In this document: positions 1 to 64,000 of the stretch, one piece after another
Position numbering within the stretch: the first letter of the stretch is position 1
How the letters are laid out: the number at the start of each line of letters is the position of its first letter
NCBI RefSeq assembly: GCF_013284035.1
Contig: NZ_CP054141.1
Span: 186,001-250,000 of the forward strand
Direction: 5' to 3'
From: Flavobacterium sp. M31R6
GTDB taxonomy: Bacteria > Bacteroidota > Bacteroidia > Flavobacteriales > Flavobacteriaceae
DNA length: 64,000 nt
Made by a program: the position numbers and the translations under genes
The notes under the pieces: model-generated
What the model saw: the letters and a program-made list of their open reading frames with translations, nothing else
Database searches by the model: none
What the model was told of the DNA's origin: nothing

Positions 1-444
1 ATCAATAATATCATCGCTTACTTCCTCAGGATTAGCACTTGGTAAATCCACTTTGTTCAAAACCGGAATAATTTCCAAGTCATTCTCTAGTGCCAAATAC
101 AAGTTAGAAATCGTTTGTGCCTGGATACTTTGCGCAGCATCCACAATCAGCAACGCACCTTCACAAGCCGCAATAGAACGCGAAACTTCATAGGAGAAAT
201 CCACGTGCCCCGGAGTATCGATAAGGTTCAAGATATATTCTTCGCCTTTATACGTATATTCCATCTGTATCGCGTGACTCTTGATCGTAATACCACGTTC
301 ACGTTCCAAGTCCATATTATCAAGCAATTGCGCCTTTTCTTCACGAGCCGTTACCGTTTGGGTTGCCCCCAATAATCGGTCCGCCAATGTACTTTTTCCG
401 TGATCAATATGTGCAATAATGCAAAAATTCCTAATATGTTTCAT
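1..444 (-). CDS. lepA: Elongation factor 4 (LepA), N-terminal part, cut by window edge
   Basis: This translational GTPase acts on ribosomes, where it is thought to back-translocate stalled complexes or aid assembly. The first 148 codons are visible, starting at the ATG at 442-444 with [19 protein letters not shown]. The G1 loop (AHIDHGKST), the switch I region ([10 protein letters not shown]), the G3 motif (DTPGHVDF) and the G4 motif (NKVD) are all present. The start of domain G is therefore intact and the rest lies to the left of the window. The order of motifs and the [12 protein letters not shown] wording fit LepA better than EF-Tu or EF-G. The overlapping reading on the other strand at 115-375 is a shadow of this gene. 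Confidence 0.95.
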
Positions 445-517
445 GTGTAACTTTTATTTACTTTTTGGAAACATGCAATGCTCCGCAAGTCATCTTCTAC
501 TAATATCAAATTTATTT

Positions 518-658
518 GGGCGTGACGGCAGAAAAAGCCGTCGGGCTATTCGCTGCAAATGAAATTCACTGAACTCCTATTAAAATAAAAGTTTAGTGAA
601 GTAATCTTTTCCTTTTTAAAGAAAAAAGGGAAAGGATTTCCGCTGCTATCCCTCACGC
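518..658. repeat. Dispersed intergenic element with GGGCGTG/CACGC ends
   Basis: The lepA-dusB gap (445-885) holds no gene but carries an element that begins GGGCGTGACGG and ends CTATCCCTCACGC. The ends are imperfect inverted repeats, and a small hairpin (GGC-AGAAAAA-GCC) lies near the left end. A second element with related ends lies at 43346-43455. From memory, elements with this edge pattern are common between genes in Flavobacterium, but I could not count copies here beyond these two. Confidence 0.55.
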
Positions 659-860
659 AAACGCCGTAAAGCGACAATTAATCTGCAAATATACTCTAAA
701 TTCAACAGTTTCAAAGTTTCAAAATAGGAAACTCAAGCATTTACCCAAAGTCTTTTCAAATTGTAATACATATACTCCTTAATTAGTTAGCAAATTATTC
801 AAAATCATCTTCTTAGTTATCTAATATCATTAAGTTTTTTATCCTTTCGCTTAAAAGATG

Positions 861-868
861 TAATTTTG
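861..868 (+). promoter_or_regulatory. Bacteroidetes-type -7 promoter element for dusB
   Basis: TAATTTTG fits the Bacteroidetes consensus TAnnTTTG exactly and lies 18 bases before the dusB ATG. No convincing -33 TTG box is seen at the expected distance. Confidence 0.5.
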
Positions 869-885
869 CAAAAAATTTAAGGACG

Positions 886-1878
886 ATGATTAAGATTGGC
901 AACATTATATTACCAGAATTTCCCCTACTGTTAGCACCTATGGAAGATGTGAGCGACCCTCCATTCCGCAGATTGTGCAAACAGCATGGTGCCGATTTAA
1001 TGTACTCCGAATTTATTTCTTCCGAAGGACTAATCCGAGACGCCATCAAAAGCCGAATGAAATTAGACATCTTCGATTACGAAAGACCTGTTGGAATTCA
1101 AATTTTTGGTGGAGACGAAGAAGCAATGGCGTTGTCATCCAAAATAGTTTCTACCGTAAACCCAGATTTAATAGACATCAATTTTGGCTGCCCTGTCAAA
1201 AAAGTCGTTTGCAAAGGTGCCGGTGCCGGAGTTTTGAAAGATGTTGATTTAATGATTCGCTTGACACAAGCCGTTATTGATAGTACCCATTTACCTGTTA
1301 CCGTAAAAACGCGTTTGGGTTGGGATGACAGTTCGATAAATATTGATGAAGTTGCCGAGCGTTTGCAGGATATTGGTGTTGCCGCTTTGAGCATCCACGC
1401 CAGAACCCGTGCACAGATGTACAAAGGCCATTCCGATTGGTCGCACATTGCCCGTGTGAAAAACAATCCGAGAATCACAATGCCTATTTTTGGAAATGGC
1501 GATATTGATTCACCCGAAAAAGCATTGCATTATAAAAATGAATACGGTATCGACGGAATAATGATTGGTCGTGCTGCAATCGGTTATCCTTGGATTTTTA
1601 ATGAAATCAAGCATTACTTCAAAACCGGTGAACATTTAGCAAAACCAACCGTTGCCGATAGAGTTGAAGCCGTACGAAATCACCTTACTTGGGCAATGGA
1701 ATGGAAAGGCGAAAGACTCGGTATTGTTGAAACAAGACCTCATTACACCAATTATTTCAAAGGAATTCATTCTTTCAAAACTTACAAACAAAAATTAGTT
1801 ACCCTAGACCGTCCAGAAGAATTATTCGCTGCGCTGAATGAAATAGAAGAGGCTTATTCTGGATATGAGGTTGTTTAA
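886..1878 (+). CDS. dusB: tRNA-dihydrouridine synthase (DusB family)
   Basis: This FMN- and NADPH-dependent enzyme reduces specific uridines in the tRNA D-loop to dihydrouridine. The 330-residue length fits bacterial Dus proteins. The N-terminal LLAPMEDVSDPPFR is the usual start of the TIM barrel, and DINFGCPVKKVVCKGAGAG carries the catalytic cysteine (C109). GNGDI and GIMIGRAAIGYPW are the FMN phosphate-binding strands. The gene stands alone and converges with the permease gene on the other strand, with a shared hairpin terminator between them. The choice of DusB over DusA or DusC rests on general similarity of the barrel motifs. Confidence 0.93.
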   Translation: MIKIGNIILPEFPLLLAPMEDVSDPPFRRLCKQHGADLMYSEFISSEGLIRDAIKSRMKLDIFDYERPVGIQIFGGDEEAMALSSKIVSTVNPDLIDINFGCPVKKVVCKGAGAGVLKDVDLMIRLTQAVIDSTHLPVTVKTRLGWDDSSINIDEVAERLQDIGVAALSIHARTRAQMYKGHSDWSHIARVKNNPRITMPIFGNGDIDSPEKALHYKNEYGIDGIMIGRAAIGYPWIFNEIKHYFKTGEHLAKPTVADRVEAVRNHLTWAMEWKGERLGIVETRPHYTNYFKGIHSFKTYKQKLVTLDRPEELFAALNEIEEAYSGYEVV

Positions 1879-1885
1879 AAGCTTA

Positions 1886-1943
1886 AACACGAATTCCACT
1901 AATTTTCACGAATGAATTTGTGTAAATTAGTGGAATTCGTGTT
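1886..1943. terminator. Bidirectional hairpin between dusB and the permease gene
   Basis: Two 20-base arms (1886-1905 and 1924-1943) pair perfectly, starting AACACGAATTCC and ending GGAATTCGTGTT, followed by a T run on each strand. This fits a shared terminator for the convergent genes. Sequences of this CACGAATT type also recur as dispersed intergenic repeats in flavobacteria (from memory). Confidence 0.7.
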
Positions 1944-1960
1944 TTTTCTTAAATCTTTGC

Positions 1961-3160
1961 TTAATCCAATAATTTCTTGCTCACTCGGCTGCTTGCTATT
2001 AATGATGCAATAAAACCAAGCGTGACAATAGTAGCCATAACAATAAGTACGTTTTCCATTGTAAAAACCACTGGATAAGCCAATGTAGGAGTTATCATTA
2101 TCAGCTCATATTGTTGTTGTAATAACACAAACACAACACCCAATAACAATCCGATAATCCCTCCGAAAAAACTCAATAAAGTTCCTTGCAGTAAAAATAT
2201 ATTTCTCAAATCCTTGATGCCGGTTCCTAGATTAAAGAGAGTTTTAAGATTTCCTTTTTTATCCAAAATCATCATGATGAGCGCACCAATCAAGTTAAAA
2301 AGCGCCACAACAATTACCAATGTAAATATCAAATACACCGCAATATTCTCTGTATTCAACATTTTATACAAGGCTTCATTCAGCTGTTCCTTGTTTTTTA
2401 CGGTAATTTTATTCTTGAAAATCGATTGGAGTTTCTCAATAACAGCACTTTCGTCAGCTCCTTGTTTTAATTTAATCTCAAGACTGGAAATCTGATTAGA
2501 CTTGTATTCCAATAATTCTTGTGCCAAACCTAAATCGGCAAACACATATTTAGAATCCAAATCTTCACTGATTGCATAAATTCCAACCGGAAAAACATCT
2601 GTTTTGTTAAAAGCCTGAGCTGGATTTTCAATAGCTCCCCTACCTGGTTTTGGAACAAAAACCTCAAAGGCATTATTGTAGTCCAGTAAACCCATCGAGA
2701 ATTTTTGAGCAATTCCATAGCCAACAACGACCTGATAAGTATCCGGTTTCAGCCATTGTCCATTATATAGTTTTTTATTATAATCGCTAACGGTGTTAAA
2801 AGTAGAATCAACTCCCTTAAGAAAAGTAACCTCTTGTTTTCCATTAAACGTAAACAATACTCTCTCTTCAATAACTTTAGAATAAGAAGCGAGACCTTCA
2901 ATTTCCGCAATCTCTTTTTCCTGTTTTGGTACAATAAAAAAAGATTTTCCAAGCGTACTGCTTACTTTAAGATCAGGGTCAATATCATTGGTAAACGAAA
3001 GACTAAATTCTTTCAACCCCGTAAAAACCGAGAGCACGACAAATAATGCCATGGCTCCCACAATAATTCCCATACTGGCAATACGATTAATAATATTGAT
3101 AGCATTATTTTTGCTTTTGCTAAAAATATACCGCTTGGCTATGTAAAGAGGAAAATTCAA
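1961..3160 (-). CDS. ABC transporter permease, FtsX/LolC-LolE-like
   Basis: This 399-residue inner-membrane protein has the FtsX/MacB permease layout. One membrane helix lies near residues 27-49, followed by a large periplasmic MacB-like domain (about 50-270), and then three helices near 275-300, 318-350 and 365-390. Such proteins pair with an ATPase subunit to move lipoproteins or other substrates out of the inner membrane. The start MNFPLYIAKRYIFSKSKNNAINII is the standard opening of LolC/LolE-like proteins. No ATPase gene is nearby. The gene follows rbfA by only 3 bases, so the two form an operon read leftward from the promoter near 3561. The substrate cannot be read from the sequence. Confidence 0.85.
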   Translation of the reverse strand: MNFPLYIAKRYIFSKSKNNAINIINRIASMGIIVGAMALFVVLSVFTGLKEFSLSFTNDIDPDLKVSSTLGKSFFIVPKQEKEIAEIEGLASYSKVIEERVLFTFNGKQEVTFLKGVDSTFNTVSDYNKKLYNGQWLKPDTYQVVVGYGIAQKFSMGLLDYNNAFEVFVPKPGRGAIENPAQAFNKTDVFPVGIYAISEDLDSKYVFADLGLAQELLEYKSNQISSLEIKLKQGADESAVIEKLQSIFKNKITVKNKEQLNEALYKMLNTENIAVYLIFTLVIVVALFNLIGALIMMILDKKGNLKTLFNLGTGIKDLRNIFLLQGTLLSFFGGIIGLLLGVVFVLLQQQYELIMITPTLAYPVVFTMENVLIVMATIVTLGFIASLIASSRVSKKLLD

Positions 3161-3163
3161 ATC

Positions 3164-3556
3164 TTATTGAAATCTGCGTTTGTCCAACAAATCTCTATTC
3201 TCTATAGGATTTTCTTGATTCTTCAAGGCATTATCAATCTTCTCTATATAATCCAAAGAATCATCAATAAAGAAAACCAAATTAGGCACTTTACGCAATT
3301 GCAAACGTACTCTTTGAGATAAATCGTGTTTAATCAAAGTCGAATTAGCCTTAATCCCTACCAATGTTTCCGCTGCTTTTTCTTGAGGGAAAATACTTAA
3401 ATGCACCGTGGCCACAGACAAATCTGTAGTCACGACAACTTTGGATACTGAAATTATCAAATTCGTAATTCCATTTTTTCTCACTTCACCTTGCAAAATA
3501 TCAACCAAATCTTTTTGGATAACCCCGCCTATTTTTTTCTGTCTATTTGTTTCCAT
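3164..3556 (-). CDS. rbfA: Ribosome-binding factor A
   Basis: RbfA is a KH-fold 30S maturation factor that binds 16S rRNA during late assembly and cold adaptation. The 130-residue length is normal. The N-terminal ETNRQKKIGGVIQKDLVDIL and the later SVATVHLSIFP and LRKVPNLVFFIDDSLDYIEKI are characteristic of the family. It is the first gene of a two-gene leftward operon with the LolE-like permease. Confidence 0.92.
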   Translation of the reverse strand: METNRQKKIGGVIQKDLVDILQGEVRKNGITNLIISVSKVVVTTDLSVATVHLSIFPQEKAAETLVGIKANSTLIKHDLSQRVRLQLRKVPNLVFFIDDSLDYIEKIDNALKNQENPIENRDLLDKRRFQ

Positions 3557-3560
3557 AGTG

Positions 3561-3568
3561 CAAAAATA
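3561..3568 (-). promoter_or_regulatory. -7 promoter element for rbfA operon
   Basis: On the minus strand this reads TATTTTTG, matching TAnnTTTG, just upstream of the rbfA ATG at 3556. The very short distance suggests a short leader. Confidence 0.45.
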
Positions 3569-3635
3569 CTATTTTTTGAGAGACAACCCTACAAAGTCAT
3601 AAACTCATAAAGTTTTTTATATTTGTTTTATGATT

Positions 3636-3750
3636 TAGGAGCAGAATCAAAAGCGAAAGATTAGGCTTTTTCAGGAGGCAAAGTTCCTGCTGTCCGCTAT
3701 ATTCCATCTCGCAGAAAAAACGAGATGGGATGCCACTTCCATCAGGGCTA
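3636..3750 (+). repeat. Dispersed hairpin repeat, inverted partner at 55661-55763
   Basis: The element runs from TAGGAGC to ATCAGGGCTA and carries an internal hairpin, CATCTCG (3705-3711) pairing with CGAGATG (3721-3727) around an A-rich loop. The reverse complement of 55661-55763 matches along its length, including the core TCCTGCTGTCCGCTATATTC. It fills most of the gap between rbfA and the epimerase gene. Confidence 0.8.
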
Positions 3751-3815
3751 AAGACAAACAATAGTCCTTTTTTGGGAACAATTCAAAAAAAATAAAAAAC
3801 ACAAACCATCACACA

Positions 3816-4217
3816 ATGAGAAAAATAGAACACATTGGCATCGCAGTCAAAAACCTTGAAGTATCCAATTTGTTATTCGAAAAACTATTCGGTGCACCAG
3901 CCTACAAACAAGAAGAAGTCACCAGCGAAGGCGTAAAAACTTCCTTCTTCATGAATGGCCCCAACAAAATAGAACTTTTAGAAGCCACCAATCCCGAAAG
4001 TCCCATAGCCAAGTTCCTTGAAAAAAAAGGAGAAGGAATCCACCACATCGCTTTTGATGTTGAAGATATCTTTTCCGAAATCCAGCGCCTCAAATCAGAA
4101 GGATTCACCGTCCTAAACGAAATCCCAAAAAGGGGAGCCGACAATAAATTGGTAGCTTTTTTGCATCCAAAAGGCACCAATGGCGTATTAATTGAACTCT
4201 GTCAAGAAATAAAATAA
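3816..4217 (+). CDS. mce: Methylmalonyl-CoA epimerase
   Basis: This enzyme interconverts (2S)- and (2R)-methylmalonyl-CoA, linking propionyl-CoA and succinyl-CoA metabolism. The 133-residue protein is one glyoxalase/VOC-fold chain. It opens with KIEHIGIAVKNLE, which supplies the first metal-binding histidine. GEGIHHIAFDVEDI supplies the central histidines, and HPKGTNGVLIELCQ gives the final metal-binding glutamate. Length and motif order match bacterial epimerases. It stands alone just before the tRNA gene. Confidence 0.9.
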   Translation: MRKIEHIGIAVKNLEVSNLLFEKLFGAPAYKQEEVTSEGVKTSFFMNGPNKIELLEATNPESPIAKFLEKKGEGIHHIAFDVEDIFSEIQRLKSEGFTVLNEIPKRGADNKLVAFLHPKGTNGVLIELCQEIK

Positions 4218-4353
4218 AAAAATTCAAAATTTAGTCAATTCATAATCAGTCATTTTCAAAACAGATTTCTCCGATCAATAAACTATCCGAAAATCTACCT
4301 TAAAAATACTTGTAGTAATAAAATAATTGTAGTAATATTGCAAACTCTTAACC

Positions 4354-4427
4354 GGTCCTATAGCTCAGCTGGTTAGAGCACCTGACTCATAATCAGGTGG
4401 TCCCTGGTTCGAGCCCAGGTGGGACCA
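4354..4427 (+). tRNA. tRNA with anticodon CAT (elongator Met or Ile2)
   Basis: The 74-base cloverleaf folds fully. The acceptor stem is GGTCCTA/TGGGACC with discriminator A, the D arm is GCTC/GAGC, and the anticodon stem CCTGA/TCAGG frames the loop CTCATAA. The T arm is CCTGG-TTCGAGC-CCAGG. The CAT anticodon could mean elongator methionine or the lysidine-modified Ile2 tRNA, which I cannot separate by eye. It is not the initiator type, because the first acceptor pair is matched. CCA is not encoded. The segment from 4386 onward is repeated at 36929-36971, so this gene is the integration site of the element and remains complete. Confidence 0.95.
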
Positions 4428-4428
4428 C
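4386..4428 (+). repeat. Left attachment site (attL) of the integrated element
   Basis: These 43 bases, from the anticodon loop through the 3' end of the tRNA plus one base, are identical to 36929-36971. The base before the repeat and the base after it differ between the two copies, which sets the limits. Integration restored the tRNA gene on the left side. Confidence 0.93.
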
Positions 4429-4438
4429 TAGTAAAATC

Positions 4439-4468
4439 AAGCCTTTACAGCAATGTAGAGGCTTTTTT
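4439..4468 (+). terminator. Terminator downstream of the tRNA, on the element side
   Basis: AAGCCTTTACA pairs with TGTAGAGGCTT around a GCAA loop and is followed by a T run. It sits inside the left end of the element, so it was probably brought in by it. The original terminator seems to be the one at 36975-37010. Confidence 0.75.
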
Positions 4469-4593
4469 GTTTTCATCAGTACAATATATGTATAACAAAT
4501 TGCTGATCTCACAAAGATAGTAAACTTTTCATTCTGTTTCAATTAGCTGTATTTTTTAGTATTTTTACTTTTCAATTAAAAATAATTACAGTT

Positions 4594-5322
4594 ATGGCAA
4601 AAATAATTGAAAAAATTTTTTTCTTTCTTCATCAACAAATACAAAAGGTAAATTCTATAATAACCTCCAAAAAGGTTCCACTTATTTTAGCCCCGCTATT
4701 ACCTATTTTGGTAGTTATCGTCAGTGCTTTTCAGTTATACAATGGTGATTTTATTCCATTCCATTTAATAATTCTAATTTTTGGAGTTGTTTTTTCATTT
4801 TTACTTACAGTATCATCCATATATTTTTTAAAAGGAGATAATATTTTTAATCGATATAATAGACAAAAGTCAAATAGTAATTTATCTCAGTTCCAAAATA
4901 CATCAAAGTCTTCAAACAATATGTCTGAAAAAAAAGTAGCTGATTTAATTGATGCTAATAGAGAAGCAATAAATTACTATTATGTTGAATTTAAAAAGAT
5001 TGAACTATTTAACGATGACACATTATTAATTGACTTTCAAAGTTTGATTGCTAATTGCTTAAAAAAATCTAAGAACAATTATTTTTTTAAATTAGAAATT
5101 AGTGCTCAGGAAACACACGCTTTTATCAATGAATTTATGATTCCTTTCTTGATAAAATTAGATTCAAACCGTGTAATACCTAAAAAAAGTATAGCTTCTC
5201 TGTTACAATATAAAAAAGCCGGTAAATATATTCCTGTAAATGAAAAATCATTATCCGATAAAAATAGAATAACCGTTACCCTTTGTCAAAAAAAGGTATA
5301 TGAAAGTGTTCAAAAAATGTAA
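4594..5322 (+). CDS. Membrane protein of unknown function
   Basis: I do not recognise this 242-residue protein. Two membrane helices are clear, near residues 28-48 (a run of L, I, V and P) and 55-77. A soluble C-terminal part of about 160 residues follows, with a low-complexity Ser/Asn stretch near 90-110. The soluble part is mixed helix and strand with many Lys and Asn residues. It is the first gene inside the left end of the element and stands 92 bases before the excisionase-like gene. The start MAKIIEKIFFFLH is the only good one. Confidence 0.6.
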   Translation: MAKIIEKIFFFLHQQIQKVNSIITSKKVPLILAPLLPILVVIVSAFQLYNGDFIPFHLIILIFGVVFSFLLTVSSIYFLKGDNIFNRYNRQKSNSNLSQFQNTSKSSNNMSEKKVADLIDANREAINYYYVEFKKIELFNDDTLLIDFQSLIANCLKKSKNNYFFKLEISAQETHAFINEFMIPFLIKLDSNRVIPKKSIASLLQYKKAGKYIPVNEKSLSDKNRITVTLCQKKVYESVQKM

Positions 5323-5414
5323 ATTCCCCGAATTATTATGTGACCAAGTCGCAATTCCACGTTTCATCTAGTTTCATTCCAATAGTTTAGCCTCATAATT
5401 CTAAAACAAAAATT

Positions 5415-5702
5415 ATGAACCCACAAAAAATTATTGAACAGTTAAATGAAATTAAAATGATGATTACAAAAGGTAATCAGTTCCAAAAAGAGATTTTTAC
5501 TATTAAAGATCTCATGAACTATACAGGCTTTTCAGATAGTACGATTCACAAATTATCTGCTAAAAAATTAATCCCTCATAACAAGCCAACCAACGGGGCT
5601 TTATTCTTCGATCGAGTTGAGATAGTTGAATGGATTAGAAAGCACAAAGTCTATTCAGATGAGGAAGTTTTGTCTAAATTTTCCAAGCAGTTAAAAAAAT
5701 AA
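5415..5702 (+). CDS. Small HTH protein, excisionase/MerR-like
   Basis: The 95-residue protein has a winged-helix DNA-binding domain near residues 27-75 (FTIKDLMNYTGFSDSTIHKL then GALFFDRVEIVEWI). This is the layout of the HTH_17/excisionase family that is common in Bacteroidetes integrative elements. Such proteins bind DNA near attachment or control sites and help excision or switch replication genes on. It lies at the left end, away from the integrase gene but close to attL. A perfect terminator hairpin follows directly. Direct evidence for a role in excision is absent. Confidence 0.8.
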   Translation: MNPQKIIEQLNEIKMMITKGNQFQKEIFTIKDLMNYTGFSDSTIHKLSAKKLIPHNKPTNGALFFDRVEIVEWIRKHKVYSDEEVLSKFSKQLKK

Positions 5703-5740
5703 GCGTTCAAAAATGCACTTTTGAACGCTTAGAAATTTTT
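5701..5740 (+). terminator. Hairpin terminator after the HTH gene
   Basis: AAGCGTTCAAAA (5701-5712) pairs perfectly with TTTTGAACGCTT (5719-5730), followed a few bases later by a T run. Confidence 0.75.
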
Positions 5741-5803
5741 ATATGTAACTCAAAAGAGTATATGCAAATATAAGCATTATGCTCATTCATCAATTATTTA
5801 TTT

Positions 5804-6982
5804 ATGGAAGAAATAAGCGTATATGATGTGTCATCACGCAAGGATTCTGTGTATGATAAAATTCAGGAAGAATTATCTAAGTATTTTAAAATCAAGTTTA
5901 ATGAAATTGCATTGGAGTACGAAATTTTCGATGCAAACTCTGCATGTAAAATCGATTTTAACGAGTCCTCTCTGTTGATACATCTTCATAGAGAAAAATT
6001 AAATGTTAGCCCCCAAGTTTTTAAAACCTATTTAAAGTCGCATTTTGTAGAACGTATCAATCCGCTGATAGAGTATTTTAAAAGCTTACCGCCCTGGAAC
6101 GGTAAAGATCATGTCAAAAGGTATGCCGACTATGTAAATACGGACGACAACGAATTGTTTTACCTCCATCTTCTTAAATGGGCAGTTCGTGCTGTTAAAA
6201 CGGTATTTCTGAAGGAGGCTATAAATAAACATGTATTGGTTTTAGAAGGAGGTCAGAGTTTTGGTAAATCTTATTTTTTAAATTTTCTATGTCCAACCCA
6301 ACTTGAAAAATATTTATATACAAATTTAGGAGTAGGAAGGGATGAACGTATCAAGTTGGCTAAATCTTTGATTATTAATGTTGAAGAATTAGATGTAATG
6401 GGAAAATATGATATCAATGCTATTAAAGCACTGATAAGTCAAGTTTCTGTTAATGAGCGGTTACCATATGGAGATAAATCAACTTTACTCTATCGCACTT
6501 GTTCATTTTTAGCGTCAACAAATCGTGCGGAATTTTTATGTGATGACTCAGGTTCTGTAAGGTGGATTATTTTTAGCGTCATTGAGAAGATTGACTTTTC
6601 CTATAGTAAAGAATTTAATATAGATGATTTTTGGTCACAAGCTTACCATATTTTTAAATACCAAAAAGACTTTAAATCCGATTTAACTCAGGAAGAAATA
6701 AAAGTCAATGAATTGAGAAATGAACGTTTTACTATACAAACAGTAGAGAATGAATTTGTTTTAAAATACTATTCAACTAGTGATAATCTTTCAGATTTTA
6801 GGACACCATCGGAAATTGTAACAGAACTACAGGTTATGGGGCATAGATTAAATGCTCAAAAAGTTGGCTCAGCACTAAAAAAATACAATTTTACCAGAAT
6901 CAAGCATGCAAAACGTCAAGTATATGGATATTTAGCAAAAACCAAATTTAGGGATTCGCCTTGGGGATTTACAGATTCTTAA
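5804..6982 (+). CDS. VapE-like P-loop ATPase, probable replicative helicase
   Basis: The 392-residue protein matches the virulence-associated E (VapE) family of superfamily 3-like helicases found in satellites and integrative elements. A lead region containing FKSLPPWNGKDHVKRYADYV (near residues 90-110) precedes the P-loop GGQSFGKS at residues 149-156. An LIINVEELD Walker B strand lies near residue 190, and a sensor stretch (SFLASTNRAEFL) follows near 240. The C-terminus (about 300-392) looks like a winged helix. It is expected to work with the next gene, a primase, to copy the element. TAGGTA repeats in the gap to that primase may be its origin. Confidence 0.85.
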   Translation: MEEISVYDVSSRKDSVYDKIQEELSKYFKIKFNEIALEYEIFDANSACKIDFNESSLLIHLHREKLNVSPQVFKTYLKSHFVERINPLIEYFKSLPPWNGKDHVKRYADYVNTDDNELFYLHLLKWAVRAVKTVFLKEAINKHVLVLEGGQSFGKSYFLNFLCPTQLEKYLYTNLGVGRDERIKLAKSLIINVEELDVMGKYDINAIKALISQVSVNERLPYGDKSTLLYRTCSFLASTNRAEFLCDDSGSVRWIIFSVIEKIDFSYSKEFNIDDFWSQAYHIFKYQKDFKSDLTQEEIKVNELRNERFTIQTVENEFVLKYYSTSDNLSDFRTPSEIVTELQVMGHRLNAQKVGSALKKYNFTRIKHAKRQVYGYLAKTKFRDSPWGFTDS

Positions 6983-6990
6983 AATATACT

Positions 6991-7168
6991 TACCTAGTTA
7001 CCTAATTATTGCTTAATTAACTGAATTTGTGTAATTTATTTAGGTAGGTAACCTATGATAATCAATACTTGGCTTACCTAAATTAGGTAAACTAGGTAAA
7101 TCAAAAATAAAGCACCTTTTTTTTAATATGTTTATTATAGCTGTCCAATTTCTTTAGGTAGCTAGGTA
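6991..7168. repeat. Iteron-like TAGGTA/TACCTA cluster, candidate replication origin
   Basis: Eight copies of the hexamer lie in 178 bases. TACCTA starts at 6991, 6999 and 7075; TAGGTA starts at 7041, 7084, 7093, 7155 and 7163. Further half copies lie at 7045-7055. Several neighbours are 8 or 9 bases apart. The cluster fills the 205-base gap between the helicase and primase genes and is otherwise AT-rich, as origins often are. Confidence 0.5.
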
Positions 7169-7187
7169 GGCAAAAATTCAAATTATA

Positions 7188-8057
7188 GTGAACGATATAG
7201 AGAAATTAAGAAATATTCCAATGATCAATATTTTGAAAAGATTAAATATTGAAGCCATTGAAAAGAAAAAAGAACAGTTTTGGTTTAAAGCTGATTGGAG
7301 AAATGAGCAAACTCCTTCTGTAAAATGTGAGCATAATCTTTTTTATGACTTTGGTGAAGGTTTTGGAGGTAATACTGTGGACTTTATTATGAAGTATTTT
7401 TCCATTGGTTTTTTGCAAGCGGTTAGGTGGCTACAAAGTGAGGATTCTATTTTTTCTTTTGACCAGCCTAAACAAAATGTTTTTCTGGAGATGAAAAAAG
7501 AAAAGCAATATCGTGTGGAAAGAATTCAACTTTTACAAAATAGAATTTTAATTGATTATTTAAATACAAGAAAATTGAACATTGAAATTTGTAAAAGGCA
7601 TTTACATGAAGTGTATTATAAAATAAAGGATAGGAAATATTTTGGGGTAGGATTTAGGAATGATCAAAATCAATTTGAAATTCGAAATAAATATGCAAAA
7701 TTATGTTTAGGAATAAAATGGTTTACATGGATTAACAAAAGCAATAAATCCCTAATAATCTTAGAATCATGGTCGGATTTCATTTCATTATTGACGTTGT
7801 ATCCAAAATGTGAAAAGTCAAAAGATTTCTTGATTTTAAATTCTCTATCAATGCTTTCGAAAGCAGATCAAGTATTAAATGTTTATTCTGAACTTTTGTT
7901 TGCGCTCGACAACGATGTTGCGGGTTCGAATGCAACAGAAAATTGTTTAAAGAAGTGGAATTCAACGGGAGCAAGATGTAAAGATATTAGGTATCTGTTT
8001 CATGGTTCAAAAGATATAAATGATTTCTTGATTTTAAAAACTAAAACAAGTGGTTAG
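7188..8057 (+). CDS. Primase with CHC2-like zinc-finger and Toprim domains
   Basis: The 289-residue protein resembles small DnaG-like primases of Bacteroidetes mobile elements. Residues about 10-70 look like a CHC2-type N-terminus (QTPSVKCEHNLFYDFGEGFGG) with most metal ligands replaced. Residues about 185-270 form a Toprim domain, with LIILESWSDF giving the acidic residue and ALDNDVAGSNAT giving the D-x-D pair. The likely start is a GTG at 7188-7190; no ATG fits better upstream of the conserved N-terminus. It should prime replication of the element with the VapE-like helicase. Confidence 0.85.
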   Translation: MNDIEKLRNIPMINILKRLNIEAIEKKKEQFWFKADWRNEQTPSVKCEHNLFYDFGEGFGGNTVDFIMKYFSIGFLQAVRWLQSEDSIFSFDQPKQNVFLEMKKEKQYRVERIQLLQNRILIDYLNTRKLNIEICKRHLHEVYYKIKDRKYFGVGFRNDQNQFEIRNKYAKLCLGIKWFTWINKSNKSLIILESWSDFISLLTLYPKCEKSKDFLILNSLSMLSKADQVLNVYSELLFALDNDVAGSNATENCLKKWNSTGARCKDIRYLFHGSKDINDFLILKTKTSG

Positions 8058-8094
8058 ACTTGTGTGTGAATATCACTGTTTAAAAGAGTTTATA

Positions 8095-8126
8095 CTAGTA
8101 ATGTAATTAGCTAGTAATGTAATTAG
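8095..8126. repeat. Perfect 16-bp tandem repeat next to the oriT candidate
   Basis: CTAGTAATGTAATTAG occurs twice in direct succession at 8095-8110 and 8111-8126, immediately before the hairpin at 8127-8164. It could be a binding site for the BtgA-like accessory protein. Confidence 0.7.
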
Positions 8127-8164
8127 CAAGTAGGACAGGGGCGGAAAAACCCCTATCCTACTTG
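8127..8164. promoter_or_regulatory. Candidate origin of transfer (oriT) hairpin
   Basis: CAAGTAGGACAGGGG (8127-8141) and CCCCTATCCTACTTG (8150-8164) pair with one mismatch around an 8-base loop. The hairpin lies 120 bases before the mobilization genes, abuts a tandem repeat and is much richer in GC than its surroundings. That arrangement is typical of oriT beside a nick site. The nick position cannot be read. A second small hairpin (AAAGCCTT/AAGGCTTT) follows at 8177-8198. Confidence 0.6.
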
Positions 8165-8283
8165 CTCTGCGAGGCCAAAGCCTTGAAAATAAGGCTTTCT
8201 TTAAGAATGAAGTTTATAAGATTTTATAATTTAAATATAATAAATACGTAACCACTTGATTAACAGCATTAAAAATTATAATT

Positions 8284-8802
8284 ATGACTAAAAAAAGTAT
8301 TATTATAGATGAAAAAGCGCATACAGAACTTGGGAAGTTATCTGAAAGTTTACGAATGAACTTAGGGGTTCTTATACAAGAAATGATTTATTATTTCAAA
8401 AAAACAGGTATCGATCCCAAAGATGCTGTAAACAAAAATCCAGCTTTAATGGTTGCCGCTTTAGATAAAAGGATAGTCTCTTTTTTAAAAGTTCAAGAAA
8501 GAGATATTTTGAAACCATTAAGACAAGATGTTTTTAATTATCAAAATGCCCAAAAAGAAGAAATATCAAAGCTAATTATTTCGATAAATAAACTCTTAGA
8601 TCAACATTCGGAACGAACAACTGAAATAAAAAAAGCTCATCTTGAGAATCTGAACAAAATAAATAGCAATGATGGGGAAAGAACTAAAATGATAATTTCT
8701 GAATTACAAAAAAATAGACAAGCGATTTTGCTTATTTGCCAACTATTAGACGAAAAAAACAAATCGGGCACTATGGGTAAAATTAAATCTCTTTTTTCAT
8801 AA
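8284..8802 (+). CDS. BfmA/BtgA-like mobilization accessory protein
   Basis: The 172-residue protein resembles the BfmA/BtgA family that helps a relaxase bind oriT in Bacteroides transposons and plasmids. The N-terminal 45 residues (SIIIDEKAHTELGKLSESLR) look like a ribbon-helix-helix or similar DNA-binding segment. Residues about 85-155 are strongly helical and charged, probably a coiled coil. The gene directly precedes the relaxase gene and overlaps it by one base (TAATG), so translation of the two is coupled. The hairpin at 8127-8164 is its likely target. Confidence 0.8.
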   Translation: MTKKSIIIDEKAHTELGKLSESLRMNLGVLIQEMIYYFKKTGIDPKDAVNKNPALMVAALDKRIVSFLKVQERDILKPLRQDVFNYQNAQKEEISKLIISINKLLDQHSERTTEIKKAHLENLNKINSNDGERTKMIISELQKNRQAILLICQLLDEKNKSGTMGKIKSLFS

Positions 8803-10052
8803 TGCCAATATCTAAACCTCATAGTACACTTGGAGCAGACAATAAAGGAAGTTGTTCCAACTTAGCCATTTACTTAGAAAAGGAAAATGAAGAATTAGAC
8901 AGAATCATCAAAAAGTCTTCCTCAATGAGTGAAATATCTCAGCTAGAAAACAGGAAACAATGGTTCTTTACAGCTTTAGAGATTAATATCAGTACGATAG
9001 ATGTTATTAGTGCTATCGATAATAATAAAAGAAAATTAGGAGCTAATGATGCTAAATATTTTGCTCCAACAATTAGCTTCAGCGAGAATGAGTTGAGTCA
9101 TATTGCCTTTCTGGCTACAGGCAAAAAAGAAGTTACAAGTATTTTGGAATTAAACTCATCTGAATTAGAGCAATTTAATAATCTTATAAGAGAGTATGGA
9201 CGCAAAGTAATGGATAACTATGCTTTGAATTTTAATCGTCAAGACAAAGGAATTAAAACGGGTGCTGATTTAGTTTATTTTGCAAAAATTGAGCATTTTA
9301 GAAAATACAAGGGTACAGATAAAGAGGTTATTAATGGAAAGGAAATTTCTGGCGAGTATAAAAAGGGTCTGCAATCTCATATTCACATAATTGTTTCCAG
9401 AAAAGATAAAACACAAATATTAAAATTAAGCCCTACTTGTAACGAAAAACAAACCAATAGAAAAATTGGTAATAACGAATATCAAGTGGGATTTGATAGA
9501 GTGAAATGGATCAATTCGAACGAAAAAACTTTTGATGAACATTTTAATTATAAACGAAAAGAACTTGAAAAATTTCAAAATCAAAATATTTTAAAAAATG
9601 GAAGTCCTCAAGACAAACATGAAATCAATAAAAAAATAGAAATAGAATCGAATAATAGGGATGATATAAAAAAGCAAATTAGGAATGCTCATTTCAATGT
9701 TTTGATGACAAAACCAAACAATTTAAAAGAGTATCAACAGCGGATGATGAAATTTGAAATTCAGGTTTTACCCACAATAAATAAAGATGGTTTTATCCAG
9801 GAGAATCACTTTTTTTACGAACTATCAGGTATAGATTTCAAAGCGAGTGAAGTTAATCAAAACTTAAAACTCCATGAATTATTTAGTACTGATAGCAAAA
9901 CGACGAAGCAAGTGCAACAAACTGAACCATCATTAGAGGATTGGAAGATTAATACCGAAAAATTAACATCCATTTTATCATCTCTTGCCTTTGAAATCGC
10001 TCCAAGTCTTGATGATGAATTACCAAAAAGAAAGAGAGCAATAAGAAAGTGA
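8802..10052 (+). CDS. BtgB/MobB-type relaxase (DUF5712-like)
   Basis: Relaxases nick oriT and lead the strand into a recipient. This 416-residue protein begins MPISKPHSTLGADNKGSCSNLAIYL, an opening I associate with the Bacteroidetes DUF5712 relaxases paired with BtgA. The H-x-H metal motif (SHIHIIVSRKD) places histidines at residues 193 and 195. A tyrosine nucleophile is likely in the N-terminal part (AIYLEKEN is one candidate). The C-terminal 150 residues are helical and charged. It is translated with the BtgA-like gene. No coupling protein or secretion genes follow, so transfer depends on a co-resident conjugative element. Confidence 0.8.
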   Translation: MPISKPHSTLGADNKGSCSNLAIYLEKENEELDRIIKKSSSMSEISQLENRKQWFFTALEINISTIDVISAIDNNKRKLGANDAKYFAPTISFSENELSHIAFLATGKKEVTSILELNSSELEQFNNLIREYGRKVMDNYALNFNRQDKGIKTGADLVYFAKIEHFRKYKGTDKEVINGKEISGEYKKGLQSHIHIIVSRKDKTQILKLSPTCNEKQTNRKIGNNEYQVGFDRVKWINSNEKTFDEHFNYKRKELEKFQNQNILKNGSPQDKHEINKKIEIESNNRDDIKKQIRNAHFNVLMTKPNNLKEYQQRMMKFEIQVLPTINKDGFIQENHFFYELSGIDFKASEVNQNLKLHELFSTDSKTTKQVQQTEPSLEDWKINTEKLTSILSSLAFEIAPSLDDELPKRKRAIRK

Positions 10053-10209
10053 ATAAATGTAAAAAATAAACATTATAAAAAAAAAGATAAGCAAAGTGGT
10101 AATTTTAAAAGAATTATTAGAACATAGTTTAAAATCCGATTTTGACCAAGAGCTGTCATATATATGTGAAGTTGTATTTAATGAATTGCTGAAGGTCATT
10201 CTTTATAAA

Positions 10210-11667
10210 TTAAATAGTATAAAACGCACTTTCTCCAGTTTGCCTTTCTGTTTCATTATAAAAGCTTTCCGTTTCTAAACGATAGGCAGCTTGATTTTTA
10301 ATATGTCCTTCATAACCTACATATTTTAATATTAGGATTGACACTAACATGTGAATTCTGTCAGCTTCCAAGTGCAGATCTTTAATCCTATTTTTTAAAA
10401 CACCTTCCTCATATGGGGTTTTGCCATGAAAAAATAAGTTTCGAGTATTTAACAAAACACTATACTTTTCCGGTAGGTTGACTTTATAACGCTCAAAAGC
10501 AAGAATAAATTTATCTTTATTAAAAGGTGTATTTAAATAAGTGATTTTTTTTGTTAAGGATGAGTATTCCAATTGTGAAAATTTATCCTTTTCTCGGTTT
10601 GCAATATCATGGAATTCCTTCAAGATTGGAGTTAATTGTTCAGTTTTTTTAATAGGTTTAAAAAAAGCTTTATTTTCCGAGTGAATTAGTGATACAGCGG
10701 TTTCAAGAGCTACACTAAAAATAGAACATCGGATTAACGGAGATTTTATTTCATTTCCGTCCACCAGTAATTCAATTGCTCTTTCAAGTTCCGGTTTTGA
10801 TTTTAACTCATTAACAATGGTAGATAAAATCTTTTCGGAAAACAATAAAGGTGTTAGTTCTGGGTAATTACTAGGATCAGTATGGATGAAACTTCTAAAC
10901 TGTTGAGGGTTTATTATTTCAAAATTTGTAATAACAGAATCGCCAAATAATTTATAGTAGATATACTTAGCAAGTTTAAAATCGTTTGATGTATACGAGA
11001 AAAAGTAATGCTCGTCCTGATGCCAGTTGCCAGTCAAAAAGCCAACTGATTTTAAAATCAATTCACAGTCTTCTCTAAAGCTTTTAAAATTTGTCACATC
11101 CAAGCACTCGATTGTCAAATAAGTTTTGCTATTTGATCTTTCGTTATGTCTAAAAACATGGTATTCAATATTTTCAATATTAAGGCGAACAAGCCCTAAA
11201 GCATAGTGTGTCCCATCACAAGAATAACCTGCTCCGAGAAATATTGTTCCAAAATCTTCGTCATTAATTTTCAAGATTAAACGAAAATTTGATGCAGATG
11301 ATAAAGGAAATTGTTCATCATAAATAGTGGTTATTTCTCCTGTTATTTGATTTGTAGGGACAAATCTTTTTCCTTTAACTTTTGTGACACCTTTGGGCGG
11401 AATTACAAAAATTCTATCAGTTGAAATAAGTTTACAATTTTTATTAAAACCCAGTTTTTTAAAGGTTATGTTATTTGGGTCTAAACTATTTTGTAATTCT
11501 AAGTTAAAGTCAATATGTTTGTTTCCAGTTCCTTTAGACAAACTAATTTTAGCCTCATTAATTGGAAAACCTAAATCGTGGGAGATAATAAATGACTCCT
11601 TTTGAAATATTTTTTCAATTATTTCAGTTTCGCTTTGAATACTTTTTGTGTATTTTTCTTCTATCAC
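10210..11667 (-). CDS. HEPN-domain protein, probable anti-phage ribonuclease
   Basis: I do not recognise the full architecture of this 485-residue protein. Its C-terminal third is helical and carries NTRNLFFHGKTP, an R-x4-H motif (R409, H414) of active HEPN ribonucleases. The N-terminal 230 residues are mostly beta-strand and may sense the trigger, which recalls the ApeA-type layout of a sensor followed by HEPN. It lies 27 bases after the PD-(D/E)XK gene in the same leftward unit, below an XRE-type regulator gene. It converges with the relaxase gene. Expected action is RNA cleavage and growth arrest during infection; this is inferred from the motif and the neighbourhood. Confidence 0.7.
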   Translation of the reverse strand: MIEEKYTKSIQSETEIIEKIFQKESFIISHDLGFPINEAKISLSKGTGNKHIDFNLELQNSLDPNNITFKKLGFNKNCKLISTDRIFVIPPKGVTKVKGKRFVPTNQITGEITTIYDEQFPLSSASNFRLILKINDEDFGTIFLGAGYSCDGTHYALGLVRLNIENIEYHVFRHNERSNSKTYLTIECLDVTNFKSFREDCELILKSVGFLTGNWHQDEHYFFSYTSNDFKLAKYIYYKLFGDSVITNFEIINPQQFRSFIHTDPSNYPELTPLLFSEKILSTIVNELKSKPELERAIELLVDGNEIKSPLIRCSIFSVALETAVSLIHSENKAFFKPIKKTEQLTPILKEFHDIANREKDKFSQLEYSSLTKKITYLNTPFNKDKFILAFERYKVNLPEKYSVLLNTRNLFFHGKTPYEEGVLKNRIKDLHLEADRIHMLVSILILKYVGYEGHIKNQAAYRLETESFYNETERQTGESAFYTI

Positions 11668-11694
11668 ATTATAGCTGTTAAGTGAATATAAATA

Positions 11695-13434
11695 TTAGTC
11701 TTCCAACCATTTAATATCTTTAATTCGATTTGGAATTAAACCGTCTTTAATCTGCACGGCAAGTGCATAATTGAATGTTCTCAGGAAATTGTAACCTTTA
11801 TGATTTGCCTTGTTTGTATAGTCTGACATACTAAGATATAATTCTAATAAGCCAAAAAAATCAATCTTCTTGTCTTTTAAACTTTGTTCCATTTCCTGTA
11901 AATCACTAATATTTATAATGATTAGATCTTTAATATTATGTTCTTTAGTTTTTTTATTAATTTTTTGCTTTTCAAGGAGTTCATTAAATTTTCGCTTTAA
12001 CACAAATGGAACAATACCAGAACTAACTATCGGATCATTAACAATAATTATTGGATAAATTTGAACTTTCCGTTGATAGTTAAAGTGTAAGTCGTCAATT
12101 TCTGATTTATAAATGTGAAACTTCTTTAAAGTTTTTTCAGCCAATTGGGATAAGCCATAATCTTTATTGAATTTTTCAGTATCGAGGTTTTTGAAGTCTT
12201 CAATGGTAGCAACAGTCTTGTAGCCATGATCTAGTGGGATGAAACCACTTTTTACTTCGAATAGTGCCACGTTCTGCTTTTCTCGGATATAAAAATCTGC
12301 ATATTCTATTTCTGTTCCTTCAATATTAAATTGGAGCTGATTGGTTGATTTTAATATTATGTCTGGGCGAGTTGAAAACGATTCTTTTAAAATATCCTCA
12401 GTGAATGGCTCATAGAAATCAGTTCCAATAAAATTTCCCCAATCTTTCCTTGTGCAGACCTCATTAGGTTTTAAATAATCGAACCAAAAATCATTGATAA
12501 ATATTGAATATGTCTTTTCAATGTAGAAGCCTTCATCGTACATTATATAACTAACTATATCTTTATTTTCCTTTATTTTACATTTAAACAAAGGACTCTT
12601 TTTTAGCGGGAAAAAATCAAAAGTACGTAGGTCATCCTTAGTAGGTATTGGATACTCAACTTTTGTGCTAAATGAATCAAGGATTTTTATGGCATCAACG
12701 TTATCTTTGGGAATGTTAATGTAACGCATCCCTAAAACTTCATCATAACTTTTAATGAACGTCCAGATAATATGTTTTAAAAATTCTTTTGTACTTTCAA
12801 CTTTATAGAACCAGGTTATAAAGTTTTTGAAATGTTTTCCAAATAAATGATGCTGTTCAATTTTATTGAACAAAAAATATGATTTATAAAAGATATTTAT
12901 CGCATTCGAGCATTCGTTATATTGATTGTGGTGCAATTCTCTAAACATAAAGAATTCAAAGAAATCTGTTCCAAGTTGCTTGTAACCTTCCTCTCTATAA
13001 TTTTTATCTCCAGTTAAAATTTGTTCGTTTGCAATTAGTAAAAATTTAAAAATTCGTTCCCTATTATCAAAGTTATATTCAGGTTCTTCAGAGGTGAAAC
13101 CTTCATTATTAATAATTTCCTGCATTGCGTAAAGACAAGTTACCCGTGAAAATAAATTATGGTTTTTAGGTGTGAGTGAGTATCTATTAATTAAAGTTCT
13201 ACAAAAAGATAAATGTACAGGATTATTTTTGTCTAAAAAAATAGTTTTCAAGCATTCTATTTGCGTTTCTCTTGAATCATCAAAATGGTTAGAATCTGGA
13301 CGTTTTAATCTAGTATTGATAGCAACTAAAGTTGCAATAAGTTCCTCTTTAGGAATGTCAAGGATTAGATCAATTGGATTTTCAGGAATCGGATTTGCAT
13401 AAAAATCAGAATATTTAATTAGATAACCCCACAT
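11695..13434 (-). CDS. PD-(D/E)XK nuclease-like protein of unknown family
   Basis: The 579-residue protein is unfamiliar over its first 350 residues, which are helical and may form a repeat or sensor domain. Residues about 355-500 fit a restriction-endonuclease-like fold. EYADFYIREK gives D380, and the next strand, ALFEVKSGF, gives E393-x-K395, the classic D...E-x-K nuclease core. A long helix with conserved Gln/Lys follows. It could cut DNA or be a degenerate scaffold. It shares a leftward unit with the HEPN gene (27-base gap). The start ATG at 13432-13434 follows a palindromic terminator that separates it from the XRE gene upstream. Confidence 0.6.
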   Translation of the reverse strand: MWGYLIKYSDFYANPIPENPIDLILDIPKEELIATLVAINTRLKRPDSNHFDDSRETQIECLKTIFLDKNNPVHLSFCRTLINRYSLTPKNHNLFSRVTCLYAMQEIINNEGFTSEEPEYNFDNRERIFKFLLIANEQILTGDKNYREEGYKQLGTDFFEFFMFRELHHNQYNECSNAINIFYKSYFLFNKIEQHHLFGKHFKNFITWFYKVESTKEFLKHIIWTFIKSYDEVLGMRYINIPKDNVDAIKILDSFSTKVEYPIPTKDDLRTFDFFPLKKSPLFKCKIKENKDIVSYIMYDEGFYIEKTYSIFINDFWFDYLKPNEVCTRKDWGNFIGTDFYEPFTEDILKESFSTRPDIILKSTNQLQFNIEGTEIEYADFYIREKQNVALFEVKSGFIPLDHGYKTVATIEDFKNLDTEKFNKDYGLSQLAEKTLKKFHIYKSEIDDLHFNYQRKVQIYPIIIVNDPIVSSGIVPFVLKRKFNELLEKQKINKKTKEHNIKDLIIINISDLQEMEQSLKDKKIDFFGLLELYLSMSDYTNKANHKGYNFLRTFNYALAVQIKDGLIPNRIKDIKWLED

Positions 13435-13527
13435 ATATTGTCATTTTTTATGGATTTAATCTTTCTAAATCTGTATTTCTTTGCTGCAAATTCAGCAAAC
13501 AGATATTACCAAATATAAGCATATTAA

Positions 13528-13553
13528 AAGGCTCAACTAATTAGTTGAGCCTT
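13528..13553. terminator. Perfect 26-bp palindrome between the XRE gene and the nuclease-like gene
   Basis: AAGGCTCAACTAA is followed by its exact reverse complement. On the minus strand the palindrome comes after the XRE gene stop and before the nuclease-like gene. It can end the XRE transcript, or serve as an operator for the downstream pair. No long T run follows. Confidence 0.55.
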
Positions 13554-13580
13554 AATTATGAAATAAGAATTAATCCCAAA

Positions 13581-13985
13581 TTATTTATTGATTAGTTTTT
13601 CAAGTCTTTGCATCATTTCATCTTTCTCTTTCAACATACGCTCAAACAAAGCAATCTTTTCTTCGTGAAGTTTTTTGATCTCCTCAATCGGATTGTTATT
13701 AAAAACTTCAATTCTGTTATTGAACATTGCATTATCCGAGAAATTACATGAAATTAAATTCACTGCCTGTTCCTCATCAAAGTTTTGAAACGCTTCCACA
13801 GGAATTTTTAATGAATTGGAGATTTGATTAAGTATATCATCTTCAATTCTATCTTTTTGCTCCAGCATTGAAATTTTCTTTTGATTCCAGTCATTTCCCA
13901 GATCAAAAGCCAATGCCTCTTGTTTGATTCCAAGCATTTCTCTGAAACGTTTTACGTTTCTTCCCTGATGTATTTTCTGTTCCAT
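13581..13985 (-). CDS. XRE-family helix-turn-helix regulator
   Basis: A Cro/cI-type HTH lies near residues 5-65 (NVKRFREMLGIKQEALAFDL, then KKISMLEQ). A C-terminal helical tail rich in Glu/Lys (about 100-134) probably forms a coiled coil for dimerization. The chosen start MEQKIHQGRN gives 134 residues; an ATG four codons upstream (13997) is possible. The gene is divergent from 14166, so it may control both the leftward HEPN/nuclease pair and the rightward three-gene unit. HTH proteins with this tail are common in Chryseobacterium and Flavobacterium (from memory). Confidence 0.85.
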   Translation of the reverse strand: MEQKIHQGRNVKRFREMLGIKQEALAFDLGNDWNQKKISMLEQKDRIEDDILNQISNSLKIPVEAFQNFDEEQAVNLISCNFSDNAMFNNRIEVFNNNPIEEIKKLHEEKIALFERMLKEKDEMMQRLEKLINK

Positions 13986-14165
13986 AATGAGTATCAATTT
14001 TCTGAAGGCTCAAAGATAAAGCCATTTGGATTAAAAATTCTGAGTTTCAAAGATAAAAAAATATCCTGTAAAATATCCTTTTTATCAGATATTATATCCG
14101 CTTTTCGAATAGATTATCCTTTTTAAAGAATGGAACTTCGCTTGTGAATTTAAAATCTTCCCACT

Positions 14166-14726
14166 ATGAAAAAGAATAAAATATCCTTCGAAACAAGATT
14201 TTGGGCAGGGTTTGTGGCAGGAAATCCATTTGAGGCATTTGACGCTATTTTTGACTTTGCACATCTTGATTATTATAAACAGAATTTAAGTGAAGCGGTA
14301 CTTCACTGTTATAAGGGAAAAGTCTACAAGCAAGAAACCCCCTGTAATGTTTTCGTTTTTTATACTGCTGTCTCCTCTTTTCTCAAAGTCTGTTACTACC
14401 TGAAAGAAAAAAGTAAAAAATGGAAAGTAAAACAGTCATCCCGCACTGAAACGGTATTTCATCTTTCTTCCCTGACCAAAGAAGAGTTCGACAATCCTTT
14501 TTTGGTGCTTCAAAATGCATTTGAAGAGAGAACACCGCAAGAGTTTGAATTTTTCTTATCTGAAATCACTGAACTTTCATTGTCTCCCTATTATGTAGAT
14601 CCTGACTCCGACCTTACGACACCTTATATTCATTTAATCAAAATGCTCGATGCAGGGGAACTGATGAGAGAAAGAGGTGTTGAGAAAATCAAGAAAAATG
14701 AACAGGTTGAACCTTCAGCGGAATAA
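14166..14726 (+). CDS. Hypothetical protein, first gene of a three-gene unit
   Basis: I do not recognise this 186-residue protein. It opens MKKNKISFETRFWAGFVAGNPFEAFDAIF and is mixed helix and strand without membrane segments or an obvious catalytic motif. FDFAHLDYYKQNLSEAVLHCYKG in the first quarter may form a helical hairpin. It is divergent from the XRE gene (gap of 180 bases, probably the shared promoter region) and lies 35 bases before the 538-residue protein gene. That spacing suggests joint expression. Confidence is in the gene, not in a function. Confidence 0.7.
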   Translation: MKKNKISFETRFWAGFVAGNPFEAFDAIFDFAHLDYYKQNLSEAVLHCYKGKVYKQETPCNVFVFYTAVSSFLKVCYYLKEKSKKWKVKQSSRTETVFHLSSLTKEEFDNPFLVLQNAFEERTPQEFEFFLSEITELSLSPYYVDPDSDLTTPYIHLIKMLDAGELMRERGVEKIKKNEQVEPSAE

Positions 14727-14761
14727 AATATCCTTTATCTAATCTTCAAAAACACAGTATT

Positions 14762-16378
14762 ATGAAAACTTCAAAAAAACTTTCATTTCCAAAACTCGAA
14801 AACGAGTATTTGGAAAATATAATCAGACAATTAGTCTATCAGTATAATGTTATTCAAATATTTTTTACCAGACAAAAGTATTCAGGATTTAGCTGTCTTA
14901 TTATCAATATTGAAAGCAATATAGACGCTCAGAAACTTCAGCAGAATAAATGGGTAAGAAAAATTAAAGAACACCTTCAGATTAATCTAGCTTTTATCTT
15001 CTCATCAAAACTTCGTCATAACTATTCTTTAGGTTCTCCTTTCATTGCGTTTTACTGCCGTGAGTCTGCTGTTATTTACCAGAATAATGAGTTCGAAAAT
15101 TCTATTTTTAGAACAGAGGAATGGCAAAAATTCAAAAAAAGGTTCAATGAGTATGAAAATAATTTTTACCACGATCATGATCTTCATGCGTGGCAGATTA
15201 AAAATCTCATTTCAGAAGGTTCTTCAAACAGCGTTTTTACATCCTATGCAAGACTTATTGAATATGATCTTGATTATTTAGAAGAACTGTACATAGGAAG
15301 TAAATCTGTTTTGCAGAGCTTAGATGATAGGATCAATAATCTTATCCAATATATTCCTGATATTCAAAAATATTTTATCAGAACCCCTTACAATAAATTT
15401 TATCTGACGGATTTATTTAGGAAAGCAAAAGAAGCTTCCGCGGATGATGATATAATTTATAAAGAAGAAATGTATGAAGCAGTTGGAATTGCCCAGAAAA
15501 GTCTCTATTTTCTTGTGGAAAAAAGGCTTGCCGAATTAAAGAAGCTTATAAAGAAAGGACTGCATGAAAGTAATGAGGCTGTATGTGAAATTGAAAAGGA
15601 GCCGAAGAATATAATTTTAGATACTGCAATAGAAACTATATTAGAAATGGCAGAAGTTGAGGAAATCTATTTATATCATCAAATTACCTATGGTGAAAAA
15701 ACGACTTATTATCTGATGCTTATAGCTGTCGGGACGGGTAATGAAAAATTAAAATTAATCACTCAATCTTTAAAAAGTAAAATAGGAGAAAAACATGATT
15801 TTGTTTTGTTAAGCCACAGTCGTTACTGGATACAGACTAATCTGTATCAGAATCAGAGGTTCTTTTCCAGCATTATTCAAAACGAATATCTGATATATTC
15901 ATCGAGTAAATATCTTCCTGAGTTTCACTGGGAGGTTCCTCACAATCCTTATCACGCTGATCTGCATTTTTATTATAAGCCGACCAAAAATATTGCCCTG
16001 CAATTTTTTGCAATAGCCAATGATGATAAAGAAAACTATCAAGGTTTAGAATACTTTTTTTCATTATTTTTCATGTCATTTTGCAGGACGTACATTTTTG
16101 TAAAAACGTATTACCTGCCTAATTATCTTTCTAATCAAACATTATGGCAGTTATGTCTCTATGCAGATTCAGACATACGAAAGTATAATTATCTAATAGA
16201 GCAGTTCTGGACTGATTTCTTTCCTTATTTAGATAAGCATATGACCCTTCATCATAAGTTGTCTAAGCTCAAAAAAGAAGAGGCTCTTCAGATGAATGTT
16301 ATTGTTGAGAAACTGATGTATGAATTGCACAATTTGGTTATTGAAGGCGGGTTATTATCGAGCTTTGAGCAAGACTGA
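14762..16378 (+). CDS. Unknown protein with two apparent degenerate NTase/HEPN-like units
   Basis: This 538-residue protein seems to consist of two related halves. Residues about 15-105 and about 285-385 share the same order: a helix, a strand pair (VIQIFFTRQKYSG / VEEIYLYHQITYG), a second helix, then a strand-helix end (PFIAFYCRESAVIYQ / RFFSSIIQNEYLIYSS). That end resembles the close of minimal nucleotidyltransferase domains. A helical segment follows each half, as in MNT-HEPN fusions. The NTase G-S and D-x-D residues are missing, and no R-x4-H is seen. Both units are therefore probably inactive or have another role. It is flanked by two small unknown genes read in the same direction. Confidence 0.55.
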   Translation: MKTSKKLSFPKLENEYLENIIRQLVYQYNVIQIFFTRQKYSGFSCLIINIESNIDAQKLQQNKWVRKIKEHLQINLAFIFSSKLRHNYSLGSPFIAFYCRESAVIYQNNEFENSIFRTEEWQKFKKRFNEYENNFYHDHDLHAWQIKNLISEGSSNSVFTSYARLIEYDLDYLEELYIGSKSVLQSLDDRINNLIQYIPDIQKYFIRTPYNKFYLTDLFRKAKEASADDDIIYKEEMYEAVGIAQKSLYFLVEKRLAELKKLIKKGLHESNEAVCEIEKEPKNIILDTAIETILEMAEVEEIYLYHQITYGEKTTYYLMLIAVGTGNEKLKLITQSLKSKIGEKHDFVLLSHSRYWIQTNLYQNQRFFSSIIQNEYLIYSSSKYLPEFHWEVPHNPYHADLHFYYKPTKNIALQFFAIANDDKENYQGLEYFFSLFFMSFCRTYIFVKTYYLPNYLSNQTLWQLCLYADSDIRKYNYLIEQFWTDFFPYLDKHMTLHHKLSKLKKEEALQMNVIVEKLMYELHNLVIEGGLLSSFEQD

Positions 16379-16410
16379 TACATTAATTTATCGATTTAAA
16401 AATAAAGATC

Positions 16411-16764
16411 ATGGAAAAAGATGAAATTGAAAAGTTAGAGACTATTAAAAGATTAACCAACAGCTGTCTCAGTACTTTGAGACCTGTTGACAATAAAAAT
16501 AGGATTCACAGTGCTGAAATAAAAGTATATGATTATTACGAACTTGCCTCAGTCATAAGAAACCTGATGAAATTATGTATCGTGGCTTTGGATCATGATG
16601 GGGCTGAAGTTCCTAATACAATAGAAAATAAGTCGATTGATGTTGGACTTATTCTTGGAATTGCCTTGCAGTTATTTCCAATTGATGAATTCGAACTGCT
16701 AAATGAAATAAGCATATTATTTCCTGTAGATCAGAATTCGAAAAATTCATTTTTGGAAGAATAA
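16411..16764 (+). CDS. Hypothetical small protein, third gene of the unit
   Basis: The 117-residue protein is acidic and mostly helical, beginning MEKDEIEKLETIKRLTNSCL. I recognise no domain. It follows the 538-residue protein gene by 32 bases and so probably shares its transcript. The gap of about 250 bases downstream marks a likely promoter for the restriction gene. Confidence 0.65.
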   Translation: MEKDEIEKLETIKRLTNSCLSTLRPVDNKNRIHSAEIKVYDYYELASVIRNLMKLCIVALDHDGAEVPNTIENKSIDVGLILGIALQLFPIDEFELLNEISILFPVDQNSKNSFLEE

Positions 16765-16888
16765 AACACGGGATTCATATAAAATCCATCAGCGTTATCT
16801 TAGAAAATATTTAAGCAATAAATTATGTTAGAAACAATCAAAACAAAAATCAAATAAACTTTGACAAAAGGATGTTTATATTACATCG

Positions 16889-16907
16889 GTTAGTTCGTTA
16901 TACTAAC
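16889..16907. promoter_or_regulatory. Small inverted repeat upstream of the type IIG gene
   Basis: GTTAGT (16889-16894) pairs with ACTAAC (16902-16907) around a TCGTTAT spacer. It lies about 105 bases before the restriction gene start and could be an operator. The rest of the 16765-17010 gap is AT-rich with nothing else that I can name. Confidence 0.3.
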
Positions 16908-17010
16908 TCGGCTATTTCGGGGTTTTTAAAAAAAAGTTGCGAATAACAATGTGTTTTTATTAATTTAAATTGTGTATTTTTAAAAAATCTATAATAAAAA
17001 GCGTTACCAA

Positions 17011-20000
17011 ATGTCATTATTCCAAAAATCTGTTGTTCTAAAACATTTACAATCCCAAAATAAAACTGTTTTACAGGAGAAATGGCAACAGTTCCAAAAT
17101 CATTTCCACAATCTGACCATTCAGGAAAATATCCGCAACAGCAAGGAAGAACAATATCAGGGAGAATTCCTGATAGACTTGTTTGTGGCTATTTTGGGTT
17201 ATACCAAAAATCCACAGCCGGATTTCAATCTGACTACAGAATACAAAAACGTAAAAGACAGCAAAAAAGCCGACGGTGCGATTGTAATCAATCAAAAGGT
17301 AACTGCCGTAATTGAGTTGAAAGGTACCAACACAACCGATTTAGGAAAAATAGAAACTCAGGCTTTCGGTTACAAAAACAACCAACCGGATTGTGTGTAT
17401 GTTATTACATCCAATTTTGAAAAACTTCGTTTTTATATAGACAATGCCATTGAGCATTTAGAATTCAACCTTTTCAAGCTCACGCAGGAAGAATTCAATT
17501 TGTTGTATTTGTGCTTGGCTCATGAAAACATTTCCAAAGACATTGCCCGAAAAATCAAAAACGAATCGGTAAGTCAGGAAGATGTCATAACCAAAAAACT
17601 GTACAAAGATTACTCGCTTTTCAAAAGGGAATTATACCAGAATATGGTGGCTTTGAATCCCGAGTATGAACCGCTGGAATTGTTCAAAAAGTCACAGAAA
17701 TTATTGGATCGTTTCTTGTTTGTTTTCTTTGCCGAAGACAGAAACCTATTGCCGACCAACCTAATTTTCCGAATCAATAAAGAATGGAAACAATTGCGTG
17801 AAATGCGTATTGAAGTTTCGTTGTACGACCGTTACAAAATCTATTTCAACGATTTGAATTCTGGTGCCAAGGTATCTTTGCCGGCTTTTAGCGAAACCGT
17901 TGCGATGGTGAAGGAAGAACACCAGATTTTTGCCTACAACGGCGGTTTGTTCAAACCAGACGAAATGCTAGACAACATTCGCATTGACGATGTTGTATTG
18001 TTTTCCCACACCGAAAAACTGAGCCATTACGATTTTGCCAGTGAAGTCGATGTAAATATTTTGGGACATATTTTCGAAAATTCCCTGAATGAGCTCGATG
18101 AAACCAAAGCGCAACTCGAAGGTCAGGAAATTGACAAAACCAAAACCAAACGCAAGAAAGACGGGGTTTTTTATACTCCCAAATACATTACCAAATACAT
18201 AGTAGAAAATACCATTGGCAAACTTTGCATCGAAAAGAAAACCGAATTACAGCTGGTGGAGGAAGACTACACCACCGACAAAAAACGCCAAAAGAAAACA
18301 ATGCAGGGATTGGTGGCCAAGTTGGAAGACTATCGTAAATGGTTATTGCAACTTACCATTTGTGACCCTGCTTGTGGTTCTGGTGCGTTCTTGAACCAGG
18401 CATTGGATTTCCTGATTGAAGAACACCGCTATGTAGATGAATTGCAGGCCAAACTCTTTGGCGACGCTTTGGTATTGAGCGACATTGAAACCAGCATTTT
18501 GGAAAACAACCTTTTTGGGGTGGATCTCAATGACGAAAGTGTGGAAATTGCCAAACTCTCACTTTGGTTACGCACCGCACAGCCCAACCGAAAGCTGAAC
18601 GATCTGAACAGCAATATTAAATGTGGTAACTCGCTGATTGACGATCCCGAAGTGGCTGGTGACAAAGCCTTTAATTGGCAGGAAGCTTTCCCACAGGTGT
18701 TTACTAAAGGAGGTTTTGATGTGATTATTGGGAATCCGCCTTATGTTCAACTCCAAAGCATGGGTAAAATAAGTGATGTACTCAAAAATTGCGGTTATGA
18801 AACCTACGATAAGGGAGGAGACCTTTATTGTATTTTTACTGAACGTGGTTACACTTTACTAAAAATGGGCGGTATACAATCATTCATTATGCCGAACAAA
18901 TGGATGTTAGTAGCTTACGGAAAACCACTGCGAAAATTCCTTTCAAAAACAGGTTTACGTCAAGTACTTAATTTTGGAGATATTCAATTTTTCCAAGAAG
19001 CGACTACTTATGTATGCATTTTCGTTACGCAAAAAAGCAAACAACAAGAAGAAGTCAAAGTCTTGTCACTCAATAATAAAACTTATAAAAGCGATTTTCT
19101 AACAGAGATTAAAAGCAATATTTACAACTATCCTTCCTCTAAATTTGATGAAGCTGAGTGGAGCATTCAACCTTATAATGATGCACTGAAGTTAGAGCAG
19201 ATGAAATTGAATGGAATATCTTTAAAAGATTTACCAATTTCAATCTACAGGGGGATACTTACAGGATATAATGATGCTTTTTATATAGATGAGGAAACTA
19301 GGCAGAGACTTATAACTACAGATGCAAAAAGTGCCGAACTCATTAATCCAATGGCGCGTGGACGAGATATTTCTGCATATTCCATTACAGATCACGAATA
19401 TTTGATAGGAACATTTCCTGCTCTAAAACTGGAAATTGAAAGTTATCCAGTCATTAAAGAACATTTGCTTTCATTTGGGTATGACCGGTTGAAACAAACT
19501 GGAGACAAAGGAGCACGTAAAAAGACAGGAGGAAATTGGTTTGAAACTCAGGATAGCATTAAGTATCATAAAGAATTTGCAAAACCAAAAATAATCTATC
19601 CAAATATGACTTCTGTTTTCCCTTTCATGTACGATGAAAGTGGAATGTTAGCAAATCAGAAGTGTTTTATTCTAACAGCACAAGATGATTCTATTTCATT
19701 ACAGTTTCTCACTGCTGTTTTTAATTCTTCCTTAGCCAAACTTTGGATCTGGTATAAATGTCCTGAACTTCAAGGAGGAACACGTGAAATTAGTAAAGTT
19801 TATTTCGAACATTTTCCAGTTCCTAGTGCAAACATGGAGCAGACTTCTATACTTGCAAAATATTCCGCAGAGCGCACCCAATTAACTGTCGTATCGCGTG
19901 AAGTTGTCGAAAAATTCCAACGAACCATTCTAAGAAAATTTGAAATAACAGATTTACCCAAAAAATTACAGGATTGGTATTTATTGGCTTATGCCGAATT

Positions 20001-20199
20001 CATAAAAGAATTAGCCAAAAAGAAAATAAAACTATCCCTTTCCGAAGAAGCAGAATGGGAAGACTATTTCAATCAGGAAAGTAAAAAAGCACTTGACTTG
20101 AAAAATCAAATCGATACAACCGACAAGGAAATTGATAAAATGGTTTATGAGTTATATGGGTTGAGTGAGGAGGAGATATTAATAATTGAAGAAAAATGA
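17011..20199 (+). CDS. Type IIG restriction-modification enzyme (Eco57I-like)
   Basis: This 1062-residue protein joins an endonuclease, an adenine methyltransferase and a target-recognition domain in one chain. The N-terminal PD-(D/E)XK nuclease has ADGAIV (D88) and AVIELKG (E102, K104). The methyltransferase has the SAM-binding motif CDPACGSGAF (C451-F460) and the catalytic motif FDVIIGNPPYV (N575-Y578). The C-terminal part from about residue 700 is a TaqI/Eco57I-type specificity region. It should methylate one strand of its site and cut unmodified DNA. The stop codon overlaps the start of a membrane-protein gene by 4 bases (ATGA). Composition changes near codon 570-600, from GC-rich to AT-rich, hinting at an exchanged specificity region. 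Confidence 0.92.
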   Translation: MSLFQKSVVLKHLQSQNKTVLQEKWQQFQNHFHNLTIQENIRNSKEEQYQGEFLIDLFVAILGYTKNPQPDFNLTTEYKNVKDSKKADGAIVINQKVTAVIELKGTNTTDLGKIETQAFGYKNNQPDCVYVITSNFEKLRFYIDNAIEHLEFNLFKLTQEEFNLLYLCLAHENISKDIARKIKNESVSQEDVITKKLYKDYSLFKRELYQNMVALNPEYEPLELFKKSQKLLDRFLFVFFAEDRNLLPTNLIFRINKEWKQLREMRIEVSLYDRYKIYFNDLNSGAKVSLPAFSETVAMVKEEHQIFAYNGGLFKPDEMLDNIRIDDVVLFSHTEKLSHYDFASEVDVNILGHIFENSLNELDETKAQLEGQEIDKTKTKRKKDGVFYTPKYITKYIVENTIGKLCIEKKTELQLVEEDYTTDKKRQKKTMQGLVAKLEDYRKWLLQLTICDPACGSGAFLNQALDFLIEEHRYVDELQAKLFGDALVLSDIETSILENNLFGVDLNDESVEIAKLSLWLRTAQPNRKLNDLNSNIKCGNSLIDDPEVAGDKAFNWQEAFPQVFTKGGFDVIIGNPPYVQLQSMGKISDVLKNCGYETYDKGGDLYCIFTERGYTLLKMGGIQSFIMPNKWMLVAYGKPLRKFLSKTGLRQVLNFGDIQFFQEATTYVCIFVTQKSKQQEEVKVLSLNNKTYKSDFLTEIKSNIYNYPSSKFDEAEWSIQPYNDALKLEQMKLNGISLKDLPISIYRGILTGYNDAFYIDEETRQRLITTDAKSAELINPMARGRDISAYSITDHEYLIGTFPALKLEIESYPVIKEHLLSFGYDRLKQTGDKGARKKTGGNWFETQDSIKYHKEFAKPKIIYPNMTSVFPFMYDESGMLANQKCFILTAQDDSISLQFLTAVFNSSLAKLWIWYKCPELQGGTREISKVYFEHFPVPSANMEQTSILAKYSAERTQLTVVSREVVEKFQRTILRKFEITDLPKKLQDWYLLAYAEFIKELAKKKIKLSLSEEAEWEDYFNQESKKALDLKNQIDTTDKEIDKMVYELYGLSEEEILIIEEK

Positions 20200-21992
20200 G
20201 TAAAGTATTAAATTATAAATATATCATTTATCCTTTTGTTGCAATTTTTTTAGGATGCCTTGCTTTTTGGTATTCCCCTCCATTTGTTCCTGATTGTTTT
20301 AAAATTGAATCCTATGGGAAAAGATATGAACTTTTTAATCTGATTATTGGTTCGCTTGTTTCTATTATGGGGATTTATATTACAGTTTCTCTAGTGGCTT
20401 ATGAATTTTTTAAACAAAAATCTGGGGTAGATTTTAATAAATCTTTTTTGATAAATTCATTAAGTGCATATTATATAAGTTTTTCAGTATTAACAATAAT
20501 TGTGGCATTTTTATCTAGCATAATAGTTCCTATAGACAATCTATCAGCTAATGAAATTTCGATAATTTATTTTAATATATTCCTTTTTGTTTTAATTATA
20601 TCCTTTCTGATTCCAGTTGCATTTAATTTGTTTTCATCATTGAAACCTGAAAAGTTAGCTTCCGAAGAAATTGATAAAATCGATTCTAAGTCAATTTTTA
20701 TAAGCAATAATGGAATTAGCGATATAGATAAATCGGCAGAAATATTTGAAAATGACCATTTGATAAAAGTAACTAATATTGTAATTGCATTGATCAGTGT
20801 TTCAGAAAGTATAAAAGCACAATTAATTATCAGAAAAACTACCAGTAAATTATCAAATCTGATTATAGACGGAAAGAATCCGAAAGACAAAGAATATATA
20901 ATTGAACGATTAATAACTTTCTATATTAAAATCATTGATTTTGCTCTACTTCAACCAAATAATGCTGGGATATTAAGGTGTATTTGGAACTCAATTGAAA
21001 GTATGTATTTTGATTTAATTAAAAAAAAAGAGACTTCATTTCATTATGAGAAATTTAGAGAAAAATTCTTTGAAAGATATATTAGTAGGCTTTTCACTCA
21101 TAACAAAGAGGAAGAAATTATAGAGGGTATAGAAACTGTTAAAAATATTATACAAAATCAGTTAATATCTAATATGTCTGAGGATAAAGAAATACTTCAT
21201 TTGTATGGTTTTATCAATGATTTTGAACCTGATTTTAAGAATTTGGATGATTATTCGGATGCAAATATCGAAGACTCTAAACATTGGGATGAAATAACAC
21301 ACAATACCCTTGATTTATTTTCCATTATTATAAACAAATCTATTGCATTTAAAAACCTTGATTTACTAAATAAATGCTTTGAAAAACTAGATGAGTTGAG
21401 CTTTCAAATTTATCTTAATGAAATAGGAAAATACAAATCAGCTTTTCTTCATATTAAAATAGCAACAATAATTTCTGATTATGCTTGCCGTGCTTTTCAA
21501 AAGAATGTTTTTGAAGAAGGAAGTGATGCTAAAAGAATATTGCCTATTCATCTTGAAATGCTTATTAAAAGTGAAGTAGTTTCAGCAAGAATGGTTTTGC
21601 AGAAATATTGCTATTTGCTAATTTATCTACAAAAGCTAAATAAATTGGATAGATGGTTTTTAGGTGGTATTAAAATGAATGATTTTATGGTGTCGGAAGG
21701 TGACTTAGGACATATTGCAAGAAGATGTGCTTATACTTATAATCAAAATAAAATCACGCAAAGTTGCTTAGATGATTGCATAGAGACTTATATTATTTTG
21801 AAAGAATATTATGAATCTCATAAAAATGATAATTTTGATTTATATATGGTTTTAAAAGATAGATTAAGTTCTATTTTAGGAATTTTGTTGGACTGTAATG
21901 TTGAAAATGAAAGTCTAATTGAAAGATTAAAGACTCAGATAGAAAGTTTTACACCGAAAGAAGATTATTTTTTGGAAAAATTAAGTATTTAG
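20196..21992 (+). CDS. Four-helix membrane protein coupled to the type IIG enzyme
   Basis: I do not recognise the family. Four membrane helices fill the first 146 residues (about 10-27, 45-70, 90-112 and 122-146). The remaining 450 residues are soluble and predicted mainly helical, with no obvious catalytic motif. The start codon lies inside the stop of the restriction gene (ATGA), so translation should be coupled and the two products made in a set ratio. A plausible role is a membrane effector or anchor that acts with the restriction enzyme, but this is inference. Its DNA is much poorer in GC than the first half of the restriction gene, so it may have a separate origin. Confidence 0.65.
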   Translation: MSKVLNYKYIIYPFVAIFLGCLAFWYSPPFVPDCFKIESYGKRYELFNLIIGSLVSIMGIYITVSLVAYEFFKQKSGVDFNKSFLINSLSAYYISFSVLTIIVAFLSSIIVPIDNLSANEISIIYFNIFLFVLIISFLIPVAFNLFSSLKPEKLASEEIDKIDSKSIFISNNGISDIDKSAEIFENDHLIKVTNIVIALISVSESIKAQLIIRKTTSKLSNLIIDGKNPKDKEYIIERLITFYIKIIDFALLQPNNAGILRCIWNSIESMYFDLIKKKETSFHYEKFREKFFERYISRLFTHNKEEEIIEGIETVKNIIQNQLISNMSEDKEILHLYGFINDFEPDFKNLDDYSDANIEDSKHWDEITHNTLDLFSIIINKSIAFKNLDLLNKCFEKLDELSFQIYLNEIGKYKSAFLHIKIATIISDYACRAFQKNVFEEGSDAKRILPIHLEMLIKSEVVSARMVLQKYCYLLIYLQKLNKLDRWFLGGIKMNDFMVSEGDLGHIARRCAYTYNQNKITQSCLDDCIETYIILKEYYESHKNDNFDLYMVLKDRLSSILGILLDCNVENESLIERLKTQIESFTPKEDYFLEKLSI

Positions 21993-22003
21993 GTATATCG
22001 GAA

Positions 22004-22052
22004 ATGGAAAATTTAAAAATTAGTAGAACGATTAAACTTATCGTATGAATGC
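22004..22052 (+). pseudogene. 5' fragment of an AlbA_2-type gene
   Basis: These 49 bases match the first 51 bases of the AlbA_2/RecG-like gene at 27572-27622, apart from a 2-base deletion and a couple of changes. The deletion breaks the frame. This is the broken start of a second copy or a relative of that gene. Homology ends abruptly at about 22052. Confidence 0.85.
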
Positions 22053-22089
22053 GTCCTGCTCATGAACACCAACACTTGAATTACGGGGA

Positions 22090-22240
22090 TTACTAAACAA
22101 TTATAACGATGTTCAAGCAACTCTCGAAAATACCGAAAGGGAAGAATAATTATTAAAAACGGAACTTACAAAGAATCGACTGGTTTATAAGTTGTATAGT
22201 TTAGGTCAAGAGGAGATTAAAATTGTAGAGAATAGTTAAT
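22090..22240 (+). pseudogene. 3' remnant of a type IIG restriction gene
   Basis: Read in one frame, this stretch ends LVYKLYSLGQEEIKIVENS and a stop, which parallels the intact enzyme's end MVYELYGLSEEEILIIEEK (20142-20196). An in-frame TAA near 22150 and the lack of an upstream frame show that it is dead. It lies directly after the AlbA_2 gene fragment. The two pieces look like the scar of a deletion that joined the head of one defence gene to the tail of another. Confidence 0.75.
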
Positions 22241-22296
22241 TTGTATGCTACAGACACTTAATAGTCTGGTAATACAATCAAAATATAAGATACGAA

Positions 22297-23628
22297 ATGA
22301 AACATTTTTTTTACAAAGGAAGTCAAGACACACTATTAAAGGAGTCAGATTTTGAAAAAATAAAGGAGAATATTAAAAAAGATTTATCTAAAATACTGGA
22401 TACTAGAAATCTTTCTTTTTTAATTGGTTCAGGCTGTTCATTAGGAAAGAATGGTATTCCAACGATGAAGCAATTAGCAGATAATCTCTTTGAACCTAAA
22501 GCTGATTTGAATGAAAATTTAAAAGATAAAGTTTTTGAAGCTAAACATATTGAGATTCTAGAAAAATTTAAAATCAATTATAAAAATGAGCCTTTTAGAT
22601 CAAATCTGGAGACTTTTTTGGGAACATTGTACAGTTATAGGTTTTATTTAGAGAAACTCCAAGAAGCAGAGGAAATGGCTTTCGATACGGATTTAAAGGA
22701 TTTAAATTTGATAATAGAAAGAACCAAGGACTATATCTTATATGAATGTTTAAACGAAAAAAACAAAGGTAATGATGGTAATATTGTTGATGTATATCAG
22801 CAGTTTTACAGAAAACTTTCCTTAAGGGATAGTAATTTGCAGAAACCAAATGTCTTTACAACTAATTACGACTTGTTTTCGGAACGTGCGATGGACAATC
22901 TAGGGATTTCGTACACCAATGGGTTTTCCGGGTTTGTGGAACGTTTCTTTAATCCTTCGATTTTTAATTATGCCCTTGCTGAACAAATGGACATTAGTTC
23001 GCTAAAATGGAGTGTTATTGATAGCTTCATTTATTTGTTCAAAATTCATGGATCGGTTAACTGGGTCGAAAAGGAAAGTAATAATAAGCTTTTTAGTATT
23101 CAAGAACTTCAAGATGTAAACTACGCCAAGCTTAAAACCGAAGCAAATTATATGATCTATCCATCGCCACTAAAACAAAATGCCAGTTTAGGATCACCCT
23201 ATGCTGATTTATTTAGAGAATTTCAAAAAAGGATCACACAAAAGCAAAGTACATTGGTAACTATGGGATTTAGTTTCGGTGATGAGCATATTAATAATAT
23301 TATCTACCAAGCATTAACTATACCATCCTTTAGACTGGTAATATTTTCAGACATAGGAAATCATGTTGACGGTAAATATGAAGCTAGTCGAAAAAATATT
23401 GAAAAGCTAAAGGACTTAAATGATCCTAGAATATGGATAATTGGTACAGATGCCGAATATGATGGTCTATTGCAGGAAGGAAAAATAATAGAGAAGGATC
23501 ATAAAGAATTACATTTTTTTGACACGATTGCAAATGACTTGTTTCCTGACTTTACACAAGATGATATTGATGAAGCCAATAAAAAGCTAATAGAATTAAT
23601 CAGGACTAAAGGAAAGGGAAATGATTAA
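22297..23628 (+). CDS. SIR2-family NADase, partner of HerA (Nezha-type)
   Basis: The 443-residue protein has a SIR2-like NAD-binding fold: FLIGSGCSLG near residues 39-48, FTTNYDLFSE with N190, and FKIHGSVNW with H251, the Asn/His pair used for NAD hydrolysis. VTMGFSFGDEHINNII is the typical late SIR2 helix. The stop overlaps the start of the HerA-like gene by 8 bases. SIR2-HerA pairs form a large complex that senses phage and depletes NAD+, ending in abortive infection. The intact Asn and His suggest an active enzyme. Confidence 0.9.
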   Translation: MKHFFYKGSQDTLLKESDFEKIKENIKKDLSKILDTRNLSFLIGSGCSLGKNGIPTMKQLADNLFEPKADLNENLKDKVFEAKHIEILEKFKINYKNEPFRSNLETFLGTLYSYRFYLEKLQEAEEMAFDTDLKDLNLIIERTKDYILYECLNEKNKGNDGNIVDVYQQFYRKLSLRDSNLQKPNVFTTNYDLFSERAMDNLGISYTNGFSGFVERFFNPSIFNYALAEQMDISSLKWSVIDSFIYLFKIHGSVNWVEKESNNKLFSIQELQDVNYAKLKTEANYMIYPSPLKQNASLGSPYADLFREFQKRITQKQSTLVTMGFSFGDEHINNIIYQALTIPSFRLVIFSDIGNHVDGKYEASRKNIEKLKDLNDPRIWIIGTDAEYDGLLQEGKIIEKDHKELHFFDTIANDLFPDFTQDDIDEANKKLIELIRTKGKGND

Positions 23629-25540
23629 AGATGACAAACAAAGAGTAATTGGAAAACTAATCAGTATAAATTCCGATAAGTTCACCGTTGAGTTATTGAA
23701 TCAATCAATAAATTTTACCATAAATGGATTTGAGGATATTTATCAGTATGCTCAGATCAACGGATATGTGGTATTACCTTATCAAGATTTTTACATTATT
23801 GCTGAAATTTTTGGAGTTAGAGAACGAGATTCCGATATAAAATGGCAAGGAGAAAAAGAGCAAATTCTCAACAAATCCAATTCAGTTAAATATCTCGATA
23901 TAAACCCTATTGGAACTATTCAAAAAAGGAAATTCAGATATGGGGTGTCTATATTTCCAACTTTATATACAGATGTTTTGTATATCAAAAAAGAAGAATT
24001 AGATACTATTTTTGAATACAATGACGATTCTATAAAAATAGAAGAAAACAAAGATTCTACTAAATTAAAACTACTAGAAATAGGGACTTCAACGATATTT
24101 CCTGATTATAAAGTAAAAATAAATATCAATGATTTTTTTGGTGCACATTCCTCAGTTTTAGGAAATACCGGAAGTGGAAAATCATGTACCATTTCGTCTA
24201 TGATTCAAACTCTTTTTCAAAAAGATAATTATAGTGCTGTGGGTGCATCGTTCCTGTTTTTTGATGTAAATGGAGAATATCACAGAGCCTTCAGTCAGTT
24301 AAATAACAGTGATATTGATGTGAAATATTTTTCCATTAATGGAACAAGAAATGATGAATCATTCGAATACATGAATGAAATAAAAAGAACTATTGAATAT
24401 GAAAATTTCAAATTACCACATTGGTTCCTGAATATCGATGAATGGGCGTTACTTTTGCAAGCTACTGAAAAAACCCAGTTACCAATTTTGAGAAGTGCTT
24501 TAGGCTTTTCACAAAATATGGATGACATTTCGAAAAATCATTTATATGCAAGCAATATTATGTATGTTTTTGAAAATTGGGATTCGCCAGTTGCAAAAAG
24601 ACAACGGATAGGTTCTCTTGTTGAAAAGGCAGGATTTACAGATGTTGACATGTCAAAATACGACGCTCGATTTGGAAATTTTCCTCCAGGTGAAGAGGAA
24701 AAATTCAAACAAGCCGTAAACAATCATATTAATATTGATGAATTTATTTTTCCAAAATTTAATTACGAAAAATTTGATTTTGGTTCGCTAGGTGAACATT
24801 TGGACGAGGCCCTATTATATGAAGAGTATCATGGTAATAAGCAAATTAGAGACTATTGTTCAAGTCTAATTACACGATATAAAAGTTTAAGTGAAAGGGA
24901 AGAATTCAATTTTTTAACTCAAAACAAAAATGAAATCGGCAAAGAAATCTTTTTAGACAATTTATTAGGATTGAAGGATAAAAAAAAGAAAACCCAAATT
25001 ACAATTATAGATTTAAACTCAGTCGAAGATGAAGTTGTTGAGGTTGTTTCTTGCGTCATTACTAGATTAATTTTTGAAAGACTTAAAACGATCCCTAAAA
25101 GAAATTCCTTCCCAGTCAATTTGGTTTTAGAAGAAGCACATCGTTATATTTCCGAACATAAAAATTCTCACTTTGGAGAAGCTAACAAAATTTTTGAAAG
25201 AGTTGCTAAAGAAGGAAGAAAATATGGTTTGTTCTTAATGGTTTCTTCTCAAAGACCAAGTGAGTTATCAAAAACTGTTTTGTCTCAATGCAGTAATTTC
25301 ATCGTGCATAGAATTCAAAATCCAGATGATTTGAACCACATAAGGCAAATGACACCACATATTTCAGCCAATATTTTATATCGTTTACCATCAATTCCTA
25401 CTCAACATGCATTGGTGTTTGGTAGTTCTGTTCAAATACCAACTCTTTTTAAAGTAAATGATGCTAATCCATTGCCAAATAGTGCAAATAGTGATATTAT
25501 TAAACACTGGTTTATACCTAAAAATAATTTTGTAGAATGA
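23621..25540 (+). CDS. HerA-like hexameric ATPase, partner of SIR2
   Basis: The 639-residue protein is a HerA/DUF87 FtsK-fold ATPase. Residues about 1-110 match the beta-barrel HAS-type N-terminus. The Walker A motif GNTGSGKS is at residues 181-188, and the Walker B strand LVLEEAH is at 501-507. MVSSQRPSELSKTVLSQC is the usual sensor and arginine-finger region. In SIR2-HerA systems the ATPase ring assembles with the SIR2 subunits and controls their NADase or nuclease activity. It overlaps the SIR2 gene by 8 bases, so the pair is one translational unit. Confidence 0.92.
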   Translation: MIKDDKQRVIGKLISINSDKFTVELLNQSINFTINGFEDIYQYAQINGYVVLPYQDFYIIAEIFGVRERDSDIKWQGEKEQILNKSNSVKYLDINPIGTIQKRKFRYGVSIFPTLYTDVLYIKKEELDTIFEYNDDSIKIEENKDSTKLKLLEIGTSTIFPDYKVKININDFFGAHSSVLGNTGSGKSCTISSMIQTLFQKDNYSAVGASFLFFDVNGEYHRAFSQLNNSDIDVKYFSINGTRNDESFEYMNEIKRTIEYENFKLPHWFLNIDEWALLLQATEKTQLPILRSALGFSQNMDDISKNHLYASNIMYVFENWDSPVAKRQRIGSLVEKAGFTDVDMSKYDARFGNFPPGEEEKFKQAVNNHINIDEFIFPKFNYEKFDFGSLGEHLDEALLYEEYHGNKQIRDYCSSLITRYKSLSEREEFNFLTQNKNEIGKEIFLDNLLGLKDKKKKTQITIIDLNSVEDEVVEVVSCVITRLIFERLKTIPKRNSFPVNLVLEEAHRYISEHKNSHFGEANKIFERVAKEGRKYGLFLMVSSQRPSELSKTVLSQCSNFIVHRIQNPDDLNHIRQMTPHISANILYRLPSIPTQHALVFGSSVQIPTLFKVNDANPLPNSANSDIIKHWFIPKNNFVE

Positions 25541-25609
25541 TTTATTACTTTAATTGAGATCATTAGAATTATAAAGAAAATCGATACAGTAAGTTTATAA
25601 TTGATTAAC

Positions 25610-27505
25610 ATGGAAAAAGAAAAAATTTTTGAATTAATCAGAAAAGAGGAAATCTTATTATTTGCAGGTGCAGGTTTGTCAAGGTATGCTGGATATCCTT
25701 CAGGCAAAGAATTGGCAGAACGAATGCATGCCGGATTAACACCAAGCGAGCAGGAGGAAATTGAGTTAACTTTTAATTTACTTCAAGTTACAGAAGATAT
25801 CTACAATATTAAAAACGGGAATAAAAACTACTTAATTAATATTTTAAAAAATGAGTTTCAAAAAGAACCTAATTCCACTGAAACTCATCAACTTTTGGCA
25901 AAAATTCCACAAATCAAAACGATTATAACTACTAATTACGATGATCTTTTTGAAAGAACAAACAAAAATCTGGAAGTGATTCGTAGAAGCTCTGATTATT
26001 CAATTGCTAATACCAAAAAACAAGAATTATTTAAAATACATGGTGACCTTACTGATACTAAAAATATTATTTTAACAAAGTCGGATTACAATAATTTTTT
26101 CATTGAAAACAAAGATGAAACAATTTTTTGGACGGCAGTCAAAGATAGGTTAGCTTCCAAACATATTTTATTCATTGGGTATGCTTTAGAAGATGAAAAC
26201 ATAAGGTTTATGTTTGAAAGAATATTGAGAGAATTAGGCGACGTGAGAAAAGAATTGTTTTTTGTAGCTCCATCAATTAATCTACCCACAAAGAAATTTT
26301 TAAATCGAAAAGGTATTAATTATATAGAAAGCTCTGGGGAAGACCTAATTAAAGAAATAGATGAAGATTTAAAATTAAATTATATTCCTGGACTAACTAA
26401 AGGGGATGGTTCTGCAGATACGGCATTTAATTATGGGTTATTAAATCAAATCGACTTTCAAATTAGCAAACGCAAAGATGCTTTACAAATTGGCAAATTT
26501 TCTTCACTACAAGGTTTAGGAAGATCGGAAATAAAATTTAATCTCGAATTACCAGACGACAAAAAGGATAAAATATTAGATGCACTCAATGGTAAAAATT
26601 TTGATGATGTCATATTGGATGCTGAAATCATCAAAGACTTTAGTCATTTTTTTAACGATATTCGGATTTCGAATAGAGACAATATTAAAAAATTATGGGT
26701 AAAAAAAGTTCCTCATATTCATGGTAATTTTGAATTTGTTTTTGAAGATGGGTTTGAAATGGACAATTATAAAATGGAGATTTTTATAATTAATCCTGAA
26801 GAAAACAAATCTCATATAAAAATTGTGTTTATTGATTTTACGGTAATTATTGAAATTATTTTTAATGACGACAATACGCAATATAAAATTAATATTCATC
26901 CAAACAAACTGATTTCTTCTGTAAAAAGTGGTTTAAACTTTTACAATATAATTTCAAGAATAGTTAATAATCAAACATTTAAACTCTTTAAAGAGAACAA
27001 ACTATTTTATGCCTATGACAATAGAATCCAATTTGAAGAAGATACTTTTGACGCCAAAACTCTTTTAGATTACTTTCAGAAATTAAAAAAAATTGAGCAA
27101 CATTTTAACGTGAAATTTTCTAATCTAGACTTTAATCAGATAAATGAAAAGATTGTGGAGAAAGTAATAGCATATATAGAAAATAGAGCTCTTATAGTTA
27201 AATTTGACGGATTAACTTTCGTAAATAAAAATAGAGATGAGATAAATAGTTTATTAGAAACATGTAAAGACAAAGGAGTTTTCCTAGCGTCGGAAAATAT
27301 TAAGTCGACTTATTCTTTACATGGTTTGGATTTTGAAACAGGTTATTTAAACCAAATTATTGTAGATGCTTTTATAGTGAATAGAGAAGATTTAATAAAA
27401 AACAATACGAATAAAGTTGAGTTAAAAAGTAGATCTGAATCTATGCAAATTCAATTTTGTGAAGAGAAAGACATGCTTTTAAATCAACATAATTCAGAGC
27501 AGTAA
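25610..27505 (+). CDS. Solo SIR2-domain protein with unfamiliar C-terminal region
   Basis: The 631-residue protein starts at the ATG at 25610; a TTG nine bases upstream is less likely. The N-terminal SIR2 domain (about residues 1-260) has LLFAGAGLSRYAGYP, ITTNYDDLF with N109, FKIHGDL with H144, and HILFIGYALEDENIRFM, so NAD hydrolysis is plausible. The other 370 residues are beta-rich in the middle and helical at the end, and I cannot assign them. That part could sense the trigger, as in DSR-type sirtuins. The gene lies 69 bases after herA and may share its transcript, but it is not needed for the SIR2-HerA pair. Confidence 0.85.
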   Translation: MEKEKIFELIRKEEILLFAGAGLSRYAGYPSGKELAERMHAGLTPSEQEEIELTFNLLQVTEDIYNIKNGNKNYLINILKNEFQKEPNSTETHQLLAKIPQIKTIITTNYDDLFERTNKNLEVIRRSSDYSIANTKKQELFKIHGDLTDTKNIILTKSDYNNFFIENKDETIFWTAVKDRLASKHILFIGYALEDENIRFMFERILRELGDVRKELFFVAPSINLPTKKFLNRKGINYIESSGEDLIKEIDEDLKLNYIPGLTKGDGSADTAFNYGLLNQIDFQISKRKDALQIGKFSSLQGLGRSEIKFNLELPDDKKDKILDALNGKNFDDVILDAEIIKDFSHFFNDIRISNRDNIKKLWVKKVPHIHGNFEFVFEDGFEMDNYKMEIFIINPEENKSHIKIVFIDFTVIIEIIFNDDNTQYKINIHPNKLISSVKSGLNFYNIISRIVNNQTFKLFKENKLFYAYDNRIQFEEDTFDAKTLLDYFQKLKKIEQHFNVKFSNLDFNQINEKIVEKVIAYIENRALIVKFDGLTFVNKNRDEINSLLETCKDKGVFLASENIKSTYSLHGLDFETGYLNQIIVDAFIVNREDLIKNNTNKVELKSRSESMQIQFCEEKDMLLNQHNSEQ

Positions 27506-27571
27506 ACTAATAAATGTTTTCATATAACATTTAATTAGGTTGATATAATTAATAGTTGACTAATATAACAA

Positions 27572-29437
27572 ATGGAAAACTTAAAAGAATTAGTAGAACG
27601 ATTAAACTTATCGGATGAATGCACCGATTTGGAAGCAAAACGAGCTTCCGAAATAGGTAAATCAGTGCTGGAAACCGTTTGTGCTTTTAGCAACGAACCA
27701 GGTCTTGGTGGTGGTTATTTGCTATTAGGGGTTGAAAGAGAAGATGAGGTTACAAGCTTGTTTCCAAGCTATATTGTTTCTGGAATCCCTCAAGAAAATC
27801 TTGATAAGATACAGGCCGATTTAGCCAATCAGTGTGCCGAAAACTTTAATATTCCTATTCGACCTCAAATCACAGTTGAAAAAACGACTGCAGATAAATA
27901 TGCGATTGTAGTTTTTGTTCCCGAACTAAGTCCGGAACAAAAACCGCTGTTTCTTAAACACAAAGGCTTGCCACAAGGAGCTTATCGACGTATTGGTTCT
28001 GCAGACCACAAATGCACTGAAGATGATTTGGTGATTTTTTACCAAGGAAACGAAACCTTGGATAAATCCATTATTAAAGATGCCGATTTGGATGATGTGT
28101 CGGAGGAAGCGATTTCCCTTTATAGACGATTCAGAAAAAATGTCAATCCTTCTGCGGAGGAACTTACCTATGATGATAATGATTTGTTGAAAGCGTTAAA
28201 CGCAATCCGAAAAAGCAACGGAATCTTTCAGGTTACCTATACCGGATTATTATGCTTTGGATCAAGAATGGCACTCCGTAGATTGTTGCCTATGGTAAGA
28301 GTCGATTACATTCGTGTAAGCACCAACAAATGGATTGAAGACGCAGACAAGCGTTTTGATGCAACGCTCGATATGAGAGGTTCCCTTTTGGAATTGGTGC
28401 AACGTATTATTTCAACAATTTCAGATGATTTACCCAAAGGTTTTGTACTAAACGACAATAACATTCAGGCCAAAAATATAGGGTTGCCAATGCGTGTTTT
28501 ACGTGAAGCCGTGGTGAATGCGCTAATCCATCGTTCATACAGAGAAAATAGCCCTATACAGATTATTCGATATCCAAACAGAATTGAGATTATAAATCCG
28601 GGGTTTTCATTAAAAACCGAAGACCAATTGGGCGAACCGGGTTCTGTAAATAGAAACCCTTTTATATCCGCAATTTTCCACGAAACCAACTTAGCTGAAA
28701 CCAAAGGAAGTGGTATTCGTACTATGAGAAGCTTGATGGAAAAAGTCGATATGATGCCTCCTACTTTTGAAAGCAGTAGAGAAAACAACACTTTTACGGT
28801 AAGGCTCTTATTGCACCACCTGCTAAATGAAGAAGATATTCATTGGTTAAATAGCTTCAGTAATTTCGATTTGAATGATAATCAAAAACGAATTTTGATT
28901 TTCGTTCGGGAAGTAAATGCAATCGATAATTCAACTGCCAGACAAATCAATGGTTCCGATATTCTTACGGCAAATGCCGATTTAAGAAAATTAAGGGAAT
29001 TGGATTTATTGAATCAAAAAGGCAAAAGTAAATTCACATATTACACCACTTCGGAACTTCTGAAATCCTATATTTCCAACGAAGAGGAAATCCTTAGTGC
29101 ACTACCTCTAGACCTTAGTGCACTACCTCCTGCTCTTAGTGCACTACCCCTCGAGGATGACATTCCTAGTGAATTAAAACAACTGATCGAATCATTAGGA
29201 AAAAGAACCAACGATAAGGAAAAAATAACAGATGTTATTCTGCGTTTATGTGCACATAAACCCATGAAAAGTAAAACAATAGCGCAAGTTTTGGGGAAAT
29301 CTGAAAAATATATTTTTAGGGAATTTTTAAAACTGTTATTAGATGAAAAAAAATTAAATTATACCATTCCAGATATGATTAATCATCCCAATCAGGCTTA
29401 TATAACAATTGTAAAAACAGACGAAAAAGCAGAATAA
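27572..29437 (+). CDS. AlbA_2/RecG-C-like ATP-binding DNA-binding protein
   Basis: Residues about 10-130 match the AlbA_2 (Schlafen-like) domain (ECTDLEAKRASEIGKSVLET and GGGYLLLGVERED). Residues about 230-400 carry the RecG C-terminal/HATPase-like signature (REAVVNALIHRSY, NRIEIINPGFSL, KGSGIRTM). A winged-helix region follows, then a three-fold seven-residue repeat near residues 507-525 (LSALP pattern), then a final winged helix. Such proteins are frequent in defence islands and as regulators; their biochemical role is unclear. The repeats are encoded by three palindromic TTAGTGCACTA boxes, and a fourth lies just after the stop. A broken copy of its 5' end lies at 22004. Confidence 0.85.
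   Translation: MENLKELVERLNLSDECTDLEAKRASEIGKSVLETVCAFSNEPGLGGGYLLLGVEREDEVTSLFPSYIVSGIPQENLDKIQADLANQCAENFNIPIRPQITVEKTTADKYAIVVFVPELSPEQKPLFLKHKGLPQGAYRRIGSADHKCTEDDLVIFYQGNETLDKSIIKDADLDDVSEEAISLYRRFRKNVNPSAEELTYDDNDLLKALNAIRKSNGIFQVTYTGLLCFGSRMALRRLLPMVRVDYIRVSTNKWIEDADKRFDATLDMRGSLLELVQRIISTISDDLPKGFVLNDNNIQAKNIGLPMRVLREAVVNALIHRSYRENSPIQIIRYPNRIEIINPGFSLKTEDQLGEPGSVNRNPFISAIFHETNLAETKGSGIRTMRSLMEKVDMMPPTFESSRENNTFTVRLLLHHLLNEEDIHWLNSFSNFDLNDNQKRILIFVREVNAIDNSTARQINGSDILTANADLRKLRELDLLNQKGKSKFTYYTTSELLKSYISNEEEILSALPLDLSALPPALSALPLEDDIPSELKQLIESLGKRTNDKEKITDVILRLCAHKPMKSKTIAQVLGKSEKYIFREFLKLLLDEKKLNYTIPDMINHPNQAYITIVKTDEKAE
29094..29148. repeat. Three 21-bp-spaced repeats with palindromic TAGTGCACTA cores
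   Basis: TTAGTGCACTACC begins at 29094, 29115 and 29136, exactly 21 bases apart, so each copy adds seven residues in frame. A fourth TTAGTGCACTA lies outside the gene at 29444-29454. An 18-base perfect palindrome with the same GTGCAC core (GTTTATGTG and its complement) lies at 29244-29261. All five GTGCAC sites fall within 356 bases. Confidence 0.85.
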
Positions 29438-29443
29438 GATAGC

Positions 29444-29454
29444 TTAGTGCACTA
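29444..29454. promoter_or_regulatory. Fourth TTAGTGCACTA box, non-coding
   Basis: This copy lies 6 bases after the stop codon of the AlbA_2 gene and so is not constrained by protein sequence. It could be a protein-binding site, perhaps for the AlbA_2 protein itself. The rest of the gap to 29680 holds only a small hairpin, ATGTCG/CGACAT at 29591-29608. Confidence 0.45.
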
Positions 29455-29679
29455 GTTAAAAGTATTTACTGCACAACAATACTTATTGAGAAAAGTTAGA
29501 AGCGATTTAGAGAATTGCTAACTAAATTTTTCGTGTGTGTTAAGTTTATATTTTCTGGGTGAAAGATAGTTTTTAGAATGAAGAGCAAAGATGTCGTACA
29601 TCCGACATTTTTAGAATATCTTTTAAACACATTCTTTGTGTAAGTATATAAACAAGTTTTCCAAAATTATAAAAAGAAT

Positions 29680-32600
29680 ATGAAAAGAAAGTTACTGCTA
29701 AAAATAAGAGAATGGCTCTTCTGTATCATTCATTTATTAACCAAGTGCTATAGAAAACTTAATGGGATTCATAAATTCGATAACAAGCAAGGTTTGCAAG
29801 ACTTTGCTCCTAAAAGACTTCGAGGAAATCAAGATAAATACAGCGAAAGTTTAAAGTATTCAATTGACAATCCAAATATCAAAAACGTTGCTCTGTCAGG
29901 TGCTTATGGTTCCGGAAAAAGCTCTATTATAAAGACTTTTGAATATAAATATTCTCACTATAAATGTTTGAATATTTCTTTAGCAACATTTGATGAGAAT
30001 GTGCCCAATAATAAAGAAATTGAATTTTGCATTCTAAAACAGTTGTTTTACAAAGTCGAACAAAATAAAATACCCGAATCACGATTTAAACGTATTGAAA
30101 ACCACAAATATATTGGTTGGAAGGCGTTTGCTTTTTTGTTATGGCTTACTTCTCTTGCGCATTTTTTAGAAATAGAATCTCTGAATAAAATTACTGAGCT
30201 ATTTAATGTGAATTATTATAGTAAGGTAGCAACAATATTTTATTTCTTTTATTTAATTGGTGGAATTGCATTTTTGCTGTATAAAATGATGGGATTTGTT
30301 TTGAATTTTAAATTGACAAAACTTAGTTTTCAGAGTGCAGAGATTGAAAATGCAGATACTAAAAAAAGTAAAGATTTTGAAAATGAAATAGATGAAATTT
30401 TGTATTTTTTTGAGAGGAATATTGTTGATATTGTGTTCTTAGAAGATTTGGATCGATTTGGAAATACGAGCATTTTTATCAAACTCCGTGAAATAAATTT
30501 TTTGATAAACAATTATGAACCTATAAAAAAGGACAGAAAAGTGACTTTTGTTTATGCTGTTCAAGATGACACTTTCAAAAAAGATGAAAGAACCAAATTC
30601 TTTGATTTTATTATTCCGGTAATCCCAGTTATAAATTACAGTAATTCTGGTACAGAATTATTAAACAAAATTGATATTAAAGAAGACAAGATTGAAAAGT
30701 CTTTTATAGACGAAGTGTCTCTTTATTTATCAGACAAAAGAACGTTGATTTCTATTGTCAACGAATATAAAATGTATAAAAAGATTATTGGTACAGATTT
30801 AGACAAAAGAAAACTTTTGGCTATGATGATTTATAAAAACATTGAACCTACCGACTTCGATAAACTAAACAATCAGGAAGGTTTTGTTTACAGTGCTTTT
30901 AATAAAACTCATCTTTTAATTAGGTCTTCAATTAACAAAATTGGCACTGATATAACTGCATTAGATGAAAAATTAAAAACCACAAATTATGAAGCTTTAA
31001 ATAATATAAAAGAACTTAGAAGTTTATATATACTTGAGTTTTATAAAAAGATACCGCAAAATCAAAACATTCTCTGCCTCTACATAAATGGCAAACAATG
31101 TCGCATAAACGATTTAATAGAAGACATAAACTTTGAACTATTCTTAAAAAGTTCAAATGTAGTTTATTATTACACTGGTGATTATGGTGGATTGCAGACC
31201 AACAATAGTAATATTTCTTTTAACCAATTAGAAGGTGAAATCGGCAACTATAATGAACGTTTAAAAACAGTTCAAAATAAACAATCTGAGCGTTTAAATG
31301 AAATAAAAACAGAATTAGATAAATTAAAAAAAGAAAAAGAAAATCTAAAATCAAAAAATTTATTTCAAATTTTAAAAACCGAAAATTCTAAAAATTATCT
31401 TTCGCATGTTTTAAAAAATAATTCCTTACAAAATCAAAACCTGGTCAATTATCTTTTGAGAAACGGTCACATTGATGAGAGTTATTTGCATTATATATCT
31501 CATTTCTATGCTGGAAGTATTAGTAAAAATGATCACGACTTTTTATTATGTTTTACTAATGGAACCGTTCAACCCTTTAGCCATAAATTAGACGAACTGG
31601 ATAATTTATTTTTAAAACTAAAAGATATTCCCGATTACTTTGATAGAATACAAATTTTAAATTATTCGCTTTTAGATTATTTAATCAAAAATAGGCGGGA
31701 AAAAACAAGTGATGAACTACGAAGAGTTTTAAAATTAATAATCATCAATACTCCTCATCAGTTCATTGATGATTATATTAATTACGGAGAAGAAAAAAAT
31801 ATAAAAGATTTTATAATCGGGCTAAATTCTCAATGGGAAATAAACAGAGAGTCAGGTTTTTGGTCCCAAATTTTACCTATATATACTCTTGAAAAACTGA
31901 AATTTTATCTGAATTTATTGTTTTCTTGTGCTGGCAACAAAAAGGTAAAAGAATTTATTAATCGATTTGATGTTGAGAAACAAATACCAATATTTTTATC
32001 GGAATTAGAAGATGTTGCTTATTTTGAGGATAATAAAATCAAATTAATTGAATTTATTTCTGCGGAAAATGTAAAGTTTGGAAATCTTAAAGAAATCTCT
32101 AATAAAGAAATCTCTGACTTCATTTATAATAATAGTTATTATCAGATAAATGAAAAAATGATTGAATTGATTATAAATCGATATGCGACAAATGCAATTG
32201 ATTTGGAATTGTTAAAAACAGCCAATTATACAACAATAAAAAATTCGGGTGCTACAAAATTAATTCAATATGTCAACTTAAATATTGAATTTTACATTAA
32301 AACGATTTTCTTAAAATTAGAAAACAATTGTAACGAATCTGAAGAAGTTATTATTGATTTACTGAATGATAATTATGAGGTTTTCGAACTAGAATTATTA
32401 ATTGAAATCATTAATAAAAATCAGACTCCAATACGAGATATTTCTAAAATTAATGAAGTCAACTTATGGACTGAATTATTGCAAGACGATAAAATTGCTG
32501 TTACTTGGGAAAACTTGTTGTATTACTATAAAGAGAAAAAAGAATATGATGTCACTTTAAACGATTATTTGAATAATGAAAAACATTATGATAAATTAAG

Positions 32601-33366
32601 CAAAACCAAAATAAATAAAAACTTTGATGAAGAAAACTCTCCTTTTGTTAAAGATTTTCTTATTGAATTATTTACGAGTGATTTGAAAACAGAAAGTTTT
32701 GCAAAATTAATTTCGTCATCGCCATATTTCTACGAGGGGATAGAAAAATTTAAGACAATCTCTAATGATAAAATGAAATTGTTGATCCAAAACAGAACAA
32801 TTCGTTTAAACAAAACAGTTTGTAAATCAATCAGCGAAAGCTTCCCCGAGCTACTTATTTCATTACTAGAAAAGAATAAGGATGAATTCATAAATAATGT
32901 GGGAGATTATACTTTAGACTCTTCGATTATTATAAAATTAATCGATTCTGAAATATTTGATTCTAAACAAAAAATAGCGGTAATAGATAACACTCCAGAG
33001 TCCATACTTATGGAAAATCAAAGCATTGCTATAAAAGTTAGTCATTTATTGTCGCAAAACCCGAAAACACAAGTAAGCATAGAGCTATTAAAAGTGTTAC
33101 TTACACAAAGCCAATCGATCGAAGACAAAGTAAAGTTGTTTAATTTATACTATATCGATTATGACGGATCTGAATTAGAAAATATCATTGAATTACTTGG
33201 TGAACCGTACTCAAAAATAACAAAAGGGAAGAGGCCTCAATTTAATAATAATAGTTATAATCTTGATTTTGTAACAAAAATGAGAGGTATTTTCATTAGA
33301 AATTTTGAAATTATAGATAATAATAGATTTATTCAAACAAGCTCAAAAAAAGTATCTAAAATATAA
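29680..33366 (+). CDS. Large YobI-like P-loop NTPase with two membrane helices
   Basis: The 1228-residue protein has a KAP/YobI-type NTPase head. The Walker A motif is GAYGSGKSS at residues 74-82. Two membrane helices near 146-165 and 182-210 interrupt the domain, as in KAP NTPases. The Walker B strand DIVFLEDLDRF spans residues 250-260, followed by a sensor region near 280-310 (VTFVYAVQDD). A coiled coil occupies about 515-565. The C-terminal 650 residues look like a helical repeat array. Such proteins sit at the membrane and are often found in defence islands. It stands alone with its own promoter region and ends in a strong terminator. Confidence 0.8.
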   Translation: MKRKLLLKIREWLFCIIHLLTKCYRKLNGIHKFDNKQGLQDFAPKRLRGNQDKYSESLKYSIDNPNIKNVALSGAYGSGKSSIIKTFEYKYSHYKCLNISLATFDENVPNNKEIEFCILKQLFYKVEQNKIPESRFKRIENHKYIGWKAFAFLLWLTSLAHFLEIESLNKITELFNVNYYSKVATIFYFFYLIGGIAFLLYKMMGFVLNFKLTKLSFQSAEIENADTKKSKDFENEIDEILYFFERNIVDIVFLEDLDRFGNTSIFIKLREINFLINNYEPIKKDRKVTFVYAVQDDTFKKDERTKFFDFIIPVIPVINYSNSGTELLNKIDIKEDKIEKSFIDEVSLYLSDKRTLISIVNEYKMYKKIIGTDLDKRKLLAMMIYKNIEPTDFDKLNNQEGFVYSAFNKTHLLIRSSINKIGTDITALDEKLKTTNYEALNNIKELRSLYILEFYKKIPQNQNILCLYINGKQCRINDLIEDINFELFLKSSNVVYYYTGDYGGLQTNNSNISFNQLEGEIGNYNERLKTVQNKQSERLNEIKTELDKLKKEKENLKSKNLFQILKTENSKNYLSHVLKNNSLQNQNLVNYLLRNGHIDESYLHYISHFYAGSISKNDHDFLLCFTNGTVQPFSHKLDELDNLFLKLKDIPDYFDRIQILNYSLLDYLIKNRREKTSDELRRVLKLIIINTPHQFIDDYINYGEEKNIKDFIIGLNSQWEINRESGFWSQILPIYTLEKLKFYLNLLFSCAGNKKVKEFINRFDVEKQIPIFLSELEDVAYFEDNKIKLIEFISAENVKFGNLKEISNKEISDFIYNNSYYQINEKMIELIINRYATNAIDLELLKTANYTTIKNSGATKLIQYVNLNIEFYIKTIFLKLENNCNESEEVIIDLLNDNYEVFELELLIEIINKNQTPIRDISKINEVNLWTELLQDDKIAVTWENLLYYYKEKKEYDVTLNDYLNNEKHYDKLSKTKINKNFDEENSPFVKDFLIELFTSDLKTESFAKLISSSPYFYEGIEKFKTISNDKMKLLIQNRTIRLNKTVCKSISESFPELLISLLEKNKDEFINNVGDYTLDSSIIIKLIDSEIFDSKQKIAVIDNTPESILMENQSIAIKVSHLLSQNPKTQVSIELLKVLLTQSQSIEDKVKLFNLYYIDYDGSELENIIELLGEPYSKITKGKRPQFNNNSYNLDFVTKMRGIFIRNFEIIDNNRFIQTSSKKVSKI

Positions 33367-33380
33367 ATGAAACCATATTT

Positions 33381-33407
33381 CCGAAGTCTCACGACTTCGG
33401 ATTTTTT
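33381..33407 (+). terminator. Strong intrinsic terminator after the YobI-like gene
   Basis: CCGAAGTC and GACTTCGG form a perfect 8-bp stem with a TCAC loop, followed by ATTTTTTT. It separates the NTPase gene from the Abi gene. Confidence 0.9.
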
Positions 33408-33590
33408 TGTTTTAACAAAACCATATTTTTTAAAGAGATACGAATAAGCTCTGACACTATGATATTGTTGATAAATACGATTAATTGTTAAAAAGTTTGC
33501 GTAATAATATGCTTCTGTATATATTTGTCCCAATCGTACCAGTAGCGCTTCCCGTAAGAACAGCCTTCTGGTCTTTTTTTTTATAACTAC

Positions 33591-34487
33591 ATGGCTAACA
33601 AAGATCCAAAAACAGTAACGGAACAAATTGAATTATTAAGACAAAGAGGTTTGTTATTTCATAATGAAGAATTAGTGCCTCATTTCCTTGAAAACATTAG
33701 TTATTATCGTTTAAAAGGATATTGGTGGGAAATGCAATCTAATAAAGTACAACACAAATTTGACGATAACAGTTACTTTGAAGAAGTTATAGATTTATAT
33801 AATTTCGACAGACATTTACGTCTACTGATGTTTGATGCAATAGAAAGGATTGAAGTGGCTTTGAGAACAAAATTAATTTATCATTTATCACTGACTTATG
33901 GCCCATTATGGTATTTAGATTATTCCATTTTTACAGACGGAATAAATCAAATGTCAATAGCTGGTCATTTAAGTAATGAAATTACAAGAAGTAAAGAACA
34001 ATTTATAATAGAGCATAAAAGTAAGCACAAAAATGAATTACCCGAAGCATGGAAAGCATTGGAGGTCGCATCAATGGGGTCATTATCTAAAATATATAAA
34101 AACCTAAACCATCAATTACCAGAAAAATCCACAATTGCTTTACAATTTGGGTTTAATTCTCACAGCGATTTTTCAAGTTTTCTAGAAGCAACTACAGTAA
34201 TAAGAAATGTAATAGCGCATCATTCCAGGTTATGGAATAATAATATTACAATTAAATATTTGTGGCCAAAAAATTTAAAAAAAAATCCTATCACTTATAT
34301 TCCAGACGAAAATCAAAGAGCTAAATTATTTCCTTTATTTTCACTAGTAGTTTATACATTAGAAAATGTTAGTCCAAATAGTTCTATCAAAGGTAAGTTC
34401 TATAGTTTATTAGATGAGTATCCAAACGTTCCTGTACACAAAATGGGTTTCCCGGAAAATTGGCGAACGCAACCAATATGGGTATAA
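33591..34487 (+). CDS. AbiD/AbiF-family abortive infection protein (Abi_2, HEPN)
   Basis: The 298-residue protein matches the Abi_2 family, which includes AbiD, AbiD1 and AbiF and arrests phage-infected cells. TVTEQIELLRQRGLLFHNEE and LENISYYRLKGYWW are the usual N-terminal motifs. YNFDRHLRLLMFDAIERIEVALRTKL is the central signature. TVIRNVIAHHSRLW holds the HEPN R-x4-H motif (R205, H210), so RNA cleavage is expected. The start MANKDPKTV fits the family length. It has its own transcript, after the terminator at 33381. Confidence 0.92.
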   Translation: MANKDPKTVTEQIELLRQRGLLFHNEELVPHFLENISYYRLKGYWWEMQSNKVQHKFDDNSYFEEVIDLYNFDRHLRLLMFDAIERIEVALRTKLIYHLSLTYGPLWYLDYSIFTDGINQMSIAGHLSNEITRSKEQFIIEHKSKHKNELPEAWKALEVASMGSLSKIYKNLNHQLPEKSTIALQFGFNSHSDFSSFLEATTVIRNVIAHHSRLWNNNITIKYLWPKNLKKNPITYIPDENQRAKLFPLFSLVVYTLENVSPNSSIKGKFYSLLDEYPNVPVHKMGFPENWRTQPIWV

Positions 34488-34589
34488 TAGAGAATACCTC
34501 AATCAGCACATAAAATAGTCGTTTGTTATACAATTCCAAAATTTCAATGGAATGTAGAATGCTATAACATCATCACGTTAAACATCACG

Positions 34590-35220
34590 GGCAATCAAGC
34601 GGTCTCACTCCAGTCGTTTGCTTTGTTCCGTTCGGCTGTTCCAGTCGGTCGTCGGTAGAAAAAGCCTCCTCCCTCCATTCCACAGTCCGCTCGTCAGCAT
34701 AGCGTCGGCCAGCCCTGAAAAAGGGCAGGCCACCACTATGCTTCCTCGCCCTCATCTCCACACGCTCTCTTCCTGCGTTCGGCGGGGCTATCACATCCAC
34801 AATACAGTCCCACAGAAAAAGTGGGACAGTATTCATGTCTGTCGCCCCTAGTTTTTTCGGCGGTTGCTCCTTCGCACAGCCATCGGAGTTTGCGCCGTTA
34901 TCACTTTGCACTTGAATAAGGAACTCCCCGCAGAAAAAGCGGGACTGATTTTATAGTTACCCCGCCGTTTCACGCTCATACCCGCTACGTTTCGCTCCGT
35001 GCCTCCGCTGTACTTCCGCATCTATGGTGGCAGTTCGATTGCCGCAACCCCGCCACTGCGCTCCTCATCCGCAAAAAAAGTTCCTTGCCACGAAGAAGGG
35101 GCGTCACTTTTCTTGCTTCTTGCGGTGCTTGGGGGTGTTAATCGCCGATTACAGGAGAACTTTCCCGAAAAAGTAAATCAAGAGCATCGTGCTAAAAAAA
35201 ATAAAAAAAGAAAGTAAAGC
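34590..35220. other. GC-rich, hairpin-rich tract without a convincing gene
   Basis: In AT-rich surroundings this tract of about 630 bases is strikingly rich in G and C. Open frames exist on both strands but have unlike codon use and compositions, and none resembles a known protein. Three hairpins share A-rich loops: AGCATAG...CTATGCT enclosing GGCC and GCCCT/AGGGC (34696-34742), GTCCCAC/GTGGGAC (34807-34827), and CCCGC/GCGGG (34927-34943). It may be a structured RNA, a replication or transfer site, or imported sequence. The remaining 35221-35549 is AT-rich with nothing that I can name. Confidence 0.45.
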
Positions 35221-35549
35221 TAAGTTCCGGTTTCAAAAAGTAAAGTTCAAGCCCTCCGGGTTTTTGAAAAAATCTCCACCCTCACATTTCCATATCAACA
35301 GCCGATTATACTATGACACTTCCGATTCTTAAAAACTGTTGAGGTAGTATTTTTTCAAAAAAAACTTGACTTATTTTGAAACCTCCACTAATGCGAGGAC
35401 TTTCTTTTTTTTCTTTTTTTCTTTGTGAAAATTATAAAGGAAAAAACCGTGGATCGATAATCCTTCTGATTATAAAAAAGTAAATTTATCAGAAACTACA
35501 TTTACATTCGTAAAAAATGAAGTTTTTGTATTATAAAGTTGAAATAATT

Positions 35550-36776
35550 TTAGATTAAGTTCTCAAAGGCGAAATCTAAATCTGTAGTGTTGAAATCTTC
35601 CAAATAAGTTTCAGTTGTTTTAATAGATTGATGTCCTAAGGCTTGCTTAATCATAACGGTATTGATACCTTTTTTTAAAGATATTGTTGCGAAGGTGTGT
35701 CTAGCAGTATAAAAAGTCACTTTGTTTTTAATACCACATTGGAGTGCAATAATGTTGAGAAGTTTTCCATAATAATTTAAAACACTTTTTTTTCTATCTC
35801 TCAATTCTTCTTTTGTGTATAGCTTTTCATCTTTGTCTAAAATTGGGAAAATATAATCGGTATCAAATGGTCGATAAATTTTAAAGTAGTTTAGAATAGT
35901 TTTCGTATAATTATTATTTGGAATTTTTACATTTAATTTTACTTGCGTTTTATTTCTAATATACGAAAAACTGCTTAAATCAACATCTTCCCATTTTAAC
36001 TCAGCTACATCTGTGAAATTCATGCCTCGGCAGTAAAAACTAAATAGATAAGCATACAATGCTTTCGCACCCTCTTTGTTTTCAGATATGTCATAGTCCA
36101 GTAATAGTTGTAAATCTTGTTTACTTAAAGCCTTCTTTACTTTACTGGATTTCAATTTTGAAATTATATAATCTTTAAAAGGATAAAATTCACTAGAAAC
36201 AATTTTAGATTTTATTGCTGAGTTATATATTGCTCTAATATTGCGCATATATACGCCAATACCACCATCGTTACAGTCATGAGCTCGTAAATGAGATTCA
36301 AAAGCTATTAGAAAATCGTAATTAATTTTTGTAAAATCGTAAGTTATAATTGTTGATCTAAATCTCATAAGAGCAGAAATGGTGTCACGATAGGAACAGC
36401 TTGAACTTATTTTTCCAGATTCTTTTAATTGAAGTTTTCTCTCCTCAAAATAAGCGATAAAGCTTAGTTTTTTAACTTCTTCAGGTCTAAATAAAGAGTC
36501 AAATGATTCAAGAGAATAGCTATGACCTTCCTCAATCATTTTATTTAATATTTTGGAAGCATCTTGTTTTATCGAATTTAATATTCGATTACATTGCAAA
36601 TAATTTGGGAATTTAGATGTAAATTCATTTGCTTTGTTGTTCCAAAATTTTGGTAATACATTGTAAGGGGTTTTGTAGAATTTCGATTTTCTGTTTATCG
36701 TTATTCTTAAATTAATTGGAAAAGTGCCATCATTAAGCATTGTTTTTTTTAGGATGATTTTTACACTAGCTTTCAT
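35550..36776 (-). CDS. Tyrosine-type integrase of the element
   Basis: This site-specific recombinase inserts and excises the element at the tRNA gene. I use the start MKASVKIILKK at 36774-36776 (408 residues), the typical opening of Bacteroidetes integrases; the longer frame to 36845 adds an unlikely Cys-rich leader. The arm-binding and core-binding domains span about 1-200. In the catalytic domain the first arginine lies in FYCRGMNFTDVAEL, the R-H pair in YTARHTFAT, and the nucleophile in LGHQSIKTTETYLEDF. The first box-II histidine is replaced by Tyr, which is common in this group. The gene lies 152 bases inside attR and reads inward. Confidence 0.95.
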   Translation of the reverse strand: MKASVKIILKKTMLNDGTFPINLRITINRKSKFYKTPYNVLPKFWNNKANEFTSKFPNYLQCNRILNSIKQDASKILNKMIEEGHSYSLESFDSLFRPEEVKKLSFIAYFEERKLQLKESGKISSSCSYRDTISALMRFRSTIITYDFTKINYDFLIAFESHLRAHDCNDGGIGVYMRNIRAIYNSAIKSKIVSSEFYPFKDYIISKLKSSKVKKALSKQDLQLLLDYDISENKEGAKALYAYLFSFYCRGMNFTDVAELKWEDVDLSSFSYIRNKTQVKLNVKIPNNNYTKTILNYFKIYRPFDTDYIFPILDKDEKLYTKEELRDRKKSVLNYYGKLLNIIALQCGIKNKVTFYTARHTFATISLKKGINTVMIKQALGHQSIKTTETYLEDFNTTDLDFAFENLI

Positions 36777-36928
36777 TTTTAATATTTTTAAAAGTTCAAC
36801 ATACGTACAACAAATGCATACATATTGTGAAGTAGGATGAAACAAAAATATTTTTTAAAAATGATAAATAGCTATAATACAGTAGCTTTGAAGCTAAATG
36901 CAATTAAATACAAACAATAATAGTCTAT

Positions 36929-36971
36929 CTCATAATCAGGTGGTCCCTGGTTCGAGCCCAGGTGGGACCAC
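36929..36971 (+). repeat. Right attachment site (attR)
   Basis: This is an exact copy of 4386-4428: the anticodon loop to the 3' end of the tRNA plus one base, without the 5' half. The gap 36777-37368 holds this site, the adjacent terminator and otherwise nothing that I can name. Confidence 0.93.
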
Positions 36972-36974
36972 AAA

Positions 36975-37012
36975 AAACCCCTCATATCGATTGATATTGA
37001 GGGGTTTATTTT
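36975..37012 (+). terminator. Native tRNA terminator, now displaced to the right of the element
   Basis: AAACCCCTCA pairs with TGAGGGGTTT, with extra pairs inside, followed by a long T run. It directly follows attR, as expected for the original terminator of the tRNA gene before insertion. Confidence 0.8.
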
Positions 37013-37368
37013 TTTTTAGAATCCACAAAGAGTCTTCTCTTATACACTTTAACCACAAAAACATACAATTCATCGTAATCCTGACTAGAAAATATCATAA
37101 GTACAAAAAAAACAGTAACTTAGTTGTAGTAATCACCCCAAGGTTACAAACAAGATCTACCTTGTTTTCTTGTAAGTATTAGATTAACTTTAGCTTAATA
37201 AAGTTAATTTTAACGTCAAAAGTATCATTTTATAGAATTATCGTTTGTCTCTCAAAAAATATATCTATAACTTCGCGGCATTAAATTATTTATATAGTGT
37301 TAGGAGTTTTAAATCAAAAAAGTTCTTTTATTATTTAATAAAAATGATTTATTACTTTATATAAATTT

Positions 37369-37575
37369 ATGAAAATTATCAAAAATAAATTTTTACTCTG
37401 CATTTTACTCCTCCTTACAGGAGTAAGCGGATATTGCGATGACCCACCTCCTCCAGAAGAAATCCCACCAGATTTACCAATTAATGAAAATATCAATATT
37501 TTACTATTTATAGCCTTGCTATTTGGTTTCTATATCATTTACAAACACATTCAAAACAAAAAAGCGTCAATTTAA
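37369..37575 (+). CDS. Small membrane protein with signal peptide and Pro-rich linker
   Basis: The 68-residue protein has a signal peptide (about 1-23), a short Pro/Glu/Asp stretch (DDPPPPEEIPPDLP), one membrane helix (about 43-60) and a basic tail. Small proteins of this layout are common in flavobacteria (from memory), with no known function. Its stop lies within a palindromic terminator. It is the first gene to the right of the element. Confidence 0.7.
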   Translation: MKIIKNKFLLCILLLLTGVSGYCDDPPPPEEIPPDLPINENINILLFIALLFGFYIIYKHIQNKKASI

Positions 37576-37591
37576 ATTGACGCTTTTTTTA
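37560..37591. terminator. Palindromic terminator overlapping the small gene's stop
   Basis: AAAGCGTCAATTT is followed by its complement AAATTGACGCTTT and a T run. It can serve both the small membrane-protein gene and ribE, which converge here. Confidence 0.8.
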
Positions 37592-37609
37592 TACCAGCTA
37601 AATTGCAGT

Positions 37610-38197
37610 TTATTTATTCCCATATAACCTGGAAACATACTTCCCAATTACATCAAATTCCAAATTTACTTTGGTTCCAACAACAAACGAATTAAAATTA
37701 GTATGTTCGTGTGTATAAGGTATAATTGCTACGCTAAAATTACTTTTACCTGAATCCACTACAGTCAAGCTAACCCCATTTACTGTAATAGAACCTTTTT
37801 CTATTGTAATATTTTGCAAAGCAGAATCATACTCAAAGGTATAAAACCAACTTCCATTAGTTTCTTTAACCAAAACACAAGTACCTATCTGGTCGACATG
37901 ACCTTGTACAATATGCCCATCCAGGCGATCCCCTAATTTCATCGCTCTTTCCAGATTAACACTGTCCCCTACCTTCCAACTTGAAATATTGGTCTTATTT
38001 ATAGTTTCCCCTATTGCAGTAACCGTATAATGATGCCCTTCTATGGCAACCACTGTTAAGCATATTCCGTTATGAGCAACACTCTGATCGATTTTCAACT
38101 CTCCCGTTATCGAAGATTCAACAGTAACATGAATATTATCCTGCTCTTTTTTAACTTCTTGGACAATCCCAAGTGTTTCAATAATTCCTGTAAACAT
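37610..38197 (-). CDS. ribE: Riboflavin synthase (alpha subunit type)
   Basis: This enzyme dismutates two molecules of 6,7-dimethyl-8-ribityllumazine into riboflavin and its pyrimidine precursor. The 195-residue protein shows the internal duplication of the lumazine-binding fold. Each half has a related signature: SVAHNGICLTVVAIEG in the first and GSITVNGVSLTVVDSG in the second. The start MFTGIIETLG is diagnostic. It is divergent from pdxA. No FMN riboswitch is visible in the 61-base gap. Confidence 0.95.
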   Translation of the reverse strand: MFTGIIETLGIVQEVKKEQDNIHVTVESSITGELKIDQSVAHNGICLTVVAIEGHHYTVTAIGETINKTNISSWKVGDSVNLERAMKLGDRLDGHIVQGHVDQIGTCVLVKETNGSWFYTFEYDSALQNITIEKGSITVNGVSLTVVDSGKSNFSVAIIPYTHEHTNFNSFVVGTKVNLEFDVIGKYVSRLYGNK

Positions 38198-38214
38198 TTC
38201 TTATTTTATTTTAC

Positions 38215-38222
38215 TAAATTTG
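38215..38222 (+). promoter_or_regulatory. -7 promoter element for pdxA
   Basis: TAAATTTG matches TAnnTTTG and lies 36 bases before the pdxA start, in the ribE-pdxA divergent gap. Confidence 0.55.
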
Positions 38223-38258
38223 CACTTCAAAATTAGCAATAAATAACTAGAGGACATT

Positions 38259-39305
38259 ATGAAAAAAGCAGAAAATATAATCGTAGGAATTTCAATAGGA
38301 GATTTAAACGGTATTGGAAGCGAAGTCATTCTAAAAACATTCGAAGACTCTCGCATGTTAGAATTATGCACTCCTGTTATCTTTGCCAACGTAAAGATAC
38401 TTTCGTTCGTCAGAAAGAATTTTGAATCCACTGTCGCCTTACACGGTATCGACAAATTGGATCAAATTGTGATCGGCAAAGTCAACGTCTTCAATCTTTG
38501 GAGAGAAGGAATTGATTTAAACCTTGGAACAAATGATGAAAAAGTAGGTGAATATGCTATAAAATCATTCGTAGCCGCCACCAAAGCACTAAAAGAAGGC
38601 GTTATAGACGTATTGGTCACAGCACCTATAAATAAATACAACATTCAATCAGAAGAGTTCAAATTCCCAGGACATACTGATTATTTAAACCAAGAACTAG
38701 AAGGTGATGCCCTAATGTTAATGGTGCAAGACAACCTAAGAGTTGGTTTATTAACAGATCACATTCCTATTAATGAAGTGGCTTCACATTTAACCGAAGA
38801 GTTAATCTTTAAGAAAATCGAAACCATCAATCGAACTTTGATTCAGGATTTTAGCATCAACAAACCCAAAATTGCCGTATTGGGACTTAATCCACATTGC
38901 GGAGATGGCGGAGTTATTGGAACCGAAGATGACACTGTATTGAAACCCGCATTGAAAAAATTATTCGAAAAAGGAACTTTAGTTTTTGGCCCTTTCCCGG
39001 CAGACGGTTTCTTCGGCAGCAATCAATATGAAAAATATGATGCTGTTATTGCAACCTATCACGATCAAGGCTTAATACCTTTCAAAACATTATCATTTGG
39101 TAATGGAGTAAACTATACCGCTGGGTTGAACAAAATAAGAACTTCCCCAGATCATGGAACTGCTTATGATATTGCCGGAAAAAATATAGCCGACTATAAT
39201 TCTTTCAAAGAGGCTGTTTATCTTGCTATTGATGTGTATAATTCAAGAAATCAATACGCGGAAATCAGCGAGAAGCCTTTAAAAACAAAAGAAAAACAGT
39301 TATAA
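38259..39305 (+). CDS. pdxA: 4-hydroxythreonine-4-phosphate dehydrogenase
   Basis: PdxA oxidises 4-phosphohydroxy-L-threonine in pyridoxal phosphate synthesis, using NAD+ and a divalent metal. The 348-residue length fits. GISIGDLNGIGSEV is the N-terminal nucleotide-binding start, FPGHTDYL gives a metal-binding histidine, LNPHCGDGG a second, and ATYHDQGLIPFK a third with the substrate-binding region. It leads the rightward run toward the fatty-acid genes but has a separate promoter. Confidence 0.95.
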   Translation: MKKAENIIVGISIGDLNGIGSEVILKTFEDSRMLELCTPVIFANVKILSFVRKNFESTVALHGIDKLDQIVIGKVNVFNLWREGIDLNLGTNDEKVGEYAIKSFVAATKALKEGVIDVLVTAPINKYNIQSEEFKFPGHTDYLNQELEGDALMLMVQDNLRVGLLTDHIPINEVASHLTEELIFKKIETINRTLIQDFSINKPKIAVLGLNPHCGDGGVIGTEDDTVLKPALKKLFEKGTLVFGPFPADGFFGSNQYEKYDAVIATYHDQGLIPFKTLSFGNGVNYTAGLNKIRTSPDHGTAYDIAGKNIADYNSFKEAVYLAIDVYNSRNQYAEISEKPLKTKEKQL

Positions 39306-39348
39306 ACAAAAAAAGGTGAATAACATTATTAGATTTCCAATTATTTTA

Positions 39349-39356
39349 TATCTTTG
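39349..39356 (+). promoter_or_regulatory. -7 promoter element for the DUF177-rpmF-fab-acc run
   Basis: TATCTTTG matches TAnnTTTG and lies 34 bases before the chosen DUF177 start at 39390. This also argues against the TTG start at 39354, which falls inside the box. Confidence 0.6.
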
Positions 39357-39389
39357 CACTCCCGAAGTTTAGGGCAAATTGTTGTTGAA

Positions 39390-39938
39390 ATGAGCAAGAC
39401 AAAAGAATATGTAATTCCTTTCGTAGGATTGAAGCTAGGGAAACACAAATTTGAGTATCAAATTAATAATGCGTTCTTTGAAATCTTTGATTATAACGAA
39501 TTTCAAAATTCAGATATCAAAGTAAATGTAGTTTTAGACAAAAAAAGCAACTTATTAGAGATTAGCTTCAAACATCAAGGAACCGTCAACGTACCTTGCG
39601 ATCTTACAAACGAAGATTTTGATTTACCAATTAAAGGTAAAATAAAATTAATTGTTCGATTTGGAGATAGTTATAATAATGACAATGAAGAGTTGTTAAT
39701 ATTGCCTTTCGGAGAATTTGAAATAGACATCACTCAATATATATATGAGATGATTGTACTTTCAGTACCCTTAAGAAGGGTGCATCCAGGAATAAAGGAT
39801 GGCAGTTTAAACACAGAAGCTTTGACGAAACTGAAAGAATTGACAATTAAAGAGCAGAAGAAAGAAAAAGAAGAAGAAAAAGAAGAGAATATAGACCCAC
39901 GTTGGGACAAATTAAAGCAACTATTAACGGATAAATAA
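39390..39938 (+). CDS. DUF177 (YceD-like) protein
   Basis: This 182-residue protein belongs to the DUF177/YceD family, which is almost always encoded directly upstream of rpmF and is linked to 23S rRNA or ribosome maturation. The start MSKTKEYVIPFVGLKLGKHKFEY is chosen; the longer frame from TTG 39354 overlaps the promoter. The core VNVPCDLTNEDFDLPIKGK holds one cysteine of the usual metal-like pair. The C-terminus is a charged KEKEEEKEE stretch. It lies 10 bases before rpmF. Confidence 0.88.
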   Translation: MSKTKEYVIPFVGLKLGKHKFEYQINNAFFEIFDYNEFQNSDIKVNVVLDKKSNLLEISFKHQGTVNVPCDLTNEDFDLPIKGKIKLIVRFGDSYNNDNEELLILPFGEFEIDITQYIYEMIVLSVPLRRVHPGIKDGSLNTEALTKLKELTIKEQKKEKEEEKEENIDPRWDKLKQLLTDK

Positions 39939-39947
39939 TATAGTAAA

Positions 39948-40145
39948 ATGGCACATCCAAAGAGAAAAATCTCGAAAACTAGAAGAGACAAAAGAAGAAC
40001 ACATTACAAAGCTACTGTAGCTCAAATCGCCACATGTCCAATTACTGGAGAAGCACATTTATACCACAGAGCTTACTGGCATGAAGGAAAAATGTACTAC
40101 AGAGGACAAGTTGTTATCGATAAATCTGTCGTAGCTCTTGCTTAA
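39948..40145 (+). CDS. rpmF: 50S ribosomal protein L32
   Basis: This small 65-residue ribosomal protein begins [20 protein letters not shown], the hallmark of bacteroidal L32, with [16 protein letters not shown] in the middle. The usual four-cysteine zinc finger is reduced to one visible cysteine, so this is a zinc-independent form. It sits between DUF177 and fabH, which is the classic order, and ends at a strong terminator. Confidence 0.95.
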
Positions 40146-40168
40146 TACGTTTTTGTAAATAATACTGG

Positions 40169-40196
40169 AACTCTCACTTCGTGAGAGTTTTTTTTG
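40169..40196 (+). terminator. Terminator after rpmF
   Basis: AACTCTCAC and GTGAGAGTT pair perfectly around TTC and run into eight Ts. It partly separates the DUF177-rpmF pair from fabH. Confidence 0.9.
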
Positions 40197-40317
40197 TTGT
40201 TTATAATTTCCTTAAATAAGAAAACTTAAAACTATTAGTTTAGTTTTTTTATTGTAATTTTAGAGACTTTTAAAAATTTTGCAAATGGCAACATTTGGCA
40301 ATAAATAATCGCATATA

Positions 40318-41316
40318 ATGAGTACAATTACAGCCGCAATTACCGCAGTTGGTGGTTATGTTCCGGACTTTGTTCTTTCAAACAAAGTTCTCGAAACTAT
40401 GGTCGATACAAATGATGAATGGATAACCACACGCACCGGAATTAAAGAAAGAAGAATACTGAAAGATGCCGATAAAGGAACTTCTTTTCTTGCTATAAAA
40501 GCTGCAGAAGATTTAATAGCAAAAGCAAACATTGACCCTCTCGAGATAGATTTAATTTTAATGGCAACTGCAACTGCAGACATGCCAGTAGCCTCTACAG
40601 GTGTATATGTAGCAACCGCAATTGGAGCAACAAATGCATTCGCTTATGACTTACAAGCCGCTTGTTCTAGTTTCCTTTACGGAATGTCAACAGCAGCTGC
40701 TTATATCCAATCTGGAAGATACAAAAAAGTGCTACTTATAGGTGCCGATAAAATGTCTTCAATTGTAGATTATAAAGACAGAGCAACTTGCATTATTTTT
40801 GGAGATGGCGCAGGAGCTGTTTTGTTTGAACCAAATTATGAAGGTTACGGCTTACAAGATGAATACTTACGAAGTGATGGTGTTGGTCGTGATTTCTTGA
40901 AAATTCCAGCTGGAGGTTCCCTTCTTCCAACAACTATGGAAACCGTAAATGACAACAAGCACAATATCATTCAAGATGGAAAAACCGTTTTTAAATATGC
41001 GGTTACCAATATGGCAGATGCAAGTGAATTGATTCTTAAAAGAAACAATTTGACTAATGAAGATGTGAATTGGTTAGTACCACACCAAGCTAACAAACGT
41101 ATTATTGACGCTACAGCTCATCGAATGAACTTAGAAGATGCCAAAGTATTGATGAATATTGAAAAATATGGAAATACAACTTCGGCTACATTACCTTTAG
41201 TACTATACGATTTTGAACATGTTTTCAAAAAAGGAGACACTATCATTTTCGCTGCTTTTGGCGGCGGTTTTACCTGGGGATCCATTTACCTAACTTGGGC
41301 TTACGATAAAAAATAA
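40318..41316 (+). CDS. fabH: Beta-ketoacyl-ACP synthase III
   Basis: FabH starts fatty-acid synthesis by condensing acetyl-CoA or branched acyl-CoA with malonyl-ACP. The 332-residue thiolase-fold protein has the active cysteine C116 in LQAACSSFLYG. The catalytic histidine is in WLVPHQANKRI and the asparagine is in MNIEKYGNTTSA. Bacteroidetes use it to make branched fatty acids. It is followed by accB and accC in the same direction. Confidence 0.96.
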   Translation: MSTITAAITAVGGYVPDFVLSNKVLETMVDTNDEWITTRTGIKERRILKDADKGTSFLAIKAAEDLIAKANIDPLEIDLILMATATADMPVASTGVYVATAIGATNAFAYDLQAACSSFLYGMSTAAAYIQSGRYKKVLLIGADKMSSIVDYKDRATCIIFGDGAGAVLFEPNYEGYGLQDEYLRSDGVGRDFLKIPAGGSLLPTTMETVNDNKHNIIQDGKTVFKYAVTNMADASELILKRNNLTNEDVNWLVPHQANKRIIDATAHRMNLEDAKVLMNIEKYGNTTSATLPLVLYDFEHVFKKGDTIIFAAFGGGFTWGSIYLTWAYDKK

Positions 41317-41338
41317 AATAAACTAAAAAGAAATAATT

Positions 41339-41818
41339 ATGGATTTAAAAGAAATTCAAAATCTAATCAAATTTGTAGCAAATTCAGGTGTTGCAGAAGT
41401 AAAATTAGAAATGGATGATGTTAAAATCACCATCAGAACTACTTTAGAAGGAAACGTTACCGAAGCAACTTATGTACAACAATTACCTGTACAAAACGCT
41501 CTTCCTCAAGCTGCCGCTCCACAACAAATAGCTCCTGTTGCTGCTGCCCCAGAAGCTCCAGTAGTAGAAAACGCACATTATGTTACTATAAAATCACCAA
41601 TTATTGGTACTTTTTACAGAAAGCCTTCTCCTGACAAACCAATGTTTGTTGAAGTGGGTAAAACAATTGCTAAAGGTGATGTTCTTTGTGTTATTGAAGC
41701 GATGAAATTATTCAATGAAATTGAATCTGAAATATCTGGTAAAATTGTAAAAATATTGGTAGACGATATGTCTCCAGTAGAATTTGACCAACCTTTATTC
41801 TTAGTAGATCCATCATAA
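41339..41818 (+). CDS. accB: Biotin carboxyl carrier protein of acetyl-CoA carboxylase
   Basis: This carrier holds biotin that AccC carboxylates before malonyl-CoA is made. The 159-residue protein has an N-terminal domain (1-70), an Ala/Pro-rich linker (about 60-80) and a biotinyl domain ending in [12 protein letters not shown], with the biotinylated lysine K123. It follows fabH by 22 bases. Confidence 0.96.
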
Positions 41819-41820
41819 GA

Positions 41821-41900
41821 AATTTTGAATGATGAATTTTGAATGATGAATTTATCTCATTCAAATAATTTAAAATTTATAATTTATAATTTACAATTTC
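41821..41900. repeat. Short tandem repeats in the accB-accC gap
   Basis: TTTTGAATGATGAA-type units repeat and are followed by AATTTATAATTTA units. Such low-complexity spacers are common in flavobacteria (from memory). They lie within what is probably one transcript. Confidence 0.5.
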
Positions 41901-41906
41901 AAGAAG

Positions 41907-43253
41907 ATGTTTAAAAAAATACTAATAGCAAATAGAGGAGAGATAGCACTACGTGTCATTCGAACTTGTAGAGAAATGGGTATCAAAACGGTAGCTGTTT
42001 ATTCTACTGCAGATGCCGAAAGCTTGCACGTGAAATTTGCTGATGAGGCCGTTTGTATCGGACCACCTCCAAGTAACCTATCTTATTTAAAGATGTCCAA
42101 TATTATTGCCGCTGCCGAAATCACAAACGCAGATGCAATTCACCCTGGTTACGGATTCCTTTCTGAGAATGCAAAGTTTTCTAAAATTTGTCAAGAACAC
42201 AATATAAAATTCATCGGTGCATCTCCAGAAATGATTGACAGAATGGGTGATAAAGCTTCTGCAAAAGCCACGATGATCGAAGCTGGAGTTCCTTGTGTAC
42301 CAGGTTCAGTTGGAATCTTAGAATCTTTTGAACAAGCAGCAGAATTAGCCAATAAATTTGGATATCCTGTAATGTTAAAAGCAACTGCCGGTGGTGGAGG
42401 TAAAGGAATGAGAGCTGTTTGGGCTCCAGAAGATTTACTAAAAGCATGGGAAGGTGCGCGTCAAGAATCAGCAGCCGCTTTCGGAAACGACGGAATGTAC
42501 CTTGAAAAATTAATTGAAGAGCCACGTCATATCGAAATCCAAGTTGTTGGTGATTCATACGGTAAAGCATGTCACCTTTCAGAAAGAGACTGCTCTGTTC
42601 AACGTCGTCATCAAAAATTGACCGAGGAAACTCCTTCTCCTTTCATGACCGACGAATTGCGTACAAAAATGGGCGAAGCAGCTGTAAAAGCAGCAGAATA
42701 CATAAAATACGAAGGTGCTGGAACTGTAGAATTTTTGGTTGACAAACACAGAAACTTTTACTTCATGGAAATGAACACTCGTATCCAAGTAGAGCACCCT
42801 ATTACAGAACAAGTTGTTGATTATGACTTAATCCGTGAGCAAATCCTAGTAGCTGCCGGTGTGCCAATTTCCGGTAGAAACTATCTTCCACAATTGCATG
42901 CTATCGAATGCCGTATCAATGCTGAAGATCCTTATAACGACTTCAGACCGTCTCCAGGAAAAATCACTACGCTACATATGCCAGGTGGTCACGGAGTACG
43001 TCTTGATACACACGTGTATTCAGGTTATACGATTCCGCCAAATTACGATTCGATGATTGCCAAATTAATTACTACAGCCCAAACTCGTGAAGAAGCTATC
43101 AGTAAAATGAGAAGAGCATTAGACGAATTCGTAATCGAAGGTATCAAAACTACCATTCCATTCCACAGACAGTTGATGGATGATGCCAGATACATCGCAG
43201 GGGATTACACCACTGCCTTCATGGACGATTTCAAAATGAACGACCCCGAATAA
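41907..43253 (+). CDS. accC: Biotin carboxylase subunit of acetyl-CoA carboxylase
   Basis: AccC is an ATP-grasp enzyme that carboxylates biotin on AccB. The 448-residue length is normal. It starts [20 protein letters not shown], has the glycine-rich ATP loop [13 protein letters not shown] near residues 160-172, and the catalytic [16 protein letters not shown] region. It closes with the usual biotin-carboxylase C-terminal domain. The operon ends at the hairpin at 43271. Confidence 0.97.
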
Positions 43254-43270
43254 ATTAATTCAAATATCCA

Positions 43271-43303
43271 ATCCCATTCTCTCAACAGAATGGGATTTTT
43301 TTT
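43271..43303 (+). terminator. Terminator after accC
   Basis: ATCCCATTCT and AGAATGGGAT pair perfectly around CTCAAC and are followed by a T run. Confidence 0.92.
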
Positions 43304-43345
43304 GGCCTTATACCAACCAGAACAATTCTCTTTAAAAAGTATTAT

Positions 43346-43455
43346 GGCGTGCCACCATCTAGAAAAAGGGCTATATACTTTGTCGTCATTGCCCTTTTTC
43401 TAGCTGCTGTCAGGCTATCCGCGCTACTTCGGTAGCTTGCTACTATCCTTCACGC
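43346..43455. repeat. Dispersed intergenic element, related to 518-658
   Basis: The ends are GGCGTG and CTTCACGC. Inside, AGAAAAAGGGC (43361-43371) pairs perfectly with GCCCTTTTTCT (43391-43401). The gap 43254-43720 holds this element, the accC terminator and nothing else that I can name. Confidence 0.6.
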
Positions 43456-43720
43456 GGCATTACCGAAACACTAGATGTTTAGTTATTCTAACCCGTTTTC
43501 TTTAACCTGTTAGGTATGATTTGCCAATTATTAAGAAAGGTTTTAATGCCAAACAGAAAAGACGCGAACGGAAGTAATAAATTACACCAGAATTGATTTG
43601 AAATCCATTCTATTAAAAAAATAAACGGTATGTTTGTCAGACAAAGCTCCTTAAATTTGAGTAGGTATGTACTATTGTTACTTATATATACTAATTGTGT
43701 GTAATTATAAAACCAAAAAT

Positions 43721-44221
43721 ATGAATAGAATAAAATTGATGTTAATGATGCTTTTATGCTTGCCAAATTTTATTTTTTGCCAAGATATTATAGATTACTC
43801 TAAAGTAAAAACAAATTCTGGGGAAGTAAAAATTCCAGGAAATTGGGAGCAATTAAATAAAGCAGATGACTCTGGTCAAACTTATCTAAAAAACAAAGAT
43901 GGAGTAATTATAGCAATTGCTCAAAATCCTAAAAAAGCATATCCTTTTTTTAAAAGCAATGAATCAGATTTTGAAAACGTAAAATTGTTTTACACATGGG
44001 ATTCAGACTATTATAAAGAGAATAAATTCAAAACAGAAAAGATTAAAGAAAATACTGAATTAGAATATATAATTTGGAAATATAATGACAAGAAACTCGA
44101 TAATGTATTTCTATTCGGTTCGACTAAAAATAATTTTTTAAATCTTCTTGTTTATACTAATAATTGGAGTGAAGTTGAAAAGATAATTTTTTTAGAAAAT
44201 CTATATAAATTAAATAAATAA
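43721..44221 (+). CDS. Secreted hypothetical protein
   Basis: The 166-residue protein starts MNRIKLMLMMLLCLPNFIFCQ, a clear signal peptide ending near residue 21. A longer frame from 43667 would place an odd Tyr/Cys-rich leader before it, so I reject that start. The mature part is mixed strand and helix with no domain that I recognise. It stands alone, probably periplasmic or secreted. Confidence 0.7.
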   Translation: MNRIKLMLMMLLCLPNFIFCQDIIDYSKVKTNSGEVKIPGNWEQLNKADDSGQTYLKNKDGVIIAIAQNPKKAYPFFKSNESDFENVKLFYTWDSDYYKENKFKTEKIKENTELEYIIWKYNDKKLDNVFLFGSTKNNFLNLLVYTNNWSEVEKIIFLENLYKLNK

Positions 44222-44235
44222 CTACATACAACATC

Positions 44236-44345
44236 TATTACAACGGATTTGGGCAATTGGCTTAATGGAAAGTTAGTTTTGTATTTGAACGTTTTGGCAA
44301 ATCCGAATAATAGGCATAATTTAACACCAAACCCGCTGTAGTAAC
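44236..44345. repeat. Intergenic inverted repeat
   Basis: CGGATTTG (44244-44251) pairs with CAAATCCG (44298-44305), inside a wider TACAACGG...CCGCTGTAG frame. It looks like a short dispersed flavobacterial repeat, but no second copy was seen in this window. Confidence 0.4.
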
Positions 44346-44452
44346 AAATTGCTATAGGCAATACGAAATGAGAGGAATAACAAATTTTTATTACAGAAAC
44401 AATTTTCGAATTTAATTATAGATTGTGATGATAGGCACAACAAAAAAACTAA

Positions 44453-45589
44453 ATGGATAAACCCACCTTTTTAAACAATATTAGTACGATTACCATTTTT
44501 ATAATGCTACTTCTTGCCTTTTTTTTGTTAACCGTAAAAACAAAAAATGAACTTTCAAATAGATTTTTTGCAAGTTTTCTTCTGCTTACAGCATTTGATT
44601 TAAGTAGCTTTTTTACCGAAAAATATTTTGAGACCAATTTAAATTTTGAGCTTTTTAGAATGACAACTAGTTTGCTAATTATGCCAATATTCTACTTGTA
44701 TGTAAAAGCAGTTTGTCATTCAGATTTTCAATTAAAACCAAAACATTTAACGCTATTAATTCCGTTTGTAATTGCAAATTTGATGTTTATTCCAAGGCTT
44801 TATTTAGCAACTTCCATCGAAAGCATCTATATTTATGAGCACTTTAAGCAAATGTTAGAAATACGTTTTTTTTATATATTAGGGGAACTACAATATGCTT
44901 TTTATATTGTTTTGGTATTTATAATTTTAAAAAAATACAAAGAAATTTACTTAGAGAATTACACCAATACAAATAACTCATCGTACAAATGGTTATTTCA
45001 AATGACCGTATTTTTTCTAATTGCCCATTGTATTGTTTTATTCAAATCGGCAATAAGGTATACAGATTACAATGTCTTTCTTAACTCATCAAATGTAATT
45101 ATTGGAACTATTGCACTACTTATAAGTTGTTGGTTTGTATTAAAGGCCCTGAACAATCCTGATCTTTTTAAAGGTGTTGACTCAAATATGCTATTGGTAA
45201 ATGAAGTAGTTATTTCAACAGAAAAAGAATTAGTAGAGACTCCAAAATCGGCAGAAATTGCTTCTCAAATCGAACTTGTAAAAAAGTATGTTTTAGAAAA
45301 CGAACCGTTTCTCGAGCCCTCATTAACGATACAAGAATTAGCTAAACAAGTTAACATTCCTGTTCGTGATTTATCTGTTTTGATTAATCATCATATGAAT
45401 CAACATTTTTTTGACTTTATAAATGAATATCGAATACAAAAAGCGATGCTAATTTTAAAAGACCCGTCTAAAAATAAGCTTACTATTTTGGAAATTCTTT
45501 ATGAAGTGGGTTTTAATTCGAAATCGTCTTTTAATACTGCTTTCAAAAAGTACACCAATCAAACACCTACAGAGTTCAGAAACTCCTAA
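44453..45589 (+). CDS. AraC-family regulator with N-terminal membrane domain
   Basis: The 378-residue protein has about seven membrane helices in the first 235 residues and an AraC-type double HTH at the C-terminus (about 275-378; SLTIQELAKQVNIPVRDLSV and ILEILYEVGFNSKSSFNTAF). This layout is common in flavobacteria and suggests signal sensing at the membrane with direct transcription control. The target is unknown. The closest downstream gene, a secreted hydrolase, is a natural candidate. Confidence 0.88.
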   Translation: MDKPTFLNNISTITIFIMLLLAFFLLTVKTKNELSNRFFASFLLLTAFDLSSFFTEKYFETNLNFELFRMTTSLLIMPIFYLYVKAVCHSDFQLKPKHLTLLIPFVIANLMFIPRLYLATSIESIYIYEHFKQMLEIRFFYILGELQYAFYIVLVFIILKKYKEIYLENYTNTNNSSYKWLFQMTVFFLIAHCIVLFKSAIRYTDYNVFLNSSNVIIGTIALLISCWFVLKALNNPDLFKGVDSNMLLVNEVVISTEKELVETPKSAEIASQIELVKKYVLENEPFLEPSLTIQELAKQVNIPVRDLSVLINHHMNQHFFDFINEYRIQKAMLILKDPSKNKLTILEILYEVGFNSKSSFNTAFKKYTNQTPTEFRNS

Positions 45590-45624
45590 TTATAAAGGCT
45601 TTGTAAAAAGGCGAACGTTACTAA

Positions 45625-45671
45625 AATAAAGTCGAACCAATTTAATTACAGCAAATTGGTTCGACTTTATT
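45625..45671. terminator. Strong hairpin after the AraC gene
   Basis: The 19-base arms (45625-45643 and 45653-45671) pair perfectly, with AATAAAGTCG at one end and CGACTTTATT at the other. The A run before and T run after allow action in both directions. Confidence 0.8.
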
Positions 45672-45745
45672 CATTCGGTCGCCAACGTTAAGCTTATGAT
45701 GCAATTTTGTTTCAAATTAACACAAACAATTAAAAATTTGAAATC

Positions 45746-46861
45746 ATGAAAATTACATCCTTATTTATTTTATTCCTTGTCCCTTTTTTATCCTTAGCAC
45801 AATTAAAAGAAAACACAAAAGGCAGTAACACTCGGTTGTCATCTGCAAATCCCCAAACTGAAATTATCTTAAAAGATTCTGACCTAAAAAATCAAATTTC
45901 TGAAGAAAAATACGTTTTAATAAATGGAATAGAACAATGGGTTACCATAAAAGGGAACCGTTCAAAACCTATTATTTTGTTTATTCACGGAGGGCCAGGA
46001 AGTACAATAAGTCCTTACATTGATGTTTTATATAAAGATTTAGAAAAGGATTTTATCATTGTCCAATGGGATCAACGAGGAGCTGGAAGAACTTATGGCC
46101 GCAACACACCTCCTGAGGAATTAACCCCGGAATATTTAAAAGCTAATCCTTTAACGCTTGAACAAATGACTAGCGATGGAGTTGAAGTCTCAAAATATCT
46201 TTTGAAACATTTAGGAAAACAAAAAATCATTCTTGCCGGAACATCATGGGGTTCTGCTCTTGGAGTAAAAATAGTTACAAAACAACCAGATCTTTTTTAT
46301 GCTTATGTTGGACATTCTCAAATTGTCAATCCTAGTATTGATCTAGAATTTTATTCTAAAATTTATAAAATGGCTGAAGACAGAAATGACAAAGAAGCTC
46401 TTGACATATTAAATTCTATTGGCAAACCTCCTTATAACAGAGCAAAAAATGTAGGCTTCTTATTTAGAGTTTTAAAGAAATATGAAAAAGCAAATTCAAC
46501 TCCTGCTCCAGACAATTGGTTTGTGCTTGATCCAGCTTATGACAACAGTATTGACAATAAAAACAGAGAAGATGGAGACGATTATTCGTTTGTAAATTAT
46601 GTTGGTGATGATAAATTAGGAATTCAACCAATAATCACAACCATTAACTTAATGAGAGATAATTTAGAATTTAAAATTCCGGTATATCTAATACAAGGCA
46701 ATGAAGATATTATGACGCCAAAAGAAAACTCAAAAAAATATTTTGATAAAATTCAAGCACCTAAAAAAGAATATTATTTGTTACCAAAAGCGGCTCATGG
46801 TTTTAATCAATCAGTTGTAGAAACACAATATAAAATATTTAAGAGTATAAAAACTTTGTAA
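45746..46861 (+). CDS. Secreted alpha/beta hydrolase, prolyl aminopeptidase-like (S33)
   Basis: The 371-residue protein has a signal peptide (about 1-19, LFILFLVPFLSLAQ). The alpha/beta hydrolase fold shows the oxyanion motif FIHGGPGST, the DQRGAGRT strand typical of S33 peptidases, and the nucleophile in GTSWGSALG. A C-terminal histidine is in KAAHGFNQ. It probably removes N-terminal residues from peptides or hydrolyses esters in the periplasm. It lies next to the membrane AraC gene. Confidence 0.85.
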   Translation: MKITSLFILFLVPFLSLAQLKENTKGSNTRLSSANPQTEIILKDSDLKNQISEEKYVLINGIEQWVTIKGNRSKPIILFIHGGPGSTISPYIDVLYKDLEKDFIIVQWDQRGAGRTYGRNTPPEELTPEYLKANPLTLEQMTSDGVEVSKYLLKHLGKQKIILAGTSWGSALGVKIVTKQPDLFYAYVGHSQIVNPSIDLEFYSKIYKMAEDRNDKEALDILNSIGKPPYNRAKNVGFLFRVLKKYEKANSTPAPDNWFVLDPAYDNSIDNKNREDGDDYSFVNYVGDDKLGIQPIITTINLMRDNLEFKIPVYLIQGNEDIMTPKENSKKYFDKIQAPKKEYYLLPKAAHGFNQSVVETQYKIFKSIKTL

Positions 46862-46987
46862 ATTAAAAACAAAAATCAAGTACTGGATACAATAGCGGTT
46901 TAGGAAGATTTGGCATCAAGGATGATTTGCTTCGCCTGTTCGCTATCGCTAGGGTGGCAAATACACGCTATCAGCGTTGTGTGTCAT

Positions 46988-47116
46988 TGCGAAAAAGCGA
47001 AATCTCTCTCCTTAGCCCCGATTGAAGTGGAAATCCTTATGAGCTGGGGTTCGGCTTATAAGATTGTAACGAAAAGCGGGACTAATGCTTCCAAAAAAGC
47101 CAAATGTTTCTGCTCC
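46988..47116. repeat. Dispersed repeat, inverted partner at 53055-53181
   Basis: The segment containing CTTAGCCCCGATTGAAGTGG and ending CCAAATGTTTCTGCTC matches the reverse complement of 53055-53181 along most of its length. It fills the gap before the C1 peptidase gene (46862-47205), in which I see no gene. Confidence 0.8.
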
Positions 47117-47154
47117 AAATCATAATCAAACTCTGATTTATTCCAATAAAAAAG

Positions 47155-47187
47155 CCTGTCTTGAATTGATCTTGACAGGTTTTTTTT
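47155..47187. terminator. Terminator between the repeat and the C1 peptidase gene
   Basis: CCTGTC (47155-47160) pairs with GACAGG (47174-47179), flanked by an A run and a T run, so it works for the leftward peptidase gene. Confidence 0.7.
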
Positions 47188-47205
47188 AATTGTAAGAGAC
47201 AAAAA

Positions 47206-48402
47206 TTATGCTCCTATTTTCTTAGCAATATCAGATGGAACAGCACCTTTATTAACCATCAATGAAGTCGTTTTGTATTTTACAAAATTCTTAGTTACAT
47301 ACAAATAACCTTTATAGTCATTGGTCGCTCCCCAAGAGTTTTTTACAATATAGTACTCTTTCCCCATTTGATCTTTGGCAATACCTACAATATGCATCGC
47401 GTGATCATCTGTAGTTTGATAATTATCGAATGCTTTTTGACGAATTTCTTCAGTGATTTCCAATTCTTGTTTTGGACCGTTGAACATATTTTCTTTTTCT
47501 TCAGCAGTCATTTCCTCATACTTTTTGGTTGGAACATAAGCTACCCCATTTTTCCAACTAAAGCTTTTCTCACTCACATCTGAAGCCCAAGCTACTGTAT
47601 AACCATTTTTCAATGCATTATCAATGATAGTAGTCATATCATTCATCTTAACATTGTAAACCAAATCAAATGACCAGTTGTCAGGAACCATCATCATCGT
47701 TTTTGTATACAACGGAACGTTAGCATAAGATGCAAATTCTACATATTCGTCTGGATTGATTCCCACTACTTCCTTAGCAAATGTCTGTGGTGTATAGCTT
47801 TTTCCTTTATACGTGAAATTCTCTGGAACTTGTCCCAAATAAGAATCAATTACTGCAGCGTATGCTTTTTCCCAATTAGGAGTTAATTCCCCATTTGGAT
47901 TTTTTACAACTGCTGCCAACATAGCTTCAGTCAAAGAGGCCATTTCAGCAAACTTATTTTTTGAAGTACCATAGTTCAGACCAGTATAAACTTCTTGAGG
48001 TACAGCACCATATTTCTTGTACATATTAGTCACGTCGTGCAATTCTCCGCCATCTCCCAATGTTACGGCTCCGTGCATACGCACATAGTTTTTACCTTTT
48101 TCAACATAAGCATTTCGAGCAGAGAAAACTTGTGATAATTCTACGGGCTGTTTTCCCATTCTAATCATTTCTGATTCTAAAAAGGAATTGGTAGAATAAC
48201 TCCAACAAGTCCCTGAAGACCCTTGATTTTTAATTGAAGTATTAGCCAGATTAATTACATCTGTAAACTTGAAACTTTCAGCGCTTTTTTCGCTAACATT
48301 TACTTTCAATGAATTGACTAATCCATCTTGAGCAGTCATCGTATTCATACCAACAACTAAAGTAGTTGCGATAAGAAACGATTTGATTGGTAATTTATAC
48401 AT
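47206..48402 (-). CDS. C1 papain-like cysteine peptidase (bleomycin hydrolase/PepC type)
   Basis: The 398-residue protein has a signal peptide (about 1-24) and a papain fold of the C1B group. The catalytic cysteine C66 lies in NQGSSGTCWSYST, the histidine in TTDDHAMHIVGIA, and the asparagine in YIVKNSWGATNDYKG. Aminopeptidase C-like enzymes trim peptides; the signal peptide suggests a periplasmic form, which is usual in Bacteroidetes. It lies 50 bases after the S9 peptidase gene, so the two may be expressed together. Confidence 0.92.
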   Translation of the reverse strand: MYKLPIKSFLIATTLVVGMNTMTAQDGLVNSLKVNVSEKSAESFKFTDVINLANTSIKNQGSSGTCWSYSTNSFLESEMIRMGKQPVELSQVFSARNAYVEKGKNYVRMHGAVTLGDGGELHDVTNMYKKYGAVPQEVYTGLNYGTSKNKFAEMASLTEAMLAAVVKNPNGELTPNWEKAYAAVIDSYLGQVPENFTYKGKSYTPQTFAKEVVGINPDEYVEFASYANVPLYTKTMMMVPDNWSFDLVYNVKMNDMTTIIDNALKNGYTVAWASDVSEKSFSWKNGVAYVPTKKYEEMTAEEKENMFNGPKQELEITEEIRQKAFDNYQTTDDHAMHIVGIAKDQMGKEYYIVKNSWGATNDYKGYLYVTKNFVKYKTTSLMVNKGAVPSDIAKKIGA

Positions 48403-48452
48403 CTTTAAAATTGGTTAAGGTTTTGTAATATGTAACAAAAAAGCATATTTTG

Positions 48453-50381
48453 TTACATTTCTGTTACTGAATTATTAATTAATAAGGTTTCTTTAAGCCA
48501 TTTATAAAACTCTTTTTGCCACACCAGAGCGTTTTGAGGTTTTAGAACCCAGTGGTTTTCTTCTGGAAAATAAAGGAATCTACTTTTTATTCCGCGTATC
48601 TGTGCCGCTTGAAAAGCTTCTTGACCTTGTCCAATAGGTACTCTGTAATCAATTCCTCCTTGAATAATCAAGATTGGTGTGTTCCAGTTTTGAACATTAT
48701 TTATAGGATTGAATTTTGTATACGCTTTTTGTGCAGCCGCATTGTCTTTTTCCCAGTAAGCTCCTCCAAAATCCCAGTTGTTGAAGAAAACTTCTTCGGT
48801 GGTTCCAAACATACTTTGCGTATTGAAAACCCCATCATGAGCTATAAATGTTTTGAATCTATTGTTGTGAATTCCTGCCAAATAAAATACAGAATATCCA
48901 CCATAACTAGCACCAACACAACCTAAACGAGCTTTGTCAACATAGTTTTCTTTGGCAACATCATCAATAGCCGAAAGATAATCGTCCATCACTTGTCCGC
49001 CCCAGTCTTTACTGATTTGCTCATTCCATTCTACCCCGTGACCTTGCATTCCGCGTCGGTTTGGCGCTACAACTACATATCCATTTGCAGCCATTAATTG
49101 GAAATTCCAACGGAATGAATACGATTGGGTTAAAGGAGATTGTGGTCCACCTTGACAATACAACAGCGTTGGATATTTTTTAGTGGCATCAAAATTTGGA
49201 GGCAAAATTACCCAAACCAACATTTTCTTTCCGTCGGTTGTTGTTACGTAACGTCTTTCGGTTTTACTCAATGCCAATGTTGAATAAGTCGCAGTATTTA
49301 CATTGGTCAATTGTTTCCAAGTGTTTTTCTTCAAATTATATGAGAAAATTTCAGCAGCATGATTCATATCAGTCCTAGTAACGATTATATCCTCTCCTGA
49401 AAAACCAACCAAATCGTGCACATCAAAATCACCGTTTGTAACTTGTTTTACATTGATAGCGATTTTTGTCAAACCAGGAAAATTAACTTCAAAAAGCTGT
49501 AATGTTCCATCGATTGGGGCAATAAAATATATTTTTTTTTCATCATTACTCCATTTGAAACTACTTACTGTTCCATCCCAATTGGCAGTAAGGTTCATTT
49601 TCATTCCTTTGAAACTAACAATTAAATCGTTTTTATCCGCTTCATAACCATCGCGTTTCATTTGCAACCAAGTCAAATCACCAGAAGGAGAAAACTGTGG
49701 AGCTGTATCGTATCCTAAGTTCCCTTCAGTTCTATTGATAGTTTTTCCAGTTTCAAGATTGTACTCATATATATTGGTATCTGTAGAAAGTGCATATTGA
49801 GTACCCGCTTTTTTCTTGCTCACATACACAATACTTTTTCCGTCTGTAGACCAATTGTAATCTTCATCACCACCGAAAGGTTTTTGTGGACTGTCAAAGT
49901 TTTCTCCCTTCAAAATATCAATTCCTTCCGCACCTTCTTTATTTTCTTTGTAAAAAACGTGATTGAATTTACCTTCGTTCCAAGTATCCCAATGGCGATA
50001 ATCAAGGCCATTATAAATTTGAACGTTGGATTTATCTAAATTAGGGTAATAGTCTTTACCTAAAACATTATCGATTTTTACTTCTTGATTGTAAACTACG
50101 TATTTTCCATCAGGAGAAATATTTTTATCACCCAAAACATCTTTTGTATCCTTAATTTCTACAGCTGTTCCACCATTAACCGAAACAGTATAATATTTGG
50201 AGCTAGATTTGTTTTCTTCGACTGAAGGTGTCGACACTTTGTAAACAACATTTTTACCGTCTTTTGAAATTCCTAAAGGAGTAATTCGTCCTAATTTCCA
50301 CAGTAATTCTGGAGTCATTACATTTTGAGCACTTGCAGTTAAACTCATCATAGTTAGCATTAAAAGGATTGTTTTTCTCAT
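48453..50381 (-). CDS. S9 family prolyl oligopeptidase-like peptidase
   Basis: The 642-residue protein has a signal peptide (about 1-18), a beta-propeller of WD40-like TolB repeats (about 30-370; SPDGKYVVYNQ, SPSGDLTWLQ), and a C-terminal alpha/beta hydrolase. The catalytic serine is in GCVGASYGGYSVF, the aspartate is near GGIDYRVP, and the histidine is in PEENHWVLKP. It cleaves oligopeptides outside the cytoplasm, probably dipeptidyl or acylaminoacyl type. The gene reads into the C1 peptidase gene. Confidence 0.93.
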   Translation of the reverse strand: MRKTILLMLTMMSLTASAQNVMTPELLWKLGRITPLGISKDGKNVVYKVSTPSVEENKSSSKYYTVSVNGGTAVEIKDTKDVLGDKNISPDGKYVVYNQEVKIDNVLGKDYYPNLDKSNVQIYNGLDYRHWDTWNEGKFNHVFYKENKEGAEGIDILKGENFDSPQKPFGGDEDYNWSTDGKSIVYVSKKKAGTQYALSTDTNIYEYNLETGKTINRTEGNLGYDTAPQFSPSGDLTWLQMKRDGYEADKNDLIVSFKGMKMNLTANWDGTVSSFKWSNDEKKIYFIAPIDGTLQLFEVNFPGLTKIAINVKQVTNGDFDVHDLVGFSGEDIIVTRTDMNHAAEIFSYNLKKNTWKQLTNVNTATYSTLALSKTERRYVTTTDGKKMLVWVILPPNFDATKKYPTLLYCQGGPQSPLTQSYSFRWNFQLMAANGYVVVAPNRRGMQGHGVEWNEQISKDWGGQVMDDYLSAIDDVAKENYVDKARLGCVGASYGGYSVFYLAGIHNNRFKTFIAHDGVFNTQSMFGTTEEVFFNNWDFGGAYWEKDNAAAQKAYTKFNPINNVQNWNTPILIIQGGIDYRVPIGQGQEAFQAAQIRGIKSRFLYFPEENHWVLKPQNALVWQKEFYKWLKETLLINNSVTEM

Positions 50382-50506
50382 AATTATTTAAAATACATAT
50401 TCAGTTTTCAAATATAACATTATAATCATCAATTAGAATAAATGGCGACACATAAAAAAAACTTAAAAAAATGATTCCTTTTAGTGCCGAAAAAAATTGT
50501 AAAAAA

Positions 50507-50920
50507 CTAAGTGGTTTTAAAAATTTCAACCGTTAATAGCGTGATAAAAAAACACAACACTAATACGATGATACTGGCAATCATTATTTTTTTCAGAAAT
50601 GACTGTTCAATTTTTTTGACTTGTGAATCGATATTAACAATGCTCTTAAATTTTGCAAACGATTCAACAGTTTCCAGATATTTATTCCATCCCCCACTCT
50701 CATAAATCTGTTTACCAAAATCAGTCAAATCACAGCGGAATCCTTGATCTTTTTCTAATACGACAAGGCCTTTATGGTCTAAAATTTCTGCAAAGACTTT
50801 GGAATTTTTTAAGTTAAAACCGCATTCGTCCTTAAAATTGATTCGCATCATAAATTGAGATTTCGATGTATATAGCAGTTTCAAGTTTACTTCTATAAGT
50901 TCATCTATATTTTCAAACAT
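50507..50920 (-). CDS. Hypothetical protein with C-terminal membrane anchor
   Basis: The chosen start MFENIDELIEVNLK gives 137 residues. Residues about 25-75 look like a winged-helix module (KGLVVLEKDQGFRCDLTDFG), followed by a helical stretch and one membrane helix at the end (about 110-132). No family was recognised. It is flanked by the S9 gene and, divergently, by the FAD oxidoreductase gene. Confidence 0.6.
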   Translation of the reverse strand: MFENIDELIEVNLKLLYTSKSQFMMRINFKDECGFNLKNSKVFAEILDHKGLVVLEKDQGFRCDLTDFGKQIYESGGWNKYLETVESFAKFKSIVNIDSQVKKIEQSFLKKIMIASIIVLVLCFFITLLTVEIFKTT

Positions 50921-51173
50921 AACCAATTATTTAATTTTATTATTATATTTTGACTTAGCCAATAGTTTATTCTAACAATCTAGAGAATATGCCCCTTTTT
51001 AATATCTAATTTTACAACACAATTATGATGCCAAACCCCTATTGTTTGAAATCTTAACACATTGCTAACCTTAAAAATAATATTTCAAAAAAATAATCCA
51101 TATTGACTAACATATTCAAAAGAGTAGTATTCAAAAACTAGAAAATTTATTTAATTTTATAAAAAAAAGTCAA

Positions 51174-52286
51174 ATGCAACTAAGCTATTGGGAATTAAAA
51201 AATTGGTTTACTAATATAGACTTCACTATTGTCGGCAGTGGTATTGTGGGTTTACATGCTGGCTTGCGTTTGCGTGAAAAACACCCTGACAGCAAAATAT
51301 TGATACTCGAAAAAGGAATGTTACCGCAAGGAGCCAGTACCAAAAATGCTGGATTTGCCTGCTTCGGCAGTATTTCAGAAATCATCGAAGATTTAAAAAC
51401 ACATACCGAGGAAGAAGTTATCCAACTCATCCAAAAAAGATGGAATGGCCTACAATTATTGAGAAAACGTCTTGGCGACAATACAATAGATTTCAAACCT
51501 TATGGTGGTTATGAGTTGTTTTTAAAGGATGATGAAAGCAGTTTCAGCGAATGTTCCAATAAGTTGTCGTTTATAAATCAAATCTTAAAACCACTTTTCA
51601 AATCCGATGTATTTGCCAAAGAAGTTGATCGTTTCGGTTTCGGAGACATCAACGAATATTTGATTTTCAATCCTTTTGAAGCTCAAATTGACACTGGAAA
51701 CATGATGCAAGCCTTATTAAAACAAGCCTATGAGAAAGATATTTTAATCCTGAACCAACAAACCGTTACCTCTTTTTTAGATAAAGAAAATGGTGTTGAA
51801 GTTGCACTCGACGATTTTAGTTTTACTACCAAAAAATTATTGTTTGCCACCAATGGTTTTGCCAATGAACTAACCAAAGGCGGAGTAAAACCAGCAAGAG
51901 CTCAGGTTTTAATCACAGAACCTATTCCGAATTTAGACATAAAAGGAACTTTCCATCTAGATAGAGGTTACTATTATTTTAGAAATATTGGTGATCGTAT
52001 ACTGCTTGGAGGCGGTAGAAATCTGGATTTTGAAACCGAAACCACTACAGAATTTGGACAAACAGAAATTGTACAAAAAAAATTGGAAGACTTATTAAAA
52101 AAAGTAATTTTGCCCAATCAAGATGTCCGAATTGAACACCGCTGGAGTGGAATTATGGGCATTGGAAACAGCAAAAACCCTATTGTTTCCCAACTCTCTG
52201 AAAACGTGTATTGTGGCGTTAGACTAGGCGGAATGGGAGTGGCAATAGGCAGTTTAATAGGAACCGAACTCGCAGATTTAGTATAA
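51174..52286 (+). CDS. FAD-dependent oxidoreductase (DAO/glycine oxidase-like)
   Basis: The 370-residue protein has an N-terminal FAD fold: DFTIVGSGIVGLHAGLRLR is the GxGxxG loop, followed by the ILILEKG strand that binds the adenosine ribose. GASTKNAGFACFG is the usual second FAD contact of D-amino-acid-oxidase-like enzymes. The C-terminal GGMGVAIGS closes the fold. The substrate is unknown; amino acids or similar amines are typical. It lies 3 bases before mtgA, so the two are probably transcribed together. Confidence 0.85.
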   Translation: MQLSYWELKNWFTNIDFTIVGSGIVGLHAGLRLREKHPDSKILILEKGMLPQGASTKNAGFACFGSISEIIEDLKTHTEEEVIQLIQKRWNGLQLLRKRLGDNTIDFKPYGGYELFLKDDESSFSECSNKLSFINQILKPLFKSDVFAKEVDRFGFGDINEYLIFNPFEAQIDTGNMMQALLKQAYEKDILILNQQTVTSFLDKENGVEVALDDFSFTTKKLLFATNGFANELTKGGVKPARAQVLITEPIPNLDIKGTFHLDRGYYYFRNIGDRILLGGGRNLDFETETTTEFGQTEIVQKKLEDLLKKVILPNQDVRIEHRWSGIMGIGNSKNPIVSQLSENVYCGVRLGGMGVAIGSLIGTELADLV

Positions 52287-52289
52287 AAA

Positions 52290-53036
52290 ATGGCAACCAA
52301 AATAACACCCAAAAAAACAACAAAAAAAACACCTGCCAAAAAACATAACAAAAGTTTTATGACCAAAATAAAATGGTTTCTACTAAAAACTTTGTTGTGG
52401 TTTTTTGGGATTTCAATTTCTTTTGTGGTGCTTTTTAAATTTGTACCTGTTCCTTTCACCCCATTAATGGTGATCCGTTATTTTGAAAATAAAGCAGCTG
52501 GAAAAGAAATATATTTCAGCCATAATTGGGAACCAATCGAAAAGATTTCCGTGAATTTACAAAAAGCTGTGATTGCCAGTGAAGATGGAACTTTTCTGAC
52601 TCATAATGGCTTTGATTTTATTGCTATGCAAAAAGCATACAAAAGCAATGAAAGAGGTAGAAAGATAAAAGGCGGAAGCACCATATCACAACAAACAGCC
52701 AAAAATGTTTTTCTTTGGCAAGGCCGTAGCTACCTCCGAAAAGGTTTGGAAGCTTATTTCACGGTTTTAATTGAGGCTATTTGGGGCAAAAAACGAATTA
52801 TGGAAGTTTACCTCAACAGTATCGAAATGGGTGACGGCGTTTATGGAGCTTATGCAGCAACAGAACATTGGTATCGAAAAGATGCTTCAAGCTTAACAAT
52901 GGTTCAAGCAGCCGGAATTGCTGCAATATTGCCCAATCCGAGAAAATACAAAGCCACAAGTTCCTCCTCATACATCAACAATAGAAAGACAAAAATTGTT
53001 CGGATTATGAGGCATATCGGAAAGATTGAGTATTAA
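52290..53036 (+). CDS. mtgA: Monofunctional biosynthetic peptidoglycan transglycosylase
   Basis: MtgA polymerises lipid II glycans. The 248-residue protein has a short basic cytoplasmic tail (about 1-30), one membrane helix (about 36-56) and a GT51 domain. [12 protein letters not shown] carries the catalytic glutamate, and [17 protein letters not shown] is the next motif. [20 protein letters not shown] completes the set. It follows the FAD oxidoreductase gene by 3 bases. Confidence 0.95.
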
Positions 53037-53054
53037 CCCAAGTTCAATTAAAGA

Positions 53055-53181
53055 GAGCAGAAACATTTGGCATTTTTGGAAGCATCGTCGCGCTTTCTGT
53101 TTCAATCTTATAAGCCGAACCCCGGCTTATAAGGATTTTTACTTCAATCGGGGCTAAAGGGAGATATTTAGCTTTTTTGCC
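53055..53181. repeat. Dispersed repeat, inverted copy of 46988-47116
   Basis: It runs from GAGCAGAAACATTTGGC through TCAATCGGGGCTAAAGG and on to TAGCTTTTTTGCC. An internal hairpin with CTTATAAGCCG arms is present, as in the partner copy. Confidence 0.8.
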
Positions 53182-53196
53182 ATCATTACCTCAAAA

Positions 53197-53233
53197 AATA
53201 AACCCCAATAACAATTTGTTATTGGGGTTTATT
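53197..53233. terminator. Bidirectional terminator between mtgA and the TonB receptor gene
   Basis: AATAAACCCCAATAACAA pairs with TTGTTATTGGGGTTTATT with a minimal loop, between convergent genes. Confidence 0.88.
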
Positions 53234-53253
53234 CTTTTGAGAAAATTTAAATC

Positions 53254-55461
53254 TTAGAATTTAAAGGCAACTCCTAAAACAAAGTTTCTTCCCAGATTGG
53301 GTATTCCCGAAGTGGCTAAACGAGATAAATGTGGAATATAAGTTTTATTAAACAAATTGTTTCCATTTAAGTTTAGGTCAAAAGCGGTTTTACCCAACTT
53401 TACTTTACCTCCAAAACCCATATTCACCAAGGTATAACCATCTGAGGAAATGTCATAACCACTTACTTTCTCTTGACTGAAAGTGGTCGAAACATTTAAA
53501 GTGGCAAAAGCATCTTCAATCCAATTTCCAAGTTTAAAATCGGTTTTTATGGTGTTGTCCCAATTGTTTGCCGGAATTTGAGGTAAGTAACCTCCATCTT
53601 GCAGTTTCCCTGTAACGGTTTCAAAACTGGATTCAATATGCAACCAATCCAAAGGGTGCGGATGAATATGCAAAGCGACTTCTCCTCCATATAAATTGGC
53701 ATTATTTTGGATATAGTTATATACATTGAACCCGTCAATTTCTGCTCCAGACGGTGACGAATAAATGTAATCGTTTATGTGATTGTAAAAACCACTCACA
53801 CTAAACTCAAAATGGGTGCTTTTATATTCCAAATCCAAATCGGTTTGAAGGTTTTGCTCGGTTTTTAAATCAGGATTCCCTATTTCATAACGAAAAGTTC
53901 CTTCGTGAACGCCATTCGAAGACAGCTCAGCCAAATTTGGAGCCCTGAATCCTGTTGCAGCATTCAATCGGAAAGACAAATCCTTGGCAAAATAGGTTTT
54001 GTAACCCAATGAAGCGTTGAAGCTATCATAGTTTTTATCGAGTGCCTCAAAATATCCTTCCTCACCAACAATACCGTGTTCTTCGGAAACTAAGTGTCGG
54101 TAATCAAAGCGAAGACCTCCCTGCAATGAATTCACACCCCAATTGTAAATCCCGGTTCCAAAAACTCCAAAATCATTTGTTGTTGCATTTGGAATTAAAA
54201 ATTCATCAGCCAAATTTTTATTTTCCTGAGACATTCCTTGGATACCAAAAATGCTTTCTACTTTTCCAATTTTTGGCAAATAGTATTTGATATTATAATC
54301 AAATGTGTTTAAAATCATATGCAAAATCGCAACGTTACTGTCTTCAAATTCGCTTCGGTCATTCTTGATATAACCTAAATTTACATCCAATTTTGAATCG
54401 CTAAAAAACAGCGTGTTATTCAAAGAAAGCAAATTATTGAAAACACCTTGTTTTGGAAAGGTAGTTTTCTTGGTTGTGGTTTGCTCAGCAATTCCATCTT
54501 CGGGAATTCCAACATCGAGATTATTGTAATTGTATCTGAAAATACTAGAAAACTTAGCATTGCTATACCCTATTCCGGCCTTGAAATCCATTTCCTGAAA
54601 ACGTGTATTTGTAACACGGTCACCATCTGGAATTTTATAATCGGATTGGGTGTTGTAAGCGCCACGTATTAAATATTTCCAATTATCGGTAGATGTTTTC
54701 AAGCCTAAAGTTGTGCTCGCTCCAAGCGTATTTGAAAACAATCGTTGCCCAAAATCCCCTTGAAAAGTATTTGCCAAAGCAAATTTTTCGGGATTAAAAA
54801 ACAAAACGCCTCCCAATGCATCCGAACCATAAAGCAAAGATGCGGGACCTTTAATGACCTCAACATTATCCACCCCAGAATCGTTCAATCCTAAGCCGTG
54901 TTCGTCTCCAAACTGTTGATTTTCTAATCGAACGCCTTGTGTATAGACCAAAACTCGGTTGCCACTCAATCCCCTAATTACCGGTTTCCCGATTGACGTC
55001 CCAGTTGAAACTTGTGAAACTCCTGGAATAGTCGCCAAGCCTTCAATCAAAGTAGCACTCCCCTTTTCTTGCATTGATTTGACACTTTCGCGATCAACTT
55101 TCATTACATTTTGGGATTGCAATTTGGAAAAAGGAGTTGAAACAATAACCTCATCCATCTGAAAAGCCAATTCGTCCATAACGACATCAAGCGTTGGGGC
55201 ATTTTGAACTTTTTCAATCTTTTTATCTTGGGTTGAAAATCCTACGTATGAAAACACAAGTGTTAAATCTCCACTTGGGAGTTCGGTTAAAGTGTACTTA
55301 CCGTTTTGATCAGTTTTGGTTGATTTATGCAATTCGGATGCATCAACGACAACTCCTGCCAAAGGATTATTTTTGGAGTCTGTTACCTTTCCACTTATCG
55401 AGTTTTGTGCGTGTAAAAATGTGGTAAGCCCTAGTAATAGAGCCACTATATATCTTTTCAT
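53254..55461 (-). CDS. TonB-dependent outer-membrane receptor
   Basis: The 735-residue protein has a signal peptide (about 1-18), a carboxypeptidase-regulatory-like domain (about 20-95; ISGKVTDSKNNPLAGVVVDA), a plug domain (about 110-220; GLSGNRVLVYTQGVRLE), and a 22-strand barrel closing with LGRNFVLGVAFKF. Such receptors bring metal chelates, cofactors or glycans through the outer membrane with TonB energy. The length fits siderophore or metal receptors and is shorter than SusC proteins. No SusD gene follows. A small His/Cys-rich protein is encoded upstream, which may point to a metal. Confidence 0.93.
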   Translation of the reverse strand: MKRYIVALLLGLTTFLHAQNSISGKVTDSKNNPLAGVVVDASELHKSTKTDQNGKYTLTELPSGDLTLVFSYVGFSTQDKKIEKVQNAPTLDVVMDELAFQMDEVIVSTPFSKLQSQNVMKVDRESVKSMQEKGSATLIEGLATIPGVSQVSTGTSIGKPVIRGLSGNRVLVYTQGVRLENQQFGDEHGLGLNDSGVDNVEVIKGPASLLYGSDALGGVLFFNPEKFALANTFQGDFGQRLFSNTLGASTTLGLKTSTDNWKYLIRGAYNTQSDYKIPDGDRVTNTRFQEMDFKAGIGYSNAKFSSIFRYNYNNLDVGIPEDGIAEQTTTKKTTFPKQGVFNNLLSLNNTLFFSDSKLDVNLGYIKNDRSEFEDSNVAILHMILNTFDYNIKYYLPKIGKVESIFGIQGMSQENKNLADEFLIPNATTNDFGVFGTGIYNWGVNSLQGGLRFDYRHLVSEEHGIVGEEGYFEALDKNYDSFNASLGYKTYFAKDLSFRLNAATGFRAPNLAELSSNGVHEGTFRYEIGNPDLKTEQNLQTDLDLEYKSTHFEFSVSGFYNHINDYIYSSPSGAEIDGFNVYNYIQNNANLYGGEVALHIHPHPLDWLHIESSFETVTGKLQDGGYLPQIPANNWDNTIKTDFKLGNWIEDAFATLNVSTTFSQEKVSGYDISSDGYTLVNMGFGGKVKLGKTAFDLNLNGNNLFNKTYIPHLSRLATSGIPNLGRNFVLGVAFKF

Positions 55462-55660
55462 TTGAATGTTTGTATTGTTCCAATCAAAGCCCTTTACAAA
55501 AAGGCAACTAATGATTGAAAATGTTTTGTGAATAATAGAACTACTGACAAAATCTCTTTTGAAAGCAAGCTCTAAATATGTTTGATTTAAAAACGAACAA
55601 CCCGAATAAAACCAGGCTCATATTGAAATTATTTCCAAAAAATGGCCTATGCTGGCTCTT

Positions 55661-55763
55661 TAGCCCTGATGGAAGCGGCATTCCAGCTCGTTTTTTCTAC
55701 GAGATGGAATATAGCGGACAGCAGGAACAATGTTTACTGATAAAGCCTATTCTTTCGCTCCTA
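55661..55763 (-). repeat. Dispersed hairpin repeat, inverted copy of 3636-3750
   Basis: It runs from TAGCCCTGAT to CGCTCCTA and carries the arms CTCGT/ACGAG around a T-rich loop. The gap 55462-55812 holds this element and no gene that I can support. Confidence 0.8.
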
Positions 55764-55812
55764 GATAAATTTATCTGTGGAATGTTGTGAAGTGAGTGAT
55801 AAACTGGGTCGC

Positions 55813-56160
55813 TTAGATACAATTTGGGGGGCCACGATGGGAATACAAACTACCCGAAAACGAAAAAACGTTTTGTGCAGTTGCAAAGAAATAAGGTATT
55901 TTCCAGTTCCCAGCAAAGAATGCGTAGGAATAATTTATTGGCGTTACAAAACTGCTGAACCCAAATTGACAAACATAACAATGGTCAAAACTGTGGTGCT
56001 GGTGGGTAAACTCTGAACTGGAATTATAGGTATGATTACAGGTTTTCTCAGAAAATTTTTCTTTTAAATGGCCGATACTGTCAACCGATTGAAACAGTAT
56101 TGAGAACAATACCGCAACAACCAAAGAAAAATTTAATATGAGCTGTTTCCTTTTCATCAA
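55813..56160 (-). CDS. Small secreted or membrane protein with His/Cys cluster
   Basis: The 115-residue protein has an N-terminal hydrophobic segment (about 8-25) and a central cluster of His and Cys residues (CNHTYNSSSEFTHQHHSFDH, then CYVCQF near residues 58-66). Such clusters bind transition metals. It lies upstream of, and reads in the same direction as, the TonB receptor gene, with a repeat element between them. A role in metal capture or sensing beside that receptor is a guess. The start may be either of the first two methionines. Confidence 0.6.
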   Translation of the reverse strand: MMKRKQLILNFSLVVAVLFSILFQSVDSIGHLKEKFSEKTCNHTYNSSSEFTHQHHSFDHCYVCQFGFSSFVTPINYSYAFFAGNWKIPYFFATAQNVFSFSGSLYSHRGPPNCI

Positions 56161-56180
56161 CGCAAAGGTAAGAAAACAAA

Positions 56181-56210
56181 AAAACTACAACCGATTAAAG
56201 TTGTAGTTTT
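56181..56210. terminator. Terminator downstream of asd
   Basis: AAAACTACAAC and GTTGTAGTTTT pair perfectly around an 8-base loop. In the leftward direction it lies after asd and before the small His/Cys protein gene. Confidence 0.8.
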
Positions 56211-56238
56211 CTTATGAATTAAATATCTATAAAATGGA

Positions 56239-57228
56239 TTAAACCAATTTTGCAGCAATTAAGTATTCTGCAATTTGAATGGTATTGGTTGCTGCTCCTT
56301 TTCTCAAGTTATCGGCAACAATCCACATATTCAACGTGTTTGCTTGGCTTTCGTCACGACGAATACGTCCAACGAATACATCATTTTTACCTTCCGCATA
56401 TTTTGGCATTGGATAAGTAAAAGTATCCAAGTTGTCTTGAACCGTCACACCATCCGTTTGGCTCAAAATAGTTCTTACTTCGTTTACATCAAAATCATTG
56501 CTGAATTCAACATTTACCGCTTCACTATGTCCACCAACAACTGGTACACGAACAGCAGTAGCCGTTACTTTGATTGAATCATCGCTTAAGATTTTTTTGG
56601 TTTCTTTAACCAATTTCATCTCTTCTTTAGTGTATCCGTTATCTTCAAAAACGTCACATTGTGGGATACAGTTACGGTTGATTTCGTATTTGTAAACCAT
56701 ATCACCTTTTATTCCCGCCACTTCATTTTCAAATTGTTGAACTGCTTTCACACCTGTTCCTGTAATGGATTGGTAAGTAGAAACAATCACACGTTTTATG
56801 TTGTATTTTTTATGCAATGGAGCCAAAGCTAGTACCATTTGAATAGTAGAACAGTTTGGGTTTGCAATGATTTTATCTTCTTTTGTCAATTGATTTGCAT
56901 TGATTTCCGGTACCACCAATTTTTTGGTTGGATCCATTCTCCAAGCTGATGAATTATCAATAACTGTAGTTCCTGCTTCGGCAAATTTAGGAGCCCATTC
57001 TAATGATGTTCCTCCACCAGCAGAAAATAACGCAATATCCGCTTTCATATCAACGGCTGTTTGCATACCAACGACCTTGTATTTTTTTCCTTGAAATTCA
57101 ATTTCTTTTCCAACTGATTTCTCAGAAGCAACTGGAATTAATTCGGTTACAGGAAAATTTCTTTCTGCCAATACTTTCAACATTATCTCGCCAACCATTC
57201 CGGTAGCTCCTACAACTGCTATTCTCAT
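56239..57228 (-). CDS. asd: Aspartate-semialdehyde dehydrogenase
   Basis: This enzyme makes L-aspartate semialdehyde for lysine, diaminopimelate, threonine and methionine synthesis. The 329-residue protein starts MRIAVVGATGMVGEIMLKVL with the NADP loop. The catalytic cysteine C126 is in ANPNCSTIQM, and the histidine lies in VPVVGGHSEAVNVEF. It stands alone on the minus strand. Confidence 0.96.
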   Translation of the reverse strand: MRIAVVGATGMVGEIMLKVLAERNFPVTELIPVASEKSVGKEIEFQGKKYKVVGMQTAVDMKADIALFSAGGGTSLEWAPKFAEAGTTVIDNSSAWRMDPTKKLVVPEINANQLTKEDKIIANPNCSTIQMVLALAPLHKKYNIKRVIVSTYQSITGTGVKAVQQFENEVAGIKGDMVYKYEINRNCIPQCDVFEDNGYTKEEMKLVKETKKILSDDSIKVTATAVRVPVVGGHSEAVNVEFSNDFDVNEVRTILSQTDGVTVQDNLDTFTYPMPKYAEGKNDVFVGRIRRDESQANTLNMWIVADNLRKGAATNTIQIAEYLIAAKLV

Positions 57229-57347
57229 CGTAACTATATTATTATATGTGTATATTTATTTTTGAAGTACAAAAGTATGTAATATTCAAAACATAACAAG
57301 CGTCTTCACAAAAATTAACAAATTGTTACAAATTAAACAAAATAGAA

Positions 57348-57372
57348 AAACCACCCATTTATAGAGTGGTTT
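57348..57372. terminator. Weak hairpin downstream of mscL
   Basis: AAACCAC pairs with GTGGTTT around an 11-base loop, between mscL and asd. Confidence 0.45.
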
Positions 57373-57413
57373 AGTTAGAATATATAGTGTAGAGCGGTAT
57401 TGTTTTTTTATAG

Positions 57414-57512
57414 TTTCTAAGATTCTGAGACTCTAAGTTGCTAAGATTTTAAATAGCACAATTTTTTATTTAACTTAGAATCTTAGCAACTTAGTCGCTT
57501 AGCATCTCAGAC
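57414..57512. repeat. Intergenic inverted repeat of CTAAGATT type
   Basis: CTCTAAGTTGCTAAGATT (57431-57448) pairs with AATCTTAGCAACTTAGTC (57479-57496) with two mismatches. Repeats of this wording are familiar in flavobacterial intergenic DNA. It ends at the mscL stop. Confidence 0.65.
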
Positions 57513-57941
57513 TTATTTTTTCAGCAAATCTCTAATTTGGGTAAGCAATTCTTCCTGTGTTGGTCCTGCAGGTGGAGCTTCTACCGGAGCTTCTTGTTTT
57601 TTGGTTTTTTCATAAGCTTTCAGCACCATAAAGATACAAAAACCAATGATTACAAAATCAAAAACCGTTTGAATAAAAGCGCCATAATTTATGGCAACTT
57701 CAGCAATTGCGGGCACTTTTTCCGTTCCATTTTCCATAACAGCTGGAACACCGTCCTGGAGAACAACTTTCAGGTTTTTAAAATCTACCTTTCCTAATAG
57801 TAGTCCAATTGGCGGCATCAAAACGTCATTTGTAAAAGAGGTGACAATTTTTCCAAAAGCCCCACCAACGATTACCGCTGTTGCCAAATTCACTATTTCG
57901 CCTTTCATCAAAAAGGCTTTGAAATCACTAATAAATCCCAT
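57513..57941 (-). CDS. mscL: Large-conductance mechanosensitive channel
   Basis: MscL opens under membrane tension and saves cells from osmotic downshock. The 142-residue protein starts with FISDFKAFLMKGEIVNLATAVIVGGAFGKIVTSF, the first helix with its gating glycines. FVIIGFCIFMVLKAYEK is the second helix. The C-terminal helix bundle is preceded by a Pro/Ala-rich linker (APVEAPPAGPTQEEL). It stands alone. Confidence 0.96.
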   Translation of the reverse strand: MGFISDFKAFLMKGEIVNLATAVIVGGAFGKIVTSFTNDVLMPPIGLLLGKVDFKNLKVVLQDGVPAVMENGTEKVPAIAEVAINYGAFIQTVFDFVIIGFCIFMVLKAYEKTKKQEAPVEAPPAGPTQEELLTQIRDLLKK

Positions 57942-58006
57942 AATGTATTGATTTTGGTTAGTTTATAATGTAACGAATATACTTATTTTTGGGAAATAAA
58001 TTACTA

Positions 58007-60481
58007 TTATTCTCTATAAAAAACACGTTTCACTCTTTGTGAAATACTCGTAAGGATTTCATACGGAATCGTTTTCAATTGTTCAGCCATATAAGTTACA
58101 GTTGGGCTTTCGCCAAAAATCACTACTGCATCTCCTTCTTTACATTCAATCTCGGTCACATCAACCATTAACATATCCATGCAAACGCTTCCAAGAATGG
58201 ATGCTTTTTTATTTTTTATCGTTACAAAACCAACCCCATTTCCCCAACTTCTGGCAATACCATCGGCATAACCAATAGGAATTGTGGCAATTTTAGACTC
58301 CCTGTTTGCCATAAATCGTCTGCCGTAGCCAACACTTTCTCCTGATTGAATTGTTCTGATTTGGGAAATAATGGATTTTAAGGTTCCCACATTCTCAAGG
58401 TATTTTTGTTCTTCTGAATCATTGGAAACACCATAAAGACCAATTCCCAAACGAACCATATCGTATTGTGCTTCTGGAAAATTACTAATCCCAGATGTGT
58501 TCAAAATATGGCGAATAGGAGTAATAGCCAATTCGTTCATCAATTTCGACGATAATTTCTCGAATAAATTAATTTGATACTCCACAAAATCCTTATGTTG
58601 CAAATCATCACTTGTAGCCAAATGTGATAAGACACTCTGCACTTTGACTGTTGAGTTTCCTTTCAGAGTGGCTATTAAATCATCTATTGTATTTGCCTCA
58701 AAACCCAGACGATGCATTCCGGTGTCCAACTTTATATGAATCGGAAAATCTTTTAATTTCTTTTGCTCTGCAATTTTGAGGAAAGCATTTAGTCCTTTCA
58801 AGCTATAAATCTCAGGTTCCAATTGATGCTGAATTATAGCCGGAAAGCTCGTATTTTCAGGATTCAAAACCATAATTGGCAATTTGATGCCTGCAGTTTT
58901 TAATGAAATCCCTTCATCGGCGAAAGCCACTCCCAAATAATCTACTTTGTGATGTTCCAGTAATTTTGCAATTTCAAATCCTCCGCTTCCGTAACCAAAA
59001 GCTTTTACCATTGCCATCATTTTAGTAGCGGGTTTTAGCTTTGATTTAAAGAAATTAAAATTATAACTTATTGCATTCAAATTAATCTCAAGAACTGTTT
59101 CGTGTGTTTTCTCTGCAAATGCTGCCACGATTTCTTCAAACTGAAAAGATCGCGCTCCTTTAATCAGTATGGTTTCATTTTCGAAATGCAATTGCTCCAA
59201 ATGCAATAAAAACTCGTTGGTGTCTTTAAAAAAGATAGCATTCGGCAGTTTTGTTTTCAATGTCGAAATCGTTTCACCAATTCCAATAAAACGGCTGATG
59301 TTATTGGAAACGATTAACTCGGCCACTTTAGAATATAATATTTCATTAGACAATCCGCTTTGAAAAATATCCGAAAGCACGACAGTTTTCTTCTGATGTT
59401 GCTTTTGACTTTCTAGGAAATCCAACGCTATTTTTAAAGATTGAAAATCGGAACTATAACTGTCATCTATAAGACTGCAATTATTGTTTCCTTTTTTTAC
59501 TTTCAAACGCATTTCTATCGGATACAATAATTCGATTCGGTTTTGAATGGTTTTGGCATCGTATTCAAAATACAATAAAACCGATAGACAAGTAATCACA
59601 TTTTCGACCGAAGCATCGTCCACAAAAGGAATTTTCAAGGTTGAAATATTTCCTTTATAAGTATATTCAATGAGTGTATGATCGTGAGTATGTTCTTTCT
59701 TGGAAACAAAAACAGTCGCAGTTGTATCTGTAAAAGACCAAGAAAAAAGCCCCCTAGCCCCCGAAGGGGGAATATGCTCACTCAAATAAGATAAACAGTT
59801 ATCAACCAATTTGCTTTTTTGATAAATCAAAACCTTCGATTGTTGGAAAAGCAGCATTTTTTCTTTGACTTTTTCTTCCAGATTTTTAAACCCTTCATCG
59901 TGGGCAGAACCTATATTGGTTAAGATTCCAATTGTTGGCTGAATGATTTTCTCCAGTTTCTCCATTTCTGAAACAGTTGAAATTCCGGCTTCGAAAATAC
60001 CTAGATTGTGTTTTTCATTAATAGCAAGTACCGACAACGGAACACCAACTTGAGAATTATAACTTTTAGGACTTCGGATAATATTGTAATCGGGACTCAA
60101 TAAAAAATTGAGCCATTCCTTTACGATTGTTTTGCCATTGCTTCCTGTCACTCCTATAATTGGAAACGAAAAAAGACTGCGATAATGAGCGGCAATGTGT
60201 TGTAAAGCTTCCAATGTATTTTTGACAATCAAAAAATTGGCTTTTGCCTTAAGACCATCGGGAATATGGGTCACGACAAAATTCCGAACGCCTTTATCAA
60301 TTAAATCTTTTAGGTATATATGAGCGTCGTTATTGGTTCCAACTAATGCAAAAAAAAGTGTTTTTTCATTGTTTTGCAAAGAACGACTGTCAATGGAAAT
60401 ATTATCAATTTCTAAATTATTGGTGTTTCCAATTTCTTCAGTATTCAGAATTGACGCGATTTTTTTTAGGGATAAATTCAT
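58007..60481 (-). CDS. murF-alr: Fused MurF ligase and alanine racemase
   Basis: The 824-residue protein joins two peptidoglycan steps. The N-terminal MurF part (about 1-455) adds D-Ala-D-Ala to UDP-MurNAc-tripeptide; its ATP loop GVTGSNGKTIVKEW lies near residues 119-132. The C-terminal alanine racemase (about 460-824) supplies D-alanine; its PLP lysine is K493 in MAMVKAFGYGSG, and the second catalytic base lies near RLGIGLYG. This fusion is typical of Bacteroidetes. It is probably transcribed from the gap after the toxin-antitoxin pair. Confidence 0.95.
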   Translation of the reverse strand: MNLSLKKIASILNTEEIGNTNNLEIDNISIDSRSLQNNEKTLFFALVGTNNDAHIYLKDLIDKGVRNFVVTHIPDGLKAKANFLIVKNTLEALQHIAAHYRSLFSFPIIGVTGSNGKTIVKEWLNFLLSPDYNIIRSPKSYNSQVGVPLSVLAINEKHNLGIFEAGISTVSEMEKLEKIIQPTIGILTNIGSAHDEGFKNLEEKVKEKMLLFQQSKVLIYQKSKLVDNCLSYLSEHIPPSGARGLFSWSFTDTTATVFVSKKEHTHDHTLIEYTYKGNISTLKIPFVDDASVENVITCLSVLLYFEYDAKTIQNRIELLYPIEMRLKVKKGNNNCSLIDDSYSSDFQSLKIALDFLESQKQHQKKTVVLSDIFQSGLSNEILYSKVAELIVSNNISRFIGIGETISTLKTKLPNAIFFKDTNEFLLHLEQLHFENETILIKGARSFQFEEIVAAFAEKTHETVLEINLNAISYNFNFFKSKLKPATKMMAMVKAFGYGSGGFEIAKLLEHHKVDYLGVAFADEGISLKTAGIKLPIMVLNPENTSFPAIIQHQLEPEIYSLKGLNAFLKIAEQKKLKDFPIHIKLDTGMHRLGFEANTIDDLIATLKGNSTVKVQSVLSHLATSDDLQHKDFVEYQINLFEKLSSKLMNELAITPIRHILNTSGISNFPEAQYDMVRLGIGLYGVSNDSEEQKYLENVGTLKSIISQIRTIQSGESVGYGRRFMANRESKIATIPIGYADGIARSWGNGVGFVTIKNKKASILGSVCMDMLMVDVTEIECKEGDAVVIFGESPTVTYMAEQLKTIPYEILTSISQRVKRVFYRE

Positions 60482-60512
60482 TTTGGAGAAGATTTAAAAA
60501 TTGTAAAACACA

Positions 60513-60830
60513 TTATTTTGTTCTTTTAATTTTTAAAGGTTCTTGCCGGCAATCAAAGACATCGACAATTTCGATTAAATTTATTTCTAAATTCACATAA
60601 TAAATTATCTTATAGTTGGCATATAAAAAATAACGAAATTCTTGTTTTCTATCAACCAACAGCTCTTCTTTTTGACCTATAAATGGATACTTCTGAAGTA
60701 TAAGTACTTCTTTTGAAATTTCTTTTACCTTGTTTTTTGCTGTTTTTAAATTGGATTTGCTTTTATAATATAAAAATATTTTTCGCAATTCATTTTTGGA
60801 ATATTCTGTCCAATTTAATGTTAACTCCAT
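60513..60830 (-). CDS. RelE/ParE-superfamily toxin
   Basis: The 105-residue protein matches the RelE/ParE fold, with LTLNWTEYSKNELRKIFLYY at the start and EFRYFLYANYKIIYYVNLE in the late strands. ParE-type members poison gyrase and RelE types cut mRNA; the lack of a clear RelE catalytic set leans to ParE, with low certainty. It overlaps the upstream antitoxin gene by 10 bases and lies 31 bases before murF-alr. Confidence 0.85.
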   Translation of the reverse strand: MELTLNWTEYSKNELRKIFLYYKSKSNLKTAKNKVKEISKEVLILQKYPFIGQKEELLVDRKQEFRYFLYANYKIIYYVNLEINLIEIVDVFDCRQEPLKIKRTK

Positions 60831-61063
60831 TTTTCAATCTCTTTCAATAACTCGTTTGCTTCAATAACCCGTCCGTTTTTCGAATCATCCATTGATTGAT
60901 CGATTCTGTTTTCAAACTCTTCCATAGTCATCGGGTGAAACTCTTTATCACTGTAGTTTTTCTTTTCTTTTTTTAGAAAATTTTCTAGACGAGCTACAAT
61001 CTCTTCGTTCTGTATAGAAAGAAATTCTTGAATAAACGCTATTTTCCTAGTTTGTAAGTCCAT
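60821..61063 (-). CDS. Antitoxin partner of the RelE/ParE toxin
   Basis: The 80-residue acidic protein is encoded directly upstream of the toxin with a 10-base overlap, the usual antitoxin-first order. The N-terminal half is helical (KIAFIQEFLSIQNEEIVARL) and the rest is disordered and charged. It probably represses the operon and covers the toxin. The fold resembles no single family that I can name. Confidence 0.8.
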   Translation of the reverse strand: MDLQTRKIAFIQEFLSIQNEEIVARLENFLKKEKKNYSDKEFHPMTMEEFENRIDQSMDDSKNGRVIEANELLKEIEKWS

Positions 61064-61166
61064 TGCAATTAATTTTACATCAAAGTTATAAAAAAACGAA
61101 ATGCATTTTTGTTTATTTCACCTTTTTATTGAAACTAAAAAAACATTAATAATAGCTTTTATTCCA

Positions 61167-61757
61167 TTACTTCCCTTCATCTTTCCTCATCGCGTGATAA
61201 TAGGCAGCGCGACTCAATGGTTCATATTCCTCAGTTTCACCTAGCATTACAAGTTTATCGTTATCAGTTTTACGGAAACTGTAATTGGCTAGATTTCCTG
61301 TTCGCGTACACACCGCATGCACTTTAGTAACGTACTCAGCTGTCGCCATAAGCGCGGGCATAGGCCCAAAAGGATTACCCTTGAAATCCATATCCAATCC
61401 AGCAACAATGACGCGAATTCCTTGATTGGCAAGGTCGTTGCAAATCGTTACAATTTCGTCATCAAAAAACTGCGCTTCATCAATCCCAACCACATCACAG
61501 CCTAATGCCAAAATAGCAATATTCGCCGCAGCGGGAACGGGTGTGGAGCGAATTTCATTACTGTCGTGCGATACCACCATTTCCTCATGGTATCTAGTAT
61601 CAATTGCGGGTTTGAAAATCTCTACTTTTTGCTTGGCAAATTGTGCTCTTTTCAACCTACGGATGAGTTCTTCGGTTTTTCCCGAAAACATTGAGCCACA
61701 AATGACTTCAATCCATCCAAACTGCTCTTTATGATTTACTGTGTTTTCGAGAAACAT
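61167..61757 (-). CDS. tdk: Thymidine kinase
   Basis: Thymidine kinase phosphorylates thymidine in pyrimidine salvage. The 196-residue protein has the P-loop [11 protein letters not shown] near residues 21-31, the Walker B DEAQFF, and the substrate lid region near [10 protein letters not shown]. The length fits type II thymidine kinases. It stands alone; the 61758-62050 gap is AT-rich with nothing else that I can name. Confidence 0.95.
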
Positions 61758-62050
61758 TTTGTATTTTTCTAGCTTAAAAAATGAATAGTTTTTATTACTT
61801 TGTAACGGTAATAAATCGCATGGGTAAACTCAATTTTACCTAGTAAACGTTTTGAAATAAAGTGTTCGAATTTGATGAAGTTATTTTGAAACATTTACTT
61901 GGTTTCAAAAGTAGATAATTTTTATCAAATCGAAAATTTGAGAGGTCTTATTTAAATAATAAATAGTAAAAAAGAAATCTATACCTCGCCAGCTAGTACA
62001 AACAAAGAATAATTTTATATAAAGCCATATTCATTATAATTTCAGAAGCC

Positions 62051-63079
62051 ATGAAAAAAAAATTGGAAGCCGACTTAATCAGCATTGCTCATAGAATTTT
62101 ACAACTTAAAAATAAATCTGACATCAATCAACTTTTTTTGGAAACACAAAAATTATATGAAAAATTAGCAGTTTTACGATTTGTGGAAGAGCATTTTTCG
62201 GATGCTAAACCAACAATTGGTCAAGCTGAAGTTGTCGAAAAAATGAAAGAGTTTTTCGAAAACATAGCGGTTCCCGAATTTCAAAGACCTCCTTCAATTA
62301 TCAAAGCCGATATAGAGGAAGCTCCTGTGGCTGAAATTATTGAGGACAAATCTATCAGCCCTATTAAAGTTGAAGAAGTAATAAAGGAAGAAGACAACAA
62401 AGTTAAACTCGAAGAAATCATTGCTACAAGCGATGAAGTTCCTACATCCGATATTCCTGAACCTTTATTAGAAGAAACAAAAGTATCTGAAGACATTATT
62501 GCCGAAAAAATAGAAGAAGAGACGCCAATTGAAAAGCCAATGTTCCTTTTAGAAGAAACAGAAATTGAACCAATAGCCACTACAATTGTTGAGCCAATAG
62601 AAACTGTAAAACCAGAATCTCCTAAGAAAAAGGAAATAGTCCAAATATCTTTTGATGACTTGCTTGGCGGTAAATACACTGCCCCTGATTTTGTAAAAGT
62701 TTCTCCTTCGGATAAAAAACAAGAAACGGATTCTATTCAACCAACTCCTGATTTTGATTTTCCAAAAGAACCTATTTCAAATGCTCCACAAACAACATTC
62801 GAAAAAGCAGAACCTAAAACAATTACCCTGAATGACAAATTAGCAAAAGAAATTAACATTGGACTGAACGACCGAATTGCTTTTGTTAAACATTTATTTG
62901 GCGGCAATAATGAAGATTACAACCGCGTAGTGAATCAACTCATCACATTTGATACTTTTATCGAAACCAAAGCTTTTATTGACGAAATGGTAAAACCAGA
63001 TTACAATAATTGGGAAGGAAAAGAAGATTACGAACATCGTTTTATGGAAATCATAGAGAAAAAATTCTTGTCGTTTTAA
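62051..63079 (+). CDS. Hypothetical protein, acidic linker type
   Basis: The 342-residue protein has a helical N-terminus (about 1-80), a long low-complexity Glu/Pro/Ile-rich centre (about 85-230) and a helical C-terminal domain (about 255-342; LNDRIAFVKHLFGGNNEDYN). No enzyme motif is seen. The arrangement beside rsmI is familiar from flavobacterial genomes (memory only). It probably lies in the cytoplasm. Confidence 0.75.
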   Translation: MKKKLEADLISIAHRILQLKNKSDINQLFLETQKLYEKLAVLRFVEEHFSDAKPTIGQAEVVEKMKEFFENIAVPEFQRPPSIIKADIEEAPVAEIIEDKSISPIKVEEVIKEEDNKVKLEEIIATSDEVPTSDIPEPLLEETKVSEDIIAEKIEEETPIEKPMFLLEETEIEPIATTIVEPIETVKPESPKKKEIVQISFDDLLGGKYTAPDFVKVSPSDKKQETDSIQPTPDFDFPKEPISNAPQTTFEKAEPKTITLNDKLAKEINIGLNDRIAFVKHLFGGNNEDYNRVVNQLITFDTFIETKAFIDEMVKPDYNNWEGKEDYEHRFMEIIEKKFLSF

Positions 63080-63142
63080 GGGTTTCAACTTTACTCATTT
63101 CCCATTTTATATTTTATTAAATCCTCTCTTTAAGCAAGAAAA

Positions 63143-63859
63143 ATGTCAAAATTATATATAGTCCCTACTCCTATTGGCAACCTCGAAGACATGACTTTTC
63201 GTGCCATTAGGATTCTTAAAGAAGTAGATTTAATCCTTGCCGAAGACACTAGAACAAGCGGCAAACTGCTCAAGCATTTTGAGATCGGCACACACATGCA
63301 CAGTCATCATATGCATAACGAACACAAAACAATCGAAAATGTAATTTCCAGATTAAAAGCTGGTGAAAACATAGCCTTAATTTCTGATGCGGGAACACCA
63401 GCGATTTCCGATCCCGGATTTTTGCTCACTCGCGCTTGTATCGAAAACGGAATTGCAGTAGAATGTTTGCCTGGAGCAACGGCTTTTGTACCAGCTCTTG
63501 TCAACAGTGGTTTACCCAATGATAAATTTGTTTTTGAAGGTTTTCTTCCCGAAAAAAAAGGAAGACAAACCCGATATATGGAACTTGCCGAGGAAACCCG
63601 CACGATGATTCTATATGTTTCTCCACATAAATTGGTTAAAACCTTAGCCGAATTTATTACCTATTTTGGCGAAGACCGTACCATTTGTGTTTGCAGAGAA
63701 TTATCAAAACTACACGAAGAAAATGTTCGGGGAACTGCTCGAGAAGTACTCACACATTTTGAAAAAACAGCTCCTCGTGGTGAGATTGTCGTAGTGGTTG
63801 CAGGAAAAACAATTGTAAAAGAAGCCAAGAAAAGTAAATTTCAAAAAGACGAAGAATAA
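63143..63859 (+). CDS. rsmI: 16S rRNA (cytidine-1402-2'-O) methyltransferase
   Basis: RsmI methylates C1402 of 16S rRNA at the decoding centre. The 238-residue protein has the tetrapyrrole-methylase fold, with KLYIVPTPIGNLEDMTFRAI at the start, LAEDTRTSGKLLKHF next, and SDAGTPAISDPGFLL for SAM binding. It lacks the C-terminal extension of some longer forms. The gene that follows begins 4 bases later. Confidence 0.96.
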   Translation: MSKLYIVPTPIGNLEDMTFRAIRILKEVDLILAEDTRTSGKLLKHFEIGTHMHSHHMHNEHKTIENVISRLKAGENIALISDAGTPAISDPGFLLTRACIENGIAVECLPGATAFVPALVNSGLPNDKFVFEGFLPEKKGRQTRYMELAEETRTMILYVSPHKLVKTLAEFITYFGEDRTICVCRELSKLHEENVRGTAREVLTHFEKTAPRGEIVVVVAGKTIVKEAKKSKFQKDEE

Positions 63860-63863
63860 ATAT

Positions 63864-64000
63864 ATGAATATCAATACCTTTTTAGACAAACTAAAACAAA
63901 CTCCAACAGCGATAACATTCGCAGAAACGATTGCAACAATAGAAGAAAACTACACTTTTACGCCGACTGCTTTTAAAAACGGAGAACAACACAATGCAGC
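63864..64000 (+). CDS. HopJ-like protein, N-terminal part, cut by window edge
   Basis: The visible 45 codons start MNINTFLDKLKQTPTAITFA and continue through YTFTPTAFKNGEQHNAA, matching the HopJ type III effector family of small proteins (usually about 110 residues). In environmental bacteria its function is unknown. It lies 4 bases after rsmI. Confidence 0.8.
   Translation, partial: MNINTFLDKLKQTPTAITFAETIATIEENYTFTPTAFKNGEQHNA

Follow-up and report, generated by a model that had tools for sequence, protein, structure and literature searches.

Type IIG restriction–modification enzymes combine nuclease, methylase and specificity parts in one polypeptide. That defence genes can be embedded in restriction clusters is already known, as set out in the cited portions of two papers (PMC3506569, PMC11411939). 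The nuclease PrrC is held by the Hsd complex of the Type Ic enzyme PrrI, and the same portion of that work argues for a general coupling of effectors with restriction clusters (Makarova et al. 2012, PMC3506569). TgvAB is embedded in a Type I cluster, according to the relevant part of a paper that also cites genes embedded in Hma clusters (PMC11411939).

The locus described here lies in the window, the 64,000-nucleotide stretch of Flavobacterium sp. M31R6 DNA that was analysed, and joins a Type IIG gene (IIG) to the gene of a 598-residue membrane protein, for whose family we use the label MEM. It resembles the PrrC–PrrI case in that a putative effector gene lies in a restriction–modification cluster, where a second line of defence has been proposed for when restriction fails (PMC3506569, portion cited), and differs from it in that the enzyme is Type IIG, the membrane family is uncharacterised and intact copies occur without an adjacent enzyme. 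With TgvAB, the Hma-embedded genes and the HEC models of PADLOC, as far as the cited portions describe them, it shares the arrangement of independent defence genes lodged in another system's operon; the difference is that IIG cargo is placed after the final codon of a one-gene system, on several clades of that gene, with copies of the 3′ end left behind. In the literature searched, including the part of PMC11184937 that deals with DUF2254, we found no description of a Type IIG head gene, of 3′-end exchange with end copies, or of the MEM family. We lean, with somewhat more confidence than doubt, towards a model in which the IIG gene heads a mobile defence operon with interchangeable 3′ cargo that includes MEM, a likely abortive-infection effector that would be co-expressed with the enzyme and would answer to a trigger of its own.

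The Type IIG gene, the membrane protein and their genomic setting

The head gene of the cassette (17011–20199, plus strand, ATG start) encodes 1062 amino acids. The PADLOC model PDLC03609 spans residues 1–1061 with 1056 bits, a Pfam scan finds Eco57I and TaqI_C domains, and the motifs DPACGSG and NPPY stand at residues 452 and 575; a D...E-x-K stretch at residues 83–104 can be read as a putative nuclease motif. By its full-length model match the gene belongs to the Type IIG class, with cleavage and methylation as predicted activities. It overlaps the MEM gene (20196–21992, plus strand, ATG start) by 4 bases, ATGA.

The AlphaFold model of MEM (mean pLDDT 87.5) has four long N-terminal helices, at residues 8–26, 43–76, 88–110 and 118–148, followed by repeated helices that fill the protein from residue 151 to the C terminus. 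Judged by hydrophobicity, the first four helices would span the membrane and leave both ends in the cytoplasm. The preliminary description of the locus, a Type IIG gene coupled through an ATGA overlap to a 598-residue four-helix membrane protein, agrees with the open reading frames, the profiles and the model, the membrane helices being predicted. Fold searches with the repeat tail returned general helical-repeat likeness only.

The window protein has no match in Pfam, PADLOC or NCBIfam. A protein search, which scored the 7997 candidates with the most words in common, gave at least 73 matches, the window protein itself among them. The names among the few displayed were hypothetical protein or DUF2254 domain-containing; a precomputed PF10011 label is attached to 8 of the 73 matches listed. 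Among 53 family members taken into an alignment, weak DUF2254 matches at E ≤ 0.1 occur in 31, the best at 1e-6, and in eight members that were inspected the match covers the membrane part, always with fewer than 28.8 bits and below the Pfam cut-off. The likeness to DUF2254 (PF10011) thus lies in the membrane part of MEM relatives, which aligns to profile positions of about 40–140, whereas the helical-repeat tail falls outside the alignment and the window protein is without a match. The window protein does not qualify as a DUF2254 member, with no match above the Pfam gathering cut-off. The two papers that name DUF2254 give no known function for it. A PADLOC scan of the 53 members yielded one weak match, to Csx1 (E 0.0037). 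Because MEM matches no PADLOC family, a defence role for it is argued by association. A distant relative of 612 amino acids with 23% identity (L095, 5198–7842) follows immediately after what by its sequence seems to be a helix-turn-helix regulator.

The cassette is likely to sit in an integrative element of about 32.5 kb inserted in tRNA-Met (4386–36971). Its ends are marked by a tRNA-Met end repeat of at least 43 bases (4386–4428 and 36929–36971); a tyrosine integrase is encoded near one end (35550–36845), and VapE-like, primase-like and DUF5712 proteins at the opposite end. Further defence-like genes occupy window positions 25601–34487 (a SIR2 protein near ThsA, Schlafen/AlbA, a YobI/Tmn-like NTPase and Abi_2). 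On the minus strand, 10210–13434 encodes proteins of 485 and 579 amino acids without a Pfam match above the cut-off, the first of which has a weak PADLOC match to AbiEi (E 0.005). The Flavo-1 RNA family has four matches in the window, at 3679, 47010, 53082 and 55658.

Genes behind Type IIG genes across Flavobacterium

In a survey of 299 Flavobacterium genomes, 36 held an IIG match at E ≤ 1e-60 and their neighbourhoods were fetched; 29 loci were analysed, after removal of those at contig ends, those with MEM and those of another IIG family. A readable neighbour, meaning a gene of at least 100 amino acids, was present on the 3′ side in 28/29 loci and on the 5′ side in 26/29. On the 3′ side, leaving out a GTG start at +2 in L058, the IIG stop is followed within 40 bases by the start of a same-strand gene in 15/29 loci and within 120 bases in 19/29, compared with 0/29 and 6/29 on the 5′ side (Fisher p 5e-6 at 40 bases). 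Across the fetched loci, a same-strand start no more than 40 bases from the previous stop is seen in 28/89 other neighbouring gene pairs, against which the excess on the 3′ side is not significant (Fisher p 0.074; a cruder count of the same comparison, with a background of 31/95, gives p 0.049). Close spacing alone is therefore weak evidence, since so many neighbouring pairs are equally tight, and we conclude from these counts that the IIG gene as a rule opens its operon and that its closeness to the next gene is ordinary. The earlier premise that Type IIG enzymes normally act alone does not hold for this family in Flavobacterium, given the 15 loci with a tightly placed follower.

PADLOC was run on 19 first 3′ genes and recognises 9 at E ≤ 1.3e-10: AriA/OLD-like (L047), PDC-S31 (L048), GmrSD-like (L054), SIR2 (L056, L057 and L071), dCTP deaminase (L066), PD-T7-4 (L069) and PDC-S06 (L072). 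One more, in L050, has a weak match only, and 9/19 are without a PADLOC match at E ≤ 1e-3; the first 3′ gene of L063 is transposase-like (Pfam scan only). Further defence genes can follow, as with PDC-S18 after the first 3′ genes of L074, and in L060 the genes after the first cargo read like SIR2 and HerA, by reading of the neighbourhood. In a control with nine same-strand 5′ neighbours, two matched PADLOC at E ≤ 1.3e-10 and four at E ≤ 1e-3, to be set against 9/19 and 10/19 for first 3′ genes. Known defence genes thus occur in the place behind the IIG gene, with an excess over the 5′ side not established. The genes on the 5′ side include a WYL-domain protein (L052, 1587–2594) and AbiEii (L057, 690–1517).

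Probable exchange of cargo and relics of IIG ends

In a tree built from the N-terminal parts of 29 IIG enzymes, the window falls in a group of 17, and L002 and L005 fall together in one of 12, each group supported 100/100. Between the window and L002 these N-terminal parts are 63% identical and the MEM proteins 80% identical, so the two genes differ in history. Enzymes whose N-terminal parts are 95–97% identical carry three different cargos (L060, L067 and L073), and two at 97% identity carry two different cargos (L057 and L071). Over the final 57 coding bases the IIG genes of the window and L002 agree at 54 positions, more than in any other of the 378 pairs compared (median 44); in 18-base bins the two genes match at 15–17 of 18 positions throughout the last 90 bases (20110–20199, plus strand) and at 7–11 of 18 further upstream. 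Such a match is what one would expect if MEM had moved along with the IIG 3′ end and the crossover had fallen within that conserved stretch. We infer that homologous recombination in this conserved 3′ end drives the exchange of cargo.

Between MEM and the following SIR2 gene the window has 304 bases, and two relics lie inside them. One is what remains of a different IIG gene's 3′ end, running through to the stop codon (22175–22239, plus strand; nhmmer E 2.5e-8), with up to 84% identity to other IIG ends. The other (22002–22052, plus strand) duplicates the beginning of the Schlafen-like gene (27570–27622) with 92% identity and is stranded behind MEM as the probable leftover of another rearrangement. 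SIR2 (22297–23628) and HerA (23621–25540), both on the plus strand and recognised by profiles, are 86% and 72% identical to those of L056. This anti-phage pair adjoins MEM in the window and stands behind the IIG gene in L056, where SIR2 is the next gene and starts 62 bases behind; it is a separate module, outside MEM. Because an IIG-end relic precedes SIR2 in the window and L056 has this arrangement, the pair was probably once the cargo of an IIG gene that is now lost. In L048 a second IIG end follows the first cargo gene and precedes further genes (6093–6182, numbered along its IIG strand; E 1e-17, 88% identity to the IIG end of L049), and in L002 a decayed end lies behind MEM in the expected place (E 0.32).

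The varied genes that the IIG gene heads, the differing histories, the alike 3′ ends and the relics together lead us to the cassette with swappable cargo. A more far-reaching version would make the last 60–90 IIG bases a general docking site for swapped defence cargo, with end copies left behind, and would have MEM kill or arrest the cell via the membrane. We advance it tentatively, as a possibility for which confidence falls short of even. Against the cassette reading stands the small number of relics: clear ends were seen in only two loci (the window and L048), with the decayed one in a third (L002).

MEM with and without an adjacent enzyme

The context of MEM was compared at seven loci: the window, five from one genome-contig scan, and L044 (genome G1083) from a genus search, in which 5/398 Flavobacterium genomes had a MEM match (the window, G1083, L002, L003 and L005, each counted once). 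The preliminary description had called for a search for other genomes in which MEM follows Eco57I-like genes, and the arrangement was indeed found: in four of the seven loci (the window, L002, L005 and L004) MEM lies directly behind a IIG gene on the same strand, each time with the ATGA overlap, so that it recurs behind a restriction gene in independent genomes, with phage protection as a putative function. The MEM copy of L005 is broken. L004 is from Pedobacter segetis, and its enzyme matches another IIG model (PDLC03612, 833 bits), with 27% identity to the window enzyme in local stretches and 44–45% to L077 and L078; the MEM-linked enzymes thus fall in two IIG families. Intact MEM without an adjacent IIG gene is present in L003 (F. 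fluvii) and L044, and a broken copy without one in L006. In F. fluvii a search for an IIG of the window family turned up nothing closer than distant methylases (best E 2e-18); the genome G1083 has an IIG-like match of the other family (E 7.5e-76) about 700 kb from MEM.

The exact 4-base overlap found in 4/4 IIG-linked MEM copies occurs in 1/70 background same-strand neighbour pairs of IIG loci and is absent from the other IIG loci listed, those without MEM; one ancestral junction may be common to the four copies. The C-terminal codon before the stop also sets the MEM-carrying enzymes apart, being always K-TGA, where most other IIGs have S or N. Both features, the first across two IIG families, count in favour of a dedicated two-gene system, in which the enzyme, or its inhibition by a phage, would control MEM, and MEM would kill or arrest the cell if restriction fails; PrrC, held by the Type Ic enzyme PrrI, offers a precedent (PMC3506569, portion cited). 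We nevertheless judge such a system unlikely, because intact MEM stands without an adjacent enzyme in L003 and L044, F. fluvii is without the IIG family of the window, the histories of the two genes differ, and some enzymes of the family have a different gene, or no gene, behind them. The intact copies in L003 and L044 with no enzyme beside them also speak against MEM as a dedicated PrrC-like effector. Of the functional pair first suggested for this locus, what stands is a recurrent association in one arrangement; its dedicated character is not supported.

Least probable of the explanations, and in our view an unlikely one, is that MEM is an ordinary DUF2254-like passenger without a defence role, picked up by a mobile island and transcribed by read-through from the IIG promoter: MEM has no PADLOC family, its relatives are weakly DUF2254-like, its solo copies lie among genes that read like housekeeping genes and the PADLOC control on the 5′ side leaves no clear 3′ excess of defence genes, but MEM recurs behind IIG in 4/7 loci, its patchy distribution (5/398 genomes) is unlike that of a housekeeping gene, and it shares its position with known defence genes elsewhere. 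The membrane effector of the preliminary description is plausible for the last of these reasons, known defence genes occupying the same place in other genomes.

In the model of interchangeable cargo that we favour, the enzyme would restrict unmodified DNA and MEM, probably produced from the same message, would act as a second line. Co-expression is suggested by the overlap, which leaves no spacer between the genes, and a promoter inside the IIG gene is possible. The trigger of MEM is probably its own, because MEM occurs together with IIGs of several clades and also where no enzyme is adjacent. The cytoplasmic helical-repeat tail may sense an infection signal, after which the membrane part would disturb or damage the membrane, a scheme drawn wholly from the anatomy of the protein and its neighbourhood.

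If this model is true, uncharacterised defence genes could be picked out by their place right after the stop codon of an IIG gene, and single-gene Type IIG systems, being easily spotted by profile, would be usable markers. It would also offer defence islands a simple way to gain and trade cargo, one that could be recognised by repeated IIG 3′ ends, with the MEM family as a concrete candidate for testing.
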